From Gemmatimonadota bacterium (GTDB lineage Bacteria; Gemmatimonadota; Gemmatimonadetes; Gemmatimonadales; Gemmatimonadaceae): DNA of 64,000 nucleotides. The stretch lies in NCBI GenBank assembly GCA_028287305.1, contig JAQBPX010000014.1, positions 186,001 to 250,000 on the forward strand, in the 5' to 3' direction. The first letter of the stretch is position 1. The number at the start of each line of letters is the position of its first letter. The position numbers were made by a program, and so were the translations under genes. Positions 1 to 64,000 of this stretch are shown piece by piece. The notes under the pieces were generated by a model, which ran no database searches, was not told the DNA's origin, and saw nothing but the letters and a program-made list of their open reading frames with translations.

Positions 1-1103
1 CCCTGCTCCGCCACCGCGGAAAAATACGTGCTGTTGAGGATCTCGCCACCCAGCGTGCGCAGCACGTAGCGCGTGTCGTTGCCGCGCACCAGGAAGCTGC
101 CGCGATCGGTCTCGACCGCCATCTGCGCGACGCGGCCGCTGGGCGTCGTGTTCAGCACGCGTATGTCGCGGACGCGCCCTGGGTGCCCGCCGGGCACCAC
201 CGTGTACGTCTTGAGGTAGGCGTCCATGGCGGCGTTCAGCTCAGCTCCCTCGATGGTCTTCGTCCAGCGAAAGCGGGGGGCGGCGTCGCAGTAAAAGCGG
301 TCGGCCGTGCCCGGGATCCGGTCCGAGACCCGGCGCAGGTACGGCTCCCCCACCGCGCGCCAGACCTCGGGCGCCTCGGCCGTCTGCCCGCCACAGGTCG
401 AGTGGAAGGGCGCATTCACGACGCGGCCGGCGTAGAGGAGCACGAGGCCGCGCGTGGCGTCCACGGCGGTGTTGCTGACGACCGCCTCACCCTCGACGCC
501 ATCGTAGACCTGGTCCTGCGTGCCGGCGGTGACGTCCCACACGCGCGCGCCCTCGACCAGGTGCGTGTACGCGTAGCTGCGGGCGGCGACAGCCTGCGCC
601 TGGACGGCGGCCGACTCGGTGGCGGGTCGGTTGCGCCCGATCTCGGCCGGCACCACGCCGCGCAGGTAATCCTCGATTGTGACGGTGTTGACCACGACGA
701 ATCCGCTGTCGCTCGACGACACCCGAATGTCGCCGCGATATCGGCGGTTGTTGAACGTCACGAAGCCCGCGTCGACCACGCGCGCAACGAGCGCGGACTG
801 CCAGATGGTGACCACCCCATCAGGGCGAATCGCGCGGATGCGCCGCCCGTCGCGCTCGAGCTTCCAGGACTCGCTCGCGAGGCCGCGCGCCGAGAGGGAG
901 ACGCCGTCGGATTCGTAGAGGCGCCAGGCGGTGCTGGCGGAGAGTCTCGGCGTGAGGCCAGGGGCGAGGAGCACGCGGATGGTGCGGTCGCCTACGTCGC
1001 GCTTGAGTTCAGGGCGCGGGGAGGTGGCGTGGCTCGGGGCAGGAGCTGCCACGGGTCGAGGCGCGGGGGAGGGCGCGCAGGCGACGATGAGCACCGCCGT
1101 CAT
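1..1103 (-). CDS. SpoIID/LytB domain lipoprotein (3' end beyond window)
   Basis: Reading the minus strand from an ATG at 1103 gives an open frame to the window edge. Residues 1-9 (MTAVLIVAC) look like a short lipoprotein signal with the lipidated Cys at residue 9. Downstream are the hallmarks of SpoIID/LytB (amidase-enhancer) proteins: YLRGVVPAEI, then QAQAVAARSYA, then STCGGQTAEAPEVW. SpoIID proteins are lytic transglycosylases acting on denuded glycan in sporulating bacteria; in Gram-negatives they are assumed to remodel peptidoglycan. An in-frame ATG seven codons upstream also exists but lies inside a dispersed repeat, so the inner start is preferred. The C-terminus is missing. Confidence 0.9.
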   Translation of the reverse strand, partial: MTAVLIVACAPSPAPRPVAAPAPSHATSPRPELKRDVGDRTIRVLLAPGLTPRLSASTAWRLYESDGVSLSARGLASESWKLERDGRRIRAIRPDGVVTIWQSALVARVVDAGFVTFNNRRYRGDIRVSSSDSGFVVVNTVTIEDYLRGVVPAEIGRNRPATESAAVQAQAVAARSYAYTHLVEGARVWDVTAGTQDQVYDGVEGEAVVSNTAVDATRGLVLLYAGRVVNAPFHSTCGGQTAEAPEVWRAVGEPYLRRVSDRIPGTADRFYCDAAPRFRWTKTIEGAELNAAMDAYLKTYTVVPGGHPGRVRDIRVLNTTPSGRVAQMAVETDRGSFLVRGNDTRYVLRTLGGEILNSTYFSAVAEQ

Positions 1104-1119
1104 CCTGAGCGCCCCCGCC

Positions 1120-1151
1120 GTCATCCTGAGCGAAGCGAGGGATCTGCCGTT
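1120..1151 (+). repeat. Dispersed 32-bp intergenic repeat, copy 1
   Basis: This 32-bp sequence begins GTCATCCTGAGCGAAGCG and ends in GATCTGCCGTT. It recurs identically at 1319 and 30970 on this strand and inverted at 4885 and 5106. The spacer 1104-1349 holds only this repeat, degenerate pieces of it (near 1100 and 1262-1288) and GC-rich palindromic stretches. I see no gene there. Confidence 0.9.
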
Positions 1152-1318
1152 ACGAAACGGCAGGCCCGCAGGCCCGCGGGCCCGCTGGCTCGAGCAAGGA
1201 TGCGGAAGCGCTACGCGCTCTGTCATTGGTTTGGAGGAACCGCGAGCGTTAACGACAACGTCAGGTCCCTCGCTGACGCTCAGGACGACTGCAGGCCTTC
1301 GTCGGGAGCGCCCCCGCT

Positions 1319-1350
1319 GTCATCCTGAGCGAAGCGAGGGATCTGCCGTT
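1319..1350 (+). repeat. Dispersed 32-bp intergenic repeat, copy 2
   Basis: Identical to the copy at 1120. It abuts the hemL stop codon, so it lies in the hemL 3' flank. Confidence 0.9.
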
Positions 1351-2627
1351 CACAGCGCCGCCCCCAGCGCCTCATCGAGCCGCTCGATGGTCGCCGCAAT
1401 CTCCGCATCCCCATGCGCCGCCGAGAGGAAACCCGCCTCGAACGCACTCGGCGCGAGATACACCCCACGCTCGAGCGCCGCATGGAAGAACCGCTTGAAC
1501 AGCTCGACGTCCGCCTGTTTCGCGTCCGCGAACGACCTCACCGGCTCGGCGCGAAAGAAGAACCCGAACATCGACCCCGCGTGATCCGCCGTGAACGGGA
1601 CCCCGCGACGCGCCGCGATCTCTCGCAGCCCCATCACGAGGGAAGCCGTGCGACGCTCGATGCGCGCATGCAGCTCCGGCGTCAACGCAGTGAGCGTCGC
1701 CAGCCCACCCGCCATCGCGAGCGGATTCCCGCTGAGCGTCCCCGCCTGGTACACAGGCCCGGTCGGCGCGACCTGCTCCATCAAGTCGCGTCGCCCGCCA
1801 TATGCGGCAACCGGCAGTCCCCCGCCGATCACCTTGCCGAGCGTCACGAGGTCGGGCGTCACGCCGAAGCGCTCGGTGGCGCCGCCCGGCGCGATGCGGA
1901 ATCCCGTCATCACCTCGTCGAAGATCAGCAGCGCGCCGGTCTGGTCGGCCACCTGGCGCAGCGCGGGGAGGAATCCCAGATCGGGCGGAATGAACCCGGC
2001 GTTGCCGATGACCGGCTCGACGATGATCGCGGCGAGGTCGTTGCCGTGTCGCGTCGCCACGGCAGCCAGCGCGGCGAGGTCGTTGTACGGCGCGGTGAGC
2101 GTCAGCGACGCGACCGCATCAGGCACGCCCGGAGAGTTCGGCAACCCGAGCGTTGCGACGCCCGACCCCGCGCGCACGAGGAACGCGTCGGCGTGGCCGT
2201 GATAGCAGCCGTCGAACTTGAGCACGCGCGAGCGCCCGGTGGCGGCGCGCGCGAGCCGCAGCGCGCTCATGGTCGCCTCAGTGCCGCTCGACACGAAGCG
2301 CAGCATCTCGATGTGCTGCATGCGCTGCGTGATGCACTCGCCGAGTCGCACCTCGAGCTCCGTCGGGATGCCGAACGACGTGCCGCGTTCCATCGTGTCG
2401 CGCAACGCGTCGAGCACCACCGGTGCGGCGTGGCCGAGCACGAGCGGGCCCCACGAGAGTACGTAGTCGAGGTACTCGCGGCCGTCCACGTCCCAGATGC
2501 GCGCCCCTTCGCCGCGCTCCACCACGAACGGCTCGCCGCCGACGCCGCCGAACGCGCGCACGGGAGAGTTCACGCCGCCGGGGAAGAGCGCGCGGGCGCG
2601 CTGCATGATCTCGGCGGAGCGGGTCAT
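1350..2627 (-). CDS. hemL: Glutamate-1-semialdehyde 2,1-aminomutase
   Basis: PLP-dependent enzyme that converts glutamate-1-semialdehyde to 5-aminolevulinate, the last step of the C5 route to heme and other tetrapyrroles, in the cytosol. The 425-residue length is typical. The N-terminus carries the family hallmark FPGGVNSPVRAF (residues 15-26). The glycine-rich SSGTEATMSA follows at 113-122, then FDEVMTGFR at 236-244. The PLP Schiff-base lysine is K265 in VTLGKVIGGGLP. The start ATG at 2627 precedes a normal N-terminus. It is separated from rimO by a spacer with a nested inverted repeat, so it is probably its own transcript. Confidence 0.97.
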   Translation of the reverse strand: MTRSAEIMQRARALFPGGVNSPVRAFGGVGGEPFVVERGEGARIWDVDGREYLDYVLSWGPLVLGHAAPVVLDALRDTMERGTSFGIPTELEVRLGECITQRMQHIEMLRFVSSGTEATMSALRLARAATGRSRVLKFDGCYHGHADAFLVRAGSGVATLGLPNSPGVPDAVASLTLTAPYNDLAALAAVATRHGNDLAAIIVEPVIGNAGFIPPDLGFLPALRQVADQTGALLIFDEVMTGFRIAPGGATERFGVTPDLVTLGKVIGGGLPVAAYGGRRDLMEQVAPTGPVYQAGTLSGNPLAMAGGLATLTALTPELHARIERRTASLVMGLREIAARRGVPFTADHAGSMFGFFFRAEPVRSFADAKQADVELFKRFFHAALERGVYLAPSAFEAGFLSAAHGDAEIAATIERLDEALGAAL

Positions 2628-2669
2628 GAAAGGCGCGCGAGATCAACAAAACAACTGCGAACAACTCGA

Positions 2670-2759
2670 GACACGGATTTCACTGGGCGCGCGCTCGCGC
2701 GCCACACGGATCGCATCCGTGTGGGCATCGCGCAGCGATGACCCCGTGAAATCCGTGTC
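2670..2759. repeat. Nested inverted repeat in the hemL-rimO spacer
   Basis: The outer arms are 14 bp and perfectly inverted: GACACGGATTTCAC at 2670-2683 and its complement at 2746-2759. Inside them is a second perfect hairpin with 9-bp arms, CACACGGAT at 2703-2711 and ATCCGTGTG at 2715-2723. It sits just past the rimO stop, so it could act as a transcription terminator or mRNA end, but there is no T-tract. Confidence 0.75.
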
Positions 2760-2796
2760 ATGAGCAGTTGCAGTTGCTGTTGTGTTTGTGGTCGAG

Positions 2797-4188
2797 CTAC
2801 CGCCCAAACGACCCAATCGACCCGCCACCCATCATCGGAAGCGCGCGACTCTTTTTCGGCGCGAGCGCAGGCGTCGACACCACGCGCACCAGTGAAGCCG
2901 CGAAGTCGTAATCGTCCTCCACATCCTGCAGCGCCACATCGATGATCGTGCCCGGACGCAGGTCCTCAGCGCCATCCACGCGGGTCACGCCGTCCACGTC
3001 ATCAGCCTGCCAGATGGTGCGCCCCTGCACGACGCCGTCGTCCTCGATGCGATCCACCATCGCGCGCACCGTCCGCCCGATGCGCTGCTCGTAGCGCTCG
3101 GCCGTGATGTAGCGCTGCAGCTCGGTCAGCCGCTCGAGGCGCTCGCGCTTCACCTCGTCGGGGACGTCGTCCTCCATCTCGGCGGCCTTCGTCCCCTCCT
3201 GCGGCGAGTACGTGAACGCGCCGACGCGTTCGAACTGCACTTCCTCGATGAAGCGCATCAGCGTGTCGAAGTCGGCGTCGGTCTCGCCCGGAAAGCCCAC
3301 GATGCAGGTGGTGCGAATCGCGATGTCGGGAACGACCTGCCGCACCGTGGCCACGCGCTCGCGAATGGTCGCCTCACGCTCGGGGCGACGCATCCGCTTG
3401 AGCACCGCGTCACTGGCGTGCTGCATGGGCATGTCGAGGTAGGGCAGGATGCGCGACTCGCGCGCCATCACCTCGAGCAGGCGCGGCGTGATCCCCGAGC
3501 TGTAGAGGTAGAGCATCCGGAACCAGGGGACGCCGGTGTGCTCGACGAGCGCCTCGAGCAGCTCGGCGAGGCCGCGCTTGTCGTCGCGCAGGTCGCGGCC
3601 CCAGTGCGCGAGGTCCTGCGCGACCAGGTTGAGCTCGCGCGCGCCCTGCGCCTCGAGCAGCTGCGCCTCGCGCACCACGTCGTCCATGGTGAACGAGCGA
3701 TGCTTGCCGCGCATGAGCGGGATCGCGCAGAACGCGCACCCGTGGTCGCACCCCTCGCTGATCTTGAGGTAGCGGATGTGGGGGACGTCGCCGCTGAACA
3801 GGCGCACGCCGGGGTGAATCACCGGCGCTTCATCGATGAAGCCGCGAGCCGCAAGCTCGGGGATCAGGCGGTCCATCTCGGAGGAGCCGAGGAACAGGTC
3901 GACCTCCGGGAGGGCCTCCTGGAGCTCGGCCTTGTGCCGCTGGACCATGCAGCCGACGGCGACGACCGCCTTGGCGTTGCCGGTCACCTTGAGCGCCCCG
4001 GCCTCGACAATCGCATCGATTGACTCGCGCTTGGCGGCGTCGATGAAGCCGCAGGTGTTGACGAGGATGATGTCGGCCTCCTCCATCACGGAGGTCGGCT
4101 CGAGCCCGCGATCGGCCAGGTCGGCCAGATAGCGTTCCGTGTCGACGGTATTCTTGTCGCAGCCGAGGGTGAGGAAGCCGACCTTCAT
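2797..4188 (-). CDS. rimO: Ribosomal protein S12 methylthiotransferase
   Basis: Radical SAM enzyme that adds a methylthio group to the conserved aspartate of ribosomal protein S12. The N-terminal UPF0004 domain has the three cysteines C10, C46 and C80 that hold the auxiliary 4Fe-4S cluster. The radical-SAM motif is C147-DHG-C151-AF-C154. The C-terminal TRAM-like region includes VDGVTRVDGAEDLRPGTI. At 463 residues it matches RimO, and MKVGFLTLGCDKNTVD is typical of RimO rather than MiaB. The start ATG is at 4188. The last 25 or so residues are proline/glycine-rich and not conserved. Confidence 0.96.
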   Translation of the reverse strand: MKVGFLTLGCDKNTVDTERYLADLADRGLEPTSVMEEADIILVNTCGFIDAAKRESIDAIVEAGALKVTGNAKAVVAVGCMVQRHKAELQEALPEVDLFLGSSEMDRLIPELAARGFIDEAPVIHPGVRLFSGDVPHIRYLKISEGCDHGCAFCAIPLMRGKHRSFTMDDVVREAQLLEAQGARELNLVAQDLAHWGRDLRDDKRGLAELLEALVEHTGVPWFRMLYLYSSGITPRLLEVMARESRILPYLDMPMQHASDAVLKRMRRPEREATIRERVATVRQVVPDIAIRTTCIVGFPGETDADFDTLMRFIEEVQFERVGAFTYSPQEGTKAAEMEDDVPDEVKRERLERLTELQRYITAERYEQRIGRTVRAMVDRIEDDGVVQGRTIWQADDVDGVTRVDGAEDLRPGTIIDVALQDVEDDYDFAASLVRVVSTPALAPKKSRALPMMGGGSIGSFGR

Positions 4189-4260
4189 CCCCTAAATATA
4201 GTGGGGGCAAGGAGTTGGGGGGACCGTTAGGCGGTCGTGCGCCCGGGCCCACTGGAACTG

Positions 4261-4320
4261 CCACACTGCAACCGCCTTGAGCCACGGGTTGCACTGGGCG
4301 CGCTGCGCGCGCCGACACTG
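4261..4320 (-). repeat. Composite intergenic repeat, inverted copy left of GxxExxY gene
   Basis: The reverse complement aligns almost base for base with 5021-5080, starting CAGTGTCG, then GCGCGCAGCGCGCC, then AACCCGTGGCTCAAGGC. With the two forward copies at 4807 and 5023 it brackets the GxxExxY gene in inverted orientation. Confidence 0.8.
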
Positions 4321-4331
4321 GCTACGTCGCG

Positions 4332-4742
4332 CTATTGCATGCCCCTCGCTGCGGGGCCGACCATCCTTCTTTTTTGTGGGGTTGGGCCGAAGTTCAGAAG
4401 CAGGCCCACCGGCCGGCGGCTCAGGATGAGATAATTCAGCAGCTGCGCCTCGTGCCGGGGGTGGATTCGCTTCGCCACCTTCAGCTCCACCACGAGCTGC
4501 TTCGCAACCAGCAGGTCGAGGTGGAACTCGCCTATCGCCACTCCCTTGTAGCTCGCCTGCACCGGGTATTCGGTTTCGCAGTAAAAACCGCGGCTCTTGA
4601 TCTCGACGACCATCGCATTGCGATAGACCGACTCGAGGAGCCCGTACGGCAGGGCATTGTACACGGTGTAGAACGACTGCAACACGACACCGGACAATCC
4701 GCCCAGTATCAGTCCGCCGGAGCGGGGAGTGGATTCTTCCAT
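4332..4742 (-). CDS. GxxExxY protein (PDDEXK-like family)
   Basis: Small protein of the GxxExxY family, whose name motif appears here as GLLESVY. The GEFHLDLLVAKQLVVELK segment carries the D and ExK residues of a PD-(D/E)XK nuclease-like fold, followed by HEAQLLNYL. The start at 4742 gives 136 residues, in line with the family; a longer frame reaching back to 4967 runs through repeats and lacks support. No biochemical function is established for the family; a nuclease-like role is inferred from the fold. It stands alone, flanked on both sides by intergenic repeats, which suggests acquisition with them. Confidence 0.85.
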   Translation of the reverse strand: MEESTPRSGGLILGGLSGVVLQSFYTVYNALPYGLLESVYRNAMVVEIKSRGFYCETEYPVQASYKGVAIGEFHLDLLVAKQLVVELKVAKRIHPRHEAQLLNYLILSRRPVGLLLNFGPTPQKRRMVGPAARGMQ

Positions 4743-4806
4743 GCGGCATGATACGGCTCCCTGTCCTCTCCTCCCGCACCCAAACAATTCACCCTGGTGC
4801 TTTACC

Positions 4807-4916
4807 GTGTCGCGCGCGCAGCGCGCCGGTGAAACCCGTGGCTCGAGGCAGTTGCTGTTCGGTCGTTTCAGTGACCAAGACTGCAACGGCAGATCCCTCG
4901 CTTCGCTCAGGATGAC
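4807..4916 (+). repeat. Composite intergenic repeat, copy A
   Basis: A unit of about 110 bp begins GTGTCGCGCGCGCAGCG, passes through AAACCCGTGGCTCGAGGC and GTTTCAGTGAC, and ends in an inverted copy of the 32-bp dispersed repeat (4885-4916). It is repeated at 5023-5137. The gene-free stretch 4743-5159 is largely made of these two units. Confidence 0.85.
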
Positions 4917-5022
4917 AACGAACTCGCTCAGGATGACCCGGGGCTCCGCACCGGGCGGTAGTGGCAATCAAAGAAACTCGCCAGCCCCGTCACCAGGCCC
5001 ATGCAGTAGCGCAACGGAGCCA

Positions 5023-5137
5023 GTGTCGCGCGCGCAGCGCGCCAGTGAAACCCGTGGCTCAAGGCAGTTGCCGTGAGGTCGTTTCAGTGACGACAGCGGA
5101 ACTGCAACGGCAGATCCCTCGCTTCGCTCAGGATGAC
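5023..5137 (+). repeat. Composite intergenic repeat, copy B
   Basis: Second copy of the unit at 4807, with a few substitutions. Its last 32 bp (5106-5137) are the inverted dispersed repeat. The beta-barrel gene ends 22 bp to the right at 5160, so the unit lies in the 3' flank of the long operon. Confidence 0.85.
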
Positions 5138-5159
5138 AGACAGTGCGCTCAGGATGACT

Positions 5160-6899
5160 TCAGCGCGACGTCAACGACCTCGTCATCCCAATCGTCAGGA
5201 ACGATTCATTGAACGCCGGCTTGGTCGCGAACGCCGAGTACGCCGTGTGCCGCGCGCCGATCGCGAGCTTCGTCTCCCAGAACACCGGATAACTCGCATC
5301 CGCCTTCATCGCCCTCACAGACCGACCCGACGAGAACGTGTTCGACACGTTCCCCGTGAGCGCCAGCCGCTGCCCCGCCAGCAGCCTCGCGCGGCCCGTC
5401 ATGCCGAGCAGCACGTTGTTCTCGCCCTTCTGCCCGCCCGTCGAGTTATTCACGATCGACAGCGACGGCCCCGCCGAGACGAACTGGTTCACCGAGGTCG
5501 TGATGCTCGCCGTGATGTTGTTGCCCGTGCTGCCGGGCACCACCGACCCGACCTCGTGATCCTTGGAGTCCTGGAACGCGTACGTCAGGGAGATCGCAGT
5601 CGGTCGCGCGAACACCGTCATCCGATTCGTGATGGTCGACGTCACCGCCATCGTGTGCATGTCCAGTCCGGGGGCGGCGTCCGACTTCGTGGTCCCCGCC
5701 GTGCTCAGCACCACCGTGTTCGCCATCATCAGGCTCGGCGTGATCGCGAACACCGCGCTCATCATGCTGTTGTTGCGGTCCGTGCGCGCCACCTTCTGCC
5801 CCAGCAGGTTGTTCGCCTGCGCGCGCGTCTCGGCCGCCAGCGAAATGCGGTTGCTGAACAGGTTCACGTTGCCGCCCACGTTGAATCCGCGGCGATCATT
5901 GATCAGGTACGGCAGGCCGAGCGACGTGTAGCCCGCGCCGATGTCCTCGTAGCCTCCGCGGATGCCGAAGCGCTGGAAGCGCAGCTCGATCTGGCCCTGC
6001 ATCGCCTTGTCGCCGCTGGTCGAGAGGCGCAGTGGCTGCAGCGTGGAGACCGGGCCGAGCGCGCCAACGCCGGCGTCGCCCACCGTCTGGCTGCGGAGGT
6101 CGCGCGTGAACAGCGACGCGCCCACCTGCCCCGTGAAGTGCAGGATGTTCTGGAAGAAGCCCAGGTCCGTCTCCATCCCCACCACCAGGTTCTCCTGCGG
6201 GCTCGTCGCGAAGCGCAGCGGGTCGGCGATGAGCGCCGTGTCGGTGAATGTCGTGTCGATGTTCACCAGGTGCTGCGAGAGGGAGTTCGGATCGTCCTTC
6301 GCCTTGAGCATCGTGAGTGCAAAGTGATTGCCGCCGTCGCGACCGATGCCGAGCGACGCGCCGAACATCGAGCGCTTGTAGGCCGCGCCATCGCCACCCT
6401 GCGCGACCACGCGCTGCGCCTGACCGCCCTGCACGGAGAACTGGAAGATCCCCGGCTTGAGGTCCACGCCGAAGCCGCGCAGTCGCGTGCCCTGCAGCGT
6501 GTAGCTGGAGTAGTCGCGCGCAAAGTCGCCGATGTGGAACGTCGCCCACTTGTACGTGGGATTGAGCCCCACCTGGTCCACGCTCTGGCGCACCTGCGAG
6601 CCCTCACTCGACAGCAGCACTTCCGTGCCCATGCCCACCTGGTTGAACAGCCGCAGCGAGGGGCTCATCGAGATGCGCCAGCTCGCGCCCGGGCGGCGCT
6701 GGTCCACGCCGCTGCTGTGGCGATAGAGCTCGCTCGATACCTGCACCGCACCGCTCGCGGTGACCGGGAGCCGCTGCCAGATGGAAGGGCCCGCCACCAT
6801 CGGACCGGGCGTCGCCGACGAACCCGGCAACACCTGTCCCTGCAGGCGCGCGCCGGCCAGCAGCACGAGGGATGCGACCACGATCGCGCGACTCTTCAT
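5160..6899 (-). CDS. Predicted outer-membrane beta-barrel protein, last gene of giant-protein operon
   Basis: A 579-residue exported protein with signal peptide MKSRAIVVASLVLLAGARLQGQ. The remainder alternates short polar turns with aromatic and hydrophobic strands (for example YKWATFHIGDFARDYSSYTL, FGASLGIGRDGGNHFALTML), as in outer-membrane barrels. No catalytic motif is visible. ATG 6899 overlaps the stop of the TPR gene in an ATGA junction. Within the operon it may be the membrane anchor or export pore for the large exported proteins encoded upstream, but that role is inferred from context. No specific family was recognised with certainty. Confidence 0.7.
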   Translation of the reverse strand: MKSRAIVVASLVLLAGARLQGQVLPGSSATPGPMVAGPSIWQRLPVTASGAVQVSSELYRHSSGVDQRRPGASWRISMSPSLRLFNQVGMGTEVLLSSEGSQVRQSVDQVGLNPTYKWATFHIGDFARDYSSYTLQGTRLRGFGVDLKPGIFQFSVQGGQAQRVVAQGGDGAAYKRSMFGASLGIGRDGGNHFALTMLKAKDDPNSLSQHLVNIDTTFTDTALIADPLRFATSPQENLVVGMETDLGFFQNILHFTGQVGASLFTRDLRSQTVGDAGVGALGPVSTLQPLRLSTSGDKAMQGQIELRFQRFGIRGGYEDIGAGYTSLGLPYLINDRRGFNVGGNVNLFSNRISLAAETRAQANNLLGQKVARTDRNNSMMSAVFAITPSLMMANTVVLSTAGTTKSDAAPGLDMHTMAVTSTITNRMTVFARPTAISLTYAFQDSKDHEVGSVVPGSTGNNITASITTSVNQFVSAGPSLSIVNNSTGGQKGENNVLLGMTGRARLLAGQRLALTGNVSNTFSSGRSVRAMKADASYPVFWETKLAIGARHTAYSAFATKPAFNESFLTIGMTRSLTSR

Positions 6900-7627
6900 G
6901 GGTGCTTCTCCGCAAGGGACTTCGCCACCGAATCCGCTTCCCTGCTCCTGCCCAGCCGGTGCAGCAGGTCCACCTCGTGCTCGATCACGACCTTCGAATC
7001 GGGCTTCAGTATTCGCAGCCGCCTGATGCGCGTCAGCAGGTCGTCCATCGTGCCGTCCGACTCGTGCAACCGCACCAGCGCGCCATACGCCGTGGCCGAA
7101 TCAGGCGAGAGCTCCAGCGCGCGCGAGAAGCCACGCACCGCCTCCGCCCTGTTCCCCGCCGCCATCTGCAGCTGCGCGTACTTCACCTGGAGGTTCACGT
7201 CGGTCGCATCCATCCGCAGCAGCCGCGCATACCCCTCGATCGCCTCGGGCAGCCGGCCATGCTTCTCGGCGACGTCCGCCGCGTATCTGTCGAGCAACAG
7301 TGCGCCCGGGTAGTCGCGCTTCAGCAGGTCGAGCTCGTGCTCGCCCCACGGCCGCTGGAACACCACGGTGTCGAGCAGCGCCGTCATCTTCGCGGTCGCC
7401 TTGTCCTTCGCATCCAGCGTGGCACGCGCAGACTTCACGGTCTTCGACGTCTGCTTCGTGGACATCACGCCCAGGCTCGCCTGCTCCAGCTTCGCCACCT
7501 CGCGTATGGACGTGCGCAGAGCGCGCGCGAGCCGCAGGCTGTCGCCCCCGGCCACCGGCTGCGCATGCACCGGCGCCACCGCGAACGACACGACCGCGAC
7601 GAATCCGCCAACACGCCATGCACGCAT
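6896..7627 (-). CDS. Exported tetratricopeptide-repeat protein
   Basis: A 243-residue protein with signal peptide MRAWRVGGFVAVVSFAVAPVHAQ. Residues from about 130 form TPR-like helix pairs (EAIEGYARLLRMDATDVNLQ, AEAVRGFSRALELSPDSATA). TPR proteins scaffold protein-protein contacts, so it probably acts in the periplasm as an assembly partner. The start at 7627 makes an ATGA overlap with the stop of the Fn3 gene and places the signal peptide at the N-terminus. A longer frame to 7843 overlaps the Fn3 gene and is rejected. Its stop overlaps the barrel gene start in the same way. Confidence 0.8.
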   Translation of the reverse strand: MRAWRVGGFVAVVSFAVAPVHAQPVAGGDSLRLARALRTSIREVAKLEQASLGVMSTKQTSKTVKSARATLDAKDKATAKMTALLDTVVFQRPWGEHELDLLKRDYPGALLLDRYAADVAEKHGRLPEAIEGYARLLRMDATDVNLQVKYAQLQMAAGNRAEAVRGFSRALELSPDSATAYGALVRLHESDGTMDDLLTRIRRLRILKPDSKVVIEHEVDLLHRLGRSREADSVAKSLAEKHP

Positions 7628-9621
7628 CACTGAATCGGCACCCGCACCGCCGGACTCGGCGCACTCGAGTTGTGGCTGATGTCCACGGCGCGCACGCGAT
7701 AGTACATCGTGGCGCTCGCTCCCTTGTCCACGAACGACAGCACCGAGATCGGCTTCGGCGTGACCAACTCGAACACGCCGGTGGGCAGGCTGCTGCGATA
7801 CACCTGGTATCCCGCGAGTTCCGGGCTCACCACGCGTTCCCAATGCACGGTCACGCCGTCCGCGGCCTTGCGCGCATACGCATTGCGCGGCGCGGGCGGC
7901 GGCGTGGCGGTGCCGAAGGTCACGCTGTCCTCCGCCGGCACGCTCTTGTTGCCGGCCGAGTCCACCGCGATCACGCGGTAGTGATAGGTACGGCCGTGCT
8001 TCACGGCGGTGTCACGCGCCGCGCGCTCGGCGCTCACCTTCACGAGTGCCAGCGGCTTCACCGTGCCAGCGCTGTCCACGCGCTCTACCACGTACCTCAC
8101 GACGTCCAGCGCGGGGCTCGCGCTCCACCCGAGGTCCACGCGTCGCCCCAGCACGTTCTCGGCGTGGAACCCGGTGGGCGCGCCAGGGGGCACGTCGTCG
8201 GGAATCACGATGTCGGCCAGCGCGGCGGGCGACTCGTTGAACGCGCCATCCAGCGCGATCACCGAGTAGTAGTACTTGTGGCCGGCCACGAGCCCGATGG
8301 AGTCGGGGCCGATGTCGTGGATGGTGGCCACTGCGAGCGGCTTGTCGGTGATGCGTGACATGACGCTCCTGCTTTCCCCGCGCAGCACATAGTAGCCGAT
8401 GACGTCGGGCGACGTTGACGCGGTCCATGAGACCTGCAGCGTGTGCTTCGGCGCAAGCGCCGCCTTCACGAGCGTGGGCGCGGTCGGCGGGTCGCGATCG
8501 ACCGGCAGCATGGACACCGGGTTGCTCGGCTTGCTCTCGTTGCCGCTCGAGTCCACCGTGACGATGTGGAAGAAGTACTGCGTGCCGCCGGATAGCGTGC
8601 TGTCGGTATAGCTCGGCTTCTCGACCGCGATCAGCTTCGTGGTGATGCGCAGGTACGGCTTGTCGAGCCCCTTCGAGCGCTCCACATGGTAGCCGGCGGC
8701 ATCGGGCTCGGGGGCCTGCGGCCACACGAGCGACACGCGCCGGTCACCGGCCTCGCCCACGAGCTTGAGCGCCGACGCGGGGGGAATCTTGTCGCGCGCG
8801 ATCACCGACACGGGCGCGGTGGGCACGCTCTCGCGACCCACGACGTCCACGGCGCGCACGGTGTAGCTGTACGACACGCCGAGCGGCAGGTCGGGATCCT
8901 TGAACAGCGCCGGCTTGGTCTCGTCACGCAGGAGCGGGCTCGGCGTGACGAGCACCGGCGCCGTGGAGCCCGTAGCGCGATAGACGTTGAAGCCGAAGGC
9001 GAGGTCGTCGGAGTTGCCGCGATGCGCGGGATAGCTCCAGGTGAACTCCGCCGTGCGATCGGTAACCGCCGCGCGAGGGGCGGTGGGCGGTGCGACCGGA
9101 ATGTCCGCGATGTGGATGCGTGCCTGCGCCGACTGCGACGTAGGCTTGCCCTGCAGGTCCACGAACTCCACGCGATACGCGTAGTCGCCGCCGGACCTCA
9201 GTCCACCGGTGGTCCAGAGCCTTCCGAGCATGGTGGACACGCTCGGATAGAGGAAGCCGAGTACGCCACTCGCGAACTGGTCGGCCTCGAGCTTGTGCAA
9301 CATGGCGCCTTCGTCGGTGACGTCGAGCGCATGCATCACCGGCTCGCGGTCCATGCCCAGCATGCCCGCGGCGATCATCGGGTTTCGCACCGGGCGTACG
9401 GGCTCGGGCGTGAGCAGCGTCATGGCGCTACCGACGGGTCCCCCGTACACGTTGTAGCCCTGGAAGCTGGGCGGCGGCGTGAGGAGGTAGATGCGGACGG
9501 AGTCGCCCTTCGCCACGGCGAGGAGTGGCGGACGCGCGGGAGCCTGCGCGCCCGCGATGCGCGCTCCCGCGGCCAGTGCCGCGAGCGCGGTGATGCGCCC
9601 CAACAGGCGACGGCTCACCAT
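7627..9621 (-). CDS. Exported protein with multiple fibronectin type III-like domains
   Basis: A 664-residue protein with signal peptide MVSRRLLGRITALAALAAGARIAGAQ. At least four Fn3/Ig-like repeats of roughly 95 residues follow, marked by recurring DxxPPxAP linkers and YxYxVxAVDxxGNES strands (SYTVRAVDVVGRES, FFHIVTVDSSGNES, YYSVIALDGAFNES, YRVIAVDSAGNKS). Such domains form extended surface or adhesive rods. ATG 9621 overlaps the stop of the giant gene by 7 bp. The repeats resemble the C-terminal Ig/Fn3 region of the giant protein, which suggests the two act in the same structure. Confidence 0.85.
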   Translation of the reverse strand: MVSRRLLGRITALAALAAGARIAGAQAPARPPLLAVAKGDSVRIYLLTPPPSFQGYNVYGGPVGSAMTLLTPEPVRPVRNPMIAAGMLGMDREPVMHALDVTDEGAMLHKLEADQFASGVLGFLYPSVSTMLGRLWTTGGLRSGGDYAYRVEFVDLQGKPTSQSAQARIHIADIPVAPPTAPRAAVTDRTAEFTWSYPAHRGNSDDLAFGFNVYRATGSTAPVLVTPSPLLRDETKPALFKDPDLPLGVSYSYTVRAVDVVGRESVPTAPVSVIARDKIPPASALKLVGEAGDRRVSLVWPQAPEPDAAGYHVERSKGLDKPYLRITTKLIAVEKPSYTDSTLSGGTQYFFHIVTVDSSGNESKPSNPVSMLPVDRDPPTAPTLVKAALAPKHTLQVSWTASTSPDVIGYYVLRGESRSVMSRITDKPLAVATIHDIGPDSIGLVAGHKYYYSVIALDGAFNESPAALADIVIPDDVPPGAPTGFHAENVLGRRVDLGWSASPALDVVRYVVERVDSAGTVKPLALVKVSAERAARDTAVKHGRTYHYRVIAVDSAGNKSVPAEDSVTFGTATPPPAPRNAYARKAADGVTVHWERVVSPELAGYQVYRSSLPTGVFELVTPKPISVLSFVDKGASATMYYRVRAVDISHNSSAPSPAVRVPIQ

Positions 9622-12600
9622 GAGTACTTCTTCTTGATCGCCTTCGGCATCTTCATCCTGACCATGGTCGTCGCGCTCGTGAGCCCCGCCTTGTTCACGC
9701 TGCGGAAGAACACGTAGTACTCGGTGTTGGGATCGCGATTCCAGCCATAGGGCTGCTGCTCGTAAATGACGACGTCCGCCGAATTGCCGGTGACGTGCGC
9801 ATTCTGCATGTTCGTCACGTTTTGCCAGCCCATCATGCCCTGGTCATCCGGCGAGAAGCCCATGGCGACCTCGGTGCGGTCCACGCCACTCTGCGCGTCG
9901 GCGCCGAAGGTGAGCACGCCGGCGATCTTGCCCGGGTCGGTCTGCACGGGATGGTACCAGTAGTCATCCATCTGCCATTCATAGACGTAGTCCACCGGCG
10001 CTTCGCTCTTGTCGGTCCAGGTGGGCGCAGAGGGCGGCGTGCGGTCGAGTGCGATCGGTCCGGAGCGCACGGCGGCGCCGGCCATGCCGGCCCCGTTCAC
10101 CGCGCGAACGTCCACGTCGAAGCTGCCGTCGGTCGGCGCGGTGTACACCTTGGTCGAGCCGTTGTCGGCGGTGAACTGGATCGTGCCCGCCGCGGGCCAG
10201 TCCTGCACCACCTTGCCGTCCTTGGTGATGCGAACCTGGTAGCCGGAGATGGAGGACTCCGGGTCCTCGGCCTTCGAGTTCATGACGACGTAGAGCTCGC
10301 CCTGCTGGGACGAGGTCGTGCAGACTCCCGGCGAGGTCGGCAGCGTCGGGTCGGGCACCTTGAATGGCCCGTACTGCGTCACCGTGACATTCCCGGCGTA
10401 ATCGCTCCCGGCCAGCATCAGGTACACGGGATCCGTGTAGCTGAGCGGATAGCCCATGATCGTGATCGTGTTCCCGTTCATCTGCGGCGCGTAGATGTTG
10501 GTCCACTGGTTCGAAACCACGGTATCCGGCTGGTTCGAGAGGTGCCACATCCAGTACTGCACGCCCGACTCGTCGGTGACCTGCGGAAGCTTCACGGTCA
10601 CCGTGGGATAGTTGAAGTTGGCGTTGTTGTTGTTGTTGAAGTTGTTGTTGAAGTTCCCGCCCCACCCGCCGCCGTTGTTGTTCTGCTGCTGTGAGTAACA
10701 GCTGCTCACCGTGTTCGCGAGCGTGGTGGGCGTGGGCGGCGCGACGACCGGCACCAGCTCGATGGGGCCGAGCACCGGCGGCTTCGCATCGATGCGAAGG
10801 CCGCCTGAGCTGCCGATGGCGCTCACGATCCCGTTGCCGTTCGTCGCCTTCACCGACACGAACACCATCTTGCCGTTCGAGATGTTGATGTCGTTGAGCT
10901 GCCGGTCGGTGCGGCCGCCCATGCTCTCCCAGTTCGAGATGTCGGTTCCCTGTGCGGTGGTGCCGACGGCGAGCTGGTACTCGGAGATGCCCGACTCGTT
11001 GTCGTACGCGAACCAGTTCGCCTTCACCTTCGACCCCGGCTTGATCCACTGCTCGCCGGTGGGACCGCGACCCGCACCGTTGAACGTGATCTGCGGCGCA
11101 TTCGGCGGCGTCTTGTCGCCGGCCGAGCTCACCGTGGTAGTGGTGGTGCTGACCTTCGTGATGTTCGAGACATCAGCCGTTGGCGCCCCCTGCTGCTGCA
11201 CCTCGAGCCCCGACGGATAGCTCACCGAATAGCTGGCGCTCACCATGTTGCGGTAGCCAAGGCCACCGCGCACCGCAGCCGAGAAGCTGTACTGGTTGTT
11301 GAGCGATGAAATGGGCGTATCGAGGTACGACCGCAGGCCCACGAACGTGCCGGTACCGCCGAGCGAGAAGGGGGCCCCGCCGTTGTCCCAGTAGAGGTAT
11401 TCCGTGATTCCATCGGGATGATAGCCCGACCAGCTCGCGGTGATCTCGGAAACCCAGCCCGTGGTCTTCACGGCGATCGTCACCGGATTGACCGTCGGCA
11501 TCTTCATCCCGCGCAGCAGTTCCGCCTTGCGGGCGGTGGCCGCCGCGGCGCCAGCGCCGGTGGGGTCGAGCGCCAGGTAACGGTCGTAGAGGTCGTACGT
11601 AAGTCCCGCCAGCGACGCCTGGTTGAGGAAGATCGCGTCGGCGGCCCACGTCAGCTTGTTGTGCGACTCACGAATCGGCGTGAGCTTCGCTGCCGCCTGC
11701 TGCTGCACGCTCGCGATGTTGCTGTCGAGCATGGCCAGCTGCGCCTTGGCGCCGGTCTCCGGCACGTTGTAGTAGAGCGTCATGCCGCTCTTGAGGTACT
11801 GTGCCGACAGGAACGCGACGGAGGTGTTGTTACCGTAGGAGGCGCCCAGCGCAGTCCCGAAGTCCTTCTCCAGCTGGGGATTGCCCGTCAGCGACCCCAT
11901 CAGCTTGATGCGATTGAGCGTGCCTGTCGTGACCGGCGACAGGGTCATCGCGAAGACCTTCTGCATGGCGTCACCATTCATCCGCTGCTGGTAGATGCCG
12001 ATGACCTGGTTCTGGATGTCCGCCACGTCCGACTTCCGCCGCTGCAGGTCGGCCAGCCGCACGCGCGCCCAGAGCTTGGCCGCGCCGAGGTATTGCAGCT
12101 GCTGCGTGTAGAGCCGCTCGGTCGCGCTGCGCGCCGAGGCGTACGTCGCCATCATCGAGAGCAGCGATCCGCTCGACGCGCTGAGCGCCGACTGCACCTG
12201 CTTCAGGCTCGCGTCCTCGGCCTGCGCCTGCCGCAGCACCTCGGCGGCGAGTGCCTTCATCGCCCCGTCGTGCGCCTCCATGCTGCTCACCGCCTGCGAC
12301 GCCGTCGACTGGTCGATGTCGAGCTGCGGGCCGCTGATGAGTGTCTTCACCGTGTCGCCGTTCACCACGCTCGTAGTCGCAACGGGCGAGGCGAACGAGA
12401 CGTTGCGCACCGGGTTGCCCGGTGCGTCGGGCAGCTTCACCTCTGCCACCTGCGCAAGCGTGGCGTTGATCGCCCGGATCTTCGGCTCCACATCCGACTG
12501 CTGCCGCTGCGACGATGCCCAGAGGTCGTCGGCGTTCTTCTTCAGCGTCTTGACCTGCGCTGAATCCGTGACCGGCGCGCCCTCGTTGCGCAGGAAGGTG

Positions 12601-15600
12601 GCATACCAATCGTAGTAGCCGTAGTCGTTCCTGCCGCCGCCGAGCGCGAAGCCGAGCTTCTCGGAAAACATCAGGACGCTGACGAAGTTGAACCCGCTCG
12701 TCTTCGCCAGGGCGCTGAGGCCGGTGTACACGGCGAGCATCTCGCTCTCGCTGAGCTTGAGGTCGAAGGACCTGACCTTCGCCTCGTTCATCGCCGCCAT
12801 CACTTGCGTCTTGGACGTCTCCATCTCGTCGCGCACCTGCTTGGCCTTGGCGAGCGCCGCGTCGAGCGAGGCATCGCGACCGAGCCCGCCCGAGAGCCCG
12901 CTCGACTTTGCCGCCGCCCACACGCTTCCGCTCCAGCTGCCCACCCAGAACACTGACACGCTCAGCGTCCCCACGCAGTAGAGCGATGGTATGGACCCGC
13001 CCGATCCGATCAGCGCGCCCTCCAGCTGGCCGGAGGCACTCGCCGCGCCGAACAGGACGCTCACCTCCGCATGCACCGCCGCGTACGCGCCCCACGCGCT
13101 CGGCGCCGGATCATAGAACCAGACTCGTCCAACGAAGCCGCCGCTCAGCGTGATGATCTTGTAAAGCGAGAGCGACTTCTCGATGCGAAGGCCGGCGACG
13201 AAGCCCTTGGGCCCGATGAAGAAGTCCGCCTGCGCACTCTGCGTCAGGATCGACTTCCCGCTCGGGACCGGGAGGAACTCCATCTGCGCGTCGCCCTGGA
13301 TGCCCCACGCGCTCGAGCTGTAGGCGAAGAACTGCAGGCTGCCGGTCGACTTCACCACGAGGGGCTGGTCGGCGATGATGTCGATCGTGCCTTCCACGTA
13401 GCCCTTGTGGAGCCCGATCACGAGCTGCGCTCGGCCAGTAATCGTGCCGGGCTTGTCGAGGACCACGACGCTCGCATCCAGGCGGAACTGCTGGTCGGTG
13501 GCCATCAGCAATGCGCGACCCACCGCGACCTTCTTGTTGACGATCTGGGCCTGGCCGTAGAGGAAGATCGCGAAGCGCGCCGGCTCGTAGGAGAGCTGGG
13601 CGCTCGCGGCCATCGTCTGGTTCGAGGGAAACGCCGCGTCGCGCACCATCTGCAGGTGTTCGGGGCGCGGATTCCAGAAGAAGCCGCCGCCTACGCCGGT
13701 GATGGTGACAGGGCCGAGCTGCACCGCGACTGGCAGCGCGAGGAAGGCGCCGATTCGGAAGTCGTTGTCGCCCACTTCCACGGCGCCGGCGACGATGAAC
13801 TCGTTGCCGAGGACGGACGTGCCGTTGCCGGCGAACGCGATGCCTGCTCCGCCCGCCACTTCGTTATACCGCATGCTGAGGTGCATGTCGAACGTCTTCT
13901 GCACGTTCGCATTGAGGTTGCTGATCGAGAAGGTGACGTTGCCATTGCTCGCCTCCTCGTACATGAGGAGCTGGTCGATTCCGCCGGAGAAGATGCAGGT
14001 GGCGGCATTCACGTTCACGGCGGAGTTGCCGGGTTTCCCGACGCAGATCCGCCCGCCCATGTTGATGTGATAGTTGACCGCCAGGTCCTCGGTCCCAGCG
14101 CCCGTCGGCATCTTCCCCGGCGGCGGCGGCGACGACATCACCTTGATCGTGCTCGGCGAGTCCTTGTACGAGAAGCGCGCGACGTCGATCAGCAGCGCGC
14201 CGTTCATCAGCGCGAGTGTGCCGCCCTCCACCGCGAAGCGCGAGAAGTCCACGCCCTTGTCCATGATGAACAGGTCGCGGAACAGCAGCGCCGCGCCGCT
14301 GGCGTAACGGCTGCCCTTGTCGGTGGGCTTGCCCTGCGGGGTGGTCTTCGTCGCGTTGAGCGCGATGCGTCCGGTAAGGCCGATCTCGAAGGTCGTTCCC
14401 TCGGGCGCGGTGATGGCCTGGATCTGCAGCTCGGCCAGCTTCTTCACCGGCACGACGATCGTGTCGCGCATGCTGAAGTTCTGGAAGCTCTCCTTTCCAT
14501 CGAACCCGAGCCGGTAGCCGGGCTTCACGATGCCGCCCTTGTCGGTGCCGAGATAGAGGAGGTTGGCTTCCTTGGCGCTCATGTATCCGTCGGCCACCAC
14601 CTCGACTGCCCCACCGACGCCCGTTGCGTCGGGGATGTTGATCGAGATGTTGCGCGTGTGGATCGTGAAGCCGGTGATGGAGGTGAGCGTCCCGCCCAGC
14701 AGGCCGATCAGCTCATCGCGCACCACCAGTCGCTTCTGCGACAGCGTGCCGTCGGCGCCGATCTTCAAGGTGGTGGTGAGCGCGCCCGCGTCCTTCTTCA
14801 CGAGGGGCTCCGGCAGCTTCACCGCGAGCGCAGCCTCGAGGATCCCGGCCTTCACCGCGACAGCGTTCACCATGAACGCCCCCGTTCCGATCTTGAGAGG
14901 CGCCACCAGCAGGGTGCTGTCCGCGGCGATCACGGTCGCGTCGCTGCCGATCGTGAGTCCCTTGAACTGCCCCGTGACGCCGAGGAACACGATCTTGCCG
15001 GCCATCGTCAATTTGAGCACGCCGTCGGTGCCCACGGCCATCGTGGACTTGGACGACCCGCCGGCGCTCGCGGTGAACTTCGTGCCCCATGCGGTGAACT
15101 CCTGCGCCTGGTCGAGCCCGAGCACCTTCACTCCGCCGGTGCCGATAGAGAGGTCCGAGAGCGTGACGGCGAATTCCTTGGCGACCTTCGGAACCTTCCA
15201 CAGGCCATTCACCAGCAGCGTGAATTCGGTGGGGCTCACCACCAGGCGGTACGCCGGGTTGGTGCCCACCGGCGCGGGATCGAGCGTGCTCTCGCGAATG
15301 GTCAGGCTGCCCGTCGGCACGGCGCCGAGCGTGAAGCTGTTGGCGGTCTGCCGCACGGTGCCGCTATAGGGGAAGACCACCGTGGCGGCCGGCGCTCCAT
15401 TCGCCCCCGCCTGCGTGAACAGCGGCGAGCTCACCAAGCCGGAGATGAGCACCTCGCGGCTGCTGCCAGCGAAGGTCGCCTTCACGCCGATGACCGACAC
15501 GTCGAGGGCGCCGGCCTTCCCCGTCACGAGCGCCTTGTCTGCAGCCGAGTTGGTGGTGGAATAGTTACCGCGCGTCAGCGAGCCGTTGATTCCGTCCTTC

Positions 15601-18600
15601 GTGATCGGAAGTCCATCCACCTCGAGGTCCACCGCCGGCAATGACGCCGGGAGCACGATGCGCCCGCCGGCTCGCAGCGCGTAGCCCGTGCTGTCGCCGG
15701 AGTACGTGATGCGCTTGAGCTCGAGCACGTTCGCCGACAGGGTCTTCGCCGGCGCGGTTGCCTCGATGCTTCCCTTCACGACGGCCCAGGTGCGCGCATT
15801 GACTTCGACATCGAGCGCCACGTCCATGCTCGGCGCCGTGCCGAATTCACTCGAGAGCGCCGGCACGACGAGCTTCGCCTTGTTGCCGTTCAGCGCGCGG
15901 ACGATCAGGCGCTCACCGGAGCGCAGCACTTCCACGAGCGGCTTGCCCGAGGCGTCCTTCAGGTCGACGTAGGCGATGTCATCGCTCGGCAGCGACAGTC
16001 GCGCCGGAACCCTGGGCGTCGCGAACTGCGACGCCGGGTTGAAGCCGTTCGCGTCGAAGTATCCAACGGAATCGTGCGATGCAGTGGATTCGAACAGGTC
16101 CAGGCGGCCCTGCGCAACGCCAAGCTGCGTCAGCGAGAAGTGGAAGTCCCCGCTCGGGGTGGAGGCGAGGTTCGCGAGCGTGCGCTGGTCGAACAGCACG
16201 CGACTGCCGCTGGTCGCACTCGTGGTGAGGCCCTGCGCGTCGAGACGCGTGTTCTGCGACAGCTGCAGCGTGACCTGGTCGGCAGTGGCATTCGGTGCGC
16301 CTGCCGCGGTCAGGACCCAGCTCACCCGGCCGTTCGCGGCGAGAGCGCCGGAGAGCGCGAGCGCCTCGCGCACGCCGATCGATCCACTCACGGTGCCGAG
16401 CGACGGGAACGCGTAGCTCACTCCGGTCAGTTCGATCGACGCGATGCTGTCGGCGCCAACGCGGAGCGCGCCGGGCGAGCCGAACGACACGCCCGTGGGG
16501 CCGAGTACCAGCGTGCGCACGCCGAGGCCGATCGTCGAGCCGGGCGCGTACGGCCAGCGCATGCGACCGTTGATCGTGATGGCCGAACTTGGGCGGACGG
16601 TGCCGATGTTCAGCACCAGGGCGCCGCTCGATGATATGGTGTCCGAGCCCATGCCGGGCGCGCCGACCGTGGCCGTGCCGCGGAGCTGGGCCACCTGTGT
16701 CGTGGCGGTGCCATAGATCTCGAGCGTTCCGCTCGCCATGCGCATGGTCATCGGGCCCCAGCTCACCGGACAGCCGCCAAGCGAGAGGGACGACGTGGTT
16801 CCGTTGAACCACGCATCCGGCGAGAGCTTGATGCCGGTGGAGGGCAGCGCAACCACACCCGTGCTGTTCGACGCGCACCGCATGTCGGTGGGAAGCACCA
16901 GGTTTCCACCCACCGTGACGTCGGGTACGTCGCCCAGTGTACCGGTGAGCGTCGCGACCTGGAGCGCCGCGCCGGAGGTGCCGAACGCAACGAGGGCGGG
17001 CGTAGCCAGCGTGAGCGGCTCGATGGGGCCGGTGAACACGCCATTGACCATCTTCGCATCGAGCACGCTCAGGTGCTCGTTGGCGAGCGCGCCCGCGGCC
17101 TTCGGATACGAGAGCTCGACGTCCACGGAGAGGTTCCACGCGTCCGCCCGCGCACCGCCGACCCAGTCGATCACGCCACCCGTGCTTCGGAGCGCGAGCG
17201 GCCGCACGGCGAAGCCGCGCCTGGTGGTGGCCTGTGCATTCAGCTCCGGAACGCCGAAGCTCGCCACGTGGAGGCCGGCCTTGTCGAGCACCAGGTCGGA
17301 CAGGTCCTGCGGCGGCACCTGCCCGAGCGACGTGAAGCCGACGTGCGCGTCGAAGAGGAACTCGTAGTCCCAGCCCGTGGGCCCGTACGACAGCCGCGAG
17401 ATGCGCGGTGCGGTGAACTGCACGCTCACTGCACCGAGCGACACCGGGTTGATCGCGCTCGCGTTCGCCGCGCCTACCTCGGTCACGACCAGGCCGGTCG
17501 GCGATTCCGTGAGGATGGCAGGGATGCGATAGGACTGGCCGTCGCCCATCGCGAGCGCGAAGGCGCCGCGCGCGTCGAAGGAGTGCTTCGCGTTATCGAT
17601 GGTGCCGGAGATGCTGTCGAGCGCGAAGGTGATCGCACGCAAACCCTGCGCGACCGGCAGCGACGCACGCGCCGCGATCCCGAACTGGCCCGTGAGCGAC
17701 GTGGTGGCATCGAGCGCGAGCTCTGCAGCGCCCACGGCACCACGCGCTGCACCGAGCAGCTGCGGACGGCCGAGCACGCGCCAGCCATTCGTGCCGCCGC
17801 CCGTGAACTCCAGGCTATCCACCACGAACGGCACCCCCTGCTTCGCGATGTCGAGATTAGCGCGCGCCGCGACCATGCCGCTCGTCACGCTGCCGCCGGC
17901 CACTTCGACCACCACGTCCACGGTCGCGTTGAGCGGCGCAGTGGCGCCGAGCCCCGGCATGCCGAGCAGCATCGTGCGGCCGGCCCTGGTCGTGATGTGC
18001 ACGCTGCCGTCAGGATTGCGAACGGTCGTGATCGCGGACGAGTCGGAGCCCGCGAGGTCCAGGAAGCCGACGCTCTCGTTCGGAAGCCCGATGTGCTTCG
18101 GCAATCCCGCGGTGGCAGACTGCAGGCGATCCGGATGGAAGCCGCCGGCATCGATCCACGCGAGGCGCTCGCCCTGCTGCACGATGTCGATGGAGCCGCC
18201 ATTCACGCCGAAGGGCGCGACGCGGAGCGCCAGCGAATCGGAATACGACGCAGATGCGTTTGCGAACGACAGCTTCCGGTAGTTGAGCGCCGCAGGCGCG
18301 GTCCCGGTCGAGTGCAGCCCCTCGGCGCCGAGCGTCGCACCGCTCGAGAGGTCCATGCGGAGCTCGGGAGCAGCACCGACCGCGCTCCCGGCCTGCACCG
18401 CGCTCCAGGCGAGCGCGCCACCGGTCGTGTCGATCGCAACACGGAGGCCGAAGGCGTTGTCGAAGCTCGCCTGTCCGCCGATCACGGTGAAGTCGAGCGG
18501 GTTGATCGCCAGCCGGTCGAAGGTGACGCCGACGTTGTTGCCGCTCGCGAGCGCCAGGGCGCCGCGACCGTCTATGTGAAGCCCAGCTGTGTCAAGCTGC

Positions 18601-21239
18601 GCCCCCGGAACCGTGAAGTTGAGCGTGGGCGACTTGCGCGGAAGCGCGAGTGCGAACGGCCCATTGAACGTCACGCTGCCGCTCGTCATGCGACCGGCCA
18701 CCAGGTCGATGCCGATGGTGCCGCTTCCCGCCACGGGCGTGGCGCCCGGCGTGAAGTTGCCGCTCGCGGTGCCGCTCAACAGCGCTGTGGCCGAACCGTC
18801 GGTGCCGCTGTCCAGCGTAAGCGTGCCGCCGGTGACGGAGAGCGCCACGGCCGCGAGGTTGATCGCGCACGGCGTGGTGAGGCCGGTGGCCTTGCCACTC
18901 ACGCGTCCCTCGCCCGACAGTGCCAGCCACTGCGAACCGAGCGACATCGAGCGCGTGCCCGCGGCGCAGTCGAAGTACGTGGGAAGCTGATACACGCCCT
19001 GCACCTCGAGGCCCTTCTGCACCTGCAGGGAGGGCAGCAGCGTCGCGACCATCGCGCCGCGCAGCCTGCCGAGCGTCAGCGAGTTGGTGGACCCCAGATC
19101 GAGCGAGCAGTTCGCAGCCAGGTCATGCTCGGTTACCGCGGTCTCGAGCTTTCCGTCGGCCAGCGTGGCGACCGCTGGCATCGCGCCCGCGAGGCAGCTC
19201 GCCGAACTGCCAGCCAGGCCGGCAAGGGAGACGCCTTCGCTGATGGTGAAGCGGAAGCCGCCGCCGTCGGTGCTGCTCCACGGGCGCGTGAACGCGCCGA
19301 GCTTCGCCTGCGTGGCATTGAGCGTGAAGCCCCCGACGTTCAGCCCTTCGCTGCTCGCGGCGCCGTCGGCGTTCGCGAACGCCCACCCCGCGGGCGTGAG
19401 CGACACGCCGGCGAGCGCCGGCAGGCGAAGCGCCTCGAGCGAGGGAACGCGCGGCTGCGCATCCACGTGGAAGCCGAAGTCGAAGCCGCGCCCGGCGGCG
19501 TACGTCAGCTTGTCCATCTTGAGGCCGGTGAGCGCGAGCTCCAGCCAGCCGAGCTTCACCGAACCGTCACCCTCGCAACGCGGCGCGAGCCGTGTTGCGC
19601 GCGTGCCGGTGTTGTCCATGGTGAGGTCGACGAGCCCGCCGCAGTTCGCACCGCGGCTGCCGTCGAGCAGCAGCTCGGCGATTGCGGTGATCGCCGGCGT
19701 GAGAGTGCCGTTCGATGCAATGGTGAATCCGCCATCCACGCGAATGAGCCCGAGCGTCGGCGTCGGCGAGCCCGCGACGAGGGGAACCATGCGATCGGTG
19801 GCGCAGCTCAGCGTGCCCGCGAGCACGCCACTCGAGTCGGCGGTCATCGTAACGTTCGGGCAGCTGTTGCGCGTGCCGAACAGGTCCACGCTGCCGCCCA
19901 GCTGCACGTTCCCGCTCGGCAGCGACACGCGCGCCGAGGTGAGGTGCACCTGCATCGGGTCGGTGCCGAGCGTCGGCCAGCCGTTCGGGCTCTCGTTGTA
20001 GGCGCTGAGCGTCCCGAAGGGGCCGCTCGGCGTCATCTCGACGTTGCCGTCGAGCGGAATGGACTTGCCGCCAGGCAGCGTGAGCTCGGCGCGCATGTGC
20101 ATGCCGCTCGTGGCACTCCAGTTGAAGCCCTTGAGCGTGACGAACTTCCCGACAGCGATGCCGCGATCCATGTTGCCGGACAGCCCGCCGGCGATCACGT
20201 TCGCTTCCTTGGGGAGCGTACTGCGGTCGAGCGCCACGCCGTCCATGTAGACGTCGCCCGATCCCTTCACGGGACCGATCATCTCGAGTCGCGCGCGGCC
20301 GTACATCGTCACGCGGTCAGCGGTGGATCGCGAGTCGGCGCGCTTCATCCCCGTGAGGATCGCGACGCCCGGCACCAGCGTGACCGTGTCGGGCACCATG
20401 AAGCCCGTGGGGAGGCCTGCGTCGAGCGGCGCGCGCGTGAAGCTCCACGGCTCGCTGCGCTGGCGCGCCGAGGTCACGTTGCGCCCCTCGGCGTCCACCG
20501 CTTCCACGCGCCAGGCGTACTTGTTCCCTTCCTCGAGCGGCAGCCCGTCGGTGGGATAGAGCATGGTGCTCGCGCCGCTCACCAGCTGCTCGAGCAGCGG
20601 GCGGTTGGCGGCGAGTGCGACGTCGGGCGTCTGCGTCGGCAGGATCTCGACGAGGCGGAACTTGTACTGCAGCCCCAGCTCGGGCGGTGCCGTGACCGGC
20701 ATCCACTGGAACATCGGCTGCCCGACGATGACCGCGGAGCCATTCGACGGGAACACCAGCCGCGGCGGATCCGGCAGCGAGATCGTGAAGCTCTGGCTGG
20801 CGCGCGTGAGCTCCTTGCCGGAGCGGTCGACCAGCTTCACGGTGAGCGTGTAGCGGTCCTCCGGGATCTGTCCCGTGTGGACGATCTGGTCCACGAACGA
20901 CTTCACGTTGTCGGCCGCGAAGCAGTTGAGCTGCGTGCTCGAGATCACCTGCGTGGTGGGGCCGAGCGGAATCTCGTACGGTCCGCTGGTGGCGGTGGTG
21001 ATCACGCCGCGCGTCGCGCCGCGAATCTCCGCCTGCAGGTTGTACTCGGCCGGCGCGGTGCCCGTGTAGGTCACGACCATGGTCGCGATCTGCGGGTTGC
21101 GCTCCCAGTCGCTCACCCAGGGGCTGGGCAGTCCGGGCACGATGAGGTTCGCGCTGTACTGCGCGCGCGCCACACTGGCGGGCGCGACGAGCGCGCAGCC
21201 GAAGGCCAGCGCTGCTGCAAGGCGGCTGATGCTGCGCAT
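9615..21239 (-). CDS. Giant exported multidomain protein (3,874 aa)
   Basis: The signal peptide (residues 1-26, cleavage after ARA) is followed by an N-terminal beta domain (about 27-150) and an Ig-like module (about 165-275). Their pattern recalls TANFOR-domain proteins of Bacteroidetes; that match is from memory and tentative. Residues about 290-2400 are beta-rich and glycine/serine/threonine-rich with loosely repeating motifs and no catalytic signature, like a very long beta-solenoid. Residues about 2780-3240 are helical and charged (likely coiled coil). Residues about 3250-3870 are Ig/Fn3-like, with an Asn-rich linker near 3516-3544. The C-terminus is KKKYSW. It is translationally coupled to the collagen gene upstream (ATGA) and the Fn3 gene downstream. 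It is probably a secreted structural or adhesive protein; its function is unknown. Confidence 0.85.
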   Translation of the reverse strand: MRSISRLAAALAFGCALVAPASVARAQYSANLIVPGLPSPWVSDWERNPQIATMVVTYTGTAPAEYNLQAEIRGATRGVITTATSGPYEIPLGPTTQVISSTQLNCFAADNVKSFVDQIVHTGQIPEDRYTLTVKLVDRSGKELTRASQSFTISLPDPPRLVFPSNGSAVIVGQPMFQWMPVTAPPELGLQYKFRLVEILPTQTPDVALAANRPLLEQLVSGASTMLYPTDGLPLEEGNKYAWRVEAVDAEGRNVTSARQRSEPWSFTRAPLDAGLPTGFMVPDTVTLVPGVAILTGMKRADSRSTADRVTMYGRARLEMIGPVKGSGDVYMDGVALDRSTLPKEANVIAGGLSGNMDRGIAVGKFVTLKGFNWSATSGMHMRAELTLPGGKSIPLDGNVEMTPSGPFGTLSAYNESPNGWPTLGTDPMQVHLTSARVSLPSGNVQLGGSVDLFGTRNSCPNVTMTADSSGVLAGTLSCATDRMVPLVAGSPTPTLGLIRVDGGFTIASNGTLTPAITAIAELLLDGSRGANCGGLVDLTMDNTGTRATRLAPRCEGDGSVKLGWLELALTGLKMDKLTYAAGRGFDFGFHVDAQPRVPSLEALRLPALAGVSLTPAGWAFANADGAASSEGLNVGGFTLNATQAKLGAFTRPWSSTDGGGFRFTISEGVSLAGLAGSSASCLAGAMPAVATLADGKLETAVTEHDLAANCSLDLGSTNSLTLGRLRGAMVATLLPSLQVQKGLEVQGVYQLPTYFDCAAGTRSMSLGSQWLALSGEGRVSGKATGLTTPCAINLAAVALSVTGGTLTLDSGTDGSATALLSGTASGNFTPGATPVAGSGTIGIDLVAGRMTSGSVTFNGPFALALPRKSPTLNFTVPGAQLDTAGLHIDGRGALALASGNNVGVTFDRLAINPLDFTVIGGQASFDNAFGLRVAIDTTGGALAWSAVQAGSAVGAAPELRMDLSSGATLGAEGLHSTGTAPAALNYRKLSFANASASYSDSLALRVAPFGVNGGSIDIVQQGERLAWIDAGGFHPDRLQSATAGLPKHIGLPNESVGFLDLAGSDSSAITTVRNPDGSVHITTRAGRTMLLGMPGLGATAPLNATVDVVVEVAGGSVTSGMVAARANLDIAKQGVPFVVDSLEFTGGGTNGWRVLGRPQLLGAARGAVGAAELALDATTSLTGQFGIAARASLPVAQGLRAITFALDSISGTIDNAKHSFDARGAFALAMGDGQSYRIPAILTESPTGLVVTEVGAANASAINPVSLGAVSVQFTAPRISRLSYGPTGWDYEFLFDAHVGFTSLGQVPPQDLSDLVLDKAGLHVASFGVPELNAQATTRRGFAVRPLALRSTGGVIDWVGGARADAWNLSVDVELSYPKAAGALANEHLSVLDAKMVNGVFTGPIEPLTLATPALVAFGTSGAALQVATLTGTLGDVPDVTVGGNLVLPTDMRCASNSTGVVALPSTGIKLSPDAWFNGTTSSLSLGGCPVSWGPMTMRMASGTLEIYGTATTQVAQLRGTATVGAPGMGSDTISSSGALVLNIGTVRPSSAITINGRMRWPYAPGSTIGLGVRTLVLGPTGVSFGSPGALRVGADSIASIELTGVSYAFPSLGTVSGSIGVREALALSGALAANGRVSWVLTAAGAPNATADQVTLQLSQNTRLDAQGLTTSATSGSRVLFDQRTLANLASTPSGDFHFSLTQLGVAQGRLDLFESTASHDSVGYFDANGFNPASQFATPRVPARLSLPSDDIAYVDLKDASGKPLVEVLRSGERLIVRALNGNKAKLVVPALSSEFGTAPSMDVALDVEVNARTWAVVKGSIEATAPAKTLSANVLELKRITYSGDSTGYALRAGGRIVLPASLPAVDLEVDGLPITKDGINGSLTRGNYSTTNSAADKALVTGKAGALDVSVIGVKATFAGSSREVLISGLVSSPLFTQAGANGAPAATVVFPYSGTVRQTANSFTLGAVPTGSLTIRESTLDPAPVGTNPAYRLVVSPTEFTLLVNGLWKVPKVAKEFAVTLSDLSIGTGGVKVLGLDQAQEFTAWGTKFTASAGGSSKSTMAVGTDGVLKLTMAGKIVFLGVTGQFKGLTIGSDATVIAADSTLLVAPLKIGTGAFMVNAVAVKAGILEAALAVKLPEPLVKKDAGALTTTLKIGADGTLSQKRLVVRDELIGLLGGTLTSITGFTIHTRNISINIPDATGVGGAVEVVADGYMSAKEANLLYLGTDKGGIVKPGYRLGFDGKESFQNFSMRDTIVVPVKKLAELQIQAITAPEGTTFEIGLTGRIALNATKTTPQGKPTDKGSRYASGAALLFRDLFIMDKGVDFSRFAVEGGTLALMNGALLIDVARFSYKDSPSTIKVMSSPPPPGKMPTGAGTEDLAVNYHINMGGRICVGKPGNSAVNVNAATCIFSGGIDQLLMYEEASNGNVTFSISNLNANVQKTFDMHLSMRYNEVAGGAGIAFAGNGTSVLGNEFIVAGAVEVGDNDFRIGAFLALPVAVQLGPVTITGVGGGFFWNPRPEHLQMVRDAAFPSNQTMAASAQLSYEPARFAIFLYGQAQIVNKKVAVGRALLMATDQQFRLDASVVVLDKPGTITGRAQLVIGLHKGYVEGTIDIIADQPLVVKSTGSLQFFAYSSSAWGIQGDAQMEFLPVPSGKSILTQSAQADFFIGPKGFVAGLRIEKSLSLYKIITLSGGFVGRVWFYDPAPSAWGAYAAVHAEVSVLFGAASASGQLEGALIGSGGSIPSLYCVGTLSVSVFWVGSWSGSVWAAAKSSGLSGGLGRDASLDAALAKAKQVRDEMETSKTQVMAAMNEAKVRSFDLKLSESEMLAVYTGLSALAKTSGFNFVSVLMFSEKLGFALGGGRNDYGYYDWYATFLRNEGAPVTDSAQVKTLKKNADDLWASSQRQQSDVEPKIRAINATLAQVAEVKLPDAPGNPVRNVSFASPVATTSVVNGDTVKTLISGPQLDIDQSTASQAVSSMEAHDGAMKALAAEVLRQAQAEDASLKQVQSALSASSGSLLSMMATYASARSATERLYTQQLQYLGAAKLWARVRLADLQRRKSDVADIQNQVIGIYQQRMNGDAMQKVFAMTLSPVTTGTLNRIKLMGSLTGNPQLEKDFGTALGASYGNNTSVAFLSAQYLKSGMTLYYNVPETGAKAQLAMLDSNIASVQQQAAAKLTPIRESHNKLTWAADAIFLNQASLAGLTYDLYDRYLALDPTGAGAAAATARKAELLRGMKMPTVNPVTIAVKTTGWVSEITASWSGYHPDGITEYLYWDNGGAPFSLGGTGTFVGLRSYLDTPISSLNNQYSFSAAVRGGLGYRNMVSASYSVSYPSGLEVQQQGAPTADVSNITKVSTTTTTVSSAGDKTPPNAPQITFNGAGRGPTGEQWIKPGSKVKANWFAYDNESGISEYQLAVGTTAQGTDISNWESMGGRTDRQLNDINISNGKMVFVSVKATNGNGIVSAIGSSGGLRIDAKPPVLGPIELVPVVAPPTPTTLANTVSSCYSQQQNNNGGGWGGNFNNNFNNNNNANFNYPTVTVKLPQVTDESGVQYWMWHLSNQPDTVVSNQWTNIYAPQMNGNTITIMGYPLSYTDPVYLMLAGSDYAGNVTVTQYGPFKVPDPTLPTSPGVCTTSSQQGELYVVMNSKAEDPESSISGYQVRITKDGKVVQDWPAAGTIQFTADNGSTKVYTAPTDGSFDVDVRAVNGAGMAGAAVRSGPIALDRTPPSAPTWTDKSEAPVDYVYEWQMDDYWYHPVQTDPGKIAGVLTFGADAQSGVDRTEVAMGFSPDDQGMMGWQNVTNMQNAHVTGNSADVVIYEQQPYGWNRDPNTEYYVFFRSVNKAGLTSATTMVRMKMPKAIKKKYSW

Positions 21240-23320
21240 CAGCGGTGCTTGTCCGATCGTGCCGTGCTGTCAGCCGGTGCGGAGGTGCGCCGCAGCATGG
21301 CCTCGATGGCCGCCATGCGCTTGTCCTGCTCCCGCTGCTTCTTCTTCAGCTCCAGGTTCTCGGTGCGCAGCGCCTGCAGCTCGCTCACGGCGGACTTGAG
21401 CGAGTCGGTGCGGATCGCAAGCGCCTTGATGGCGATCATGTTCACGCCGTCGGCATCCACCATCGAGATGGTGGTGTCGTTCTCGCCCATGCCGAACGCC
21501 GCTCGGAAGTCCTGCGCGGTGGGTCCGATGTGGCGGATGGATGCGTTTTGCTTGCGATACTGCCAGCTGGCCAGCGACATGCCGGCGATGCCGCGCAGGT
21601 AGAACTCGGGATCCTCGGAACGGAACGCGGTCTTGGCGCGCACGTTGGAGAGCGTGGACCAGGAGCCGGAGCCCGGCGCGAGCGAGGCTCCCGTCGAGAG
21701 GTCACCGGAGGTATAGAAGAAGACGCCGCCCGCCGCGCGCGCGACGAACGAGTTCGCGTCGCCGGTGAGGTTGTTGGTGCCGCCGGATGAATTGTCGCCG
21801 AAGGCGAACCCGCTGTTGCCCGGGCTGACGTACGTCCCGAGTCCGATGGAGCCGCCGCCGGTTACGGTGAGGTTGCGGCCAGCCGCGAAGGACGCGCTGC
21901 CGCCGACTGAGTTGCTGGCGCCGAACGCGGAGGCGTTTTCGCCCGGGATGGAGTTGCTGGCGCCGGCGGAGATGCTGGAGCCCTGCGCATTCCACTGCAT
22001 CAATCCGCCGCCCTGACCACTCGCGAAGATGCCGCCGAAGTTCGCGTTCAGGCGCTTCACCGTGATGGTGTCGGCGGCGAAGCTGGCGTTTGCGTCGCGC
22101 TGGACGATCGCGTCGGCAGTGCTGGCGCTCGTTGCGCCCGCGGTGCCGGACGGGCCAGTTGCGCCAGGAGCTCCATCAGCGCCTGCGGGACCCTGGGGAC
22201 CTTGCGGACCCTGCGGGCCCGTGGATCCGGTGGCACCGGCGGCGCCTGGAGTTCCAGCGGCACCGGGAGTTCCATCAGCGCCGGCGGGACCAGCTGGGCC
22301 CTGAGCGCCCGTGTTTCCAGTGGGACCCGCAGGACCGGCCGGACCCTGTGGTCCGGTGGAGCCGGTAGCGCCAGCGGCCCCCGGAGCGCCCGGAGTTCCG
22401 TCAGCACCGGAAGGACCGGCTGGGCCGGCGACGCCCTGAGGGCCGGTGTTTCCCGTGGGACCGGCAGGACCAGCGACGCCCTGCGGACCGGTATTTCCAG
22501 TGGGACCAGCGGGGCCGGCCACGCCCTGCGGTCCCGTTGCGCCGGCGGCCCCCGGGGTTCCGTCGGCACCGGAAGGACCGGCGGGGCCGGCAACTCCCTG
22601 CGGACCGGTATTCCCGGTGGGACCCGTAGCACCTGCAGGACCCGCGACACCCTGCGGACCTGTGTTGCCGGTTGGTCCCGCGGGACCTGTGGCACCTGCG
22701 ACGCCTGGCACTCCGTCAGCTCCACTCGGGCCGGCGGGACCCGTGTTGCCAGTGGGACCGGCCGGGCCGACTACGCCCTGCGGCCCGGTGTTGCCGGTGG
22801 GACCAGTGGCGCCCGCAGGGCCAGCGACCCCCTGCGGACCGGTGGAACCCGCGGGTCCAGTCGCTCCTGCGGGACCAGTGAGTCCCGTCGGGCCGGTTGG
22901 CCCGGCAGCACCCGCGGGACCAGTGAGGCCGATCGGGCCGGCGGGACCGGCGATGCCGGTCGGACCGAACGGTCCCTGGATGCCGGCAGGCCCGATCGGG
23001 CCCGCGACACCAGCAGGTCCGGCAGGACCCTGTGCGCCCGCGGCACCCGCCGCTCCGGCCGCACCGGGCGCTCCATCCTTGCCAGCGGCGCCGGCGGGTC
23101 CCGCAGGCCCCGCATCACCGGGCAGCCCCTTGAGGTTCCATGAGAGCGCTATGTGAGCCGCCGACAGGCAGACCCCCGCGGTGCCCACATGGTAGAGTGT
23201 CCCACTGCCCGGCACGTAGCAGGCGGCGACCGTCTGGGCCTGGCTCACGCCGGCCGGAACGATCAGGAGGGCGGCGCCGGCTACGGCGACGCGAACGCTA
23301 CGCGCAATCTTCGAGTTCAT
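21239..23320 (-). CDS. Collagen-like trimeric surface fibre with peptidase S74 chaperone domain
   Basis: A 693-residue exported protein with signal peptide [29 protein letters not shown] in two parts, ending about residue 29. Residues about 65-400 are unbroken Gly-X-Y triplets rich in [16 protein letters not shown] units. Then comes a YadA-head-like stretch ([36 protein letters not shown]). The C-terminus has the intramolecular chaperone signature [14 protein letters not shown] of peptidase S74, followed by a coiled coil (about 630-680). S74 domains trimerise fibres and are usually removed by self-cleavage. Start 23320 overlaps the preceding stop (ATGA). The repetitive DNA (about 22130-23130) is prone to length change. 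Confidence 0.9.
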
Positions 23321-23823
23321 GGGATCACCTGGGACCCGCTGCACGACAGGGACGCGCGTCCCCCGGCAGCGGGGGATGTGGACGACGAGGCGGGGTTGCT
23401 GGCGATGCTCGGTGCGGCGGGCGTGCTGGCGCAGGGGCGCTTGAGGGACTGCTCGATGATGAGCAGGGAGTTGTCGATGGCGCTGACGTCGGGTGCGTCG
23501 CCGGCAGCGGCGGTGGCCTGGAACGCCGAAAGCGCACTGCGCGCGCTGGTCAGCGCCTTGTCGGCGGCAATGGCGTCGGCGGCGCTGAGGGCGCCGGAGA
23601 GCGCGTCGAGTGAGCTTTTCAGCCGGTCGGTGGCGGCGCCGGGAGTCAGGCCGAGCGTGGCGCGGTCAGCGGCGTCGGAAACGCCCCGGATGACCTCGAC
23701 CAGGACGGAGGCGGGCGGGAGGATCACCGTGACCTCCTGGGGCGCGCTGATAAGGTCGCCGCAACTCAGCAGCAGCACGCCACTGGCCAGTGCCAGGAGT
23801 GTCGATCGATTTTTTCGGGGCAA
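23317..23823 (-). CDS. Small lipoprotein, first gene of giant-protein operon
   Basis: A 168-residue protein starting [21 protein letters not shown]. The LLLSC lipobox at residues 17-21 indicates a lipid-anchored protein. The mature part is Ala/Ser-rich and helical ([27 protein letters not shown] in two halves) with a disordered C-terminus. No family is recognised. Its stop overlaps the collagen-like gene start in an ATGA junction, and it heads the operon, so it may be an assembly or anchoring factor for the fibre. Confidence 0.75.
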
Positions 23824-23933
23824 CTCGACGCCTTCGGGAAGGGGGAAGGACAGTGTGCATAGTCGTTCCCGTACGGAGTCGCGTCAAGGAAACATTTGGA
23901 TCCGTGGCTGTTTTTTTTTGGCCGCGTGTTTCC
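23824..23933 (-). promoter_or_regulatory. Likely promoter region of the giant-protein operon
   Basis: This 110-bp spacer between yajQ and the first operon gene is the only untranslated gap ahead of the six coupled genes. It holds a run of nine T on the plus strand (23911-23919, A9 on the operon's coding strand) upstream of the start, resembling an A-tract/UP-like element. No clear -35/-10 pair can be assigned by eye. Confidence 0.4.
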
Positions 23934-24434
23934 TCAGCGATAGTTGCCGAATTTCAGCTCCACCCCGAAGTCCTTCCCGCGCAGCAGGGCCATCGCCTCC
24001 TGCAGGTCATCGCGGCTCGGGCTCGACACGCGCACCTGCTCCCCCTGGATGCTCGCCTGCACCTTCTTGAGCTTCGCGTCCTTGATCGCCGCGGCGACCT
24101 TCTTCGCCGTGTCGGAATCGAGCTCCATCTTCAGCTTCACCTCGCGACGCACCGTGTCGCCCCCCGCCGGCTTCACCTCGCCGATGTCCAGGTTCTTCAC
24201 CGGCACCCCGCGCTTGATCAGCTTCACCTGCACCACGTCGAAGAGCGCGGTCATCTGGAAGTCGGAGTCGGCGATGAGCACGAGCATGTTCTCCGCCTTC
24301 TTGAAGTCGATCTCCGCCTTCGATCCCTTGAAGTCGTACCGCTGCGCGATCTCCTTCTGCGCCTGGTTGATCGCATTGTCGACTTCCTGCAGGTCCACGC
24401 CGGTGGTGACGTCGAAGCTCGAGTTCTGGGCCAT
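23934..24434 (-). CDS. yajQ: YajQ family nucleotide-binding protein
   Basis: A 166-residue cytosolic protein that matches the YajQ family in length and sequence: SSFDVTTGVDLQEVDNAINQ at the N-terminus, RYDFKGSKAEI, GEVKPAGGDTVRREVKLK, and a QASIQGEQVRVSSPSRDDLQ stretch near the end. Family members bind nucleotides, and some bind cyclic di-GMP and act with transcription factors; which applies here cannot be seen. The ATG at 24434 begins the conserved N-terminus. It is downstream of the sigma-factor gene on the same strand, across a hairpin. Confidence 0.95.
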   Translation of the reverse strand: MAQNSSFDVTTGVDLQEVDNAINQAQKEIAQRYDFKGSKAEIDFKKAENMLVLIADSDFQMTALFDVVQVKLIKRGVPVKNLDIGEVKPAGGDTVRREVKLKMELDSDTAKKVAAAIKDAKLKKVQASIQGEQVRVSSPSRDDLQEAMALLRGKDFGVELKFGNYR

Positions 24435-24442
24435 GAATGCGG

Positions 24443-24580
24443 GAGCTGAGGGGCTGGGGAGCTGGGGGGCTGGGGACTACAACAACAACTGCGGACCGCA
24501 ACGACAACGGCACGACGGATAGTATCCGCCGTGCCGTTCCATGCAAACCATTCGAATGCTTTTCCCCAGCCCCTCAGCTC
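24443..24580. repeat. 17-bp inverted repeat enclosing a hairpin between sigma gene and yajQ
   Basis: GAGCTGAGGGGCTGGGG at 24443-24459 is perfectly complemented at 24564-24580. The enclosed 104 bp contain another strong hairpin (24506-24538). The arms flank the whole spacer between the two genes. Confidence 0.8.
24506..24538 (-). terminator. Hairpin downstream of sigma-factor gene
   Basis: A 16-bp stem (AACGGCACGACGGATA against TATCCGCCGTGCCGTT, one mismatch) with a one-base centre lies 55 bp past the sigma-gene stop. The minus strand after the stem is only moderately T-rich (GTTGTCGTTG), so termination is likely but not certain. Confidence 0.55.
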
Positions 24581-24592
24581 CTCAGCCCCTCA

Positions 24593-25450
24593 CTACCCGA
24601 GGTAGCTCTCCAGCGCCCGCGCCCGCGAGACATGCCGCAATCTCGAAAGCGCCTTCTCCTTGATCTGCCGCACCCGCTCACGCGTGATCCCCAGCAGCGC
24701 GCCGATCTGCTCGAGCGTCATCGGCTCCTCGTCGTCCAGCCCGAAGTAGAGCCGCAGGATCTTCGCCTCGCGCTCCTTCAGGTGGCTCAGCGCCTCCTCG
24801 ATGGACTCCGTGAGCGCCTTCTCGAACGTCTGCTCGTCCGGCGTGGGGTTCACCGTGTCCGGCAGGTAGTCCAGGAGCTTGTTGTCCTCGCCCGGCGTGA
24901 GCGGCGCATCCAGCGAGAGGTGCGTCTGCGAGATCGACATCGTCTTCGCGACTTCCTCCTCCGTGATGTCCATCCCGTGCGCGATCTCGGCGTGCGTCGC
25001 CTCGCGTCCCAGCTCCTGCAGCAGCGCGCTCGCGCGCTTGCCGATGCGATGCAGCGTGCCCGCGCGATTCAGCGGCACGCGCACGATGCGGCTCTGCTCC
25101 GCCAGCGCCTGCAGGATCGCCTGCCGGATCCACCACACGGCGTAGGAGATGAACTTGATCCCCTTGGTCTCGTCGAACTTGTGCGCCGCGCGAATCAGCC
25201 CGAGGTTGCCCTCGTTGATCAGGTCCGACAGCGAGACGCCCTGGTTCTGGTACTTCTTGGCGACGGACACGACGAAGCGCAGGTTCGACCGCACGAGCTT
25301 GTCCAGGGCTTCCTGGTCATGCACGCGGATGAGCTGCGCCAGCCGGACCTCTTCCTCGCGATTGATCAGCGGATAGATGCTGATGTCTCGCAGGTATTGG
25401 TCGAGCGAACCTTCGTCGTACGAGGACTTCTTTCCGGAGGGAGCGGCCAT
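24593..25450 (-). CDS. rpoD: RNA polymerase sigma-70 factor, primary/group 2 type
   Basis: A 285-residue sigma factor with region 1.2 (SLDQYLRDISIYPLINREEE), region 2 (VRSNLRFVVSVAKKYQNQG, LIRAAHKFDETKGIKFISYA, VWWIRQAI), region 3 and region 4.2 (TLEQIGALLGITRERVRQIK). These match the housekeeping sigma family that recognises -35/-10 promoters. Region 1.1 and the long non-conserved insert of proteobacterial RpoD are absent, a short form found in several phyla. Whether it is the single housekeeping factor or a group 2 paralogue cannot be told from one window, so the symbol is provisional. Confidence 0.9.
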   Translation of the reverse strand: MAAPSGKKSSYDEGSLDQYLRDISIYPLINREEEVRLAQLIRVHDQEALDKLVRSNLRFVVSVAKKYQNQGVSLSDLINEGNLGLIRAAHKFDETKGIKFISYAVWWIRQAILQALAEQSRIVRVPLNRAGTLHRIGKRASALLQELGREATHAEIAHGMDITEEEVAKTMSISQTHLSLDAPLTPGEDNKLLDYLPDTVNPTPDEQTFEKALTESIEEALSHLKEREAKILRLYFGLDDEEPMTLEQIGALLGITRERVRQIKEKALSRLRHVSRARALESYLG

Positions 25451-25522
25451 GTCAGTGCTACGGCTCCTGGGAGCGTCAGGCGGGAAGTGCGTCGTGCGTC
25501 GTGCGGACTATAGGGGAGCCCC

Positions 25523-26308
25523 TTAATGCACCCGCTCGCCGAGTCGTGTCCAGCGCACTCGCGTGAGCCAGGCGAATCGATCGGCGGAGTCGGGAGCGAA
25601 GCTGTAATAGATGAGGATCGGCCGGCCCTTGATCATGGAGTCGGGGACGAAGCCCCAATACCGGCTGTCGAGCGAGATGTCCCGGTTGTCTCCCAGGACG
25701 AAGTAATTCTGTTGAGGGACGACCAAGGGTCCCCAATTGTTTCGCGACGGATGGTACCCAATCGCCGCATTGGCGGCCGGGACCACGAAATCCCGCTGCC
25801 AGCGGAAGTCCACGAAGCTGGGGTCCACGTCCGGGTCGGTGTGCTCCACGTACCCCTCCGCCACCTTTGCCCCGTTCCGCATGAGCGTACCGTCCTGCAT
25901 GGAAAGCGTGTCCCCAGGCACCCCGGCCACGCGCTTCACCAGGTACATCTGCGGATTCTCCGGCCACTTGAACACCACCACGTCGCCCCGCTTCGGCGGC
26001 GCCAGCCGCGGCAGGTGCCGGCTGGTAAACGGCACCTCGGCCCCATAGAGGGCCTTGTTCACGAGCAGGAAGTCCCCCACCAGCAGCGTGCGCTCCATGC
26101 TCCCGCTCGGGATCTTGAATGCCTCCACGAGGAAGGTGTGGATCACCACGAACAGGAACACCGCCATCGGGAAGATCTTCATCCACTCCCACACGAACGC
26201 CAGCGGCGAGCGGCCGCGATTCACCTCGCGCAGCGCATCCATGCGCTTCTCGGGGGTGATCATGCGGCCCGGGCCGGTGGGGTCCGTGTTGGGTTCCTGC
26301 GAGGTCAT
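25523..26308 (-). CDS. lepB: Signal peptidase I
   Basis: Membrane serine protease that cleaves signal peptides of exported proteins. The start MTSQEPNT at 26308 is chosen because it lies 17 bp after the aldehyde dehydrogenase stop; a longer frame would overlap that gene. One membrane segment (MAVFLFVVIHTFLVEAF, about 48-64) precedes the catalytic box KIPSGSMERTL with Ser70. The general base is Lys125 in YLVKRVAGVPGD. The box GDNRDISLDSRYWGFVP is box E of the family. At 261 residues it is of normal length. It is downstream of and probably co-transcribed with the dehydrogenase gene. Confidence 0.95.
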   Translation of the reverse strand: MTSQEPNTDPTGPGRMITPEKRMDALREVNRGRSPLAFVWEWMKIFPMAVFLFVVIHTFLVEAFKIPSGSMERTLLVGDFLLVNKALYGAEVPFTSRHLPRLAPPKRGDVVVFKWPENPQMYLVKRVAGVPGDTLSMQDGTLMRNGAKVAEGYVEHTDPDVDPSFVDFRWQRDFVVPAANAAIGYHPSRNNWGPLVVPQQNYFVLGDNRDISLDSRYWGFVPDSMIKGRPILIYYSFAPDSADRFAWLTRVRWTRLGERVH

Positions 26309-26324
26309 GTCGTCGCAAACATGC

Positions 26325-27833
26325 TCAGGTGGGCGCGCCAGCGTAATTGTCGATCTGCGCGCGCTGGAGCGCACCGGAGAAGTCGACGTACCCCACCTTG
26401 GTCTCCGAATAGAATTCGTACACTTCCCAGCCGCCCTCGCGATGGCCGTTCCCGGTCTGCTTGACCCCGCCGAACGGCAGGTGCGCCTCGGCCCCGATGG
26501 TGGGCGCGTTCACGTAGGTGATGCCGTTATCGAGCTCGTTCATCGCCCGGAACGCCAGGTTCACGTCCTTCGTGTAGAGTGACGACGACAGGCCGTACTT
26601 CACTCCATTGTTGATCTCGAAGGCCTCGTCGGCGGTGCGCACGCGCACGACCGACAACACCGGGCCGAAGATCTCCTCCTGCTCGATCCGCATCCCCGGC
26701 TCCACGCGCGCGAAGATCGTCGGCTCGAAGTACCAGCCCTTGTCGAGCCCCTTCCCCGTGGCGCGACGCCCGCCGCACAGCAGGTCGGCGCCATCGGCCT
26801 GGCCGATGTCGATGTACCCCTCGACCTTCTGCAGCGCGCGCTCGTTCACCAGCGGGCCGACTTCCGTCCCCGACTTGCGTCCGTCGCCCAGCTTGAGCGC
26901 GCGCGCCTTCTGCACCAGGCGGCTGAGGAACTCGTCGTGAATCCCGCCCTGCAAAATGAGCCGGCTCGTCGCAGTGCAGCGCTGCCCGGTGGTGCCGAAC
27001 GCGCCCCACAGGATGCCATCGAGTGCGAGGTCGAGGTTCGCGTCGTCCATCACGATCATCGCGTTCTTGCCGCCCATCTCGAGCGACAGCCGCTTGTGCA
27101 TGCGCCCGCACGTCTCGCCCACGAAGCTCCCGGTTGCAGTCGAGCCCGTGAACGAGATCACCGGGACGTCCGGATGCTCGACGATCGCGCGACCCACCAC
27201 GCCCGTGCCGTGCACGAGCTGGATCACCTCGGGGGGCAGCCCCGCCTCGAGCATGATCTCGACGAGCGCCGCGCCCGCATGCGGCACGTCCTCCGCCGGC
27301 TTGAACACGCACGAGTTCCCGCACACGAGCGCGGGGAACATCTTCCAGGTCGGAATCGCCAGCGGAAAGTTGAACGGCGTCACGATCCCCGCCACGCCGA
27401 TCGGGCGACGGAAGCTCATCGCCCACTTGTTCCGAAGCTCGCTCGGCACGGTGTGGCCCCACATCTGTCGGCCCATCGTCGCCGCGTAGTAGGCGGTGTC
27501 GATCCCCTCCTGGACGTCGCCCTTGGTCTCGGTGAGCGTCTTTCCCATCTCGCGCGTCATGAGGTCCGCGAGCTCGTCCTTCCGCTGCGTGAGCAGGTCG
27601 CCGACGCGACGGAGGATGTCACCGCGCGCCGGCGCAGGCGTCGCACGCCATTCGGCGAAGCCACGCTTCGCGCTCTCGACGGCGCGCGCCACGTCCTCGG
27701 CGCCACTCAGCGGAAAGCGACCGATCAGGTCGTCGGTGTCGGCGGGATTGCGATTCTCGAAGTATTCGCCCGTGATGGGAGCGACCCATTCGCCGGCGAT
27801 GAAGTTCTTGAAGGTGCGGGAGCTCAGGGGCAC
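26325..27833 (-). CDS. Aldehyde dehydrogenase family protein
   Basis: A 502-residue NAD(P)-dependent aldehyde dehydrogenase. The N-terminal cofactor-binding half contains TPFNFPLAIPTWKMFPAL and SFTGSTATG. The catalytic glutamate is E252 in LEMGGKNAM and the nucleophile is C286 in TTGQRCTATSRL. The C-terminal signature EEIFGPVLSVV is present. The overall pattern, including NRNPADTDDLIGRFPLS, resembles the aminoadipate-semialdehyde/ALDH7-like and related soluble groups, but the substrate cannot be fixed from sequence. It is divergent from the DUF3667 gene, with lepB just downstream. Confidence 0.93.
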   Translation of the reverse strand: MPLSSRTFKNFIAGEWVAPITGEYFENRNPADTDDLIGRFPLSGAEDVARAVESAKRGFAEWRATPAPARGDILRRVGDLLTQRKDELADLMTREMGKTLTETKGDVQEGIDTAYYAATMGRQMWGHTVPSELRNKWAMSFRRPIGVAGIVTPFNFPLAIPTWKMFPALVCGNSCVFKPAEDVPHAGAALVEIMLEAGLPPEVIQLVHGTGVVGRAIVEHPDVPVISFTGSTATGSFVGETCGRMHKRLSLEMGGKNAMIVMDDANLDLALDGILWGAFGTTGQRCTATSRLILQGGIHDEFLSRLVQKARALKLGDGRKSGTEVGPLVNERALQKVEGYIDIGQADGADLLCGGRRATGKGLDKGWYFEPTIFARVEPGMRIEQEEIFGPVLSVVRVRTADEAFEINNGVKYGLSSSLYTKDVNLAFRAMNELDNGITYVNAPTIGAEAHLPFGGVKQTGNGHREGGWEVYEFYSETKVGYVDFSGALQRAQIDNYAGAPT

Positions 27834-27933
27834 GGGAACTGAGGGGCTCAGGACTGCGTGTGAATGGAGTGAACCGTTGACGTTTGAAAGCTAACTCCTA
27901 CTATGAAGGGTCGCCTTCCCACCAGCCGCACCC
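27834..27933. promoter_or_regulatory. Divergent promoter region, aldehyde dehydrogenase / DUF3667
   Basis: This 100-bp spacer separates two divergently read genes and must contain both promoters. No sharp -35/-10 boxes could be assigned by eye. Confidence 0.35.
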
Positions 27934-28842
27934 ATGACTGCTGTTACCCCCCCGCAGGCCAGCGAGTTCGCCCCCCCGCACGCGAACCCGGCTGCCGTGG
28001 CGCGCTGTGCAAACTGCGACACCCCGCTCACCGGTCACTTCTGCAGCAATTGCGGAGCGCCCCGCCTCGACGAGCGTCCGCTCACGGTCCATCGCTTCGG
28101 CCACGAGATCGTGGCCGAGTTCGCAAGCGTGGACAGCCAGACCATGGCGACGGTGCGCTCCCTGCTCCGGAAACCCGGGGAGCTCACGGCCGCGTTCGTG
28201 AGCGGCCGGACGCGGCAGTTCCTCTCGCCCATTCGCGTCTACCTGCTGGCGTTCGGCTTCGCGATGCTGGTGGGGTCCACCTGGCGGGCTGCCGACCCGT
28301 ACGACGTGAATCGCATCGCGCGGCAGGTGACCGCGAACCCCTCGATCGCGGCCGACCGCGCGACGTATGCGCGACTGGGGCACAAGCTCGCCGTGCGCGC
28401 GAAGATGACGGACGCGCAGTTCCTCGACCACACGTCGCAGGTGTGGACGCGCGTGACGACGTCCCCGTGGGTGCACCTGCTCGATCCGCTCATCGTGGCG
28501 GCGATGCTCGCCGTGATCCTGCGCAAGCGGAAGCGCAGCTACGCGGCGCACGTGGTCTACGGGCTGCACCTGCTCGCGTACAACATCCTGCTGTCCATCG
28601 TGACCACCGCGATGCACACGTACGCGCTGGCCGCCGGCAGCCAGCTGCTGAACGGCCTCATCTCGCTGCTGCACTGGGTGGCGATCGGCGCGTACTTCTA
28701 CTTCGGCACCAGGCGCCTCTACGAGCCGCGCGAGCGGTGGCTGGGCCTGAAGACCTTCGTGTTCGTGCTCGGTGCGCAGGTGGCGATGATGGTGGTGCCC
28801 ATCGTGGCGATGTGCCTGGCGGTGCTGCCGGTGATTTTGTAG
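27934..28842 (+). CDS. DUF3667 domain membrane protein
   Basis: A 302-residue protein. The N-terminal zinc-ribbon-like CANCDTPLTGHFCSNCGAP (residues 27-45) is followed by a helix and the segment SLLRKPGELTAAFVSGRTRQFLSP, which is the DUF3667 pattern. Membrane helices are visible around IRVYLLAFGFAMLVG, VHLLDPLIVAAMLAVIL, NILLSIVTTAM and the C-terminal VAMMVVPIVAMCLAVLPVIL. The function of the family is unknown. It stands alone, divergent from the aldehyde dehydrogenase gene. Confidence 0.8.
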   Translation: MTAVTPPQASEFAPPHANPAAVARCANCDTPLTGHFCSNCGAPRLDERPLTVHRFGHEIVAEFASVDSQTMATVRSLLRKPGELTAAFVSGRTRQFLSPIRVYLLAFGFAMLVGSTWRAADPYDVNRIARQVTANPSIAADRATYARLGHKLAVRAKMTDAQFLDHTSQVWTRVTTSPWVHLLDPLIVAAMLAVILRKRKRSYAAHVVYGLHLLAYNILLSIVTTAMHTYALAAGSQLLNGLISLLHWVAIGAYFYFGTRRLYEPRERWLGLKTFVFVLGAQVAMMVVPIVAMCLAVLPVIL

Positions 28843-29012
28843 TCGTCCTCAGCGCAGCGAGGGACCTGCCGTTGTCGTTGGCCGCTCTACCGGTACTGCA
28901 GGTCTGTAGTCGGTGGTCTGTGGCCCGACCGGAGATGCGGAAGCGCTGCGCGCTTCGTCATGAGTTACCGGTAACGGCCAGCGTTCCATGTCCACTACAT
29001 GCTGATGACAAA

Positions 29013-29036
29013 GGCGGGCGCCTGACGGCGCCCGCC
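29013..29036. terminator. GC-rich hairpin between convergent genes
   Basis: A perfect 10-bp stem GGCGGGCGCC/GGCGCCCGCC with a 4-base loop sits between two convergent genes, so it can end both transcripts. The spacer 28843-29096 also holds a long inverted repeat (arms near 28891 and 29059-29082, built on CTGCAGGTCTGT and its complement). The same hairpin type recurs after the PEGA gene at 35339. Confidence 0.7.
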
Positions 29037-29096
29037 ATCCCTGTCGGTGCTCATGCCACAGACCACAGACCTGCAGTACCGGCAGAGGGCCCTGTG

Positions 29097-29570
29097 CTAC
29101 TTGAGCACAGGTAGCGTGGCGCCAGGAGCCGTACACCCAAACCCCACCGGCCGCGACACATCAGCCCTCGCGTACCCCGTGCGCGGCAGCACTTCCATCG
29201 ACGCCAGCAGGATCGCCCACAGCACCAGCAGCAGCGACAGCATGTGCGCGCGCGCCGCGCGATGGCGCCAGCTCCACACCGCGCTCCACACGCCGCCCAC
29301 GCCGACCACGGTCACCGCGCCGAGATAGCCGAACAGGCCCACGCCGCAGCGTGAGCCATACGGCCAGAACACCACGCCCACCGCCAGCGCCACCGCGAGC
29401 GTGAGGCGCAGGAACACGCCGAGCGTCGACGTGCCCGCGCGCTGCTCCGTCACCTTCGCCTGCTGCGCCGGCGTCGCCCCCTCCTTCTGCGGAAAGAGTG
29501 CCTTGTCGGAGACCGACTCGAGCTGCCGGTCGATCTTCTTCATCTCCGCTTCCCAGTCGCGATCGGCCAT
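29097..29570 (-). CDS. Small membrane protein of unknown function
   Basis: A 157-residue protein. The first 48 residues are charged and cytosolic-looking. Three hydrophobic segments follow (LGVFLRLTLAVALAVGVVFW, FGYLGAVTVVGVGGVWSAVW, MLSLLLVLWAILLASMEVL). No family was recognised. ATG 29570 lies 2 bp past the stop of the NtrC-family regulator gene, so the two are co-transcribed. Confidence 0.7.
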   Translation of the reverse strand: MADRDWEAEMKKIDRQLESVSDKALFPQKEGATPAQQAKVTEQRAGTSTLGVFLRLTLAVALAVGVVFWPYGSRCGVGLFGYLGAVTVVGVGGVWSAVWSWRHRAARAHMLSLLLVLWAILLASMEVLPRTGYARADVSRPVGFGCTAPGATLPVLK

Positions 29571-29572
29571 GG

Positions 29573-30940
29573 CTATGCAGTCTCTCGGCTCAGGCCGTAG
29601 CGCTCGATCTTCTTGTACAGGTTGGAGCGCGGCATGTCGAGCGCGCGCGCCGTCTCGCTCACGTTCCAGTCGAAGGCGCGCAGCTTCGTGAGCAGGAACG
29701 CGCGCTCCGCGGCGTGCTTGAACTCCTCGAACGTCTGCGCTTCCATGATCGAGCCGAGCCCTGCCTGGTCGGGATCACGACGTCCCACCAGCCGGTCGAT
29801 GTCGTCGGCGCCGATGCGCGGGCCGCTCGAAAGGATGAGCAGCCGCTCGATGGTGTTGCGCAGCTCTCGCACGTTGCCCGGCCAGTCCAGCGACGACAGC
29901 CGCTGCACCGCCTCGCTGTCGATTGCGCGCGGCGCCACGCCCTCGCGTCGCGTGAGTACGTCGAGGAAGTGCTGCACGAGGAGCGGAATGTCCTCGCGAC
30001 GCTCGCGCAGCGGCGGCACGTGGATTGGCACCACGTTCAGCCGATAGTAGAGGTCTTCGCGGAAGTGCTGCTCCGCGATCTCCGATTCGAGGTTCTTGTT
30101 CGTGGCCGCGAGCACGCGCACGTCCACCTGCACCGGCTTGTTGCCACCGATGCGCGTGACGACGCCATCCTGCAGCACGCGCAGCACCTTGGCCTGCGCG
30201 TTGAGGCTCATGTCCCCGATCTCGTCGAGGAAGAGCGTGCCGCCATGCGCCTGCTCGAACTTGCCGGCGCGATCGGCGACCGCACCGGTGAACGAGCCCT
30301 TCATGTGGCCGAACAGCTCACTCTCGATCAGCTCACCAGGAATCGCCGCACAGTTCACCTCGACGAATGGCCCTGCCTTCCGCAGCGAGTTCGCGTGCAC
30401 CGCGCGCGCCACGAGCTCCTTGCCCGTGCCGTTCTCGCCGGTGATGAGCACGCGCGCAGGCGTTGCCGCGACCTTCTCGATTTTATCCGTTACAGCTCGA
30501 ATGGCGTATGACCGTCCCACGATCTCGTAGCGCACCGAGATCGTCTCGCGCAGCCGCGCATTCTCCTCGTGCAGCTCCAGGTGCTGGAGCGCATTGCGCA
30601 GCGTCACCAGGATGCGGTCGGTGTCGAGCGGCTTCTCGAGGATGTCGTACGCGCCGAGCTGCGTGGCCTCCACCGCGGTCTGGATCGTCGCGTGACCGCT
30701 GATCATCACCACCTGCGCGGCGGGGTCGATCTCGCGGATCTTCTTCAGCGCGTCGATGCCGTCGATCCCCGCCATCTTCACGTCGAGGAACACGAGCTGC
30801 GGGCGCCAGCGCTCGTACTCGGTGATCCCATCCACCGCGTTCGCCGCCGACTTCACCTCGTACCCCTCGAACTCCAGCAGCTGCCCGAGGGCAGCGCGAA
30901 TGCCTTGCTCGTCGTCGACGATCAGGATGCGGCGGGTCAT
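29573..30940 (-). CDS. NtrC-family sigma-54-dependent response regulator
   Basis: A 455-residue transcription activator with three parts. The receiver domain (1-120) has phosphoacceptor D53 in LVFLDVKMAG. The AAA+ domain has Walker A GENGTGKE (168-175) and the sigma-54 contact loop as GSFTGA (215-220), plus the Walker B region GGTLFLDEIGDMS. The C-terminal Fis-type HTH contains NVSETARALDMPRSNLYKKI. It should bind upstream of sigma-54 promoters and drive open-complex formation when phosphorylated. No histidine kinase is next to it in the window. A membrane-protein gene follows 2 bp downstream. Confidence 0.95.
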   Translation of the reverse strand: MTRRILIVDDEQGIRAALGQLLEFEGYEVKSAANAVDGITEYERWRPQLVFLDVKMAGIDGIDALKKIREIDPAAQVVMISGHATIQTAVEATQLGAYDILEKPLDTDRILVTLRNALQHLELHEENARLRETISVRYEIVGRSYAIRAVTDKIEKVAATPARVLITGENGTGKELVARAVHANSLRKAGPFVEVNCAAIPGELIESELFGHMKGSFTGAVADRAGKFEQAHGGTLFLDEIGDMSLNAQAKVLRVLQDGVVTRIGGNKPVQVDVRVLAATNKNLESEIAEQHFREDLYYRLNVVPIHVPPLRERREDIPLLVQHFLDVLTRREGVAPRAIDSEAVQRLSSLDWPGNVRELRNTIERLLILSSGPRIGADDIDRLVGRRDPDQAGLGSIMEAQTFEEFKHAAERAFLLTKLRAFDWNVSETARALDMPRSNLYKKIERYGLSRETA

Positions 30941-30969
30941 TTGGATAACCTACTGCCCCGGCGCTCGCT

Positions 30970-31001
30970 GTCATCCTGAGCGAAGCGAGGGATCTGCCGT
31001 T
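30970..31001 (+). repeat. Dispersed 32-bp intergenic repeat, copy 5
   Basis: Identical to the copies at 1120 and 1319. It lies in the 70-bp spacer between the regulator gene and the 31011 gene, about 26 kb from the nearest other exact copy. Confidence 0.9.
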
Positions 31002-31010
31002 CGCCGTTCA

Positions 31011-31655
31011 TCACTGCCCCGCCTTGTACAGCGTGACCTTGCCATTGGCGAGCCGCACGTCCCCGAGCCCCAGCGGCGCGAGAATCGGCAGCGCATCCTC
31101 GCTCACGCCCGCCGGCCGCGCGCCCTTCCCCAGCGCCTTCACCAGCTTGGGAATGAGCGAGCTGGGAACCTTGAGCGAGCGCAGCGAGATCTCCTGCACG
31201 TGGAATTCCGCGAGCCCCGGACGGATCACCTCGAACGTGCCGCCGAGCGTCAGCTGCTCGCGATCAGCCACCAGCGACGCGAGCGGCCCGAGCACGCTCG
31301 CCCCTCCGAGATCCTTCACGGGAATCACCGCCCGCACGTACATCCGCCCGTTGATCACCGCCGCCTCGGCGCTGTCGGCCGAGCTGGGAATCTGGTGCGC
31401 CAGCGACTGGAAGACGTACGCCGCAAGGTCGCCCGGCTGCACGTTCTCGTAGACCGCACCAGTGGGCCGCGAGAGCGACTGCACCGCGACGCGCGCGCGC
31501 TCGGCGCCCGCCGGCGTGAGCGGTTGCCACACCGATGTCGCTGCACTCGTGTGCGACCCGCGCAGCAGCGGAATCCAGCGGTCGCGCGTGAGCCACGCAC
31601 CCACCGCGAGCACGCAGAGCACCAGCAGGCAACCGAGTCGCGCGATGCAGCCCAT
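31011..31655 (-). CDS. Membrane-anchored protein of unknown function
   Basis: A 214-residue protein starting MGCIARLGCLLVLCVLAVGAW, an N-terminal anchor or uncleaved signal. The periplasmic remainder is well ordered (PTGAVYENVQPGDLAAYVFQ, AAVINGRMYVRAVIPV, GLAEFHVQEISLRSLKVP) but matches no family I recognise. The start at 31655 is chosen because it follows the thpR stop (31657) directly; the longer frame overlaps thpR. Confidence 0.75.
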   Translation of the reverse strand: MGCIARLGCLLVLCVLAVGAWLTRDRWIPLLRGSHTSAATSVWQPLTPAGAERARVAVQSLSRPTGAVYENVQPGDLAAYVFQSLAHQIPSSADSAEAAVINGRMYVRAVIPVKDLGGASVLGPLASLVADREQLTLGGTFEVIRPGLAEFHVQEISLRSLKVPSSLIPKLVKALGKGARPAGVSEDALPILAPLGLGDVRLANGKVTLYKAGQ

Positions 31656-31656
31656 T

Positions 31657-32214
31657 TTATCCGGTGAGTGAAAGAGTGGCACTGCCGAGCATGACGTAAC
31701 GCCCCGCGCGGCTTTCCATCAGCTCCAGCGATCCGACCAGCGCCTCCGCCGAGAACGACATCGCCTTCCCCGCGCGGCCGAGCGCCTTCAATGTCGCCTC
31801 GTCCATCCGCTCGCGCACCCGGCCGAGCGTGAGGTGCGGCCGGAAGGCGCGCCCCTCCACCTCGTACCCGCAACCCACCATCGCGGTTTCCAGGTCGTGA
31901 TGCAGCAGCTCGAGCCGCGGCTCAGGCGCCACGCCCATCCATACGACGCGAGCGCGCCGAAAGTTCGGGAACGCGCCCACCCCACCCAGCGCGAGGGTCA
32001 TGCCGCGATGAGAATGCGCGACGTCGCCCATCGCGCCGAGCAGTTCCGGCACTCGCGCCTCGTCGGTCTCGCCGAGGAATCGCATGGTGAGGTGCAGTTT
32101 TTCAGGCGACACCCACGAGACGTCGGGCGCCGCGTCGCGCAGCGACCTGGTTGCCGAGAACACTGCGTCGCGCACGGCGACGCCGGGGTCAATCGCGACG
32201 AACAGCCGCGGCAT
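31657..32214 (-). CDS. thpR: RNA 2',3'-cyclic phosphodiesterase (2H family)
   Basis: A 185-residue 2H phosphoesterase (2'-5' RNA ligase family) that opens 2',3'-cyclic phosphates and can join tRNA halves in vitro. Both catalytic HxT motifs are present: H41-L-T43 in KLHLTMRFLG and H127-L-T129 in FRPHLTLGRV. The start MPRLFVAIDP at 32214 is the family's N-terminus; the longer frame adds Arg-rich residues from overlapping DNA. It overlaps the end of the 87-residue gene by 26 bp and is followed at 1 bp by the 31655 gene, giving a three-gene cluster. Confidence 0.92.
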   Translation of the reverse strand: MPRLFVAIDPGVAVRDAVFSATRSLRDAAPDVSWVSPEKLHLTMRFLGETDEARVPELLGAMGDVAHSHRGMTLALGGVGAFPNFRRARVVWMGVAPEPRLELLHHDLETAMVGCGYEVEGRAFRPHLTLGRVRERMDEATLKALGRAGKAMSFSAEALVGSLELMESRAGRYVMLGSATLSLTG

Positions 32215-32452
32215 CGTGAGGCGAGGGCAGCTCCAGCGCGAGGTTCGTGAACCCATGCGCGCGCGCCGCAGCCACCGCGCGAGTGCGGAGCGACGCGTCA
32301 CCCAGCCGCGCCGCCATCCGAGCATCGGTGGTGAGCACCGCGAGCCGAGCGTGCGACTCGAGAGTGCCGATGATCCCGAGTGAGGCCAGCTCGCGAGCGA
32401 GGGCGGTGCAGTCGTTCGGGGCGGGGGGAGGGACCTGCTGTTCCGCCGTCAA
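32189..32452 (-). CDS. Small protein of unknown function
   Basis: An 87-residue frame with protein-like composition (ELASLGIIGTLESHARLAVL, TRAVAAARAHGFTNLALEL). It overlaps the thpR start by 26 bp, as expected for a coupled upstream gene. It is short and unrecognised, so it could be spurious. Confidence 0.5.
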   Translation of the reverse strand: MTAEQQVPPPAPNDCTALARELASLGIIGTLESHARLAVLTTDARMAARLGDASLRTRAVAAARAHGFTNLALELPSPHDAAAVRRD

Positions 32453-32545
32453 GAACAGATCCTGAGCCAGGCGAGGCGCTCACGCAGGTCTGTGGTCTGT
32501 GGTCTGTGGCACTTCTCGCGATGCCAACTGTGAACGGATAACGAA

Positions 32546-32571
32546 GCGGGCGCCCCTTCGGGGGCGCTCGC
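32546..32571 (-). terminator. Hairpin with TTCG loop downstream of larE
   Basis: An 11-bp GC-rich stem (one G-T pair) closed by a TTCG tetraloop lies 70 bp past the larE stop. It is bracketed by a 13-bp inverted repeat, GTGGTCTGTGGCA at 32499-32511 and its complement at 32589-32601. That outer repeat also occurs around the hairpin at 29013. Confidence 0.65.
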
Positions 32572-32642
32572 ATCCAGGTCGGTGCCCATGCCACAGACCA
32601 CTGACTTCTGTAACGAAAGAGGCGCGAGTGCCGTTGCCGCCG

Positions 32643-33512
32643 TCACGCCGCAGTCACCCCTTCCAGAATGTTCAACGACCCCGACCGAAACCCCCTCAAG
32701 TCCACCGCCACCCGCGCAAACCCCGCCTCCCTCACCACCCGCGAAACCTCCTCCCAACTCCCAGGCTCCAGCCGCCGTTCCAGCTCCACCGCCGAGAACT
32801 CAACCCGCGCAAGCTCCCCATGATGCCGCACGCGCAAGTCCCCGGTCACGCCGAGCGCCCGCAATCCCGCCTCGGCTTTCTCGATCGCAGCCAGTCGCTC
32901 CACCGTTACCGCCGTTCCATATGGAATGCGCGACGAGAGGCATGGTGACGACGGCTGCGCCCACGTCGGAATGCCCCGCGACTCCGACCGCACGCGAATC
33001 TCCCGCTTGGTGAAGCCCAGCTCCGCGAGCGGCGACAGCACGCCGTGCTCGTTCGCGGCCACCGCACCCGGGCGATGATCGCCGAGGTCGTCGGCGTTGG
33101 TTCCGTCGATCACGGTCGTGAACCCGCGCGCCGCAGCGAAGGGCACGAGGCGCGACCACAGTTCCGTCTTGCAGAAGTAGCAGCGATTCACGGGGTTCGC
33201 CGCGTAGCGCGGGTCGAGCACTTCCTGCGTGTCCAGCTCCTCCACCGGAACCCCGAATCGCGCGGCCACCGAGCGCGCCGTCGCCCACTGCTCGGCGGGA
33301 TACGAGGCGCTGCGCCCGATCACCGCCAGCACCTGCGCAGCGCCCAGCACCTCCACGGCCATGCACGCGAGGTACGCCGAGTCGACGCCCCCGCTGAAGC
33401 CGATCGCCACCGGCGCGTGCGCCCGAAGCCAGTCGGCCAGCTCGCGCTCGCGCCGCTCCGCGCTCGCGATCAGGGAGACTGCCGCGTTCACGGCGAGGGT
33501 GTCTGGGGCCAT
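32643..33512 (-). CDS. larE: ATP-dependent sacrificial sulfur transferase LarE
   Basis: A 289-residue PP-loop enzyme. It adenylates the nicotinate-derived precursor and donates sulfur from its own cysteine when the nickel-pincer cofactor of lactate racemase-type enzymes is built. The ATP-binding motif SGGVDS is at 40-45. The sacrificial cysteine corresponds to C191 in SSPCLSSRIPYG. An NRCYFCKTELW motif lies at 109-119. No larB, larC or larA lies nearby, so its partners must be encoded elsewhere. The start ATG at 33512 gives a normal length. Confidence 0.93.
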   Translation of the reverse strand: MAPDTLAVNAAVSLIASAERRERELADWLRAHAPVAIGFSGGVDSAYLACMAVEVLGAAQVLAVIGRSASYPAEQWATARSVAARFGVPVEELDTQEVLDPRYAANPVNRCYFCKTELWSRLVPFAAARGFTTVIDGTNADDLGDHRPGAVAANEHGVLSPLAELGFTKREIRVRSESRGIPTWAQPSSPCLSSRIPYGTAVTVERLAAIEKAEAGLRALGVTGDLRVRHHGELARVEFSAVELERRLEPGSWEEVSRVVREAGFARVAVDLRGFRSGSLNILEGVTAA

Positions 33513-33579
33513 GCGGAAACGTAGTAAGCGTGGTGAAGCCGAGGGAGGCGTCGCGCGCGCGCGGCGTTAGCTTTCACGC

Positions 33580-33843
33580 ATGGTTCCCCCCTCGAAGCGC
33601 GACGAGCGAGAAGCGCCGGACGTCGGCATCACGAGCGAGTTCGAGGCGCAGCCGCGCGAGCTCGAGGCGGTGCGCGCTCGCCTGAGCGAGATCCAGAAGG
33701 GAAAACGCGGCCGCGTTCGCTGGCAGATCACGAAGCACACGGCCGAGCTGGCGATTCGGGGCATCGAGCACGGCGCGGGGAGGAAGGGCAAGGCGAAGGG
33801 AAAGTCGCGACGCGGCAAGGGTCGGAAGAAGCGGCTGCTCTGA
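33580..33843 (+). CDS. Small basic protein of unknown function
   Basis: An 87-residue protein, divergent from larE. The first 55 residues form a possible helix (EAQPRELEAVRARLSEIQKG); the end is a Lys/Arg/Gly tail (KGKAKGKSRRGKGRKKR) typical of nucleic-acid-binding tails. No family was recognised. Confidence 0.6.
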   Translation: MVPPSKRDEREAPDVGITSEFEAQPRELEAVRARLSEIQKGKRGRVRWQITKHTAELAIRGIEHGAGRKGKAKGKSRRGKGRKKRLL

Positions 33844-33894
33844 TGAAGGCAAGGCGCCGAAAAGGGGCCTAAACGTCTGGGTACATCCGGGAAA

Positions 33895-33925
33895 ACGCCC
33901 GTTGGCTATCGCAGCCAGCGGGCGT
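33895..33925 (+). terminator. Hairpin downstream of the small basic protein gene
   Basis: A 13-bp stem (ACGCCCGTTGGCT paired with AGCCAGCGGGCGT, one G-T) with a 5-base loop lies 52 bp after the stop. It has no T-tract. It may end the upstream transcript or shape the leader of the PEGA gene. Confidence 0.5.
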
Positions 33926-33991
33926 GTCGTATGTCTATAGGTAGCACCTCCCTCCCCCGCGTTCGCTCTCCTTCTGTTTCGGAGCATCGCC

Positions 33992-35311
33992 ATGCGCCTG
34001 CGCCAGCTGATTCCGCTCGCCCCCCTCGTCCTCGCTTCGTGCGGTGGGCCGCCCCCGGTGAACATCCAGGCGGAGCCCTCCTCGGCGAAGATCTATCGCG
34101 TGGCCCAGGCAGGTGACACCCTGCTCGGCACCGGCACCGGGAGCGTGAAGGCACCCGACGAGAACGTGCCGGCGAACATCCTCGTGTCGGCCGAGGGGTA
34201 CGAGTCGGTGCGGCGCAGCGTGACGAAGGCCGACGCCGACAAGAAGGCGCCGATTCGCGTGCGCCTCACGCGTCGCGTGGTGCACCTCACGGCGATGCCG
34301 AATGACGCCGACATCGTGGTCGAGGACGTGCCCACGGCGCGCAAGTCGTTCGACGTGAGGCTCGACAGCGGCGAGTCGAAGACCGTCGAGGTGCGAAAGC
34401 CCGGCTTCAAGACTGCGACGCGCACGTATGCGAACCGACCGGGCACCGAGGCGCCGCCACCGAGCGAGACCATCAACCTCACCGAGCGCGACGTGCTGCT
34501 CAATGTGTCGCCGTCGGGTGCGCAGGTCAGCGTGGCCGGCAAGAACATTGGCGAGAACACCGCGCACGTCATCATCCCCAAGGGGACGTGCACCACCGTG
34601 CGGGCGACGAGACGCAGCTACGTGGCGGTCGAGAAGACGTACTGCCAGCAGGACGGCGTGCAGGAGCCGCCGCTGCGCGACGTGATCGAGCTGCGCGATC
34701 GCGAGGTGGCCGTCACGGTGGAACCGAACACCGCGGTGATCAAGGTGAGCGGCAAGCAGGTGGGGCTCGGCGAGTATCCCGTGACCGTGCGCCGTGGCGC
34801 GTGCGTCGAGATGACGGCGAGCGCCGCGAGCTTCCTGCCGACCACGCGCACGTACTGCAACGAGGACAACGCGAAGATCACCGCCGTGGAGAATGGCGAG
34901 GACTTCATCAAGCTGCGCGCCGACGAGAGCTGGCCGCTCACGGTCGAGAGCGACCAGGCGAACGTGAACTTCCAGGTGGACGTGGGCAGCTCGCGCAAGC
35001 CGGAAGATGCGTGGCGCATCCTCAACCAGATCATCACGTCGCAGTTCGACGTGCTCGAGATCACGGACAAGGAGACGGGCTACCTGCGCACGGGCTGGAA
35101 CATCCGCACCTTCGACGGCAGCGTGATCCGGACGCGCGTGATCGTGAAGCTGGCGTCGGGCTCGCCGCTCAAGTACACCGTGAAGCTGGTGAGCGAGAAG
35201 GCGGTGGGCGAGAAGGTGGACATCAAGGATGACCAGCTGTTCAAGGCCGAGAACCGGATCCTGATGCAATACAAGGACCTGATCAACGAAGTGCAGACGC
35301 GGTTGCGGTAA
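33992..35311 (+). CDS. PEGA-domain lipoprotein
   Basis: A 439-residue lipoprotein; the signal MRLRQLIPLAPLVLASC ends in a lipobox with Cys17. At least three PEGA-like beta modules follow, each with a short turn and the pattern of a modified residue pair after a repeated strand (IQAEPSSAKIYRVA, LTAMPNDADIVVEDVP, LLNVSPSGAQVSVAGKNIG, VTVEPNTAVIKVSGKQVG). PEGA modules are common in bacterial surface proteins and are thought to bind envelope components. The C-terminal 120 residues (about 310-439) form a separate globular region. It is a single gene with its own terminator at 35339. Confidence 0.85.
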   Translation: MRLRQLIPLAPLVLASCGGPPPVNIQAEPSSAKIYRVAQAGDTLLGTGTGSVKAPDENVPANILVSAEGYESVRRSVTKADADKKAPIRVRLTRRVVHLTAMPNDADIVVEDVPTARKSFDVRLDSGESKTVEVRKPGFKTATRTYANRPGTEAPPPSETINLTERDVLLNVSPSGAQVSVAGKNIGENTAHVIIPKGTCTTVRATRRSYVAVEKTYCQQDGVQEPPLRDVIELRDREVAVTVEPNTAVIKVSGKQVGLGEYPVTVRRGACVEMTASAASFLPTTRTYCNEDNAKITAVENGEDFIKLRADESWPLTVESDQANVNFQVDVGSSRKPEDAWRILNQIITSQFDVLEITDKETGYLRTGWNIRTFDGSVIRTRVIVKLASGSPLKYTVKLVSEKAVGEKVDIKDDQLFKAENRILMQYKDLINEVQTRLR

Positions 35312-35338
35312 CGCAGTCAACGAGGAACGAACGACAAA

Positions 35339-35362
35339 GGCGGGCGCCGAGAGGCGCCCGCC
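35339..35362 (+). terminator. Rho-independent-type terminator after PEGA gene
   Basis: A perfect 10-bp stem GGCGGGCGCC/GGCGCCCGCC with loop GAGA, followed by TTCCTTGT, 28 bp past the stop codon. It is the same stem as at 29013. Confidence 0.8.
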
Positions 35363-35419
35363 TTCCTTGTCAGTGCTGTAGCCTGCGGGCCTGCGGGCCC
35401 GCGGGCCGGCAGTCACGAA

Positions 35420-35854
35420 CTACGGCTTGATCGTATCCTTCGCCGCCTTGCCCGTCTTGGTGGCATTCTCATGCCCCTCGGCCTTCGCGTTCTTCACCGC
35501 GTGCTTGGTGCCGACCGCGGCCTTCTTCGACGCATGGCTCACGTCGCGCGCCATCTTGTTCAGGCCGCCCGGCTTGTGATTCTTGTCCGGCGCATTCGAC
35601 GTAACGCCCGTCGCATCCTTCAGCACGTCCTTTGTGCCGTTGCCGGCCTTCTTCAACCCCTGGTGCGTCTGGCCACCGGCGGTCTTCACCGCTTCCTTGG
35701 TGTCCTTGCCCGCCTTCTTGGCGGTCTTGCTCACGTTGTGCGCAACGGCGTTGAGGCCGCCCGGCTTGTGATCGCTGGAATCCTGCGCCTTCGCGGTGGT
35801 GGCGAGCGCGCCGAAAGCGGCGGCGCCTACGAGCAGGTGACGAATCTTCAGCAT
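35420..35854 (-). CDS. Exported Lys/Ala-rich repeat protein
   Basis: A 144-residue protein with signal peptide MLKIRHLLVGAAAFGALATTAKAQ. The mature part is a low-complexity, basic, amphipathic helix. The sequence HKPGGLN...A..VS...KKA appears twice (residues about 30-45 and 92-110), like LEA or apolipoprotein repeats. It is probably disordered or helix-forming in the periplasm, with an unknown role. The start at 35854 puts the signal peptide first. The longer frame reading back to 36118 overlaps the divergent phosphoesterase gene and is rejected. Confidence 0.75.
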   Translation of the reverse strand: MLKIRHLLVGAAAFGALATTAKAQDSSDHKPGGLNAVAHNVSKTAKKAGKDTKEAVKTAGGQTHQGLKKAGNGTKDVLKDATGVTSNAPDKNHKPGGLNKMARDVSHASKKAAVGTKHAVKNAKAEGHENATKTGKAAKDTIKP

Positions 35855-35942
35855 GGTTGATCTCCTGATGATGAGTGTATCGACCTCGTACAAGAGCAAG
35901 TCCCGGGCTCGCCCGCGGGCGCGAGGGGCACTACAGTCCGGC

Positions 35943-38681
35943 ATGCGCCCTATCGCCCTTCCCGCCACGGCCCTGCTCGCTTGCCTCGCGACTCTCGCGA
36001 CCCCGTCAAGCGCCCAGTCCCTTCGTACCCCGCAGTGGGAGATAAGTGACCCGGGGGTGATCGCCACCGGCCAGCGCATCACGCCCGCCGGCGTGCAGGC
36101 CGTCTTCCCAGGTCGCACCTACGGCGTGCGCTTCGGGGCAGCCAGTGATCTCTGGGTCGCTGCCGCCAGCGGAGCGTATCGCCTTGACTGGCGCGCACGC
36201 CGTCTCATCTCCTACACCGAGCTCGACGGACGCCCCGCGCCCTTCGCCCTCGCTCTCGACACCATTCGCCATCGCATCCTCGCCTCCTCGCTCGGCAAGC
36301 GCTCGGCACATGCCGGCGACGCACGACTCAAGTCCGCCGTCGCACAGCTCTCGACCATTTCACTGGACGCGATCGGCGACTCGCTCGCGCCCGCACAGTC
36401 CTCCGGCGCGCTCGGCGACTTCATCGCTGGCGCTCCCGCTGTCGCGCACTGGGCGCCTCCAGGTGGCGTCCGCCTCGCCGTCGTCGCGCTCCCCGCGAAT
36501 GACGCGCTCGCCGTGCTCGACGCCGAGGCCGACACCCTCATCCGCCTGATACCACTCGGCGTCGCCCCAATCGCCGCCGCGATTGCGCGCGACGGCAGCG
36601 TCGCATGGGTCTCGATCCTCGGAGGCGCCAAGCCCGCATCCACGCAACGCTCCTCTGCTCAGTGCTGTGACGCGCGCTCCGAACGCGTGCGCGTGGATGA
36701 GCGAGGGATCGCCGAGCGTGGTGCGGTGATGCGGGTGGACCTGGTGAATGGGATCGTCACGCACACCATCCCGGTGGGGCGCCACCCGACCGCCGTGGTG
36801 TGGGACGAGCGCGGCGCGAAGCTCTACGTGGCCTGCGGCAACTCCGACTCCATCAACGTGGTGGACACGCGCTCGCTTGGCCGCTCGTCGTCCTTCGGCG
36901 TGAGCGCGTTTCGCGAGCGCAAGATCGGCCTCTCACCCACCGCGCTTGCGCTGTCGCCGGACGCGAAGGTGCTCTACGTCGCGCTCGGCGGCGCCAACGC
37001 GGTGGCCGCGTACGACCTCACGCTCAACCCCATTCCCACCGACGTCGCCCCGCACCTGCTCGGACTCATTCCTGCTGGGTGGTATCCGAGCAGCCTCGAC
37101 GTGAGTGCCGACGGAAAGCTCCTCGCGGTGGGCACGCTGCTCGGCGTGGGCGCGGGCAACGGCACCACCGGTGGCGCGCCCGGCAAGCGCGGGCGGTTTG
37201 CGCTTGCAGCTCGAGGCGCAGCGCAGGTGATCGAGATCCCGAGCGCTGCCGGCTACGCCGCATACAGCACCGCGGTTGCCGTGAACAACAAGCTGACGCT
37301 CGCGTCGCCATTGCCCGACATCAGCGACCCGTTGCCGCGACTGCGCGCCGCATCGAAGCCGATTCCCGATCGCCCCGGTGAGCCGTCGCCGATCAGGCAC
37401 GTGGTCTTCATCATTCGCGAGAACCGCACGTACGACCAGGTGCTCGGCGACCTCGGCCGCGGAGCGGGCGATACGTCGCTCGTGATCTTCGGGCGCGACG
37501 TCACCCCCAATGCGCATGCGCTGTCGGAGCAGTACGTCACGCTCGACCACTTTTTCGCCATGGGCGGGAACTCCGCCGACGGGCACCAGTGGCTCACGCA
37601 GGCGAACGAGACCGAGTATCCCATGTGGCCGCTCTACTATGGCCGCAGCTATCCGAGCGAGGAGGAAGACGCGCTCACCTATTCTTCGGGCGGATTCCTC
37701 TGGGAGACCGCGCAGGCGAAACACAAGCGCGTGACCGTGTTCGGCGAGTATGCGCCGAGTCCGACGCAGGGTGAGTCGGCGCCGATTCGAGCGGCGATGT
37801 GGGATGCGTGGCGCGCTGCGCCTGCCGACTACGCAAAGCATCGCGACCTGCTGAAGGCACGCTACACCACCACGAGCAACATCGCGTCACTCGATCGCGC
37901 GCTGGTGCGCGAGTATCCCGGGTGGACGCAGGAAGCGCCCGACATGGTGAAGGCCGGCGACATCCTCTTTCATTTGGGTGAGTGGGAGAGGGCGAACAGC
38001 ATGCCCGACCTCACCATGGTGATATTGCCGGGCGACCACACGCAGGGGACGTCGGCCGGATGGTGCGCGCCCAGGTCGTGCGTCGCCGACAACGACCTCG
38101 CGCTCGGCACCATCGTGGAAGCGATCACCAAAAGCCGCTTCTGGAAGGAGACCGCGATCTTCGTGGTGGAGGACGACGCGCAGAACGGCGTGGATCACAT
38201 CGACGGACATCGCACCGTGGCGCTCGCGATCTCGCCGTACACGCGGCGCGGCATGGTTGACTCGACCGTGTACACGCATGCGAGCATGGTGAAGACCATC
38301 GAGCTGATACTGGGGTTGCCGGCGATGTCGCTCTTCGACCTCGTGGCCACCGACATGCGCGCGAGCTTCATCGGTGCGAAGGACGCACCCGACGTCACGC
38401 CCTATCGCGCGCTGGTGCCGAAGCAGTCACTATTCGACGTGAACCAGCGCGTGGGCACGATCACCGGCAAGGATGCAGCGGCGCGCAAGCGCGCGGCTCT
38501 CGCGTCAGCGCGAATGAACTTCGACGAGCCCGATGCGGCGCCGAGTGATGCGCTCAATCGGATCCTGTGGCATGAGGCGCGTGGGTGGAACACGCCGTAT
38601 CCGGCGATCAGGAGGTCGATCGTGTTCCCGATGGCGGTGGATGTGGAGGATGGGGAGCGAGGGGCGCGGAGGCGGAGGTGA
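35943..38681 (+). CDS. Exported beta-propeller / phosphoesterase fusion protein
   Basis: A 912-residue protein with signal peptide MRPIALPATALLACLATLATPSSAQ. Residues about 50-450 form a YVTN/YncE-type beta-propeller (AVVWDERGAKLYVACGNSDS, ALALSPDAKVLYVALGGANA). The C-terminal half is a phosphoesterase-family (PF04185-like) domain: HVVFIIRENRTYDQVLGDLG, NAHALSEQYVTLDHFF, VVEDDAQNGVDHIDGHRT. The phosphatase half probably hydrolyses phosphoester substrates outside the cytoplasm; the substrate is unknown. The start MRPIALP at 35943 is preferred because the frame upstream lacks a signal peptide. Confidence 0.87.
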   Translation: MRPIALPATALLACLATLATPSSAQSLRTPQWEISDPGVIATGQRITPAGVQAVFPGRTYGVRFGAASDLWVAAASGAYRLDWRARRLISYTELDGRPAPFALALDTIRHRILASSLGKRSAHAGDARLKSAVAQLSTISLDAIGDSLAPAQSSGALGDFIAGAPAVAHWAPPGGVRLAVVALPANDALAVLDAEADTLIRLIPLGVAPIAAAIARDGSVAWVSILGGAKPASTQRSSAQCCDARSERVRVDERGIAERGAVMRVDLVNGIVTHTIPVGRHPTAVVWDERGAKLYVACGNSDSINVVDTRSLGRSSSFGVSAFRERKIGLSPTALALSPDAKVLYVALGGANAVAAYDLTLNPIPTDVAPHLLGLIPAGWYPSSLDVSADGKLLAVGTLLGVGAGNGTTGGAPGKRGRFALAARGAAQVIEIPSAAGYAAYSTAVAVNNKLTLASPLPDISDPLPRLRAASKPIPDRPGEPSPIRHVVFIIRENRTYDQVLGDLGRGAGDTSLVIFGRDVTPNAHALSEQYVTLDHFFAMGGNSADGHQWLTQANETEYPMWPLYYGRSYPSEEEDALTYSSGGFLWETAQAKHKRVTVFGEYAPSPTQGESAPIRAAMWDAWRAAPADYAKHRDLLKARYTTTSNIASLDRALVREYPGWTQEAPDMVKAGDILFHLGEWERANSMPDLTMVILPGDHTQGTSAGWCAPRSCVADNDLALGTIVEAITKSRFWKETAIFVVEDDAQNGVDHIDGHRTVALAISPYTRRGMVDSTVYTHASMVKTIELILGLPAMSLFDLVATDMRASFIGAKDAPDVTPYRALVPKQSLFDVNQRVGTITGKDAAARKRAALASARMNFDEPDAAPSDALNRILWHEARGWNTPYPAIRRSIVFPMAVDVEDGERGARRRR

Positions 38682-38700
38682 GCGACGAGTAGACTCGTCG

Positions 38701-39084
38701 TCAGCGCGATCGCTCGAAGTCGATTCCAAGGTGCTCCAGCAGTCCCTGCTCGACTGCGTCGCGAATCGCCTGATCCTCGAGTCGGCCAAGACGCGAGCGC
38801 AATCGCGCCTTGTCGATGGTGCGTACCTGGTACGGCATGACGATGCTGTCGACGGCGTTGCCGGCCGTGCCTGCAGGAAGGAGCACTTCGAAAGGGTAGA
38901 TTCGGCGCTGCTTACCGAGGCGCCTCGTCAGCGGAACGACGGTCGCAACGGGAAAGGCGAGATTGAAACCATCGTTCGAGATGACAAGTACTGGGCGCGC
39001 TCCCTGCTGCTCGCTTCCCACACCGCCATTCATGTCGGCGGAGTAGAGTTCCCAGCGAAGCACCGCTCCGCGCCACGTCATCAC
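38701..39084 (-). CDS. PemK/MazF-type toxin
   Basis: A 127-residue protein of the MazF family of mRNA-cleaving toxins. GAVLRWELYSADMN (residues 6-19), GARPVLVISNDGFN and VVPLTRRLGK match the family, as does DSIVMPYQVRTIDKARL. MazF folds bind RNA and cut at short sequences. The start overlaps the antitoxin stop in an ATGA junction, the usual toxin-antitoxin order. It lies immediately downstream of truncated comM. Confidence 0.88.
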   Translation of the reverse strand: MMTWRGAVLRWELYSADMNGGVGSEQQGARPVLVISNDGFNLAFPVATVVPLTRRLGKQRRIYPFEVLLPAGTAGNAVDSIVMPYQVRTIDKARLRSRLGRLEDQAIRDAVEQGLLEHLGIDFERSR

Positions 39085-39386
39085 TCGTCGCGATATCCGT
39101 CGGCCGCAGTCGCGCCCATCTCCGCCGTGTCCGACAGCAGCTGATCCATGAACTCGGGATCGTTACTGGCTTCCTGGTAGTCGTCGAGCAGGCGCGCGCG
39201 CTCCATCTCGCGCAGCTTCGCCTCGATCGCCATCTCGACGAACGCACTGAGGTTCGCGGCTGCGCCGGCCGCCACCGCCGACTCTGCAGCCGCAACGACG
39301 TCCTCGTGCAGCGTGAACGTCCTCCTGGCGATTGGCGTCCCGGTCCGGGAACGGCGTCGGATAACGCGTGGTGGGCCACTCGCCAT
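39081..39386 (-). CDS. Antitoxin of the MazF-type pair
   Basis: A 101-residue partner gene upstream of the toxin, with ATGA overlap. ARRTFTLHEDVVAAAESAV resembles a ribbon-helix-helix N-terminus; the C-terminal half is acidic and helical (EMERARLLDDYQEASNDPEF), as in toxin-binding tails. The start at 39386 is chosen for its GAGG 7 bp upstream. An alternative ATG at 39416 overlaps the comM stop by one base and would couple it to comM. Confidence 0.8.
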   Translation of the reverse strand: MASGPPRVIRRRSRTGTPIARRTFTLHEDVVAAAESAVAAGAAANLSAFVEMAIEAKLREMERARLLDDYQEASNDPEFMDQLLSDTAEMGATAADGYRDE

Positions 39387-39415
39387 GAACTGCCTCGTGA
39401 GAGCTAGGTATGACA

Positions 39416-40774
39416 TTAAGTATTACCTAACTTCGCCACGGCTGCAACCCCGTTCCGCGCGTCCCCCTCCGCCATCGAAGGCCGATACCGCAGCGCCTCC
39501 CCAACATGCGCTGTCCCAACGACTTCCGAGTCATCGAGGTCGGCAATCGTACGCGACACGCGCATCACCCTGTGGTAGGCCCGCGCCGATAGCCCCAGCT
39601 TCTCAGCCGCAGTTGCCAGCAGCCCACGCGCGTCGGGCTGAATCCCTCCATTGAGGTCCAGCCACCGTCCGCCCGCCTCGGCGTTCGACCGTATACCAAG
39701 GCGCCGGTATCGCAGCCGCTGCCGCGACCGCGCCCGCTCGACCCGCGCGCGCACGCTAGCCGACGACTCCCCTGGCTCCCGTGACCCGAGCTTGGCCAGC
39801 GCGACGCCCTGCAGCGTCACGTGCACGTCGATGCGGTCGATCAACGGACCCGAGAGGCGCGAGCGATAGCGCTGCACGTCCACCGCCGAACAGGTGCAGG
39901 GATGTGCGACGTCGCCGGCATGGCCGCAGGGACAGGGATTCGTGGCGCCCACCAGCGTGAAGCGCGCGGGGAAACCGACCGTGGCCCCCGCGCGCGCCAC
40001 CACCACGCGACCGTCCTCGAGCGGCTGCCGCATGGCTTCGAGTGCGTGTCGCGGAAACTCGAGCAGCTCGTCGAGGAACAGCACGCCGTGGTGTGCAAGG
40101 CTCACCTCCCCGGGACGCGGCGTGCTGCCGCCCCCCACGAGCCCCGCCGTGGAGATCGAGTGGTGCGGCGCGCGAAAGGGACGCTCCGCCAGCGCGCGCC
40201 CATGCGCGAGCATGCCCGCCACCGAGTGGATCGCGGTCGCCTCCAGGATTTCCTCCTCGCTCGGCGACGGAAGGATGGACGGCAGCCGTCGCGCGAGCAT
40301 CGTCTTCCCCGCTCCCGGCGGACCGATGAGCAGCGCGTTGTGCCCACCCGCCGCAGCGATCTCCATCGCGCGGCGCGCGGTCTCCTGGCCGATCACGTCG
40401 GAGAGGTCGGGGTGCTCGATCGGCTCGGCATGCCCGTTCGATTCGCAGCGCGCTGCATGGAGTTTTCCGTCAACGAGCCATGACACGAGCTCGAGCAAGG
40501 TTTCGGGCGCTGAGAGTGGCACACGTGCGACCAACGACGCTTCCGTCACGTTCGCCGGCGGAATCACGAGCGTGGGCACGTGCGCGCGACGCGCGGCGCG
40601 CCGAGCGACGGGCAGCACGCCTCGAATGGGACGGAGGGCACCGTCCAGTCCAAGCTCGCCGAGCAGCAGCACGTGCTCCAGGTGCTCGGTCGGGACGATG
40701 CCGAGTGCGGCGAGCACGCCGATGGCGATGGGCAGGTCGAAGGCGGTGCCGTCCTTTCGCAGGTTGGCGGGGGC
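39416..40774 (-). pseudogene. comM: comM/yifB-type Mg chelatase-like ATPase, 5' end removed by prophage
   Basis: The remaining coding part begins at APANLRKDGTAFDLPIA, which is about residue 60 of normal ComM proteins, and runs to a normal C-terminus. Walker A is GPPGAGKTMLA; sensor motifs include GVLFLDELLEFPRHALEAMRQ in two pieces and GATNPCPCGHAGD. ComM is a hexameric helicase that promotes branch migration in natural transformation. The N-terminal 60 or so codons are replaced by integrase sequence in another frame, so no full ComM can be made from this locus in the lysogen. The 5' part is predicted beyond the right window edge. Confidence 0.9.
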
Positions 40775-42474
40775 CTGCCAGACACTGTCATACCACCGGC
40801 CAAGCCCGACAGGGCGAGCGCCGACTGGTGGTGATCGGGGAAGATCATGCCAACCTCCGGCACTCGCCGGATACGAAGGGTGAGAGTGCGATCGGATTTG
40901 TCGTACACAGCAGAGGCAAGCCACGGGCGCACGAGCTCGCGCAGGGCGGGCCCGCCGGCACGGAGGGCGAGCGCCGCGAAGTCCCGCGTGGTGGCGACCA
41001 GCCGGTCGCGGAGGGTCGTCACCTGGGCAATGCGGCGGTCGGCAAAGCGCAGGCGCTCGAGCTCGGCGTGATAACCCTGGGCTCGAGCGCGGAGCTCGCT
41101 CATCGTGGCGCCAGCCTCACGCTCAGTCACGGTACCGCTCGCGATCGCGCTCACGAGACGTGCGCGCTGCACGTCCACCTTGCGCTGCTCTGCCTCGATC
41201 GCCGCCGAGCGACCGCTGGTGTCTCGCGTCGCGGCCGCGATGGCGGCGTCGATCTCCTGAGCGATGACGGCCTGCACCGCCGGATCAGCGGTCACCGCGG
41301 CGATCTCGCGCACTACCGCTTCCTCTACCCATTGCTTGCGAAGCGTGGCGATGCGACCCGAGCAAACCGCCGCGCCGTCGTCGGTGATCCCCTCGCGGTA
41401 GAAGCGGTACTTGCTCGGATCGTGGTCGGGGCCACGCTTGCCGCCACCGCCTCGAAAGGCTGAGCCGCAGGCGCAGTGCAGTAGCCCGGAGAGTGGATAG
41501 CCGCCCGAGGTGGCACGCCGCTCCTTGAAGTTGCGCTGCAGGAGCTGCTGCGCCTGGAGGTAGAGCTCGCGCGAGACGAGCGCGGGGTGGGCGTCGCGCA
41601 CCATCACCCACTCGCTCATGGGGCGCGCCGTCGGCGTGGGGCTGGTGCTCGCGCGATGCAACCGGCGGCACCACACGACGTCGCCCGCGTACACCGGGTT
41701 CTTGAGCATCGCGTGCAACGTTGCCCGGCTCCACTTCTTGGCCGGCCAGCGCGCGCGCAGCTGCTTCACCAGCATCCCGAGCGAGATACCGCCGGCGGCG
41801 TAGGTCTCGAACACGAGGCGCACGAGCTCCTGCTCCTCGATCGGGCCCGGCGTCAGGCGCGTGATCTCATCCTCAGCCTTCCGCTGATGCGCCTCGAGCA
41901 CGCGCTGTGAGCCGTCGTGCCGGGTCACTAGGCGGCGGTAGCCGAGCGGCGCCCTGGTCGACCAGCGGCCCTGCTCTGCGGTGGCGCGGCTCGCGCGCGA
42001 GGCGGTGCGCTTGAGGTTCGCCCGGTACTCCGACGCCTGCGCGCTCCCGATGAAGCGCATGACGCCGCGCGCTGTGCCGTCGGCGATCTCGTCGCCCTCG
42101 GCGAAGCGCACGATCCACCCCATGCGCTTGAGCACGAAGCGCCAGTGCGTCGCCTCCTCCGGATCATCGAAGCGACCGAACCGGCTGTCATTGAGCACCA
42201 GCACCGCGCCGGGCGTGGAGGCCGTGCGCGGGTTCGCCTCGCAGTAGGCGAGCATGCGCATGAACGCGGGCCGCCCTTCCGCCGTGGCGCCCGACGCGCC
42301 CGGATCCTCGAAGATGCACTCGGGCACGAGCACGCGGCCGAGTCGCAGGGCGTGCTCCGTGATGGCGCGCCGCTGCTCTGGCAGCGACGTGCGATCAGTC
42401 GCGGCCTGGGACTCGGTGGACACACGGGTGTAGCCGATCGTGTCCACGATCGGCGTCGTCGGGGTGGTGAGCAC
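40564..42474 (-). CDS. int: Large serine recombinase (phage integrase), 3' end fused out of frame to comM
   Basis: Catalyses prophage integration and excision. Catalytic domain: Ser19 in GYTRVSTESQ, then DSRFGRFDDPEEATH. The recombinase domain includes PLGYRRLV and LHAMLKNPVYAGDVVW. A zinc-ribbon-like part has LLHCACGSAF and AAVCSGR, followed by a long coiled coil. The last recognisable piece is DRTLTLRIRRVPEVG near 40865. Beyond about 40790 the frame runs in the wrong register over comM (SACSPHSASSRPSTW) for some 70 residues, so the phage-form C-terminus was probably changed by integration. The GTG at 42474 follows the previous stop; a TTG at 42510 is possible. Confidence 0.93.
   Translation of the reverse strand: MLTTPTTPIVDTIGYTRVSTESQAATDRTSLPEQRRAITEHALRLGRVLVPECIFEDPGASGATAEGRPAFMRMLAYCEANPRTASTPGAVLVLNDSRFGRFDDPEEATHWRFVLKRMGWIVRFAEGDEIADGTARGVMRFIGSAQASEYRANLKRTASRASRATAEQGRWSTRAPLGYRRLVTRHDGSQRVLEAHQRKAEDEITRLTPGPIEEQELVRLVFETYAAGGISLGMLVKQLRARWPAKKWSRATLHAMLKNPVYAGDVVWCRRLHRASTSPTPTARPMSEWVMVRDAHPALVSRELYLQAQQLLQRNFKERRATSGGYPLSGLLHCACGSAFRGGGGKRGPDHDPSKYRFYREGITDDGAAVCSGRIATLRKQWVEEAVVREIAAVTADPAVQAVIAQEIDAAIAAATRDTSGRSAAIEAEQRKVDVQRARLVSAIASGTVTEREAGATMSELRARAQGYHAELERLRFADRRIAQVTTLRDRLVATTRDFAALALRAGGPALRELVRPWLASAVYDKSDRTLTLRIRRVPEVGMIFPDHHQSALALSGLAGGMTVSGRPPPTCERTAPPSTCPSPSACSPHSASSRPSTWSTCCCSASLDWTVPSVPFEACCPSLGAPRVARTCPRS
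40766..40790. other. Predicted prophage attachment junction (att) in comM
   Basis: Comparison with ComM shows chromosomal coding up to about 40774. From about 40790 the DNA codes only for the integrase C-terminus. Serine integrases cross over at short shared cores, so the exact point cannot be set without the other junction or an empty site. Confidence 0.7.
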
Positions 42475-42476
42475 GG

Positions 42477-42650
42477 TCAGCTGGCCTCGCGGAGTCGGGT
42501 CGGCGTGCAATCGATCCCCTCAAGGGCGCACGCTATTGCGACAAGCTGTCGCGCCCACGCGCGCACGTCCACCGTCTCCGCGGCGCGCGTCACGCGCACG
42601 GCCTTCGTCGCCCGCGAGGGGGACGGCAGCGGCTGTACGGCGGCGCTCAC
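42477..42650 (-). CDS. Small phage protein
   Basis: A 57-residue product from a GTG at 42650, which overlaps the stop of the upstream gene (GTGA). Residues about 20-50 (ETVDVRAWARQLVAIACALE) could form a helix. The function is unknown. The stop lies 2 bp before the integrase GTG. Confidence 0.6.
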   Translation of the reverse strand: MSAAVQPLPSPSRATKAVRVTRAAETVDVRAWARQLVAIACALEGIDCTPTRLREAS

Positions 42651-42934
42651 GAGAGGGCTCCGTCGGCAGGGACGGCCGGATCCGGCAGCGCGGGACACGC
42701 GGGTAGCGAGCGCCACTGCTCGTTGATCCCCGCCAGCACGTCCTCGAGGCGGTTGAGCGCGCGCTGGGCGGTGGCGCGCGTCGCCGCAATGCGCGCCTCG
42801 GCCGTGGTGCATTCCTGCAGGAGCTCCAGCATCGCGATCCGCGCCGTGTTGGCCGAATAGCGGAGCACCTGCCGGTATCGCTCGTGCGCCTCGAGCACCC
42901 CTGCGCCGCTCGCGACGCTTCCAGGCTGAGTCAT
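42647..42934 (-). CDS. Small helical phage protein
   Basis: A 95-residue product; ATG 42934 overlaps the previous stop (ATGA). The centre is helical (VLEAHERYRQVLRYSANTA, ARIAATRATAQRALNRLEDV). The C-terminal ALPDPAVP is encoded by a copy of the GCCGGATCCGGC palindrome. No family was recognised. Confidence 0.65.
   Translation of the reverse strand: MTQPGSVASGAGVLEAHERYRQVLRYSANTARIAMLELLQECTTAEARIAATRATAQRALNRLEDVLAGINEQWRSLPACPALPDPAVPADGALS
42675..42686. repeat. GCCGGATCCGGC palindrome, copy 1
   Basis: Exact copy, in the last 13 codons of the 95-residue gene, close to its junction with the next gene. Confidence 0.95.
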
Positions 42935-43350
42935 CCGCCGCGCCTCATGTTGGTGGTGGTCGGGCACCGGTGCGGCGAGCCCAGGCCGTCGCGCTTCGCG
43001 GTCGGCTCGATCCCGAGCGGCGAGAAGGGCGTGTACGGCCGACGTCGGCCGGTCGTATCAGGCAGGATCCAGATCTGCCGGCTGCAGTGGCTGCACTCGC
43101 GCCCGGGCTCGCCCGCCGGGATGGGCACCAGGCGCGCGCGCTCGTCGTCGTACCGCTTCTGGCACCGGGGGGACGTGCACACCGGCGGCTTGAGCGAGGC
43201 CCACCGGCAACCCACGCTCTCGCTGTCCTTGAGCGTGATGCCAGAGACGGCCTCGTAGTACTCGCGCTCTGCGGGCGCGAGATCCCGAACGCGCACGATG
43301 CACGCGCTGGTCTCCCGGCACCCGCAGAACACGCACTGAGGGCTAGGCAT
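42931..43350 (-). CDS. Phage zinc-finger-like protein
   Basis: A 139-residue product; the start MPSPQCVFCGC at 43350 overlaps the parB-like stop by 8 bp. Cysteine pairs CVFCGC, VCTSPRCQKR and ECSHCSRQIW suggest two zinc-binding knuckles. Similar small zinc-ribbon proteins are common in phage early regions. Role unknown. Confidence 0.7.
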   Translation of the reverse strand: MPSPQCVFCGCRETSACIVRVRDLAPAEREYYEAVSGITLKDSESVGCRWASLKPPVCTSPRCQKRYDDERARLVPIPAGEPGRECSHCSRQIWILPDTTGRRRPYTPFSPLGIEPTAKRDGLGSPHRCPTTTNMRRGG

Positions 43351-45298
43351 CCGCGCCAACCTCCTCGAGCTCGTCATCGAGGGACGTGTCGCGCGCCATC
43401 AGCTCATCGTCGTCGTCCCCTCCGTCGTGCCCCATGGCTGCGAGCGCACGACCCTTCTTCTTTTTCGGCGCGGCATCCTCCTCGTCGTCTTCCTCCGCGG
43501 AGTCGATGAAGGAGTCAGGATCGCACGCGCGGTGCACACCCATGTCTATCTCCTCTTGGGTGGCGCCCTCGAGCTCGCCCTCGCAGACGTCGCAGGGGGT
43601 CTGTATCACCGGGCCGGGCGCATCTCCCCACGGCGTCTGCCGGCTCGCAATCTCTCGGAGCGCGGTCTCCTTCTCGAGCTGTAGGAGGGTCGCGGCCGGC
43701 GTGATCTTCTCGCCTTGCACGGCGCTGAACGCCATCACGATCGACACGAGCGGGCTTCCCTGCTCGTTGGCAAGCCACGCGCGTAGCTGCTCGCGGCGAT
43801 CGCCACTCCGCTTGTTGAAGGCCGTCGTGAGATTCTCCGGCAGCTCCTCCCCGATGATGTCCGCAGCCTGGCGTAGCTCGCCGAACACCTGGTCGGTGGA
43901 GTACGCGTTGAGGTGAACGCTGAAGACCGTGAGTAGCAGCTGGCGTGCGACCTCCGACGCGCTGTCCGGCAGCCGGTACTTGGAGCTCGACAATGCTTCG
44001 TTGAGTTGGGCCTTCACCGCCGACTCGATCTCTGCGCTGCGTGCATCCCAACGAGCGTTCCACGCGTCGCGAGCGTGCTTCACCGCAACCGTGTCGACGG
44101 TCATGACACCTTCGCTCGACTTGCCTTGCCAGTCCTTTGGCGCGTTCCAGCGCACGAGCTGCGCGTCGTCGATTACGAAGTCATCTGGATCGAAGGCCTT
44201 GGCGTTCTGGAAGTCGGTCGCCCACCGGTTGTCCTTCGTGAGTAGCACGTAACCGGCCGGCACCTTGTTGGACCCTTCCCACTGGATCACGGGCGTTCCC
44301 GCGGGCATCTGGAGCGCGGTCTTTCGCTTGGCGGCGTTACGAACCTCGGCCTTCGCGTGGACTTCTTCCAGATGGTCGCGTGCGGCCTTCACCAGCGGCT
44401 TCCACCAATCAGAGTTGCCGCAGTACTCCACGAGCTGCTTGTCGTATCCCTTCCGCGAGATGCGTCCGCAGGTGCACTCGACGTCGTGGCGCTTCACCGC
44501 GTCGGCCGCGATCGCGACGTCACCGTAGTGGAGTCCGTTCTTTCCCAGCGGGTAGAGGTGCTCGCGGTATGCCTGGGCCAGCTGATCTCCGAACTGCGAC
44601 ACAGGAGTGCTCGGCTTCCGCCACCACTGCCCCGTCGTCTCCTTCACGACGGCGTTGTGCACCGGCGCCGGCAGTCTGGAGTACTTCGTGATCTCCACCG
44701 CCTGGCTGACCGTGATGCCGCCGCTTTCGAGCAGCGAACCCCACGTCTCGGGCAGCTCCGCAATCCGCCGGCGATCGCCCAAGGTGGAGCGGGCGACGCC
44801 CAGGCGCTTCGCCAGCTGCGCGTCGGAGAGGCCATGCTGCTCGATGAGCCGCTTGAAGAGCTTCCCCTCCTCGATCGGCGTGAGCGGCTCGCCCTTGTTC
44901 TGCAGGAACTGCGCGATCAGGCGATCAGCCGGATCTTCGACCTCGAAGGTGATGCGACACGGGAGGCAACCGTCCGGCGCATCGGGACGCACGCGCGCCA
45001 TGCCATCCGTCGCGCGCCAGCGACGCTCGCCGTTCACGAGCATGAAGCGATCGGCCGTATTCGGATTCGGCCGCACGGTCAGGATCTCGAGCAGACCCTC
45101 ACTCTCGATCTGCGCGCGCAGCTCGTCGAGTCCTTCGAAGATCGTGCGCACCTGGTCGGGGTCAGGATCGATCAGCGTGCGCGGCAACCACAGGATCTCT
45201 TCCTTCACGAGCGCGGCGTACTCGCTGTCGGGCGCGTTGCTCTCGACAGGCTCAGCACTATCGCGGCGGGGTGCGGCCTTGGGGTGTGACTTTGCCAT
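43343..45298 (-). CDS. ParB/Spo0J-family protein without a ParA partner
   Basis: A 651-residue protein. The N-terminal ParB domain (about 35-130) holds the CTP-binding-type motifs GERRWRA (90-96) and LIAQFLQNKGEPLTPIEEG. The HTH is SDAQLAKRLGVARSTLGDRRR (157-178). A long central domain with Cys pairs (C275/C277 and a later CDVCEG) and a very acidic tail follow, so it is about twice the length of chromosomal ParB. ParB proteins bind parS palindromes and spread as CTP-dependent clamps. No ParA gene is seen. A near-consensus parS lies about 3 kb away at 48355. It starts 8 bp after the gene at 45307. Confidence 0.88.
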   Translation of the reverse strand: MAKSHPKAAPRRDSAEPVESNAPDSEYAALVKEEILWLPRTLIDPDPDQVRTIFEGLDELRAQIESEGLLEILTVRPNPNTADRFMLVNGERRWRATDGMARVRPDAPDGCLPCRITFEVEDPADRLIAQFLQNKGEPLTPIEEGKLFKRLIEQHGLSDAQLAKRLGVARSTLGDRRRIAELPETWGSLLESGGITVSQAVEITKYSRLPAPVHNAVVKETTGQWWRKPSTPVSQFGDQLAQAYREHLYPLGKNGLHYGDVAIAADAVKRHDVECTCGRISRKGYDKQLVEYCGNSDWWKPLVKAARDHLEEVHAKAEVRNAAKRKTALQMPAGTPVIQWEGSNKVPAGYVLLTKDNRWATDFQNAKAFDPDDFVIDDAQLVRWNAPKDWQGKSSEGVMTVDTVAVKHARDAWNARWDARSAEIESAVKAQLNEALSSSKYRLPDSASEVARQLLLTVFSVHLNAYSTDQVFGELRQAADIIGEELPENLTTAFNKRSGDRREQLRAWLANEQGSPLVSIVMAFSAVQGEKITPAATLLQLEKETALREIASRQTPWGDAPGPVIQTPCDVCEGELEGATQEEIDMGVHRACDPDSFIDSAEEDDEEDAAPKKKKGRALAAMGHDGGDDDDELMARDTSLDDELEEVGADA

Positions 45299-45306
45299 TG
45301 GATCCT

Positions 45307-45684
45307 CTAGCGGGCGATGGGCTCCCCGGCCGCATGCCAGGCGTCGGCGAGTTCGCTGACGCGCTGGAAGACAGCGCCGGGGGTCACGTTGTGTCGGAGC
45401 CCGGTGGGGTTCGGCTGCGCCGCGCCGGCGCGCACGCCGTTCACGGTGTCGCGCAGCAGATCATCCCACACGAGCTGGGCGGGTTTGTGGGTGGGAAAGC
45501 GCGACGCGATCGCCTCGGCGGCGAGGAAGCGCTTGAGGTGCTGCGGCCACGCCTCGTGCGGGGGCGTCATCGGCACGCCGCACGTCGGACAGGCGAGGCT
45601 TTCCGGCGTGGTGTCCAACGACGTCGAGCACACCGTGCAGCGGCGTGCCTTCGGAGGGAGCGCGCCCATCAAGGGGTACTGCAT
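45307..45684 (-). CDS. Phage protein with N-terminal zinc ribbon
   Basis: A 125-residue product; start 45684 overlaps the preceding stop (ATGA). CTVCS and CPTCG (residues 16-36) form a zinc ribbon. The rest (HLKRFLAAEAIASRFPTHKP, FQRVSELADAWHAAGE) is helical. The function is unknown. Confidence 0.7.
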   Translation of the reverse strand: MQYPLMGALPPKARRCTVCSTSLDTTPESLACPTCGVPMTPPHEAWPQHLKRFLAAEAIASRFPTHKPAQLVWDDLLRDTVNGVRAGAAQPNPTGLRHNVTPGAVFQRVSELADAWHAAGEPIAR

Positions 45685-46160
45685 CAGACGCCGAGCTCCA
45701 GCTTCGCGCTGATGTAGTCCAGCTCGCGCTTGAGGTCCGCCGGCGAGAGCGTGCCGCGAATGCGCTCGTCGGCCTTTCGGTGCAGCTGCGCCTTGCGCGC
45801 CTTCTGGACGTCGTCGTCATCCTTGCCGGCGTTGAGCATCGGGTGCGCGTAGAGCGCCTCGCAGCGCTTGGCGAGCACCACCCAGCTCATCGGATCCTCA
45901 ATCGGCACGCCGCTGCCGGATCCGGCTGCGATCGCGCGCGTCGCGAGCACCTGCTCGATGCCGTGACAGAGGCCGCGCAGTCCCGGGCTCGCCACCACCG
46001 CCAGCCGGTAGGTGAACGACCGGTGCGCCGACTCGAGCACCGCGGTCGGGATCTCCGCGAGCTCCTTCCCTGCCCACCCGCCATGCTCACCGGCACGACC
46101 GAACAGCCGGAGGCGCTCCGGTGCGTCCGGCGCGACGAGTGGCATGACGGTGGACGCCAT
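45684..46160 (-). CDS. Phage protein of unknown function
   Basis: A 158-residue product starting MASTVMPLVAPD at 46160, overlapping the previous stop (TAATG). It is largely helical, for example ELAEIPTAVLESAHRSFTYR and AQLHRKADERIRGTLSPADL. The AGSGSGVP segment is encoded by palindrome copy 2. The longer frame to 46370 is Arg/Gly noise. Confidence 0.65.
   Translation of the reverse strand: MASTVMPLVAPDAPERLRLFGRAGEHGGWAGKELAEIPTAVLESAHRSFTYRLAVVASPGLRGLCHGIEQVLATRAIAAGSGSGVPIEDPMSWVVLAKRCEALYAHPMLNAGKDDDDVQKARKAQLHRKADERIRGTLSPADLKRELDYISAKLELGV
45915..45926. repeat. GCCGGATCCGGC palindrome, copy 2
   Basis: Exact copy inside the 158-residue gene, where it codes for a Gly/Ser-rich linker. 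Confidence 0.95.
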
Positions 46161-46390
46161 TACGCGGTCCTCCGCTGCGGCATGGGCGCGAACGCGCGGC
46201 GCGGGTGCACCTCGGGCACCGGCGCACGGCCCAGTACCCGGGGCTCTCCCTCTTCGTCCACGTCCTCGATCGCCACGGTGTCCTTCGGCACCGTTGCCGG
46301 GCGCGGCGCGGCCGCCGGCGGCGGCGCCAGACTGTCGCGCGCGTCGAAACTCGCGCGCCCCCATTCCCACTTACTGCCTCGTCGAGCCAT
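46160..46390 (-). CDS. Small Pro/Arg-rich phage protein
   Basis: A 76-residue product (MARRGSKWEWGRASFDARDS..., ending FAPMPQRRTA). It probably is disordered. It heads this part of the early chain: its stop overlaps the next ATG, and a hairpin lies just upstream. Confidence 0.55.
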   Translation of the reverse strand: MARRGSKWEWGRASFDARDSLAPPPAAAPRPATVPKDTVAIEDVDEEGEPRVLGRAPVPEVHPRRAFAPMPQRRTA

Positions 46391-46466
46391 CGGTGTTGCC
46401 CTCGCTCCATCGGCACTCGTATCTTTGTGGCAGAGAGCGGTGCCGTTGCGCTCTCGCTCGTGTCTC

Positions 46467-46506
46467 CATGCCCCCTGGCCTCCGTGGAAAGGCGCCAGGG
46501 GGCATG
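46467..46506 (-). terminator. Hairpin inside the early operon
   Basis: Perfect 13-bp arms CATGCCCCCTGGC and GCCAGGGGGCATG with a 14-base loop lie in the 129-bp gap between the 38- and 76-residue genes. No T-tract follows on the minus strand, so it may be an attenuator or processing site rather than a full stop. The rest of 46391-46519 shows no gene. Confidence 0.55.
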
Positions 46507-46519
46507 GTCGTAGTGGTCA

Positions 46520-46636
46520 TCAGGTCCGTCGTCGGGTGTCGTCGGTGAGCATCGTGAACGCGAAGCTCACCGCGTGCATCACCGCGCAGATCGCGAGGAT
46601 CGTGAGCGCGATGATCTGGAACCGGGGCGCGCTCAC
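46520..46636 (-). CDS. Tiny single-pass membrane protein
   Basis: A 38-residue product from a GTG at 46636 that overlaps the previous stop (GTGA). It is essentially one membrane helix, IIALTILAICAVMHAVSFAF. Role unknown. Confidence 0.55.
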   Translation of the reverse strand: MSAPRFQIIALTILAICAVMHAVSFAFTMLTDDTRRRT

Positions 46637-46872
46637 CGCCGCCTCCACGTGGAGCGCTTCGTCGCCTTGCGGATCGCGGCCTTCTGCTCCCGCTCCGCAC
46701 GCACTGCCATGTCCGCGGCGCGCACGTAGGCCAAGCCGTAGGGGTAGAGGAACGCGCGCCGGCGTCCCTTCTCCCGCAGCTCGAGCCCCGCGGGCGTGAG
46801 CGTGGCGATTAGCACGGTGCCGTCCTGCGCCACGACCACGCGGCGCACGGGGCGAGTGAGGCGGGTCGTCAT
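46633..46872 (-). CDS. Small basic phage protein
   Basis: A 79-residue product starting MTTRLTRPVRRVVVAQDG at 46872 (ATGA overlap). A beta-rich first half (VVVAQDGTVLIATLTPAGLE) is followed by a basic helix ending in STWRRR. No family was recognised. Confidence 0.6.
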   Translation of the reverse strand: MTTRLTRPVRRVVVAQDGTVLIATLTPAGLELREKGRRRAFLYPYGLAYVRAADMAVRAEREQKAAIRKATKRSTWRRR

Positions 46873-47144
46873 TCGGGAAACGCCTCCTCGAGTTCGACGA
46901 GCCACGCGGGCAGCTCCGCTCGCAGTGGGAACTCCGGATTCCATCTCGCGTCACTCGTGATGAGTACGGCGAGCGAGTGCTGCACCACGTAGCGTAGGGT
47001 GCAGAGATCCTCCCACACCGCGTCCTCGCTGCGGTGAGGATCACCGCTCAGCACCTTGATGCCCTGTCGCAGGACCTTGATGGCCTTGAGGCGCGCCAAA
47101 GCCTGCTGCTCCGCGCGCGCCTTCTTCGAGATGCGCGAGGTCAT
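46869..47144 (-). CDS. Small helical phage protein
   Basis: A 91-residue product starting MTSRISKKARAEQQALARL at 47144 (ATGA overlap), with an acidic C-terminus (AWLVELEEAFPE). The longer frame to 47303 is a shadow. Function unknown. Confidence 0.6.
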   Translation of the reverse strand: MTSRISKKARAEQQALARLKAIKVLRQGIKVLSGDPHRSEDAVWEDLCTLRYVVQHSLAVLITSDARWNPEFPLRAELPAWLVELEEAFPE

Positions 47145-47389
47145 GCACCCTCCTTGGCATCGCGCGCCTTGCGGTCGGCGCGCGGCAGCCGGCCCGTGAG
47201 GGTATGGATCACGCGCACGGCGATCTCCCGATCGAGTTCGTCGATCGCGGCGCTCGCGGCCTTCATGCGAGCCACGGCCTCGTCGCTGCGCGTCTTCTGC
47301 CACTCCTCCTCAGCCCTGATGAACTCGTCGCGCGCATCGGCGGCGTTCACGGCATACTGGCGGAGCGACACCAGGCTGGTGCGGGTCAT
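47141..47389 (-). CDS. Small helical phage protein
   Basis: An 82-residue product starting MTRTSLVSLRQYAVNAADAR at 47389 (ATGA overlap). It is predicted helical and charged (DEFIRAEEEWQKTRSDEAVA). Function unknown. Confidence 0.6.
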   Translation of the reverse strand: MTRTSLVSLRQYAVNAADARDEFIRAEEEWQKTRSDEAVARMKAASAAIDELDREIAVRVIHTLTGRLPRADRKARDAKEGA

Positions 47390-47973
47390 GAGAGCACCCC
47401 GCCGGCGGCGAGCTGGATGCCGGACTCGGTGAGCCGCGCTTCGCGCTCGAGCATGCGGGCCCGCTCCTGGCTGATCGCAGACAGGGAGCGCAGCACCTGC
47501 GCCTCCTCGCGCAGCACGAGCGGCGACAGCGGGCGTCCCACTGCCCGCGCACAGCGGCGCTCCATCTGGAGGATGTCTTCGCGCGCATCGATGCGCTGCT
47601 CCTCGAGGTCCAGCTCCTCCCAGCCCCGCCCGCCGGATCCGGCGTAGAGCCGCGTGATCAGGTCGTCGAGGTAGGTGAGCACGATCCGGAGCCGCGCCTC
47701 GGGCCACTTCGCGTGCGCCATCCACACGAACACGCGGGCGATCAGCTCCAGCGGATCAGAGCGACCGGCTGAGCGGGTGAAGCGGTAGAGGATGCCGCCG
47801 GCCGGACCCGCGGCGACCAGCTTCCAGCGCAGCTTGAGCGTGGCGTCGTCCTGGTGGGTGCGCACCGACTCCCACACCGCGCGCGTCTCGTCGCCCAGGA
47901 GGAAGTCCTCCGGGACCATTCGGTCCGAGCTGCGTGCGAACGCTTGGCGCGATTTCGCGTGTTGGGGCATCAT
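47386..47973 (-). CDS. First gene of the leftward early chain; unknown function
   Basis: A 195-residue product from ATG 47973 (or the next ATG, 47970). Helical segments include DPLELIARVFVWMAHAKWPE and LVLREEAQVLRSLSAISQER, suggesting a coiled coil at the C-terminus. LYAGSGGRG is encoded by palindrome copy 3. Frames further upstream run into the HTH gene. No family was recognised. Confidence 0.65.
   Translation of the reverse strand: MMPQHAKSRQAFARSSDRMVPEDFLLGDETRAVWESVRTHQDDATLKLRWKLVAAGPAGGILYRFTRSAGRSDPLELIARVFVWMAHAKWPEARLRIVLTYLDDLITRLYAGSGGRGWEELDLEEQRIDAREDILQMERRCARAVGRPLSPLVLREEAQVLRSLSAISQERARMLEREARLTESGIQLAAGGVLS
47632..47643. repeat. GCCGGATCCGGC palindrome, copy 3
   Basis: Exact copy within the 195-residue gene, again encoding a Gly/Ser linker. 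Confidence 0.95.
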
Positions 47974-48032
47974 CGTTCTCCGATCATTGGGGCATGACAG
48001 CACGACCACGGGGACCACCAACAGCTGAGCCG

Positions 48033-48257
48033 CTAGGCTGCGGCTTCCGGGAACAGCTCTTCCACGGGCTGCCCGATCACTCGAGCGAAGACCTCCTGCA
48101 CCCTTCGGCTGGTGCACTTGTCCTTGAAGACCTCCCAAGCCGTCTGCCGCGAGACGCCAGCTTCCCGCGCTACGTCCGCGATCGAGAGTCCCGCCTTCAG
48201 AAGCCCGATCTTTCGGTCGAGCTGGATTGGCGTTAGCTTGGCTGACTTGTCAGGCAT
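48033..48257 (-). CDS. Ner/Cro-like HTH regulator of the leftward early operon
   Basis: A 74-residue product starting MPDKSAKLTPIQ at 48257, preceded by GAGG. The HTH is LSIADVAREAGVSRQTAWEVF; CTSRRVQEVFARVIG follows, as in Ner/Nlp-type or Cro-like phage regulators. It is the first minus-strand gene and faces the XRE gene across a 121-bp spacer. This is the layout of a lytic/lysogenic switch, and it would favour the lytic or early state. Confidence 0.82.
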   Translation of the reverse strand: MPDKSAKLTPIQLDRKIGLLKAGLSIADVAREAGVSRQTAWEVFKDKCTSRRVQEVFARVIGQPVEELFPEAAA

Positions 48258-48378
48258 TCGGTTTTTCCTCGGCAAGGCTGTACAGCGGTAAGTCGCACGG
48301 TGGTATGTGTAACACTGTATGGCTTACGATGTCAAGAGTGAGTTACGCTGTCAGGGTTTCACGTGAAACAGGGGGGCT
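48258..48378. promoter_or_regulatory. Divergent switch region between Ner-like and XRE regulators
   Basis: The spacer is visibly AT-richer than its surroundings. It contains TTACGATGTCA at 48324-48334 and TTACGCTGTCA at 48343-48353, direct repeats 19 bp apart (about two helical turns) and plausible operator half-sites. A near-consensus parS follows at 48355. A GGGGGG stretch serves as ribosome site for the GTG at 48379. Confidence 0.7.
48355..48370. promoter_or_regulatory. parS-like site, 15/16 match
   Basis: GGTTTCACGTGAAACA differs from the broadly conserved bacterial parS consensus TGTTTCACGTGAAACA only at the first base. It lies 9 bp before the XRE start and about 3 kb from the ParB-family gene. 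It could be bound by the phage ParB or the host ParB. Confidence 0.8.
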
Positions 48379-48849
48379 GTGGAACAGGAGAAACGCCGCG
48401 CTCTTCTGGGGGCTTGGATGAAGGCGCGCAGGGCTGCGCTAGGCCTCACGCAGAGGGCGCTCGCCGAGCGGCTTGGAGCCCACAAGCAGACCATCGTGAA
48501 GTACGAGGCCGGTGGATCCGACATCTCCGGTGATCGACTAGGCGCGCTCGTCGAAGTACTCGGGCCACTGCCCAGCGCTTTCGGTGGAGACGAACAGCGT
48601 GAGCGCGTTGCGCGACGCTTGCCGAAAGAGGCGGCGGATGTAGTGCAGGGCTACCTCGACCGCATGCGCGAGGCGACTTGCTCCGAGGAGCAGATCGACG
48701 AGGCCGAGAGGGTGATGGTCGATGGCGCGTACAACAAGCTCAACAAGCGAGACATTCGCGCGCGAACGGTGGACGACCTCATCACCGACATTGACGCTGC
48801 TTGGGACTTCATTCGCTACGTGCTGCGCAAGGAGGGAATGAGGCTGTGA
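48379..48849 (+). CDS. XRE-family repressor-like regulator
   Basis: A 156-residue product from a GTG preceded by GGGGGG. The HTH is LTQRALAERLGAHKQTIVKYE (residues 23-43, in the LTQRALAERLG and HKQTIVKYE blocks). The remaining 90 residues are helical and may oligomerise. It is coupled (GTGA) to the ImmA-type gene, the usual arrangement in which the peptidase cleaves the repressor to induce the phage. It probably maintains lysogeny. Confidence 0.87.
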   Translation: MEQEKRRALLGAWMKARRAALGLTQRALAERLGAHKQTIVKYEAGGSDISGDRLGALVEVLGPLPSAFGGDEQRERVARRLPKEAADVVQGYLDRMREATCSEEQIDEAERVMVDGAYNKLNKRDIRARTVDDLITDIDAAWDFIRYVLRKEGMRL

Positions 48850-49283
48850 CGCGGTCCTTCTTTCTGCTCGATCGTGCGAAGATGCGCAGGAACAGCGTGC
48901 CAGCATTCGTACAAAAGATGCAGCGGCTACATCCCGAGCTTGAGCGCGTTGTACTGTGGGACGATTTCCTCAGGATCTGCGAACGCGAGGAAGTGATCGT
49001 GCGCATTGTTCCTCTGACTCGACCGGCGCGACTGGTGCGCTACGGACGACGCGTGTGCATTCAGCTCAACAAGGCGATCAGCGACCGAACTCTGCGTACT
49101 CGTTATGGCATGCATGAACTCGCGCACTTCTGGAGAGATGACCCCGGTGAGCCGTGCTACTACGCCGAGGAAGAGGCGGTGGCTAGCCGATCGGAGGACT
49201 TCGCAGATGTGTTTGCCTGGCTCGTAACATCGCCGGCAAGCAACCCGCTACGTGACCCTCAACTGGAGATTCATTTTCCGTGA
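48846..49283 (+). CDS. ImmA/IrrE-type metallopeptidase
   Basis: A 145-residue product from a GTG overlapping the XRE stop. The zinc motif is HELAH in TRYGMHELAHFWRDD, with the acidic third-ligand region EEEAVASRSEDFADVFAWLV. ImmA-type enzymes cleave their partner XRE repressor after damage signals. Here it would act on the adjacent XRE protein. Confidence 0.87.
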   Translation: MTRSFFLLDRAKMRRNSVPAFVQKMQRLHPELERVVLWDDFLRICEREEVIVRIVPLTRPARLVRYGRRVCIQLNKAISDRTLRTRYGMHELAHFWRDDPGEPCYYAEEEAVASRSEDFADVFAWLVTSPASNPLRDPQLEIHFP

Positions 49284-50239
49284 TGCGCCACGTCAACCAT
49301 GCCATCGCCACAGCCGCCGCTATCAGCTTGGCGAGCGTTGCCCCGGTCTCCGCGCAGAGCAGTTGGGAGGTGGCGCTCAGGGGAATCGGAAGTACGAACG
49401 TGAGTTCGGCTCAGAAACTCGTCGGCGAGCCGTGCTCGATCGAGGTCGCGCATCCTAGCGCAGCCGTACTTCGCTCGCCTCTTTCGCAAAGCAGCGCCCT
49501 TCGAGGATGGGATAGAGATCGTTCGAGGTGGCGACTGGTAAATGCTCCGACAGATCAGGAGGATCTCGACGTTGAAATCGTGGGGGTCCAATGCGCGGGC
49601 GGAGTACCGACATTTGCGTTCGTTCGTGCTAAGGGCGCGCTCCTACTGGTCGAGGTGCCGCAACTCAGTCCCGAGCTAACCAGCGCAAGCTCTGGTGCGC
49701 TATTTCTGCGCGCTCCAAAGGACTCCATCGAGCTCGCGTTTTTTGCGCCGCGACCCTGGCGCATGCGTTCGGGATCAACGTATCGCGCCAACTACGCAGC
49801 GGAGCGCGCGCCGGGGGACTCCCCGGGCGGCAATCCCTACTTGTCTGGCGAGAACAACGCAACAAAGCCGGCTACAAAGGAAGCGAAATACAAGGGCACT
49901 CTTGCCGACAGCTTGGTAATGATGGCGGACTGGCGCTTCTCCTCGTGCAAATCGGCATTGGAGCTATCTATCAGCACCCCACTGCTGAGTAGCTCCCCGG
50001 AGCTACGTCAATTGGCCGTGAAGTCATGCTATGACGAGAGCGATACGTTCGTCCACTATCGCCAAGCCCGTATGCGACTGACACCAAGAGTGCGCGCGCT
50101 GACGGACTCGTACTTTGAATATTGGCGCTCGGCGATGGACGGAGTCGTGGATGCCTCTGGTAAGGAACTCCGGGACATGGCGCGCGAACTCAGCGTTAGG
50201 AAGTCTCGAGTCGAGCTCAGCGAGCCGCCGAGACCATGA
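49283..50239 (+). CDS. Exported protein of unknown function (prophage cargo)
   Basis: A 318-residue product; ATG 49283 overlaps the ImmA stop (TGATG). Signal peptide MRHVNHAIATAAAISLASVAPVSAQ in two blocks, cleaved near residue 25. The mature part has one Cys pair (EPCSIEV, VQCAGG) and later SSCKSA/KSCYDE. No family was recognised. Being exported and coupled to the repressor genes suggests expression in the lysogen, that is a lysogenic-conversion gene. Confidence 0.7.
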   Translation: MRHVNHAIATAAAISLASVAPVSAQSSWEVALRGIGSTNVSSAQKLVGEPCSIEVAHPSAAVLRSPLSQSSALRGWDRDRSRWRLVNAPTDQEDLDVEIVGVQCAGGVPTFAFVRAKGALLLVEVPQLSPELTSASSGALFLRAPKDSIELAFFAPRPWRMRSGSTYRANYAAERAPGDSPGGNPYLSGENNATKPATKEAKYKGTLADSLVMMADWRFSSCKSALELSISTPLLSSSPELRQLAVKSCYDESDTFVHYRQARMRLTPRVRALTDSYFEYWRSAMDGVVDASGKELRDMARELSVRKSRVELSEPPRP

Positions 50240-50484
50240 CCACCTACGCCTCCGAGCCCCCCGTCACGTTCACGCACGACGGCCATGCCTTCGTGTGCCG
50301 CCTCGCGTTCCGAGTGGTGCCGGATCCGGCGGGCGCCGGCGAGCTCGCGATCGCGGAGTGGGAAGTCCAGCTCGACGATCGCCTGGTCGGCCACTACGCT
50401 GAAGACCATACGGTGCAGCGCGGCACGATCGAGCAGCGCGTGCGCCGGATCTATGACCAGCAGCAGGAGCTCGGGCTGCGGTGA
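50236..50484 (+). CDS. Small cargo protein
   Basis: An 82-residue product, ATGA overlap with the previous gene. It is beta-rich at first (FTHDGHAFVCRLAFRVV), then acidic. VVPDPAGAG is encoded by palindrome copy 4. Function unknown. Confidence 0.65.
   Translation: MTTYASEPPVTFTHDGHAFVCRLAFRVVPDPAGAGELAIAEWEVQLDDRLVGHYAEDHTVQRGTIEQRVRRIYDQQQELGLR
50319..50330. repeat. GCCGGATCCGGC palindrome, copy 4
   Basis: Exact copy inside the 82-residue gene, encoding a PDPA segment. Confidence 0.95.
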
Positions 50485-50497
50485 GGAGTACGCTGGC

Positions 50498-50722
50498 GTG
50501 AGGACCCTGCTGTGGAGCGTCGCGGCGTTCGGCGCCGCGGCCGCGTTGACGGTGGCGCGCGTCCAACGCCGCCGTCGCCGGCAGCTGCGACACCAGAGTG
50601 AGGAGGCGCGGCGGGATCGCGCCTGGCAGACGATGGTCGCTCGAGCGAGCGATCCGACCGGAAAGGTTGCATCAAGGTCAATGAATGACGCCGGCGAGGT
50701 GACTAATGGCGAAGTCATATAA
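50498..50722 (+). CDS. Small single-pass membrane protein
   Basis: A 74-residue product from a GTG preceded by GAGGAG. N-terminal helix LLWSVAAFGAAAALTVA, then a basic stretch (RVQRRRRRQLRHQSEEARR). The positive-after-helix pattern suggests N-out topology. Function unknown. Confidence 0.6.
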   Translation: MRTLLWSVAAFGAAAALTVARVQRRRRRQLRHQSEEARRDRAWQTMVARASDPTGKVASRSMNDAGEVTNGEVI

Positions 50723-50766
50723 GTGCCACTGCGGCATCGACATTTCCTTCCGGCAGAGGTTTTAGA

Positions 50767-51777
50767 ATGAGAAAGCGGCTCCAGGTGTTCGTGTCTTCAA
50801 CCTATTCCGACCTGCTCGAAGAGCGGCAGGCTGCTGTCTCGGCCATCCTCAAGGCAGGACACATTCCCGCCGGTATGGAGCTGTTCACTGCCGGCGACGA
50901 CTCGCAGATGGAAACCATCAAGCGGTGGATTGACGAGTCCGACGTCTACATGCTGATCCTCGGTGGCCGCTACGGCTCGATAGAGAAGACTTCGGGGCTC
51001 AGCTACACTGAACTCGAGTACAACTACGCTATTGAACTGGGCAAGCCGGTCTTCGCTGTCGTGATCGAGGAGAAATCACTCGAGCAGCGCGTGAGGGAAC
51101 GGGGGATGGCAGTTCTCGAGCGCGACAAGCCCGCAGAGCTCAAGCGGTTCCGGGAGATCGTGCTATCGCGCATCTCCTCCTTCTTCGCGCACGCCAATGA
51201 CATCAGGCTTGCTACGTACGAGACTCTTCACGACTTCGAGAAGCGAAAGCAGTTCGTCGGGTGGGTGCACGGTTCGGAGGTTCCGAACGTTAGTGAGCTC
51301 AATGCGCGCATCGAGGAACTCGAATCGGAGAACAACGGACTGCGCGAGGCTTCCTCCGGGGAGCAAGTGCGCCGAAACACTGAGGACGACGACTTCCCCC
51401 AACTTGCGGAAGATCTCCTTCACGAGATGGTGAGTGTCCCTGACCAACTCCGGGAAGACGGCTTGATCCCCCCGACACTACCAATCGCCTCAACCTTCTG
51501 GAGTCAGCGAAAGCCCCTGATCAAGGGCGTTGACAACGCATACAACGCAACGAAGATGGCAATGTTTCTCTTCGACTCGATTCTTCCGAGTCTCACGATC
51601 TTTGGACTGGCTGAGAGCGAGAAGGTTGCAGGTGTTCAGTGGCGTCGCTATGCCCTGACCAAGCGTGGCGTTCGCCTGTTGAACTATTTCCGGACGCATC
51701 CTGAGCTGCGAGATCGCGCCATGGCCCCGCTACAGGAGTACTACGATGCCGCGGACGCTCGCCTAGCCCAAGGGTGA
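50767..51777 (+). CDS. DUF4062 domain protein (candidate defence cargo)
   Basis: A 336-residue product. The N-terminal 100 residues are DUF4062: LQVFVSSTYSDLLEERQAAV, AGMELFTAGDDSQM and DESDVYMLILGGRYGS followed by SYTELEYNYA. A predicted coiled coil (NARIEELESENNGLREASSG) and a C-terminal domain of about 120 residues, rich in aromatics and possibly winged-helix, follow (RYALTKRGVRLLNYFRTHPE). DUF4062 resembles TIR/TIR-like folds and is often fused to STAND-type sensors, so a role in superinfection exclusion or defence is plausible but not shown. It has its own ribosome site and stands alone. Confidence 0.85.
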   Translation: MRKRLQVFVSSTYSDLLEERQAAVSAILKAGHIPAGMELFTAGDDSQMETIKRWIDESDVYMLILGGRYGSIEKTSGLSYTELEYNYAIELGKPVFAVVIEEKSLEQRVRERGMAVLERDKPAELKRFREIVLSRISSFFAHANDIRLATYETLHDFEKRKQFVGWVHGSEVPNVSELNARIEELESENNGLREASSGEQVRRNTEDDDFPQLAEDLLHEMVSVPDQLREDGLIPPTLPIASTFWSQRKPLIKGVDNAYNATKMAMFLFDSILPSLTIFGLAESEKVAGVQWRRYALTKRGVRLLNYFRTHPELRDRAMAPLQEYYDAADARLAQG

Positions 51778-51792
51778 GCGTGCTCCCTGCCC

Positions 51793-51817
51793 GGCAACGC
51801 CGCCGGCCGGATCCGGC
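51793..51817 (+). repeat. 25-bp direct repeat, copy A (contains palindrome copy 5)
   Basis: Starts GGCAACGCCGCCGGCC and ends in the palindrome at 51806-51817. It is identical to 52928-52952. It lies in the 118-bp spacer after the DUF4062 gene. Confidence 0.95.
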
Positions 51818-51895
51818 CGCAGAGGGAATGGCTGCATTTTATTGCGCGTCCGTTAGCACAATGACGACTGAGCTCGTGATGGGCGAAGCTGCCGC

Positions 51896-52912
51896 ATGAC
51901 AACCATCCTGAAGCAACTCGCCGCGCTCGAGCGCTGGGCGGCGCTCAACGAGCCCTCTGCCGCGATGCAGACGATTGTCGACATTGAACGGCGCTACAGG
52001 TCCGTGTGGGATACGCTTCGGATAGGCGGTGCAGTCGCCCAACGCATCGCCGAGAACGACGCGGCGATGGACAGGATGGTCGCCAGACTGACCGTCTATG
52101 ATCGGCCGCTCGCCCTGATCAACGAGGTGACGAGAGCGACCCAGGGTTTGGATGCCCTGTTGAGGCGCAACGACCAGGTCATGGCAGAACTCGAGCGGTA
52201 CGCAGTGGGGGTCGCCCGCGCCGCTCAGATTGAGACTGCTAGCGCCCTCGCCGAGCGTGTCGCTGCCATTGATGAAAGCGTGCAGGCTGCCCAGACGCTC
52301 GCGCGATTATTAGAACATGCGAAGGTTACCCCTTGGAGCGCGCCAGCGTCCCGGCGCCGCCGCGATCGCGCTAGCAGAGAGCGCGGCGCTGCTCGCCTGG
52401 CCTTGCTACCGTCGGAGCAGGCGATCGACCGGTGGGAAAGTCTCACACCGGAAACGGTCGCGGCGATCGACGTTGAGTTCATCGCGCTCACCCTCCAGCA
52501 CGAGGAGACGGATCCGACCGTTGTGTTGCTGGTTGCGATCGCAGCCGTAGCAAGGCAGCTGCTGGAGGGGCCAGCCGTTCAGCGACTTCTCGAGATCGCA
52601 CTGATAATCTCGCAGCTCCTGTTCGATTACTCCTTGGCGACAGCCGGCGCCCAGGAATCGGCGGACCAACTCGAGGCTATCGATCGCGCCAGCGGGCGCA
52701 TCGAGCAGGGGGTGCGCACGGCGAACGTTCGTCTCAGCCGATATCAGTTCCGACTTCGGGAACGCGCCTCGGACAATGCCCGCCCCCTCGTCACGATCGC
52801 GGAAGGAGTAGCCCTAAACGTCCATCGTCACCGTGGTGCGTGGGCCTTGGTCTCCACGACTGAGGGGTCGCCAGTTGTTGGCTGGGTGCGCGAGAAGGCC
52901 TTGGTGCACTGA
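51896..52912 (+). CDS. Coiled-coil protein with C-terminal SH3-like domain (prophage cargo)
   Basis: A 338-residue product. Residues about 1-150 are helical and heptad-like (AALERWAALNEPSAAMQT, AVGVARAAQIETASALAE). A basic linker with RRRRDR follows. Residues about 205-250 include a hydrophobic stretch (VVLLVAIAAVARQLLEG, LLEIALIISQLLFDYSLA). The C-terminal 45 residues resemble a bacterial SH3 module (VTIAEGVALNVHRHRGAWAL, VVGWVREKALVH). The gene is bracketed by 25-bp direct repeats, as if inserted as a unit. Function unknown. Confidence 0.7.
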   Translation: MTTILKQLAALERWAALNEPSAAMQTIVDIERRYRSVWDTLRIGGAVAQRIAENDAAMDRMVARLTVYDRPLALINEVTRATQGLDALLRRNDQVMAELERYAVGVARAAQIETASALAERVAAIDESVQAAQTLARLLEHAKVTPWSAPASRRRRDRASRERGAARLALLPSEQAIDRWESLTPETVAAIDVEFIALTLQHEETDPTVVLLVAIAAVARQLLEGPAVQRLLEIALIISQLLFDYSLATAGAQESADQLEAIDRASGRIEQGVRTANVRLSRYQFRLRERASDNARPLVTIAEGVALNVHRHRGAWALVSTTEGSPVVGWVREKALVH

Positions 52913-52914
52913 CC

Positions 52915-53220
52915 ATGCTTCCCGCATGGCAACGCCGCCGGCCGGATCCGGCACCGGATGCGCTCCCTCGAGTGGAGTTTAAGAAAGGCGAGGTCTACTT
53001 CGTCGACGCAGCTGCGATGATGTGGCACGTGTACGATCGACGGCTCGAGCCTGGGGTCCGGATCACCCTCAGCTGCGGCGCCGGCGGAGCCAACACGCGG
53101 GTGTTCGTGCCGCAGTCCGGACCGAGCCGCTCCTACAAGTTCACCGTCGGCGAGCTGCGGGACGTGAAGGTGGAGCACCTCGAGCGGCAGCTCGAGCATG
53201 CGAAACCGAGCAGGTCCTAG
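52915..53220 (+). CDS. Small cargo protein
   Basis: A 101-residue product; ATG 52915 lies 2 bp after the previous stop. Its N-terminus (AWQRRRPDPAPDAL) is encoded by direct repeat B, so the ancestral start may have been at a later GTG (52972, VEFKKGEVYF). The rest is beta-rich (GVRITLSCGAGGANTRVF). Its stop overlaps the convergent gene's stop. Confidence 0.6.
   Translation: MLPAWQRRRPDPAPDALPRVEFKKGEVYFVDAAAMMWHVYDRRLEPGVRITLSCGAGGANTRVFVPQSGPSRSYKFTVGELRDVKVEHLERQLEHAKPSRS
52928..52952 (+). repeat. 25-bp direct repeat, copy B (contains palindrome copy 6)
   Basis: Identical to 51793-51817 and 1,135 bp from it. The palindrome occupies 52941-52952. The pair encloses exactly the 338-residue gene. 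Confidence 0.95.
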
Positions 53221-55103
53221 CCATCACCGCGCTGTGCATCCTGAGCATCGACGATACGCGCCAATGCAAGCTGAAAAAATTCTCGCGCGTACTTCGCTCC
53301 AGTGACCACTACCTCGAAGCGCTGCCCCGGCATGACACTTTGCTCGAACTTCTGCAGCTCGTATCCCCCCTCAAGGAGATTCGGCCGTCCGACCCTTCCA
53401 AAAACCCCGGGCTCAAGCTCGCAGTAGAGTCCATCGTAGTCCACGGAAAGAACCGTCGCCGTCGCGCGCACGCCGTCCCGATACTTGCGTCGAGCAACTC
53501 TGAAGTCTTTCGTCTCGATTGCCTGACGGCTGAGCACAATCACATCGGATGCGTGATCGAGCTCCGAGATGCGCGCAGTTGTGCGCATGTGAAGTTCGGG
53601 CGCGAGGTAGTCCTCCATCTCGGGCGCCAACCAGCTCCATTCGTGTGGCTGAATCATCCCGAAAAATTCTAGTTCAGGATGGTCGGGGCTAAGCAGCCTC
53701 ACGCAAATCCGATCCTCCTCGATCCGAACAACCTCACAAGCCATGTCGAATCCGACCGGCGGTATCGCCTTCTCCTCCCAAGGCGACGGGAGAAGTGCCT
53801 TCCTGCTTAGTCGGATCACCTGACGTACTTCCTTTATCTCGCAGCGATAATCAATACCGGGACTGAAGAACAACTCGATGCTGCCATCATACCCCCACGC
53901 GGCGTCGGCGCGATTCATCGTGGCGTCGAAGCCAGCGACCTGGAACAGCGCCCTCTCCGACTGCACCTCGATGGCCTTCGCATCTACGGCGGCTCCGGGC
54001 TTTAGCCCCAGCTCCCCTAACCGCGCTGCGAGCGTACCGTGGGGTAAGGCGAGGGTGTCTCGGCGATAATGGTGAAGCGGAAGGCTGTCGCCGCCGCGGG
54101 ATTTTCGATGCACGTGTGAACTCAGCACCGCCTGTAGTCGCGGATCGCGCGAGAGCTTCTCGTGGATTTCGTCACAGAGGTAGGTGTTCGCGTTGGTCAC
54201 ACCCATCAAATAAATGCTCGTGCACCCACCGGCCAAATGGAGACCTGCTGCCTGCACGTACGGCAGTGTCCCTTGCGCGGCGGTGATTTCCTTCGATGTC
54301 AGGACGATTCCAACCTTGATGTGGTCCGACGTGAAGCGCAGAGGAATGCTCTCATCACCTGGCTCCCTCAAGGCTCGTTTCCGAAGCCATCCCAGGAATT
54401 CTCGCAGCTCACTCGCCACGTTTCCACGGGGCGCCTTGTCTGCAAACTGGTCATCGAGATAGACCAACTCCTGCAAGAGAATGGACTGAAAGAGTCCACC
54501 CTCGTCGATATCCTCGAGTATTGGAAGTTGCTGCAGCAGCTCGGGAAGCTGCGCCGCCGACGGCTCCAACAGGTCAGTGTGATAGTGGCGACGAGCTTCC
54601 TTGCCGAGGTGCTCGGTGAATAGGCGCACCATCATTAGGTCGAGAGCAACAACCACGCTCATCGGCATGTATGACCGCGCGTGCGGCCACAGAATTCGTT
54701 TCATGGTGAACCACAGAGCCATGATCATGTTGCGCTCTGGATCGTTCTCATGCCGCATGCGAATGATCACTTTGCCGTCCTTCAGCCGAGCGTCACCCGA
54801 CTCCTTAACCCACGACACCTGCAGGTTCACGGTATCGATTCCCGCTACGCTGCGAAGCAGATGCGCGTTAAGAAACTGCCCGGTCCGACGCTCGACCTGC
54901 CGAGCGATACGCGATCGGCCTGCCCAAGTGAAGGTGCGTGCGAGCACCCCGAGAAGCGCGTCGACTCCGCGTTCGATCGTCTTCTGCGCAAGAATGGGAA
55001 CGACCATTCCTAGGAGAAGAATCAAGACGGCGCCCAGCGCGAGCGGAGCAACCGCCTGATTCGGAATGGCGGTACGCACAAGAAAGGCGCCTAGGAAAGT
55101 CAT
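53217..55103 (-). CDS. Membrane-anchored protein with S1-like C-terminal domain (cargo)
   Basis: A 628-residue product. Membrane helix near residues 15-38 (AVAPLALGAVLILLLGMVVP). The centre is mixed (MIMALWFTMKRILWPHARS, ELREFLGWLRKRALREPGDE). C-terminal 70 residues fit an S1/OB RNA-binding fold (ATVLSVDYDGLYCELEPGVFGRVG, then PGQRFEVVVTGAKYAREFF). No catalytic motif was recognised. It overlaps the 52915 gene tail-to-tail and follows a 90-residue gene by 47 bp. It might sense or bind nucleic acid at the membrane; defence or stress roles are guesses. Confidence 0.7.
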   Translation of the reverse strand: MTFLGAFLVRTAIPNQAVAPLALGAVLILLLGMVVPILAQKTIERGVDALLGVLARTFTWAGRSRIARQVERRTGQFLNAHLLRSVAGIDTVNLQVSWVKESGDARLKDGKVIIRMRHENDPERNMIMALWFTMKRILWPHARSYMPMSVVVALDLMMVRLFTEHLGKEARRHYHTDLLEPSAAQLPELLQQLPILEDIDEGGLFQSILLQELVYLDDQFADKAPRGNVASELREFLGWLRKRALREPGDESIPLRFTSDHIKVGIVLTSKEITAAQGTLPYVQAAGLHLAGGCTSIYLMGVTNANTYLCDEIHEKLSRDPRLQAVLSSHVHRKSRGGDSLPLHHYRRDTLALPHGTLAARLGELGLKPGAAVDAKAIEVQSERALFQVAGFDATMNRADAAWGYDGSIELFFSPGIDYRCEIKEVRQVIRLSRKALLPSPWEEKAIPPVGFDMACEVVRIEEDRICVRLLSPDHPELEFFGMIQPHEWSWLAPEMEDYLAPELHMRTTARISELDHASDVIVLSRQAIETKDFRVARRKYRDGVRATATVLSVDYDGLYCELEPGVFGRVGRPNLLEGGYELQKFEQSVMPGQRFEVVVTGAKYAREFFQLALARIVDAQDAQRGDG

Positions 55104-55150
55104 CCTAGGCGCCCTCGATTGCGGCGGTCCGCGTTGGCGTACGGCGTACG

Positions 55151-55423
55151 CTATCCCACCGCCGCGCGGGGTGGAGTGCCCACTTCGACGAACAGCTGCG
55201 GACCATTCGGAGTACCCACGACACCACTGACATTATCTCGGCTGAGAGGAATACCAGTGTAATAACAGCGCAGCTCGCCTCGGTCCAGCGGTCCTAGAAG
55301 ATCGAACTCGGCGAGGATCTTCCACAGATCGTCGTCGAACACAGCATCTACCGTCTCGACGCGACGATGAAGTCGCTGCGCCAAGCGGACCCGCTGTCTC
55401 TCAAGCAGTGAAGCAACAGTCAT
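55151..55423 (-). CDS. Small protein upstream of the S1-like membrane protein
   Basis: A 90-residue product starting MTVASLLERQRVRLAQRL. A strong GAGGAGG ribosome site precedes ATG 55423, which fixes the start. Acidic centre (VDAVFDDDLWKILAEFDLLG) and a Cys at about residue 53. No family was recognised. It probably forms a two-gene operon with the 628-residue gene. Confidence 0.7.
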   Translation of the reverse strand: MTVASLLERQRVRLAQRLHRRVETVDAVFDDDLWKILAEFDLLGPLDRGELRCYYTGIPLSRDNVSGVVGTPNGPQLFVEVGTPPRAAVG

Positions 55424-55817
55424 AAGAGAGCCTCCTCTTCCCGCCCGGACGGGATGTCCTGCATGAATTCCCGGCGCCGCGAACTCTCCCGTTCGACCGA
55501 CTGCGCCGTTGCTCATCGTACGGACCCGTGAGGGTACGGGTTGCACGATTGAGGCCAGCCACCCTGCCTAAGTGCGCAAGGCGATGTAGTTAAACCCCTA
55601 TCGCGTATAGCAGTTCCGCCCGCTCGGCCGTAGCCGAGAGGGCACCCACCACGCACCTTGAGAGTCTCGGCTCGGAGACCGCGTCTCCGCCCCGTCGACG
55701 CTGAGAACGTATCCAACACGCTCAGCAAAGGATGTGACTCACGATACCGCGATCAGAGGACGCACAGGCAAGGGGGTAGGCCAGCGTCGGCAACTCGTGA
55801 GACTCCAACGACTTGCG

Positions 55818-55845
55818 GATTCTAGAGCGCAAGCGCTCTAGAATC
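55818..55845. repeat. Near-perfect 28-bp palindrome
   Basis: Arms of 13 bp, GATTCTAGAGCGC and GCGCTCTAGAATC, with a 2-base AA centre. It is not GC-clamped like the terminators in this window and lacks a T-tract, so a protein binding or cruciform site is as likely as a terminator. Confidence 0.85.
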
Positions 55846-55940
55846 TTATGGGAGATCGACGATTCTGGCAATACCCGAGGAACGCTGAAGGGTACCATCA
55901 ACCCAGAGGTAGCACCAATTGTGAGTGCGAGCAAGTGGCG

Positions 55941-55952
55941 GCCGGATCCGGC
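55941..55952. repeat. GCCGGATCCGGC palindrome, copy 7
   Basis: Exact copy 27 bp past the adenine methyltransferase stop codon. Confidence 0.95.
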
Positions 55953-55978
55953 GAAGTCCTGGTCAACCCTCCCTAGCG

Positions 55979-56776
55979 TCACTCGGAGGCGATCAGAACC
56001 TCGCGCGCCGCCTTCGCCTGACCGGCTCCGACGGTGTACGTGGTCCTGAGCTCGTAGATCACGAACTGGCCGAAGATCTCGCGGACCTCAGGCGTGTCGT
56101 TCAGCGAGAGCAGGAATTGGCCACGGATCCCGGCGAGCAGCTGCGCCAGGCGCTCGAAGTCCTCACGAGCGAACATCCCCACGCCATAGTCCTTCTCGCA
56201 GCCCCAGTACGGCGGATCCAGGTAGAACAGGGTCGCCGGCTTGTCGTACCGGGGGATGAACTCCTCGAAGGGCAGGCACTCCACCACCACGCCCGTGAGC
56301 CTCGAGTGCAGCTGCTCGAGCTCGGGGATGAGGCGCGTGACGTCGAACCGCGCAGGCCCCGTGGCGTCCACGCCGAACGTGCGGCCGCGGACCTTCCCCC
56401 CGAACGCCGTGCGCTGCAGGTAATAGAAGCGCGCGGCCCGCTCGAGGTCCGTCAGAGTCGTCGGGTCCGTGGCCACCAGGCGCTCGAACTCCACGCGCGT
56501 CGTGAGCTGCCAGCGCAGCATCTCCACGAAGGGCAGGTAGTGGCGCTGCAGGACGCGGAAGAAGGTGGCGACGTCGCGGCTGCGATCGTTGATCACCTCG
56601 AGCCGCGGCGCCGATCGCCGGCGGAAGAACACGCCGCCCATCCCGACGAACGGCTCGGCGTACGTCTCGTGCGGGATCGCCTCGAGCGCCGCGATGATCT
56701 TCGAGGCCAGGTTGCGCTTGCCGCCCTGATAGGGCGCCGCGCCGGCGAGAGGGGCAACAGGGCGTGGGGTAGGCAT
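55979..56776 (-). CDS. dam: D12-class DNA adenine methyltransferase
   Basis: A 265-residue enzyme. The SAM motif is YAEPFVGMGGVFF; the N-terminal box is APYQGGKRNLASKIIAALE and the catalytic motif is DPPYWGCEKDYG (DPPY). These are D12 (Dam-type) features; many members methylate GATC, but the target here is not proven. The start MPTPRPVAPLAG at 56776 places motif X at the N-terminus. It is flanked by palindrome copies at 55941 and 56832, each with a GATC centre. Phage Dam proteins often protect the genome or time gene expression. The gene symbol is provisional. Confidence 0.87.
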   Translation of the reverse strand: MPTPRPVAPLAGAAPYQGGKRNLASKIIAALEAIPHETYAEPFVGMGGVFFRRRSAPRLEVINDRSRDVATFFRVLQRHYLPFVEMLRWQLTTRVEFERLVATDPTTLTDLERAARFYYLQRTAFGGKVRGRTFGVDATGPARFDVTRLIPELEQLHSRLTGVVVECLPFEEFIPRYDKPATLFYLDPPYWGCEKDYGVGMFAREDFERLAQLLAGIRGQFLLSLNDTPEVREIFGQFVIYELRTTYTVGAGQAKAAREVLIASE

Positions 56777-56820
56777 ACCCGAAGATATACCGAACCTTCC
56801 TCGAAGTCGAGAGTCGACGC

Positions 56821-56854
56821 GCGAAGGGCCCGCCGGATCCGGCGGACCCTTCGC
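56821..56854. terminator. Long hairpin with palindrome copy 8 at its centre
   Basis: 17-bp arms with one mismatch (C-A), centred on the palindrome at 56832-56843. The first 25 bp are identical to those at 59241. It lies 44 bp upstream of the methyltransferase start and 154 bp before the lipoprotein gene. No T-tract. It may be a cassette boundary or regulatory site rather than a terminator. Confidence 0.75.
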
Positions 56855-57007
56855 TGCCACATCCCACTAACGCTCATCTCGCCGAAGCCAGCGGGATTGA
56901 AGTGCTGGAAAAGCTTCCCTCACGCAGCGTCTCATCTGAGTTGCGCATCTACCGCCTGCTGGCACAGTGTGAGTGGTCAGTCGTCCCTCCACCCAAACCA
57001 CGGACCA

Positions 57008-57376
57008 ATGCCTATGCGCCTACATCGTTTACTCGCAGCGAGCTGCCTCGTTGTTCTGGTGTCGTGCGACAGTCAGGTGACCTGTCCCGCAGGGCTGTTC
57101 GGCAACTTTAACGTCGTCGTTCTCGACGCGACGAGCGGCGCAAGCATTACATCGAAATCGACGCTCGTCATTCGCGCCGGCACCAGCGTCGTCGACTCGA
57201 TCCCCCCGAATAACACGGGTTCACTGGCGAGTTCCAAGGGCTCGCGAGGCTCAACGTACGACCTCACGGCGCGAGCGCCTGGATACGCAGCCCAGACAAA
57301 GAGCGTGACAGTAAGCAACGGCAGGTGCGCCGCAGAGCCTCCGACGACGGAGTTCCGCCTTCAGCCGCAACCGTGA
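57008..57376 (+). CDS. Small lipoprotein with transthyretin-like beta-sandwich (cargo)
   Basis: A 122-residue product (or 120 from the ATG at 57014). Signal MRLHRLLAASCLVVLVSC with lipobox LVSC. The mature part resembles a carboxypeptidase-regulatory-like/transthyretin beta-sandwich (NVVVLDATSGASITSK, YDLTARAPGYAAQTKSVTV). Directly upstream of the protease gene and probably co-expressed. Role unknown; perhaps a surface adaptor. Confidence 0.7.
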   Translation: MPMRLHRLLAASCLVVLVSCDSQVTCPAGLFGNFNVVVLDATSGASITSKSTLVIRAGTSVVDSIPPNNTGSLASSKGSRGSTYDLTARAPGYAAQTKSVTVSNGRCAAEPPTTEFRLQPQP

Positions 57377-57459
57377 CTCATGCTTACTCGTGCACTTCCG
57401 AGCAGACGATCGCCGCTAGGACTGACCGGACACCATCCCACCATCCCATCACCACCTCA

Positions 57460-59223
57460 ATGAGAATCCGTGTTTCGCTCAGCATGCTCTCGGCGCTCGC
57501 GCTCGTATCGGCACCGGGATGTGCCAAGGACAACATGCTGGTCGCGCCGCCTACGCCAGTCGCCAAGGCGGTCGGATCGACAGCTCCGGTCGCTCACGCC
57601 CATGGCCCAAGTGAGGAAGGAATGTTCGCGATCGCGGACGGCGCCCCTTCATTCGCTGGTATGTACCTCGACGAGCAGCGCCGGCTTGTGATCTTGGTAG
57701 CTGACTCCACAGAGGGAGGAAGGGCCCTCGCAGCCATCAATCGCGAAGCTCATCGGTTCTCATCCGACCTCACTCGTCACGCAGTGCTGTTCAGACATGC
57801 CAAGTACAGCTTGTCCGAGCTCGGGCGCTGGCGCGATCTCGTCACTGAACAGCGAGATCTGCTCGACGGCGTGATCTCCATCGACCTGGATGAACGCAAC
57901 AATGTGGTTGCCCTCGGAATCGACCGCGCGAACTACGCGCTGCGAGTGGGCACCGTTCGGCAACTACTGAAGGATCTTGGTATTCCAGAAGACGCCTTTC
58001 GACTCGCGGCTCAGGCTCACGCGAGCTCCGCCAGCGGAGTCTCAGGTCGCAGGCGATCATTGTTCTCGATCGGCACAACTCTTCGCGACTCCAGTACCTC
58101 AGACCTCGCAGCTGGCCAAGGCATCCGGCGGACAGGCAGCGGTAGCATCTGTACGGTCGGTGTGGTGCTGGACTCCGCGTCGGTGCGGCAGTTCGGAACC
58201 GCGTCGCACTGCACGGCGGTCAAGTGGTCATTGAGTTCGGCAAGTTCCTTCACGATTGGAGAGGACGGAAGTGGTCTCTCGATCGGCACAGAATCGGCTG
58301 ATCCGGCCGCCACCGGTGTACACGGCATTAACGCGGCAAGACGCTCGGATGCCGCAACAGTCAACGTGACCGGCGCTGGCGTGACAGCTTGGCGCGGTCG
58401 CATCCTGCGCACTACGGCCATGCAGGTCTTCAACTGCATGAATGCATGCAATATTGCGGTGAACTCCACCCATCCATGGTTTGCAACGACCAGCGAATTT
58501 CGCGGCAGTCCGGTGACGGGCTACTATCTGTCAAAAGTGGGGAGAACGACGGGATGGACTGAGGCCGACCTCAGCCAAACGTGCACTGACGTGTACACGG
58601 ACAAGTGGTACAACTGCCAGGAGGTGGTCCATGCGTGGGCCGGCAGTGGAGACAGTGGTGGTCCCGTGTTTTACCGCACCGGCACCGACGCGGTGCAGTT
58701 CTACGGAATACTCCACGGTGTCACGATTGACACCACTGATTTCGACGGCACGGAGTACGGCTCCCACTATTACTATTCGTCGCTCAACAACATCGAATCG
58801 GACTTCGGCTTTACGTGGCACGTCACCACCACCACACAGGTTGGGACTCCCTCTGTAACTGCGGGCATCCTTTCCTCGCACGCGTACCTGTCGGGATACG
58901 GGGTCATCGTCGACGACTCACCAGATCCGGCGACCTACTACATATGGCGACAGCTGTATAATGGTCCCACGGCGACGGTTACGGAGGACTGGACCGTGGT
59001 TGGGACGACCACGGGCTCAAGCACAAGCTTTACCGACTCCAGCATTGGGGTCCTTCGCGACAGCTCTTTTGTTGGCGGATCGTGGGTGCAGAACTACCCG
59101 ACGACGACGAATCCAGGAACTAACAAGAGCACGGCTCGCTATTACGTGACCGCCGCATCATTTGGAGTAAGCTCGGCCGGCTCGAGCTCCATCTGGTATT
59201 ACAAGATCTCAAACGGCAATTAG
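57460..59223 (+). CDS. Trypsin-like (S1 family) serine protease lipoprotein (cargo)
   Basis: A 587-residue exported protease. Signal MRIRVSLSMLSALALVSAPGC with lipobox Cys21. Residues about 55-190 resemble an S1 propeptide (LLKDLGIPEDAFRLAAQA). The catalytic triad is H250 (FGTASHC), D297 (ARRSDAATV) and S399 (GSGDSGGPVF), with further Cys pairs. A 150-residue C-terminal extension (ILSSHAYLSGYGVIV, then STARYYVTAASFG) may bind a surface. The start at 57460 puts the signal peptide first. Carried by the prophage with a partner lipoprotein, it is probably a lysogenic-conversion gene. Confidence 0.88.
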   Translation: MRIRVSLSMLSALALVSAPGCAKDNMLVAPPTPVAKAVGSTAPVAHAHGPSEEGMFAIADGAPSFAGMYLDEQRRLVILVADSTEGGRALAAINREAHRFSSDLTRHAVLFRHAKYSLSELGRWRDLVTEQRDLLDGVISIDLDERNNVVALGIDRANYALRVGTVRQLLKDLGIPEDAFRLAAQAHASSASGVSGRRRSLFSIGTTLRDSSTSDLAAGQGIRRTGSGSICTVGVVLDSASVRQFGTASHCTAVKWSLSSASSFTIGEDGSGLSIGTESADPAATGVHGINAARRSDAATVNVTGAGVTAWRGRILRTTAMQVFNCMNACNIAVNSTHPWFATTSEFRGSPVTGYYLSKVGRTTGWTEADLSQTCTDVYTDKWYNCQEVVHAWAGSGDSGGPVFYRTGTDAVQFYGILHGVTIDTTDFDGTEYGSHYYYSSLNNIESDFGFTWHVTTTTQVGTPSVTAGILSSHAYLSGYGVIVDDSPDPATYYIWRQLYNGPTATVTEDWTVVGTTTGSSTSFTDSSIGVLRDSSFVGGSWVQNYPTTTNPGTNKSTARYYVTAASFGVSSAGSSSIWYYKISNGN

Positions 59224-59240
59224 CGCAGAGGCACGAGCAT

Positions 59241-59272
59241 GCGAAGGGCCCGCCGGATCCGGCGGGCCCCTT
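59241..59272. terminator. Hairpin with palindrome copy 9 after protease gene
   Basis: A 12-bp GC-rich perfect stem (GGGCCCGCCGGA against TCCGGCGGGCCC) extended by two A-T pairs after one bulged C. It lies between the convergent protease and the 71-residue minus-strand gene. Its first 25 bp equal those at 56821, so the pair brackets the lipoprotein-protease cassette. The palindrome occupies 59252-59263. Confidence 0.8.
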
Positions 59273-59301
59273 GTGCATCCGTCGCGAGCGGCGGCGACGC
59301 G

Positions 59302-59517
59302 CTACGGCGTGACCGTCACCCCCGTCAGGGCCCGCAGCTGGGCCAATGTCGTGGGGTCCAGCGTGCAGTCCCACAGGCCCCACTGCGAGCGACCGAGTGG
59401 GTCCAGGGTGGTGGCATCCTGCATGACCGGCACGCCCGGCCCCCAGCCGCCCTCGAGGGGCACCGCTTGCACCGAGGCCACGGCACTGGGCATGGCGACC
59501 ACCACGTAGTTGATCAT
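59302..59517 (-). CDS. Small virion-module protein
   Basis: A 71-residue product starting MINYVVVAMPSAVASVQAVP at 59517, overlapping the previous stop (ATGA). Contains WGLWDCTLDPTTLAQLRAL. It follows the lectin-fold gene and may be a cofactor or tip protein. Confidence 0.65.
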   Translation of the reverse strand: MINYVVVAMPSAVASVQAVPLEGGWGPGVPVMQDATTLDPLGRSQWGLWDCTLDPTTLAQLRALTGVTVTP

Positions 59518-60911
59518 AGCGTCGCCCCCTGCTGGGCGCCCCACGAGTTGACGATCGCGGCCTTCCCCGTGTAGTCAGCCGCGTAGACGAGCAGTCCCTT
59601 CGCGACCAACCCGCCGAAGGCTGCAGGTACCATGGAGGCGCTCAGCGTCAGCGTGTTGATACCTGCCGTGAGCGCGCTCGATCCCGTCGAGACCTCGGCA
59701 CTCGCTCCGTCCTGTACCGCCTGCGCGGGACCCACGGTGTTGAAGCGCCCGTGAATGACTCGAGTGCCAGCGACGTACGGCGTGGTCGCTGCGCCGCCCG
59801 TCGAGCCCAGCATACGAATGATGTTCACGGTGTTGCGATCCATGAAGGTGCCCGCCGCCGCAGATCCGTTGGAGAGCGAGACAATGCGGCGGCCGTCTGC
59901 CGTGGGCGCTGCGCCAACGAAGGCCCAACCATGATTCCCCGTGAGGTTGGAGAGCGTGCCGCCGACGGCGCGCATGTAGTCATCCACGGTGTCGAAGGTG
60001 ATCGTCTTCGCGTTGGCATCCCAGAGTCCGCGGCTGGTACCGGACGACGCCAGAGGCGGTCCCCACCGAAGGTCATCGGAGCACTGCACCACGCCAGTCG
60101 TCGCGGTCCCGTTGAAGCCCGCGGTCGCGCCAGTATTATTGGCGTTCCCATCGAGGGTGTAACGCAGGCTTGCAGCCACTGGATTCGCGGTCAGCGACTC
60201 CGCCTGTACCTGCGCGGGGGAGAGTGCCGTACCGTTCCACACGCGCACCTCGGTCATGAACCCGACGAACGCATCCCCCGCGCCGGCGCGAATGCCGATC
60301 ATCGCGGAAAGCGCCGCAGGGGAGATGAGCGCAGCTGGGATCGTGCCCACAAAGGTCATCCCCTCGGCCGCGTCGGCTGACCAGCTGCCGTCCGCCTGGC
60401 GAGTGGAGAGATACAGCTTCGCCCGATTCGCAGCGGCAAGGGTGCCGTCGAACACCGCCGTCAGCTTATAGCTGGTGCCAAGTACCAGGGCGGTCGTGCC
60501 AACCGCGATGTTGTTGGCTGCACCGTCTCCCACCGCCAGCCGCGGCACTCCCGTATTCGAGAGGTACAGCTGGAGCTGCCGGTTCGCGAGCGCATCCGTA
60601 TTCAGCCTCGCAAACACCGTCTGGTTCGAAGGCAGCGACGTCGGCGTAACCCACGCCATGATCGTGACCTGTGTCGCCCCGTTGATGTCGGCATAGTTGC
60701 CAAGGTCGATGCCATCGGTGGAAGTGCCAGGGAATGAGTATCGCCCCTGCGTTGTGCTGCACCGCGCGTCGTCCCACACGGAGACAACCCCACCGGCGAG
60801 GCGAGGTCCGTTCCGCGTCCAGTAGACGCCGGCGATGTTGCCATCGGCCAGCGCGCTACGGAGGCGGCGCAGTGGATCGAGTACACCTCGGCCCCCCATC
60901 ATGCCGAACAT
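59514..60911 (-). CDS. Concanavalin A/LamG-like phage virion protein
   Basis: A 465-residue product starting MFGMMGGRGVLDPLRRLRSA at 60911 (TAATG overlap). Two laminin-G/concanavalin-like segments are visible, with pattern QVTIMAWVTPTSLPSNQTVF, then LVLGTSYKLTAVFDGTLAA, then GFMTEVRVWNGTALSPAQVQ. Such folds in tail fibres or decoration proteins bind carbohydrate on the host surface. It lies between the lysis genes and the small gene 59302. Confidence 0.8.
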   Translation of the reverse strand: MFGMMGGRGVLDPLRRLRSALADGNIAGVYWTRNGPRLAGGVVSVWDDARCSTTQGRYSFPGTSTDGIDLGNYADINGATQVTIMAWVTPTSLPSNQTVFARLNTDALANRQLQLYLSNTGVPRLAVGDGAANNIAVGTTALVLGTSYKLTAVFDGTLAAANRAKLYLSTRQADGSWSADAAEGMTFVGTIPAALISPAALSAMIGIRAGAGDAFVGFMTEVRVWNGTALSPAQVQAESLTANPVAASLRYTLDGNANNTGATAGFNGTATTGVVQCSDDLRWGPPLASSGTSRGLWDANAKTITFDTVDDYMRAVGGTLSNLTGNHGWAFVGAAPTADGRRIVSLSNGSAAAGTFMDRNTVNIIRMLGSTGGAATTPYVAGTRVIHGRFNTVGPAQAVQDGASAEVSTGSSALTAGINTLTLSASMVPAAFGGLVAKGLLVYAADYTGKAAIVNSWGAQQGATL

Positions 60912-61231
60912 TAGGCGCCCACGACCGCAGGGGTGATGTGAAGGTTGCCTACGGTGCCGGCGATCTTCGTGATCACAGCAATCTTCTGCGTCGGCGTGAC
61001 GGCGAGGTAGTCGATAGCGTTCGCCGGCAGGAAGATCTTGGCGGCAGTCGCCACCGGGGCGGGGCCGACGGAGATGTAGCAATCCGTGTCGGCGACCAAG
61101 CGCACGAGCTCCACGCCGATAGCGGCCGAGGCCACCGATGCGGCGCCGATCGCGACGACCTGGTGGTTGGCATCGTCCGGCACCATCGCCTGGATGGGGC
61201 GCGAGGTGGAGGAGGCGGGTGTCTTGATCAT
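60911..61231 (-). CDS. Small virion protein
   Basis: A 106-residue product starting MIKTPASSTSRPIQAMVPDD at 61231 (ATGA overlap). Beta-rich (HQVVAIGAASVASAAIGVEL, CYISVGPAPVATAAKIFLP). It resembles small head-decoration or tail-fibre partner proteins; identity uncertain. Confidence 0.6.
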   Translation of the reverse strand: MIKTPASSTSRPIQAMVPDDANHQVVAIGAASVASAAIGVELVRLVADTDCYISVGPAPVATAAKIFLPANAIDYLAVTPTQKIAVITKIAGTVGNLHITPAVVGA

Positions 61232-61872
61232 GGCGAGCTCCGATGGGAGAGGCGGTCGGCAGCGGCGCCAGTCACGGCACCGAGGAGGAACGTGAGGAGC
61301 TGGTCGCGACGTCGAGCGCCGACCGTGACAGGCGCCGGCGCGACCAGAAGAGCACTGCGTTGTTCGCACGAGGCGAGGCGCTCGGCCGCGCGCTGGCGCT
61401 CGAGCTCGCACTGCGTACGGAAGAGCGTGCAACTGTTGTAGAGCGCGATCGCCGATGTCACGACGGACGGGATCGGGACGACCCCGCCCGGCGCGGCGGC
61501 GGTGCCGGTCCCCGAAACCGGCCCATCGCCGATGGAGCCAGGCGTACTCGCCAGCTCGAGCGTGCCATCGACACGGACGCGCGTCACCACGTGCGCGGCC
61601 GCGAGCTGCTGCAGGAAGTCATGATTAGCGGTGTCGAGCGCGAGCGCGGCGCGGCGCGTCTGCTCCTGCTGCGCCCGGAGCGCGACGTCGCGCTGCGCAA
61701 TCACGGAGTCGGCACGCGCCAGCTGCAGGCGCTGGGTAGCCTGCTGGGCGGCTCCCTGCCGGATCCGGTCATCCCGATTGCGGCAGGCGGCAACCAGGAG
61801 CAGCACGGCCGCGGCGAGCGCGAGCTCGCGCCACCAGCGGCGCCCGAGGGACCACGCGAGGGCCCACGTCAT
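61228..61872 (-). CDS. Spanin-like lipoprotein (Rz-type)
   Basis: A 214-residue product starting MTWALAWSLGRRWW at 61872, overlapping the endolysin stop (ATGA). Transmembrane or lipoprotein signal LALAAAVLLLVAAC with Cys30. Then a coiled coil (RLQLARADSVIAQRDVALRA) and a proline/glycine-rich middle. A second hydrophobic stretch occurs near the end (LLTFLLGAVTGAAADRL). The position after endolysin suits a spanin that fuses inner and outer membranes at lysis. Confidence 0.65.
   Translation of the reverse strand: MTWALAWSLGRRWWRELALAAAVLLLVAACRNRDDRIRQGAAQQATQRLQLARADSVIAQRDVALRAQQEQTRRAALALDTANHDFLQQLAAAHVVTRVRVDGTLELASTPGSIGDGPVSGTGTAAAPGGVVPIPSVVTSAIALYNSCTLFRTQCELERQRAAERLASCEQRSALLVAPAPVTVGARRRDQLLTFLLGAVTGAAADRLSHRSSP
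61758..61769. repeat. Palindrome with one mismatch (GCCGGATCCGGT), copy 10
   Basis: 11/12 match to GCCGGATCCGGC, within the spanin-like gene. Confidence 0.9.
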
Positions 61873-62408
61873 AGCGCGCCGACCTCCGCCCACACGGCGG
61901 TCATCCCGCCCGTGCGATAGAGCTCGGCCGCACGCGGCGAGGGCGAGCGCTTCATCGGTGGGCCCCACTGCACGTGCGGACGATCGCTGAAGCGCTCGTC
62001 GGGATCCGGACCGGCGGCGACGCCGTCACGGTCCCAATCATCGCCCGACGTCAGGCCCGCCGCGGTGGCGAGCTCGCGGAGATCCCGCCAGAAGGACTCC
62101 GGCGCGTTCCATTCCATCGAGGCGGAGATCACATCGACCGCGAGGCCGAACCCGTGCCACGTGGCCATGGCATCGGGCGACATGGTCACCACGCCCCGGC
62201 CGTCGTCGTAGGTGCGGCCGAAGCCGTAGAGGAAGCGCTGGCGATCGCGCGTGCGCAGCGTCTCGGCGACGACGGGGTCATGGCCCTTCGCCTTCATCTG
62301 GGCGAAGACGCGCTCGAGCGTCGCGCGGAACTTGGGCGCGAGCAGCGCGAGGTCGCGGCAGCACGCCACTTCCACGGGTGGCGTGGCCAGGTGCACAGTC
62401 GTGGTCAC
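61869..62408 (-). CDS. M15-family peptidase endolysin
   Basis: A 179-residue enzyme from a GTG at 62408 (GTGA overlap with the holin-like stop). Zinc ligands in TWHGFGLAVDV (H85, D92) and RPHVQWG (H145) fit M15 VanY/endolysin peptidases, which cut peptidoglycan cross-bridge or stem peptides. The N-terminal 50 residues (LALLAPKFRATLERVFAQMK) are the usual lead helix. It forms the lysis cassette with the flanking genes. Confidence 0.9.
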   Translation of the reverse strand: MTTTVHLATPPVEVACCRDLALLAPKFRATLERVFAQMKAKGHDPVVAETLRTRDRQRFLYGFGRTYDDGRGVVTMSPDAMATWHGFGLAVDVISASMEWNAPESFWRDLRELATAAGLTSGDDWDRDGVAAGPDPDERFSDRPHVQWGPPMKRSPSPRAAELYRTGGMTAVWAEVGAL

Positions 62409-62833
62409 GCGGCCGCGCCTCCGATGCTGGGGCCGGAGGGACCGGAAGGCGGCTGCAGGATCTCGCGGATCTGGCCTGCCACCCAGCGAATCTGATCAGC
62501 CGTCCACTGTCGATCGATCAGGCCACAGCCGAAGATGACCAGGGCGAGCACGCCCACCGCGGTGGAGATATCCACGTGGCCGTCGCTCGCGCCGGTGATG
62601 CCACGCACCGCCCACGCGATCGCACCGACGATGCAGCCGATACCGATGAGGCGCGTCACGTAGGAGCGCACGACGTCGATCAGGAAGGCCGCGAAGCCGG
62701 CGACGATGGCGACGCCGATCACGGTGCTGCGGTCGACCTGCCCATCCTTCCGGATATCCCACACGAACCAGACCGTCGCGAGGATGAGGAGCAGCGCTCC
62801 GACCAGGTCGAGAATCGCGGCACGACGGTTCAT
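62405..62833 (-). CDS. Holin-like membrane protein
   Basis: A 142-residue product starting MNRRAAILDLVGALLLILAT at 62833 (ATGA overlap). Four hydrophobic segments: LVGALLLILATVWFVW, VIGVAIVAGFAAFLIDVV, LIGIGCIVGAIAWAV, AVGVLALVIFGCGLI. A short C-terminal tail follows. Being next to the endolysin gene suggests a holin, though size and topology only loosely fit known classes. Confidence 0.7.
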   Translation of the reverse strand: MNRRAAILDLVGALLLILATVWFVWDIRKDGQVDRSTVIGVAIVAGFAAFLIDVVRSYVTRLIGIGCIVGAIAWAVRGITGASDGHVDISTAVGVLALVIFGCGLIDRQWTADQIRWVAGQIREILQPPSGPSGPSIGGAAA

Positions 62834-63276
62834 GGCAGTCTCCGGGCTTGGATGATCGCGCCGCACTCCGGCGGCGCGGCGAGGGGATCGATGCGGCGGA
62901 ACAGCACGCAGGTGAGGTAGATGTTGAAGTGCTGCTGCGACTGGACTTCCCGCAGCGTGCGATCGAGCTCGTCGAAGTGGGCCTCGAGCACCCGGATGCG
63001 AACGGTGCTGCTGTCGATCCGTCGAGCGAGAGCCGTGTCGCCGGCGGCCGCGGTGAGCTGCAGCGCCACCGCGGTATCGCGCGGCCCCAGGAGGCGGAAG
63101 CCCATCAGGCCGGCCACGGTGCCGAGCATTGCGGTGACGCCGGCGATCGCGCCGATCGCGGCACGAGCGCGCTTCGGCACCACGGCGAAGACGTCGCCCA
63201 TCGTGGCGCCGGGGGCGCGACGATCGTAGGGCGCGAGGGGCGGTGCCGGATCCGGCGAGTGACGCGTCGGGGGCAT
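62830..63276 (-). CDS. Phage membrane protein with Pro-rich N-terminus
   Basis: A 148-residue product. The N-terminus (MPPTRHSPDPAPPLAPY) contains palindrome copy 11. One membrane helix (AAIGAIAGVTAMLGTVAGLMG, in two blocks) is followed by a helical periplasmic domain (IRVLEAHFDELDRTLREVQS). It may be a second holin or spanin component. Confidence 0.65.
   Translation of the reverse strand: MPPTRHSPDPAPPLAPYDRRAPGATMGDVFAVVPKRARAAIGAIAGVTAMLGTVAGLMGFRLLGPRDTAVALQLTAAAGDTALARRIDSSTVRIRVLEAHFDELDRTLREVQSQQHFNIYLTCVLFRRIDPLAAPPECGAIIQARRLP
63245..63256. repeat. GCCGGATCCGGC palindrome, copy 11
   Basis: Exact copy near the start of the Pro-rich membrane protein gene, 20 bp from its start codon; it encodes SPDPA. 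Confidence 0.95.
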
Positions 63277-63302
63277 GGCGAGAGGGCAAACGGTGGGGGT
63301 AC

Positions 63303-63356
63303 AAAAAAGCCGCGGCGCTCAGGCCGCCCCGGAAGGGCGGTGCAGAGCGCCGCGGC
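63303..63356 (-). terminator. Rho-independent terminator between tail and lysis modules
   Basis: A perfect 12-bp stem GCCGCGGCGCTC/GAGCGCCGCGGC with an inner 6-bp hairpin; on the minus strand it is followed by TTTTTT. It ends tail-gene transcription, so the lysis cassette needs its own promoter or antitermination. The remaining bases 63277-63435 show no gene. Confidence 0.85.
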
Positions 63357-63435
63357 ACACGCGGCATTAGTCATCTCCCGCCAGTGCGCGGGTCTCCTGC
63401 AACGTACGTAATGACGGGCCCACTCGCCAGCAGAA

Positions 63436-64000
63436 TTACAGCAGCTGCGAGAGGCGCTTCGCCTTGGTACTGAGCGTCACCGTGGTGTTCTGTGGTTCGA
63501 GGTAGTCCCGGTCCAGCTGCATCACTCGTGCGGTAGTGTCAAAGGCGGCGTCGGCGTCGAGGACCCGCACGTACCCGCCGAGAGTCACGGCGTCATTCGC
63601 CCACGTGGTGGGATTGAGTCGCTCGAGATCCACGAACGACTGGCTGATCTCGATCGGCGGCGTGCTCACATCGCGCAGCACCAGGTTGGCGCTCTGCCAG
63701 AGGCGCGCGGCGTCGCCGTATTCGGTGACCGGCGGCGCCACCGGTGCGAGCCAGAGCATCGCGGCATCGAGGTAGCAATCCAGATCGATCGGGTTGCCAG
63801 AGGTCTCGTTGAGGCGCAGCACGAAGCCATCCGTCACGAGCGAAGCGATCTCCACCCCGTTGATCACCAGGTCGAGCCACTGGCCTGCTGCGACCAGCGT
63901 GGACCCGGCCGGCGGTGCGGAATGATTCGTCGGCGCCACTTCCACCTTCGCGAGGATGTTGAGCGCAGTGCCGTTCCGATAGGAGAGCTCGACCTTCACG
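63436..64000 (-). CDS. Phage tail protein, C-terminal part (5' end beyond window)
   Basis: The frame is open from the window edge; 188 residues are visible. VLDADAAFDTTARVMQLDRD followed by LEPQNTTVTLSTKAKRL matches the end of siphovirus tail/baseplate hub (Gp37-like or tail-endopeptidase) proteins, in which RV..RDY..P..T.ITL precedes a helix. GSTLVAAGQWLDLVINGVEI suggests an inserted lectin-like stretch. The start is outside the window. Confidence 0.7.
   Translation of the reverse strand, partial: VKVELSYRNGTALNILAKVEVAPTNHSAPPAGSTLVAAGQWLDLVINGVEIASLVTDGFVLRLNETSGNPIDLDCYLDAAMLWLAPVAPPVTEYGDAARLWQSANLVLRDVSTPPIEISQSFVDLERLNPTTWANDAVTLGGYVRVLDADAAFDTTARVMQLDRDYLEPQNTTVTLSTKAKRLSQLL

Follow-up and report, generated by a model that had tools for sequence, protein, structure and literature searches.

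A conserved gene core of the FCB phyla encodes a giant exported protein beside a predicted outer-membrane barrel

The window, a 64,000-nucleotide stretch of a Gemmatimonadota genome of 4.37 Mb, carries six neighbouring minus-strand reading frames, here called LIPO, COL, GIANT, FN3, TPR and BARREL (Table 1). All six had been listed, with their positions and lengths, in an initial annotation made from the letters alone, and all six are found in the window. Pfam matches in COL, FN3 and TPR, a lipobox seen by eye in LIPO, the full-length giant frame and a structure model of BARREL agree with the products proposed there, COL being a putatively trimeric fibre. Coupling of the genes is borne out by overlaps of 1–7 bases at the five junctions, although two of the motifs had been misread. 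ATGA joins LIPO to COL at 23317 and TPR to BARREL at 6896 (4 bp each), and the 7-bp overlap of GIANT and FN3 at 9615 is indeed present (ATGGTGA; 4 bp if the GTG start is used). At the other two junctions, where ATGA had also been read, the sequence is TGATG (1 bp) for COL/GIANT at 21239 and GTGA (4 bp) for FN3/TPR at 7627, or TGATG if the adjacent ATG is the TPR start. A YajQ gene (Pfam) precedes the operon after a gap of 110 bases and the first frame beyond BARREL lies ~380 bases off, which makes these limits of the operon plausible. A scan for promoters and terminators returned no more sites than shuffled sequence. Just upstream of the YajQ gene, positions 24441–24476 hold a short tandem repeat, GGGAGCTGAGGGGCTG. 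A single MiaB/RimO-like gene is located 3′ of the operon, and two overlapping MiaB/RimO-like frames lie directly 5′ of GIANT in a related genome (G087:C7:96208-99029). On the plus strand, an open frame of 1,509 residues (17073–21602) lies opposite GIANT; GC-rich sequence of this kind often has long antisense frames, and this one is probably not a gene.

Table 1. Genes of the operon and regions of the GIANT product, in window coordinates
Feature	Position	Strand	Description
LIPO	23317..23823	-	168 aa, small lipoprotein; TTG start; LLSC lipobox (by eye)
COL	21239..23320	-	Signal peptide, collagen-like repeats, S74 chaperone tail; collagen and S74 by Pfam
GIANT	9615..21239	-	3,874 aa, exported protein; signal peptide ends ARA-Q (by eye)
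GIANT N-domain, aa 28-272	20424..21158	-	Two Ig-like parts; remote TANFOR relative, judged by profile
GIANT beta-rich body, aa 273-2380	14100..20423	-	
GIANT beta meander, aa 2383-2763	12951..14093	-	~21 consecutive strands of 12-14 residues, alternating polarity, short turns
GIANT Ala/Gln/Lys-rich region, aa ~2780-3230	11550..12902	-	Probably helical; from composition and by eye
GIANT C-terminal region, aa ~3251-3864	9648..11489	-	Ig/Fn3-like by eye; conserved
FN3	7627..9621	-	664 aa, exported rod; four fn3 stretches (Pfam)
TPR	6896..7630	-	244 aa, exported protein; TPR repeats (Pfam)
BARREL	5160..6899	-	579 aa, outer-membrane beta-barrel; ~26 strands in structure model

GIANT is a mosaic of regions, among which the N-domain is the most conserved. 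The body contains an internal duplication (aa 598–1098 resemble aa 1302–1799), and the beta meander that follows is conserved in other phyla. Relatives that are colinear over the full length occur in Gemmatimonadota and Bacteroidota. Even larger frames exist, of 6,423–6,802 residues (G203:C10:10199-30607 and L214:263-19534); the 6,423-residue giant of L214 contains additional copies of a unit of ~750–800 residues, of which the GIANT of the window has two related examples.

Comparison with other Gemmatimonadota indicates that the operon is composed of two units, a core GIANT–FN3–TPR–BARREL and a local addition LIPO/COL. A search with a piece of GIANT (533 residues for the query against the host genome) matched 7 of 298 genomes, the host counted; BARREL matches occur in 11 of the 298, including all seven with GIANT. 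Besides the window's own, there are seven GIANT copies, two of them in G087. At every one of these seven, FN3 adjoins GIANT and is followed by TPR and BARREL, one copy being split such that FN3 extends up to a contig end and TPR–BARREL start another contig. Core proteins of the window and of these relatives share 25–40% identity, and overlaps of 4 bases or 1 base are kept at nearly all core junctions examined; at such low identity, their retention goes beyond chance. The core is almost certainly a genuine functional unit. In a tree of BARREL sequences, the window falls with full support inside a group of nine that is entirely Gemmatimonadota, which argues against recent transfer into the host from another phylum. 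Upstream of GIANT, two relatives carry a conserved opposite-strand gene that starts close to it (G183:C198:24105-26933 and G087:C38:14197-17007) and resembles, by eye, a SARP/BTAD-type regulator; a related sequence occurs in G126, and none was seen in the window.

The fibre behaves differently from the core. COL homologues occur in nine other sampled Gemmatimonadaceae genomes and stand without the core at the six loci examined, and no fibre was seen upstream of GIANT at the other GIANT loci. With homologues unlinked to the core elsewhere in the family, the collagen fibre is ruled out as a fixed core member. The functional linkage that the initial annotation had read from the coupling of all six genes is thus retained for GIANT, FN3, TPR and BARREL, which keep their order and overlaps, and is lost for LIPO and COL. 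Gene overlaps are, moreover, no ground for inferring a fixed stoichiometry. In the relatives examined, the gene 3′ of BARREL encodes a lengthy, variable surface protein whose domains are of the PKD, Big_2 (Ig) or RCC1 type; the window has no such gene after BARREL and has LIPO and COL before GIANT instead. The variable surface partner beside the core would then be interchangeable. Stand-alone collagen-like or S74-tailed surface proteins, with no link to the giant core, are found in other Gemmatimonadaceae (L096-L103 and L111-L116).

The core extends far beyond the phylum of the host. A BARREL profile scan of named genomes gave 40 loci, in Gemmatimonadota, Ignavibacteria, Calditrichota, Zixibacteria, Latescibacterota, Kryptoniota, Bacteroidetes, WOR-3, Eisenbacteria and others. 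Most loci of sufficient length read GIANT–FN3–TPR–BARREL, or have FN3 and BARREL beside a protein with the N-domain, and FN3 adjoins GIANT or its N-domain homologue at nearly all of them. TPR is found in Gemmatimonadota, Ignavibacteria, Calditrichota and Latescibacterota and is absent from most Bacteroidota loci, where BARREL is often the first gene. In 395 Bacteroidota genomes, searched independently with the BARREL and N-domain profiles at strict cut-offs, BARREL occurs in 99 and the N-domain in 90, with both in 87 (Fisher p = 7e-70, a value that overstates independence because the genomes are related to each other). Within 20 kb of 110 of the 138 Bacteroidota N-domain genes there is a BARREL gene, on the same strand in all 110, and relatedness of the genomes is by itself no sufficient explanation of so tight a placement. 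For about one-fifth of the N-domain genes, no BARREL is listed at a distance of up to 20 kb, and in 12 genomes a BARREL match comes without a strong N-domain match. At seven loci (L045, L085, L090, L161, L165, L166 and L172), the N-domain is fused to the N-terminus of BARREL. Of the Bacteroidota N-domain frames, 27 span 3,400–6,423 residues. The nine large ones tested all follow the body of GIANT colinearly, with its parts in unchanged order, and FN3 adjoins all nine and BARREL eight.

The co-occurrence in Gemmatimonadota and Bacteroidota that the initial annotation had proposed to look for does exist for core genes, with BARREL in 87 of the 90 genomes that have the N-domain. The module is carried by about one-fifth of the sampled Bacteroidota genomes and, sporadically, by members of six or more further phyla. 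That ~4,000 residues are kept colinear across phyla at 25–40% identity implies that the protein has a defined structure and that its role repays the expense. Adhesins often contain Fn3, PKD, Ig and collagen modules, and the operon might be an ordinary one for cell-surface adhesion with BARREL as a merely co-inherited porin; the phylum-wide linkage, the strict sharing of strand, the N-domain/BARREL fusions and the kept overlaps are too specific for this, and such a reading is very unlikely.

GIANT is linked to a described family through its N-domain, which is, on profile evidence, a remote relative of TANFOR. The TANFOR model (TIGR02542, curated cut-off 67 bits) does not match the GIANT of the window, and its best scores remain below the cut-off both among module giants (27.1 bits, E 8.4e-6) and in the 395 Bacteroidota genomes (51.7 bits). 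Weak matches recur, all below the cut-off, on module N-domain proteins of G087, G126, G183, G269, G346, G347 and G350. In the reverse direction, the N-domain profile recovers, over the same residues and with E-values of 1e-25 to 1e-93, all ten TANFOR proteins tested, themselves taken from the TIGR02542 search of the 395 genomes with its best score of 51.7 bits. The clusters of these ten contain an FN3 homologue in every case and BARREL in nine. In Bacteroidetes, TANFOR proteins have been described with C-terminal toxins, an enrichment of Fn3 domains nearby and a supposed export by type IX secretion (T9SS); the table of domains enriched around them has no barrel and could show only families with existing models (PMC7073777). 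For the libraries and literature searched, it holds that this set of genes belongs to no described system, apart from this known neighbour. For Gemmatimonadota, the literature search on giant proteins, TANFOR and T9SS gave PMC7073777 and general surveys only.

These links raise the alternative that GIANT is a polymorphic toxin of the TANFOR class or a T9SS substrate, that is, a stalk for delivery that leaves the cell through the type IX machinery. Besides the remote relationship of the N-domain to TANFOR proteins, with their C-terminal toxins and Fn3 neighbours (PMC7073777), it can call on SprA (TIGR04189), encoded in the host at G000:C10:81191-85930. Against it, no toxin family of Pfam or NCBIfam matches GIANT, no immunity-like gene was seen after it, the C-terminus is conserved across phyla and not polymorphic, and the sorting tail Por_Secre_tail (PF18962, TIGR04183) has no match in GIANT or in the scanned N-domain proteins. 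The distribution of SprA in Gemmatimonadota points the same way. Five carriers of the core have it (the host, G269, G093, G020 and G147) and 6 of 11 lack it (G087, G126, G183, G203, G209 and G180), in assemblies 91–99% complete, metagenome assemblies being liable to miss genes; among 14 relatives without the core, 11 have SprA. As judged from gene content, the core does not appear to track T9SS in this phylum and has no positive association with SprA, so T9SS dependence finds no support there as a general rule. Outside Gemmatimonadota, all 26 carriers tested have SprA, which makes those phyla uninformative on the question. Altogether, a TANFOR-class toxin or T9SS substrate seems a distinctly unlikely identity for GIANT. 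T9SS itself has been called restricted to Bacteroidetes (PMC4793230, PMC7073777). SprA exceeds the TIGR04189 cut-off in 16 of the 25 Gemmatimonadota genomes tested (host, G269, G093, G019, G020, G147 and ten more).

A structure model supports the barrel fold of the partner encoded at the end of the core. Modelled from 34 sequences, BARREL is a meander of ~26 strands (pLDDT 85.3), with strands that begin almost at the N-terminus of the mature protein and no obvious periplasmic domain for substrate recruitment; it could be an anchor or receptor rather than a channel. No Pfam or NCBIfam model is matched by BARREL or by four Bacteroidota barrels, despite the broad spread of the module, and BARREL is unlisted as a TANFOR partner in PMC7073777. 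The nearest solved folds are MtrB (TM-score 0.51), followed by S-layer and usher barrels. This top match would suit an MtrB-like sheath of an electron conduit, an extremely improbable reading: cysteines occur in GIANT only among the four core proteins, and a haem conduit was rejected on the absence of the CxxCH motif from GIANT, FN3, TPR and BARREL.

Modelling is less informative for GIANT. For residues 1790–2765, the model reaches pLDDT 72.9 and pTM 0.43, and its last 380 residues form ~21 strands with two faces that differ in polarity. The meander may be a membrane barrel, a lipid-binding groove or a solenoid. If it were another element that inserts into the membrane or binds lipid, the topology of GIANT would be different. 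As a homologue of BARREL it was discarded (no match in profile comparison, probability 0.1%), and the matches of the body to ApoB100 and LptD in a fold search, with TM-scores of at most 0.2 on the pTM 0.43 model, are not taken as a sign of kinship. Searches of PDB sequences with GIANT and with profiles of the N-domain, barrel and body gave nothing useful.

The main rival reading places GIANT in the periplasm. Beneath BARREL it would form an extended beta-groove or scaffold that, for example, carries lipids or braces the envelope in the manner of AsmA/TamB. The long beta-rich body with its nearly gapless conservation of length, the amphipathic strands with alternating faces and short turns on both sides, and the weak fold matches to ApoB100 and LptD are what such a scaffold would show. 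Those matches, however, come with the low scores and the poor body model given above, the signal peptide looks cleavable by eye and no inner-membrane anchor is present, Pfam detects no AsmA/DUF490 domain, and the Ig-like N-terminal and Ig/Fn3-like C-terminal domains are typical of surface proteins. A periplasmic GIANT is on balance unlikely, less so than the other rivals.

The preferred interpretation is that GIANT depends on a dedicated BARREL, which anchors or exports it by way of the N-domain; on sequence evidence we consider this somewhat more probable than its negation. GIANT would cross the inner membrane by Sec, as its signal peptide suggests. The TANFOR-like N-domain would then bind BARREL, a step proposed from the fusions and the linkage since domains found fused often interact as separate proteins. 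BARREL would hold GIANT at the outer membrane, with part or all of the giant probably reaching the surface, the FN3 rod and the TPR protein would serve as partner and accessory, and the interchangeable module would make up the outermost variable part, namely the PKD/Ig/RCC1 protein in relatives and LIPO plus COL here. Actual export through BARREL, suggested by the size of the barrel and by analogy with the two-partner plan, is possible and rather doubtful. More tentative still, and slightly less probable, is the proposal that BARREL and the N-domain define an undescribed FCB export pathway, in which a dedicated large-bore channel would recognise an N-terminal domain and deliver giant surface proteins, and TANFOR toxins too, without T9SS. 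The core looks like an undescribed way to build or export giant surface proteins, and if BARREL proves to be an exporter, secretion by this route would be of a new kind. Export of TANFOR proteins by T9SS was no more than a guess; BARREL offers them another, specific partner, one amenable to deletion tests.

Among known systems, two-partner secretion (T5bSS, FhaB/FhaC) has by analogy the same plan, a giant exoprotein that bears a recognition domain at its N-terminus, next to the gene of a dedicated barrel. The T5bSS barrel has 16 strands. The core differs in the ~26 strands of BARREL and in unrelated sequences, and Pfam finds neither POTRA domains before BARREL nor a haemagglutinin-type TPS domain on GIANT. 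Chaperone-usher barrels (PapC/FimD) and MtrB share a large bore with BARREL and are among its best fold matches, but identity is ~10%, the core is devoid of usher accessory domains, pilins and haem proteins, and no usher, chaperone or pilin is matched by Pfam in the scanned operon products. TamB/AsmA-type bridges likewise combine a long beta-rich exported protein with an outer-membrane barrel; GIANT, in contrast, lacks a Pfam match to them and has Ig-like ends besides its apparently cleavable signal peptide. Type IX secretion (SprA/PorV) occurs in the phyla of the core and its SprA in the host genome, whereas GIANT has no Por_Secre_tail and, in Gemmatimonadota, the core is not positively associated with SprA. 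The TANFOR toxins also have a large exported protein, a homologous N-terminal domain and Fn3 neighbour genes; from these, GIANT is set apart by a score far under the family cut-off and by the lack of a toxin, an immunity gene and a Por_Secre_tail.

Follow-up and report, generated by a model that had tools for sequence, protein, structure and literature searches.

The locus raises the question of what has interrupted comM, exactly where in the gene the break lies, and what the event means for the host gene and for the integrase gene that abuts it. The window analyzed comprises 64,000 nucleotides (contig C12:186001-250000 of a Gemmatimonadota genome, labeled G000). The comM part that it contains encodes the AAA+ Mg_chelatase domain (PF01078, E=3.5e-92) and the C-terminal domain (PF13335, 9e-28), both whole, and the match to the N-terminal ChlI domain (PF13541) begins at profile position 50. 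When the whole genome was searched with a comM model, a piece at C12:276098-276325, on the strand of the 3′ part, matched model positions 1-74; the 5′ end that the first-pass annotation had expected at the other prophage boundary is thus present there, with 69 complete codons preceding a short core shared by both ends. Comparison of the junctions, including sequence beyond the window, gives ...AACCTGTCG followed by CCCGC and GACATAAAC on the 5′ side of comM, and ...GGCAGGCC followed by CCCGC and CAACCTGCG on the 3′ side. The break, first placed at codon 60, therefore lies at codon 70. The 5′ fragment as it stands reads ...NLSPAT and then TAA, this stop being two codons beyond the first codon of the core. 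Fusing the flanks at CCCGC in silico yields an uninterrupted 520-aa ComM frame, and exact excision of the prophage would rebuild this frame. The same annotation had named a second intact comM elsewhere as grounds for giving up its reading; the genome-wide model search found none, its sole other match (20.6 bits) being an 823-aa frame, probably of a Lon-type protein.

Genes between the two cores, which lie on a single contig, were predicted by a simple codon-usage gene call and then scanned against PHROGs. These scans identified packaging genes (terminase large subunit TerL, 4e-211; small subunit TerS; portal, 5e-110), head genes (maturation protease, decoration, major capsid, 1e-68) and tail genes (the distal tail protein Dit and a minor tail protein), together with an endolysin, an HTH regulator, a DNA methyltransferase and a peptide deformylase. 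Terminase, portal, capsid, tail, lysis, and regulator genes are all found between the att sites, as in tailed temperate prophages (Caudoviricetes), and the element is a complete-looking tailed-phage prophage. The original proposal that a prophage splits comM is borne out: the 5′ and 3′ parts flank the stretch of phage genes, share its core, and restore a precise frame once joined, the arrangement of a large serine recombinase (LSR) element in a comM/Mg-chelatase gene. The features are collected in the table. The peptide deformylase gene (Pfam 1e-28, phrog_2890) lies beyond the window at C12:273136-273825, and a DUF4062 protein is encoded at 50767-51777 among plus-strand genes that may be cargo. 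Outside the prophage, directly downstream of comM, 38701-39084 encodes a PemK/MazF-like toxin and 39081-39416 is a small ORF upstream of the toxin gene; the two are likely a toxin-antitoxin pair. A 3874-aa ORF, also outside the prophage, occupies 9615-21239 on the minus strand.

Table. Features of the interrupted comM locus and of the prophage, in window positions unless a contig is named.
Feature	Position	Strand	Basis or remark
comM 3′ part (codons 70-520) with whole AAA+ Mg_chelatase and C-terminal domains	39416..40771	-	Pfam, joined ORF
Integrase ORF tail of 69 residues, overlapping comM in another frame, integrated form only	40564..40771	-	
att core, left prophage end (CCCGC on the - strand, CCC GC(C) = Pro70-Ala71)	40767..40771		junction comparison
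Prophage, half within the window	40767..64000, on to C12:276130		49,359 bp between cores
LSR integrase, part within the prophage, 579 codons counted from the TTG at 42510	40772..42510	-	Pfam, phrog_95
ParB-like protein, prophage	43343..45298	-	Pfam
HTH regulator, candidate repressor	48418..48849	+	
DNA methyltransferase, phage	55979..56776	-	phrog_56, E=1e-80
Endolysin-like	61869..62375	-	phrog_2649, E=1e-9
att core partner copy, far prophage end	C12:276126-276130 (window 90126-90130), beyond the window		
comM 5′ part	C12:276131-276339 (window 90131-90339), beyond the window	-	comM model search

The integrase carries a Resolvase domain (PF00239, 1e-17), a Recombinase domain (PF07508, 5e-19) and a zinc ribbon (PF13408, 5e-6), and matches the PHROGs family phrog_95, "integrase" (E=7e-66). 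Catalytic, Recombinase and zinc ribbon domains are those of the LSR phage integrases, a class of about 450-700 aa. It should be noted that its start is uncertain, and one downstream of the TTG is possible. Relatives were sought in 298, later 395, genomes of the phylum and in 179 genomes of the family. Three good relatives were found, with 48, 49, and 41% identity, in G021 and G200 (same family) and in G041 (same order), and all three adjoin comM at the identical Pro-Ala codons; the more distant integrases, among those fetched, do not adjoin comM. The comM parts are 51 kb apart on one contig in G021 and on separate contigs in G200 and G041. Most of the 179 family genomes have an uninterrupted comM, fragmented genomes being uninformative in this survey, and among the family matches listed a comM starting at profile 61-64 occurs only in the LSR carriers G000, G021, and G200. 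Apparent truncations of comM at profile 398-428 in G079, G218, and G081 were rejected, as these genes are full length with inserts. Two scans of viral contigs recovered no relatives of the integrase, and a scan of genome contigs returned only the G021 and G041 records and one distant Clostridiales match. Integrase relatives in G318 (contig C68) and G191 (contig C14) match only in the region beyond the catalytic domain and have one internal stop; they look like remnants, because comM is uninterrupted in both genomes.

A complete-looking 51-kb tailed prophage occupies the identical comM codon in G021 (G021:C37:109001-163000), and it also encodes helicases and methyltransferases. Its terminase, portal and capsid families differ from those of the G000 phage, with little in common beyond the integrase; integrase and site are thus shared by otherwise largely unrelated phages.

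The cores of all four elements have CCNGC in common, and since N differs between the two G021 junctions, the crossover falls at CC or GC. A 5-bp core alone is short, but normal among LSRs. Centring on CC gives a summed attP dyad symmetry of 51/100 over the four elements, a value reached by 0 of 20,000 shuffles and coming mostly from G200 (18/25) and G041 (14/25); the three neighbouring centres give 23-31. The short core with dyad-symmetric arms that is characteristic of LSR sites is accordingly found here, with symmetry strong for the four elements together and weak for that of G000 alone (11/25, p=0.05). The 3′ end of the integrase gene adjoins the 3′ part of comM in G000 and G200, and the 5′ part in G021 and G041. 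Read along the integrase gene, the predicted crossover dinucleotide is CC for one pair of elements and GG for the other. CC is non-palindromic, and the central dinucleotide sets polarity in LSRs, which would account for the two opposite orientations. A palindromic GC crossover as their source was dropped in favor of CC, on which the attP symmetry centres.

Very probably, a tailed temperate phage inserted itself by means of its own LSR into comM at the conserved Pro70 (NLSPANLRKDG). Integration would be centred on the CC that opens the Pro70 codon, and a single crossover would leave a 5′ part of 69 codons and a 3′ part of codons 70-520. The putative attP would lie at the 3′ end of the integrase gene with no stop preceding it, and for this reason the lysogen integrase would end in out-of-frame comM and that of the circle in phage sequence read from the far end of the element. 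The prophage is presumably able to excise.

In other bacteria, the ComM helicase helps transforming DNA to recombine (PMC11472951). The insertion cuts its N-terminal domain and leaves the AAA+ part as an open frame, and ComM function is presumably lost. That ComM is not abolished, with some function kept by an AAA+ part made from an in-frame ORF beginning in the prophage (GTG, window 40924), appears unlikely: this 502-aa ORF (39416-40924) does place 51 residues encoded by the prophage ahead of comM, which it enters at about residue 70, but it lacks much of the N-terminal ChlI domain, and open frames of such length are common by chance in the GC-rich DNA here.

Neither comM half looks decayed. 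Intact comM genes have 0-5 changes in invariant columns, and the counts here lie in that range, at 2/142 in G000 (R45C, D72N) and 0 in both G021 and G200; in G041, a member of another family, there are 9, most of them conservative. Undecayed halves fit an insertion that is recent, or a gene that excision still returns to use. The latter would be the case under an active lysogeny like that of the Listeria comK phages, in which the G000 prophage would excise under some condition, rebuild comM and transformation, and then reintegrate; the precise restoration of the frame on joining the flanks also agrees with it, as do the DprA and ComEC found in the genome. We nonetheless regard it as quite improbable, given that a recent insertion is also compatible with the state of the halves and that DprA and ComEC say little about transformability. 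The same two families match in control genomes such as E. coli, and reading competence status from them was dropped as uninformative.

As the first-pass annotation had it, the integrase frame runs out of register into comM for 69 residues, to a stop at 40564, and its suggestion that integration alters the integrase C-terminus holds in silico for all four elements, whose tails differ between prophage and circle. In each of them the frame has no stop from the end of the conserved body (VPxV motif) to the core, over about 5-25 codons. The integrated-state tails in comM DNA measure 69, 55, 17, and 7 residues in G000, G021, G200, and G041, and the predicted circle tails 82, 30, and 40 residues in the first three; these circle tails have no sequence in common, and the conserved body stops before the core. 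The G000 circle tail holds a CxxGH...CxxC motif of HNH type (phrog_1492, E=4e-8). A conserved LSR fusion with this Cys-motif tail was considered and rejected: it has only a weak match, to a hypothetical protein of a Gordonia phage, and is absent from the tails of the relatives. Because only a short, unconserved tail is altered, the change is most likely an unimportant consequence of the overlap between attP and the 3′ end of the integrase gene, the tail being presumably neutral. It is highly improbable that the swap acts as a functional switch, in which the circle-tailed integrase integrates and the comM-tailed lysogen form is inactive or altered, for although the frame is open across the core in four of four elements and that of the G000 circle enters the HNH-type stretch, the circle tails share no sequence, the conserved body ends short of the core, some 47 stop-free codons over four GC-rich elements have by rough estimate a chance of about 0.2, and the Cys-motif ORF has a possible GTG start of its own (C12:276075). 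We would likewise give very little weight to the broader idea of a comM-specific Gemmatimonadota integrase lineage that keeps attP in the end of its gene, where integration rewrites the C-terminus and hence its activity or direction; if true, such an attP would be a memory of the recombination state within the integrase itself.

With the insertion itself as the preferred reading, the range of hosts with a phage attachment site in comM gains a poorly studied phylum. The related integrases that use one codon in both orientations form a natural case for comparison, and the predicted attP/attB pair of this new integrase group could become a genetic tool in Gemmatimonadota. The locus is also relevant to the proposal that disrupting transformation genes benefits mobile elements, without proving it.

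The A118-type comK prophages of Listeria are LSR phages that show active lysogeny. They resemble the element described here in that an LSR phage splits a competence gene, although the gene differs; regulated, reversible excision that restores the host gene is the mark of the comK type, and what the G000 locus shows of it is the restored frame. The comK parallel drawn initially is apt as an analogy only, and Wolbachia phage WO and the LSRs surveyed by Durrant et al. come nearer to the present case. Elements are found in comM across species and are said to profit from blocking transformation (Croucher et al., PMC4774983). Tn6022/AbaR (TnsF) and Tsy elements likewise have comM as their insertion site and target its Walker B part; unlike the G000 element they are Tn7-like or tyrosine-recombinase based, and the TnsF elements hit Walker B, not codon 70 (PMC10293859). 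Positions 4205-5104 of the Evtepia phage record PV036445.1 hold comM codons 1-299, ending LAHHGV in the Walker B region, which is a second, different insertion point within comM; the piece is annotated there as a hypothetical protein of the phage but appears to be part of a bacterial gene.

Earlier work has already described LSR prophages in comM/Mg-chelatase genes. The sr1WO prophages of Wolbachia are located in a magnesium chelatase gene and, like the element in G000, are LSR prophages within a comM-type gene with gene parts at both ends; the host phylum differs, and only for WO has attP been verified by sequencing particles and the circle been observed (PMC9203015). Outside the supplementary lists of Durrant et al., we found, as far as we have seen, no description of this Gemmatimonadota integrase lineage, host phylum, or exact site. 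According to Durrant et al. (2022, PMC10083194), 12.4% of predicted site-specific LSRs are directed at the "magnesium chelatase/ATP-dependent protease" gene, and competence genes are enriched among LSR targets. The G000 group shares its target gene with these LSRs, and to what that source, its lists aside, describes it adds Gemmatimonadota as hosts, integrases 41-49% identical, the exact codon, and two orientations.
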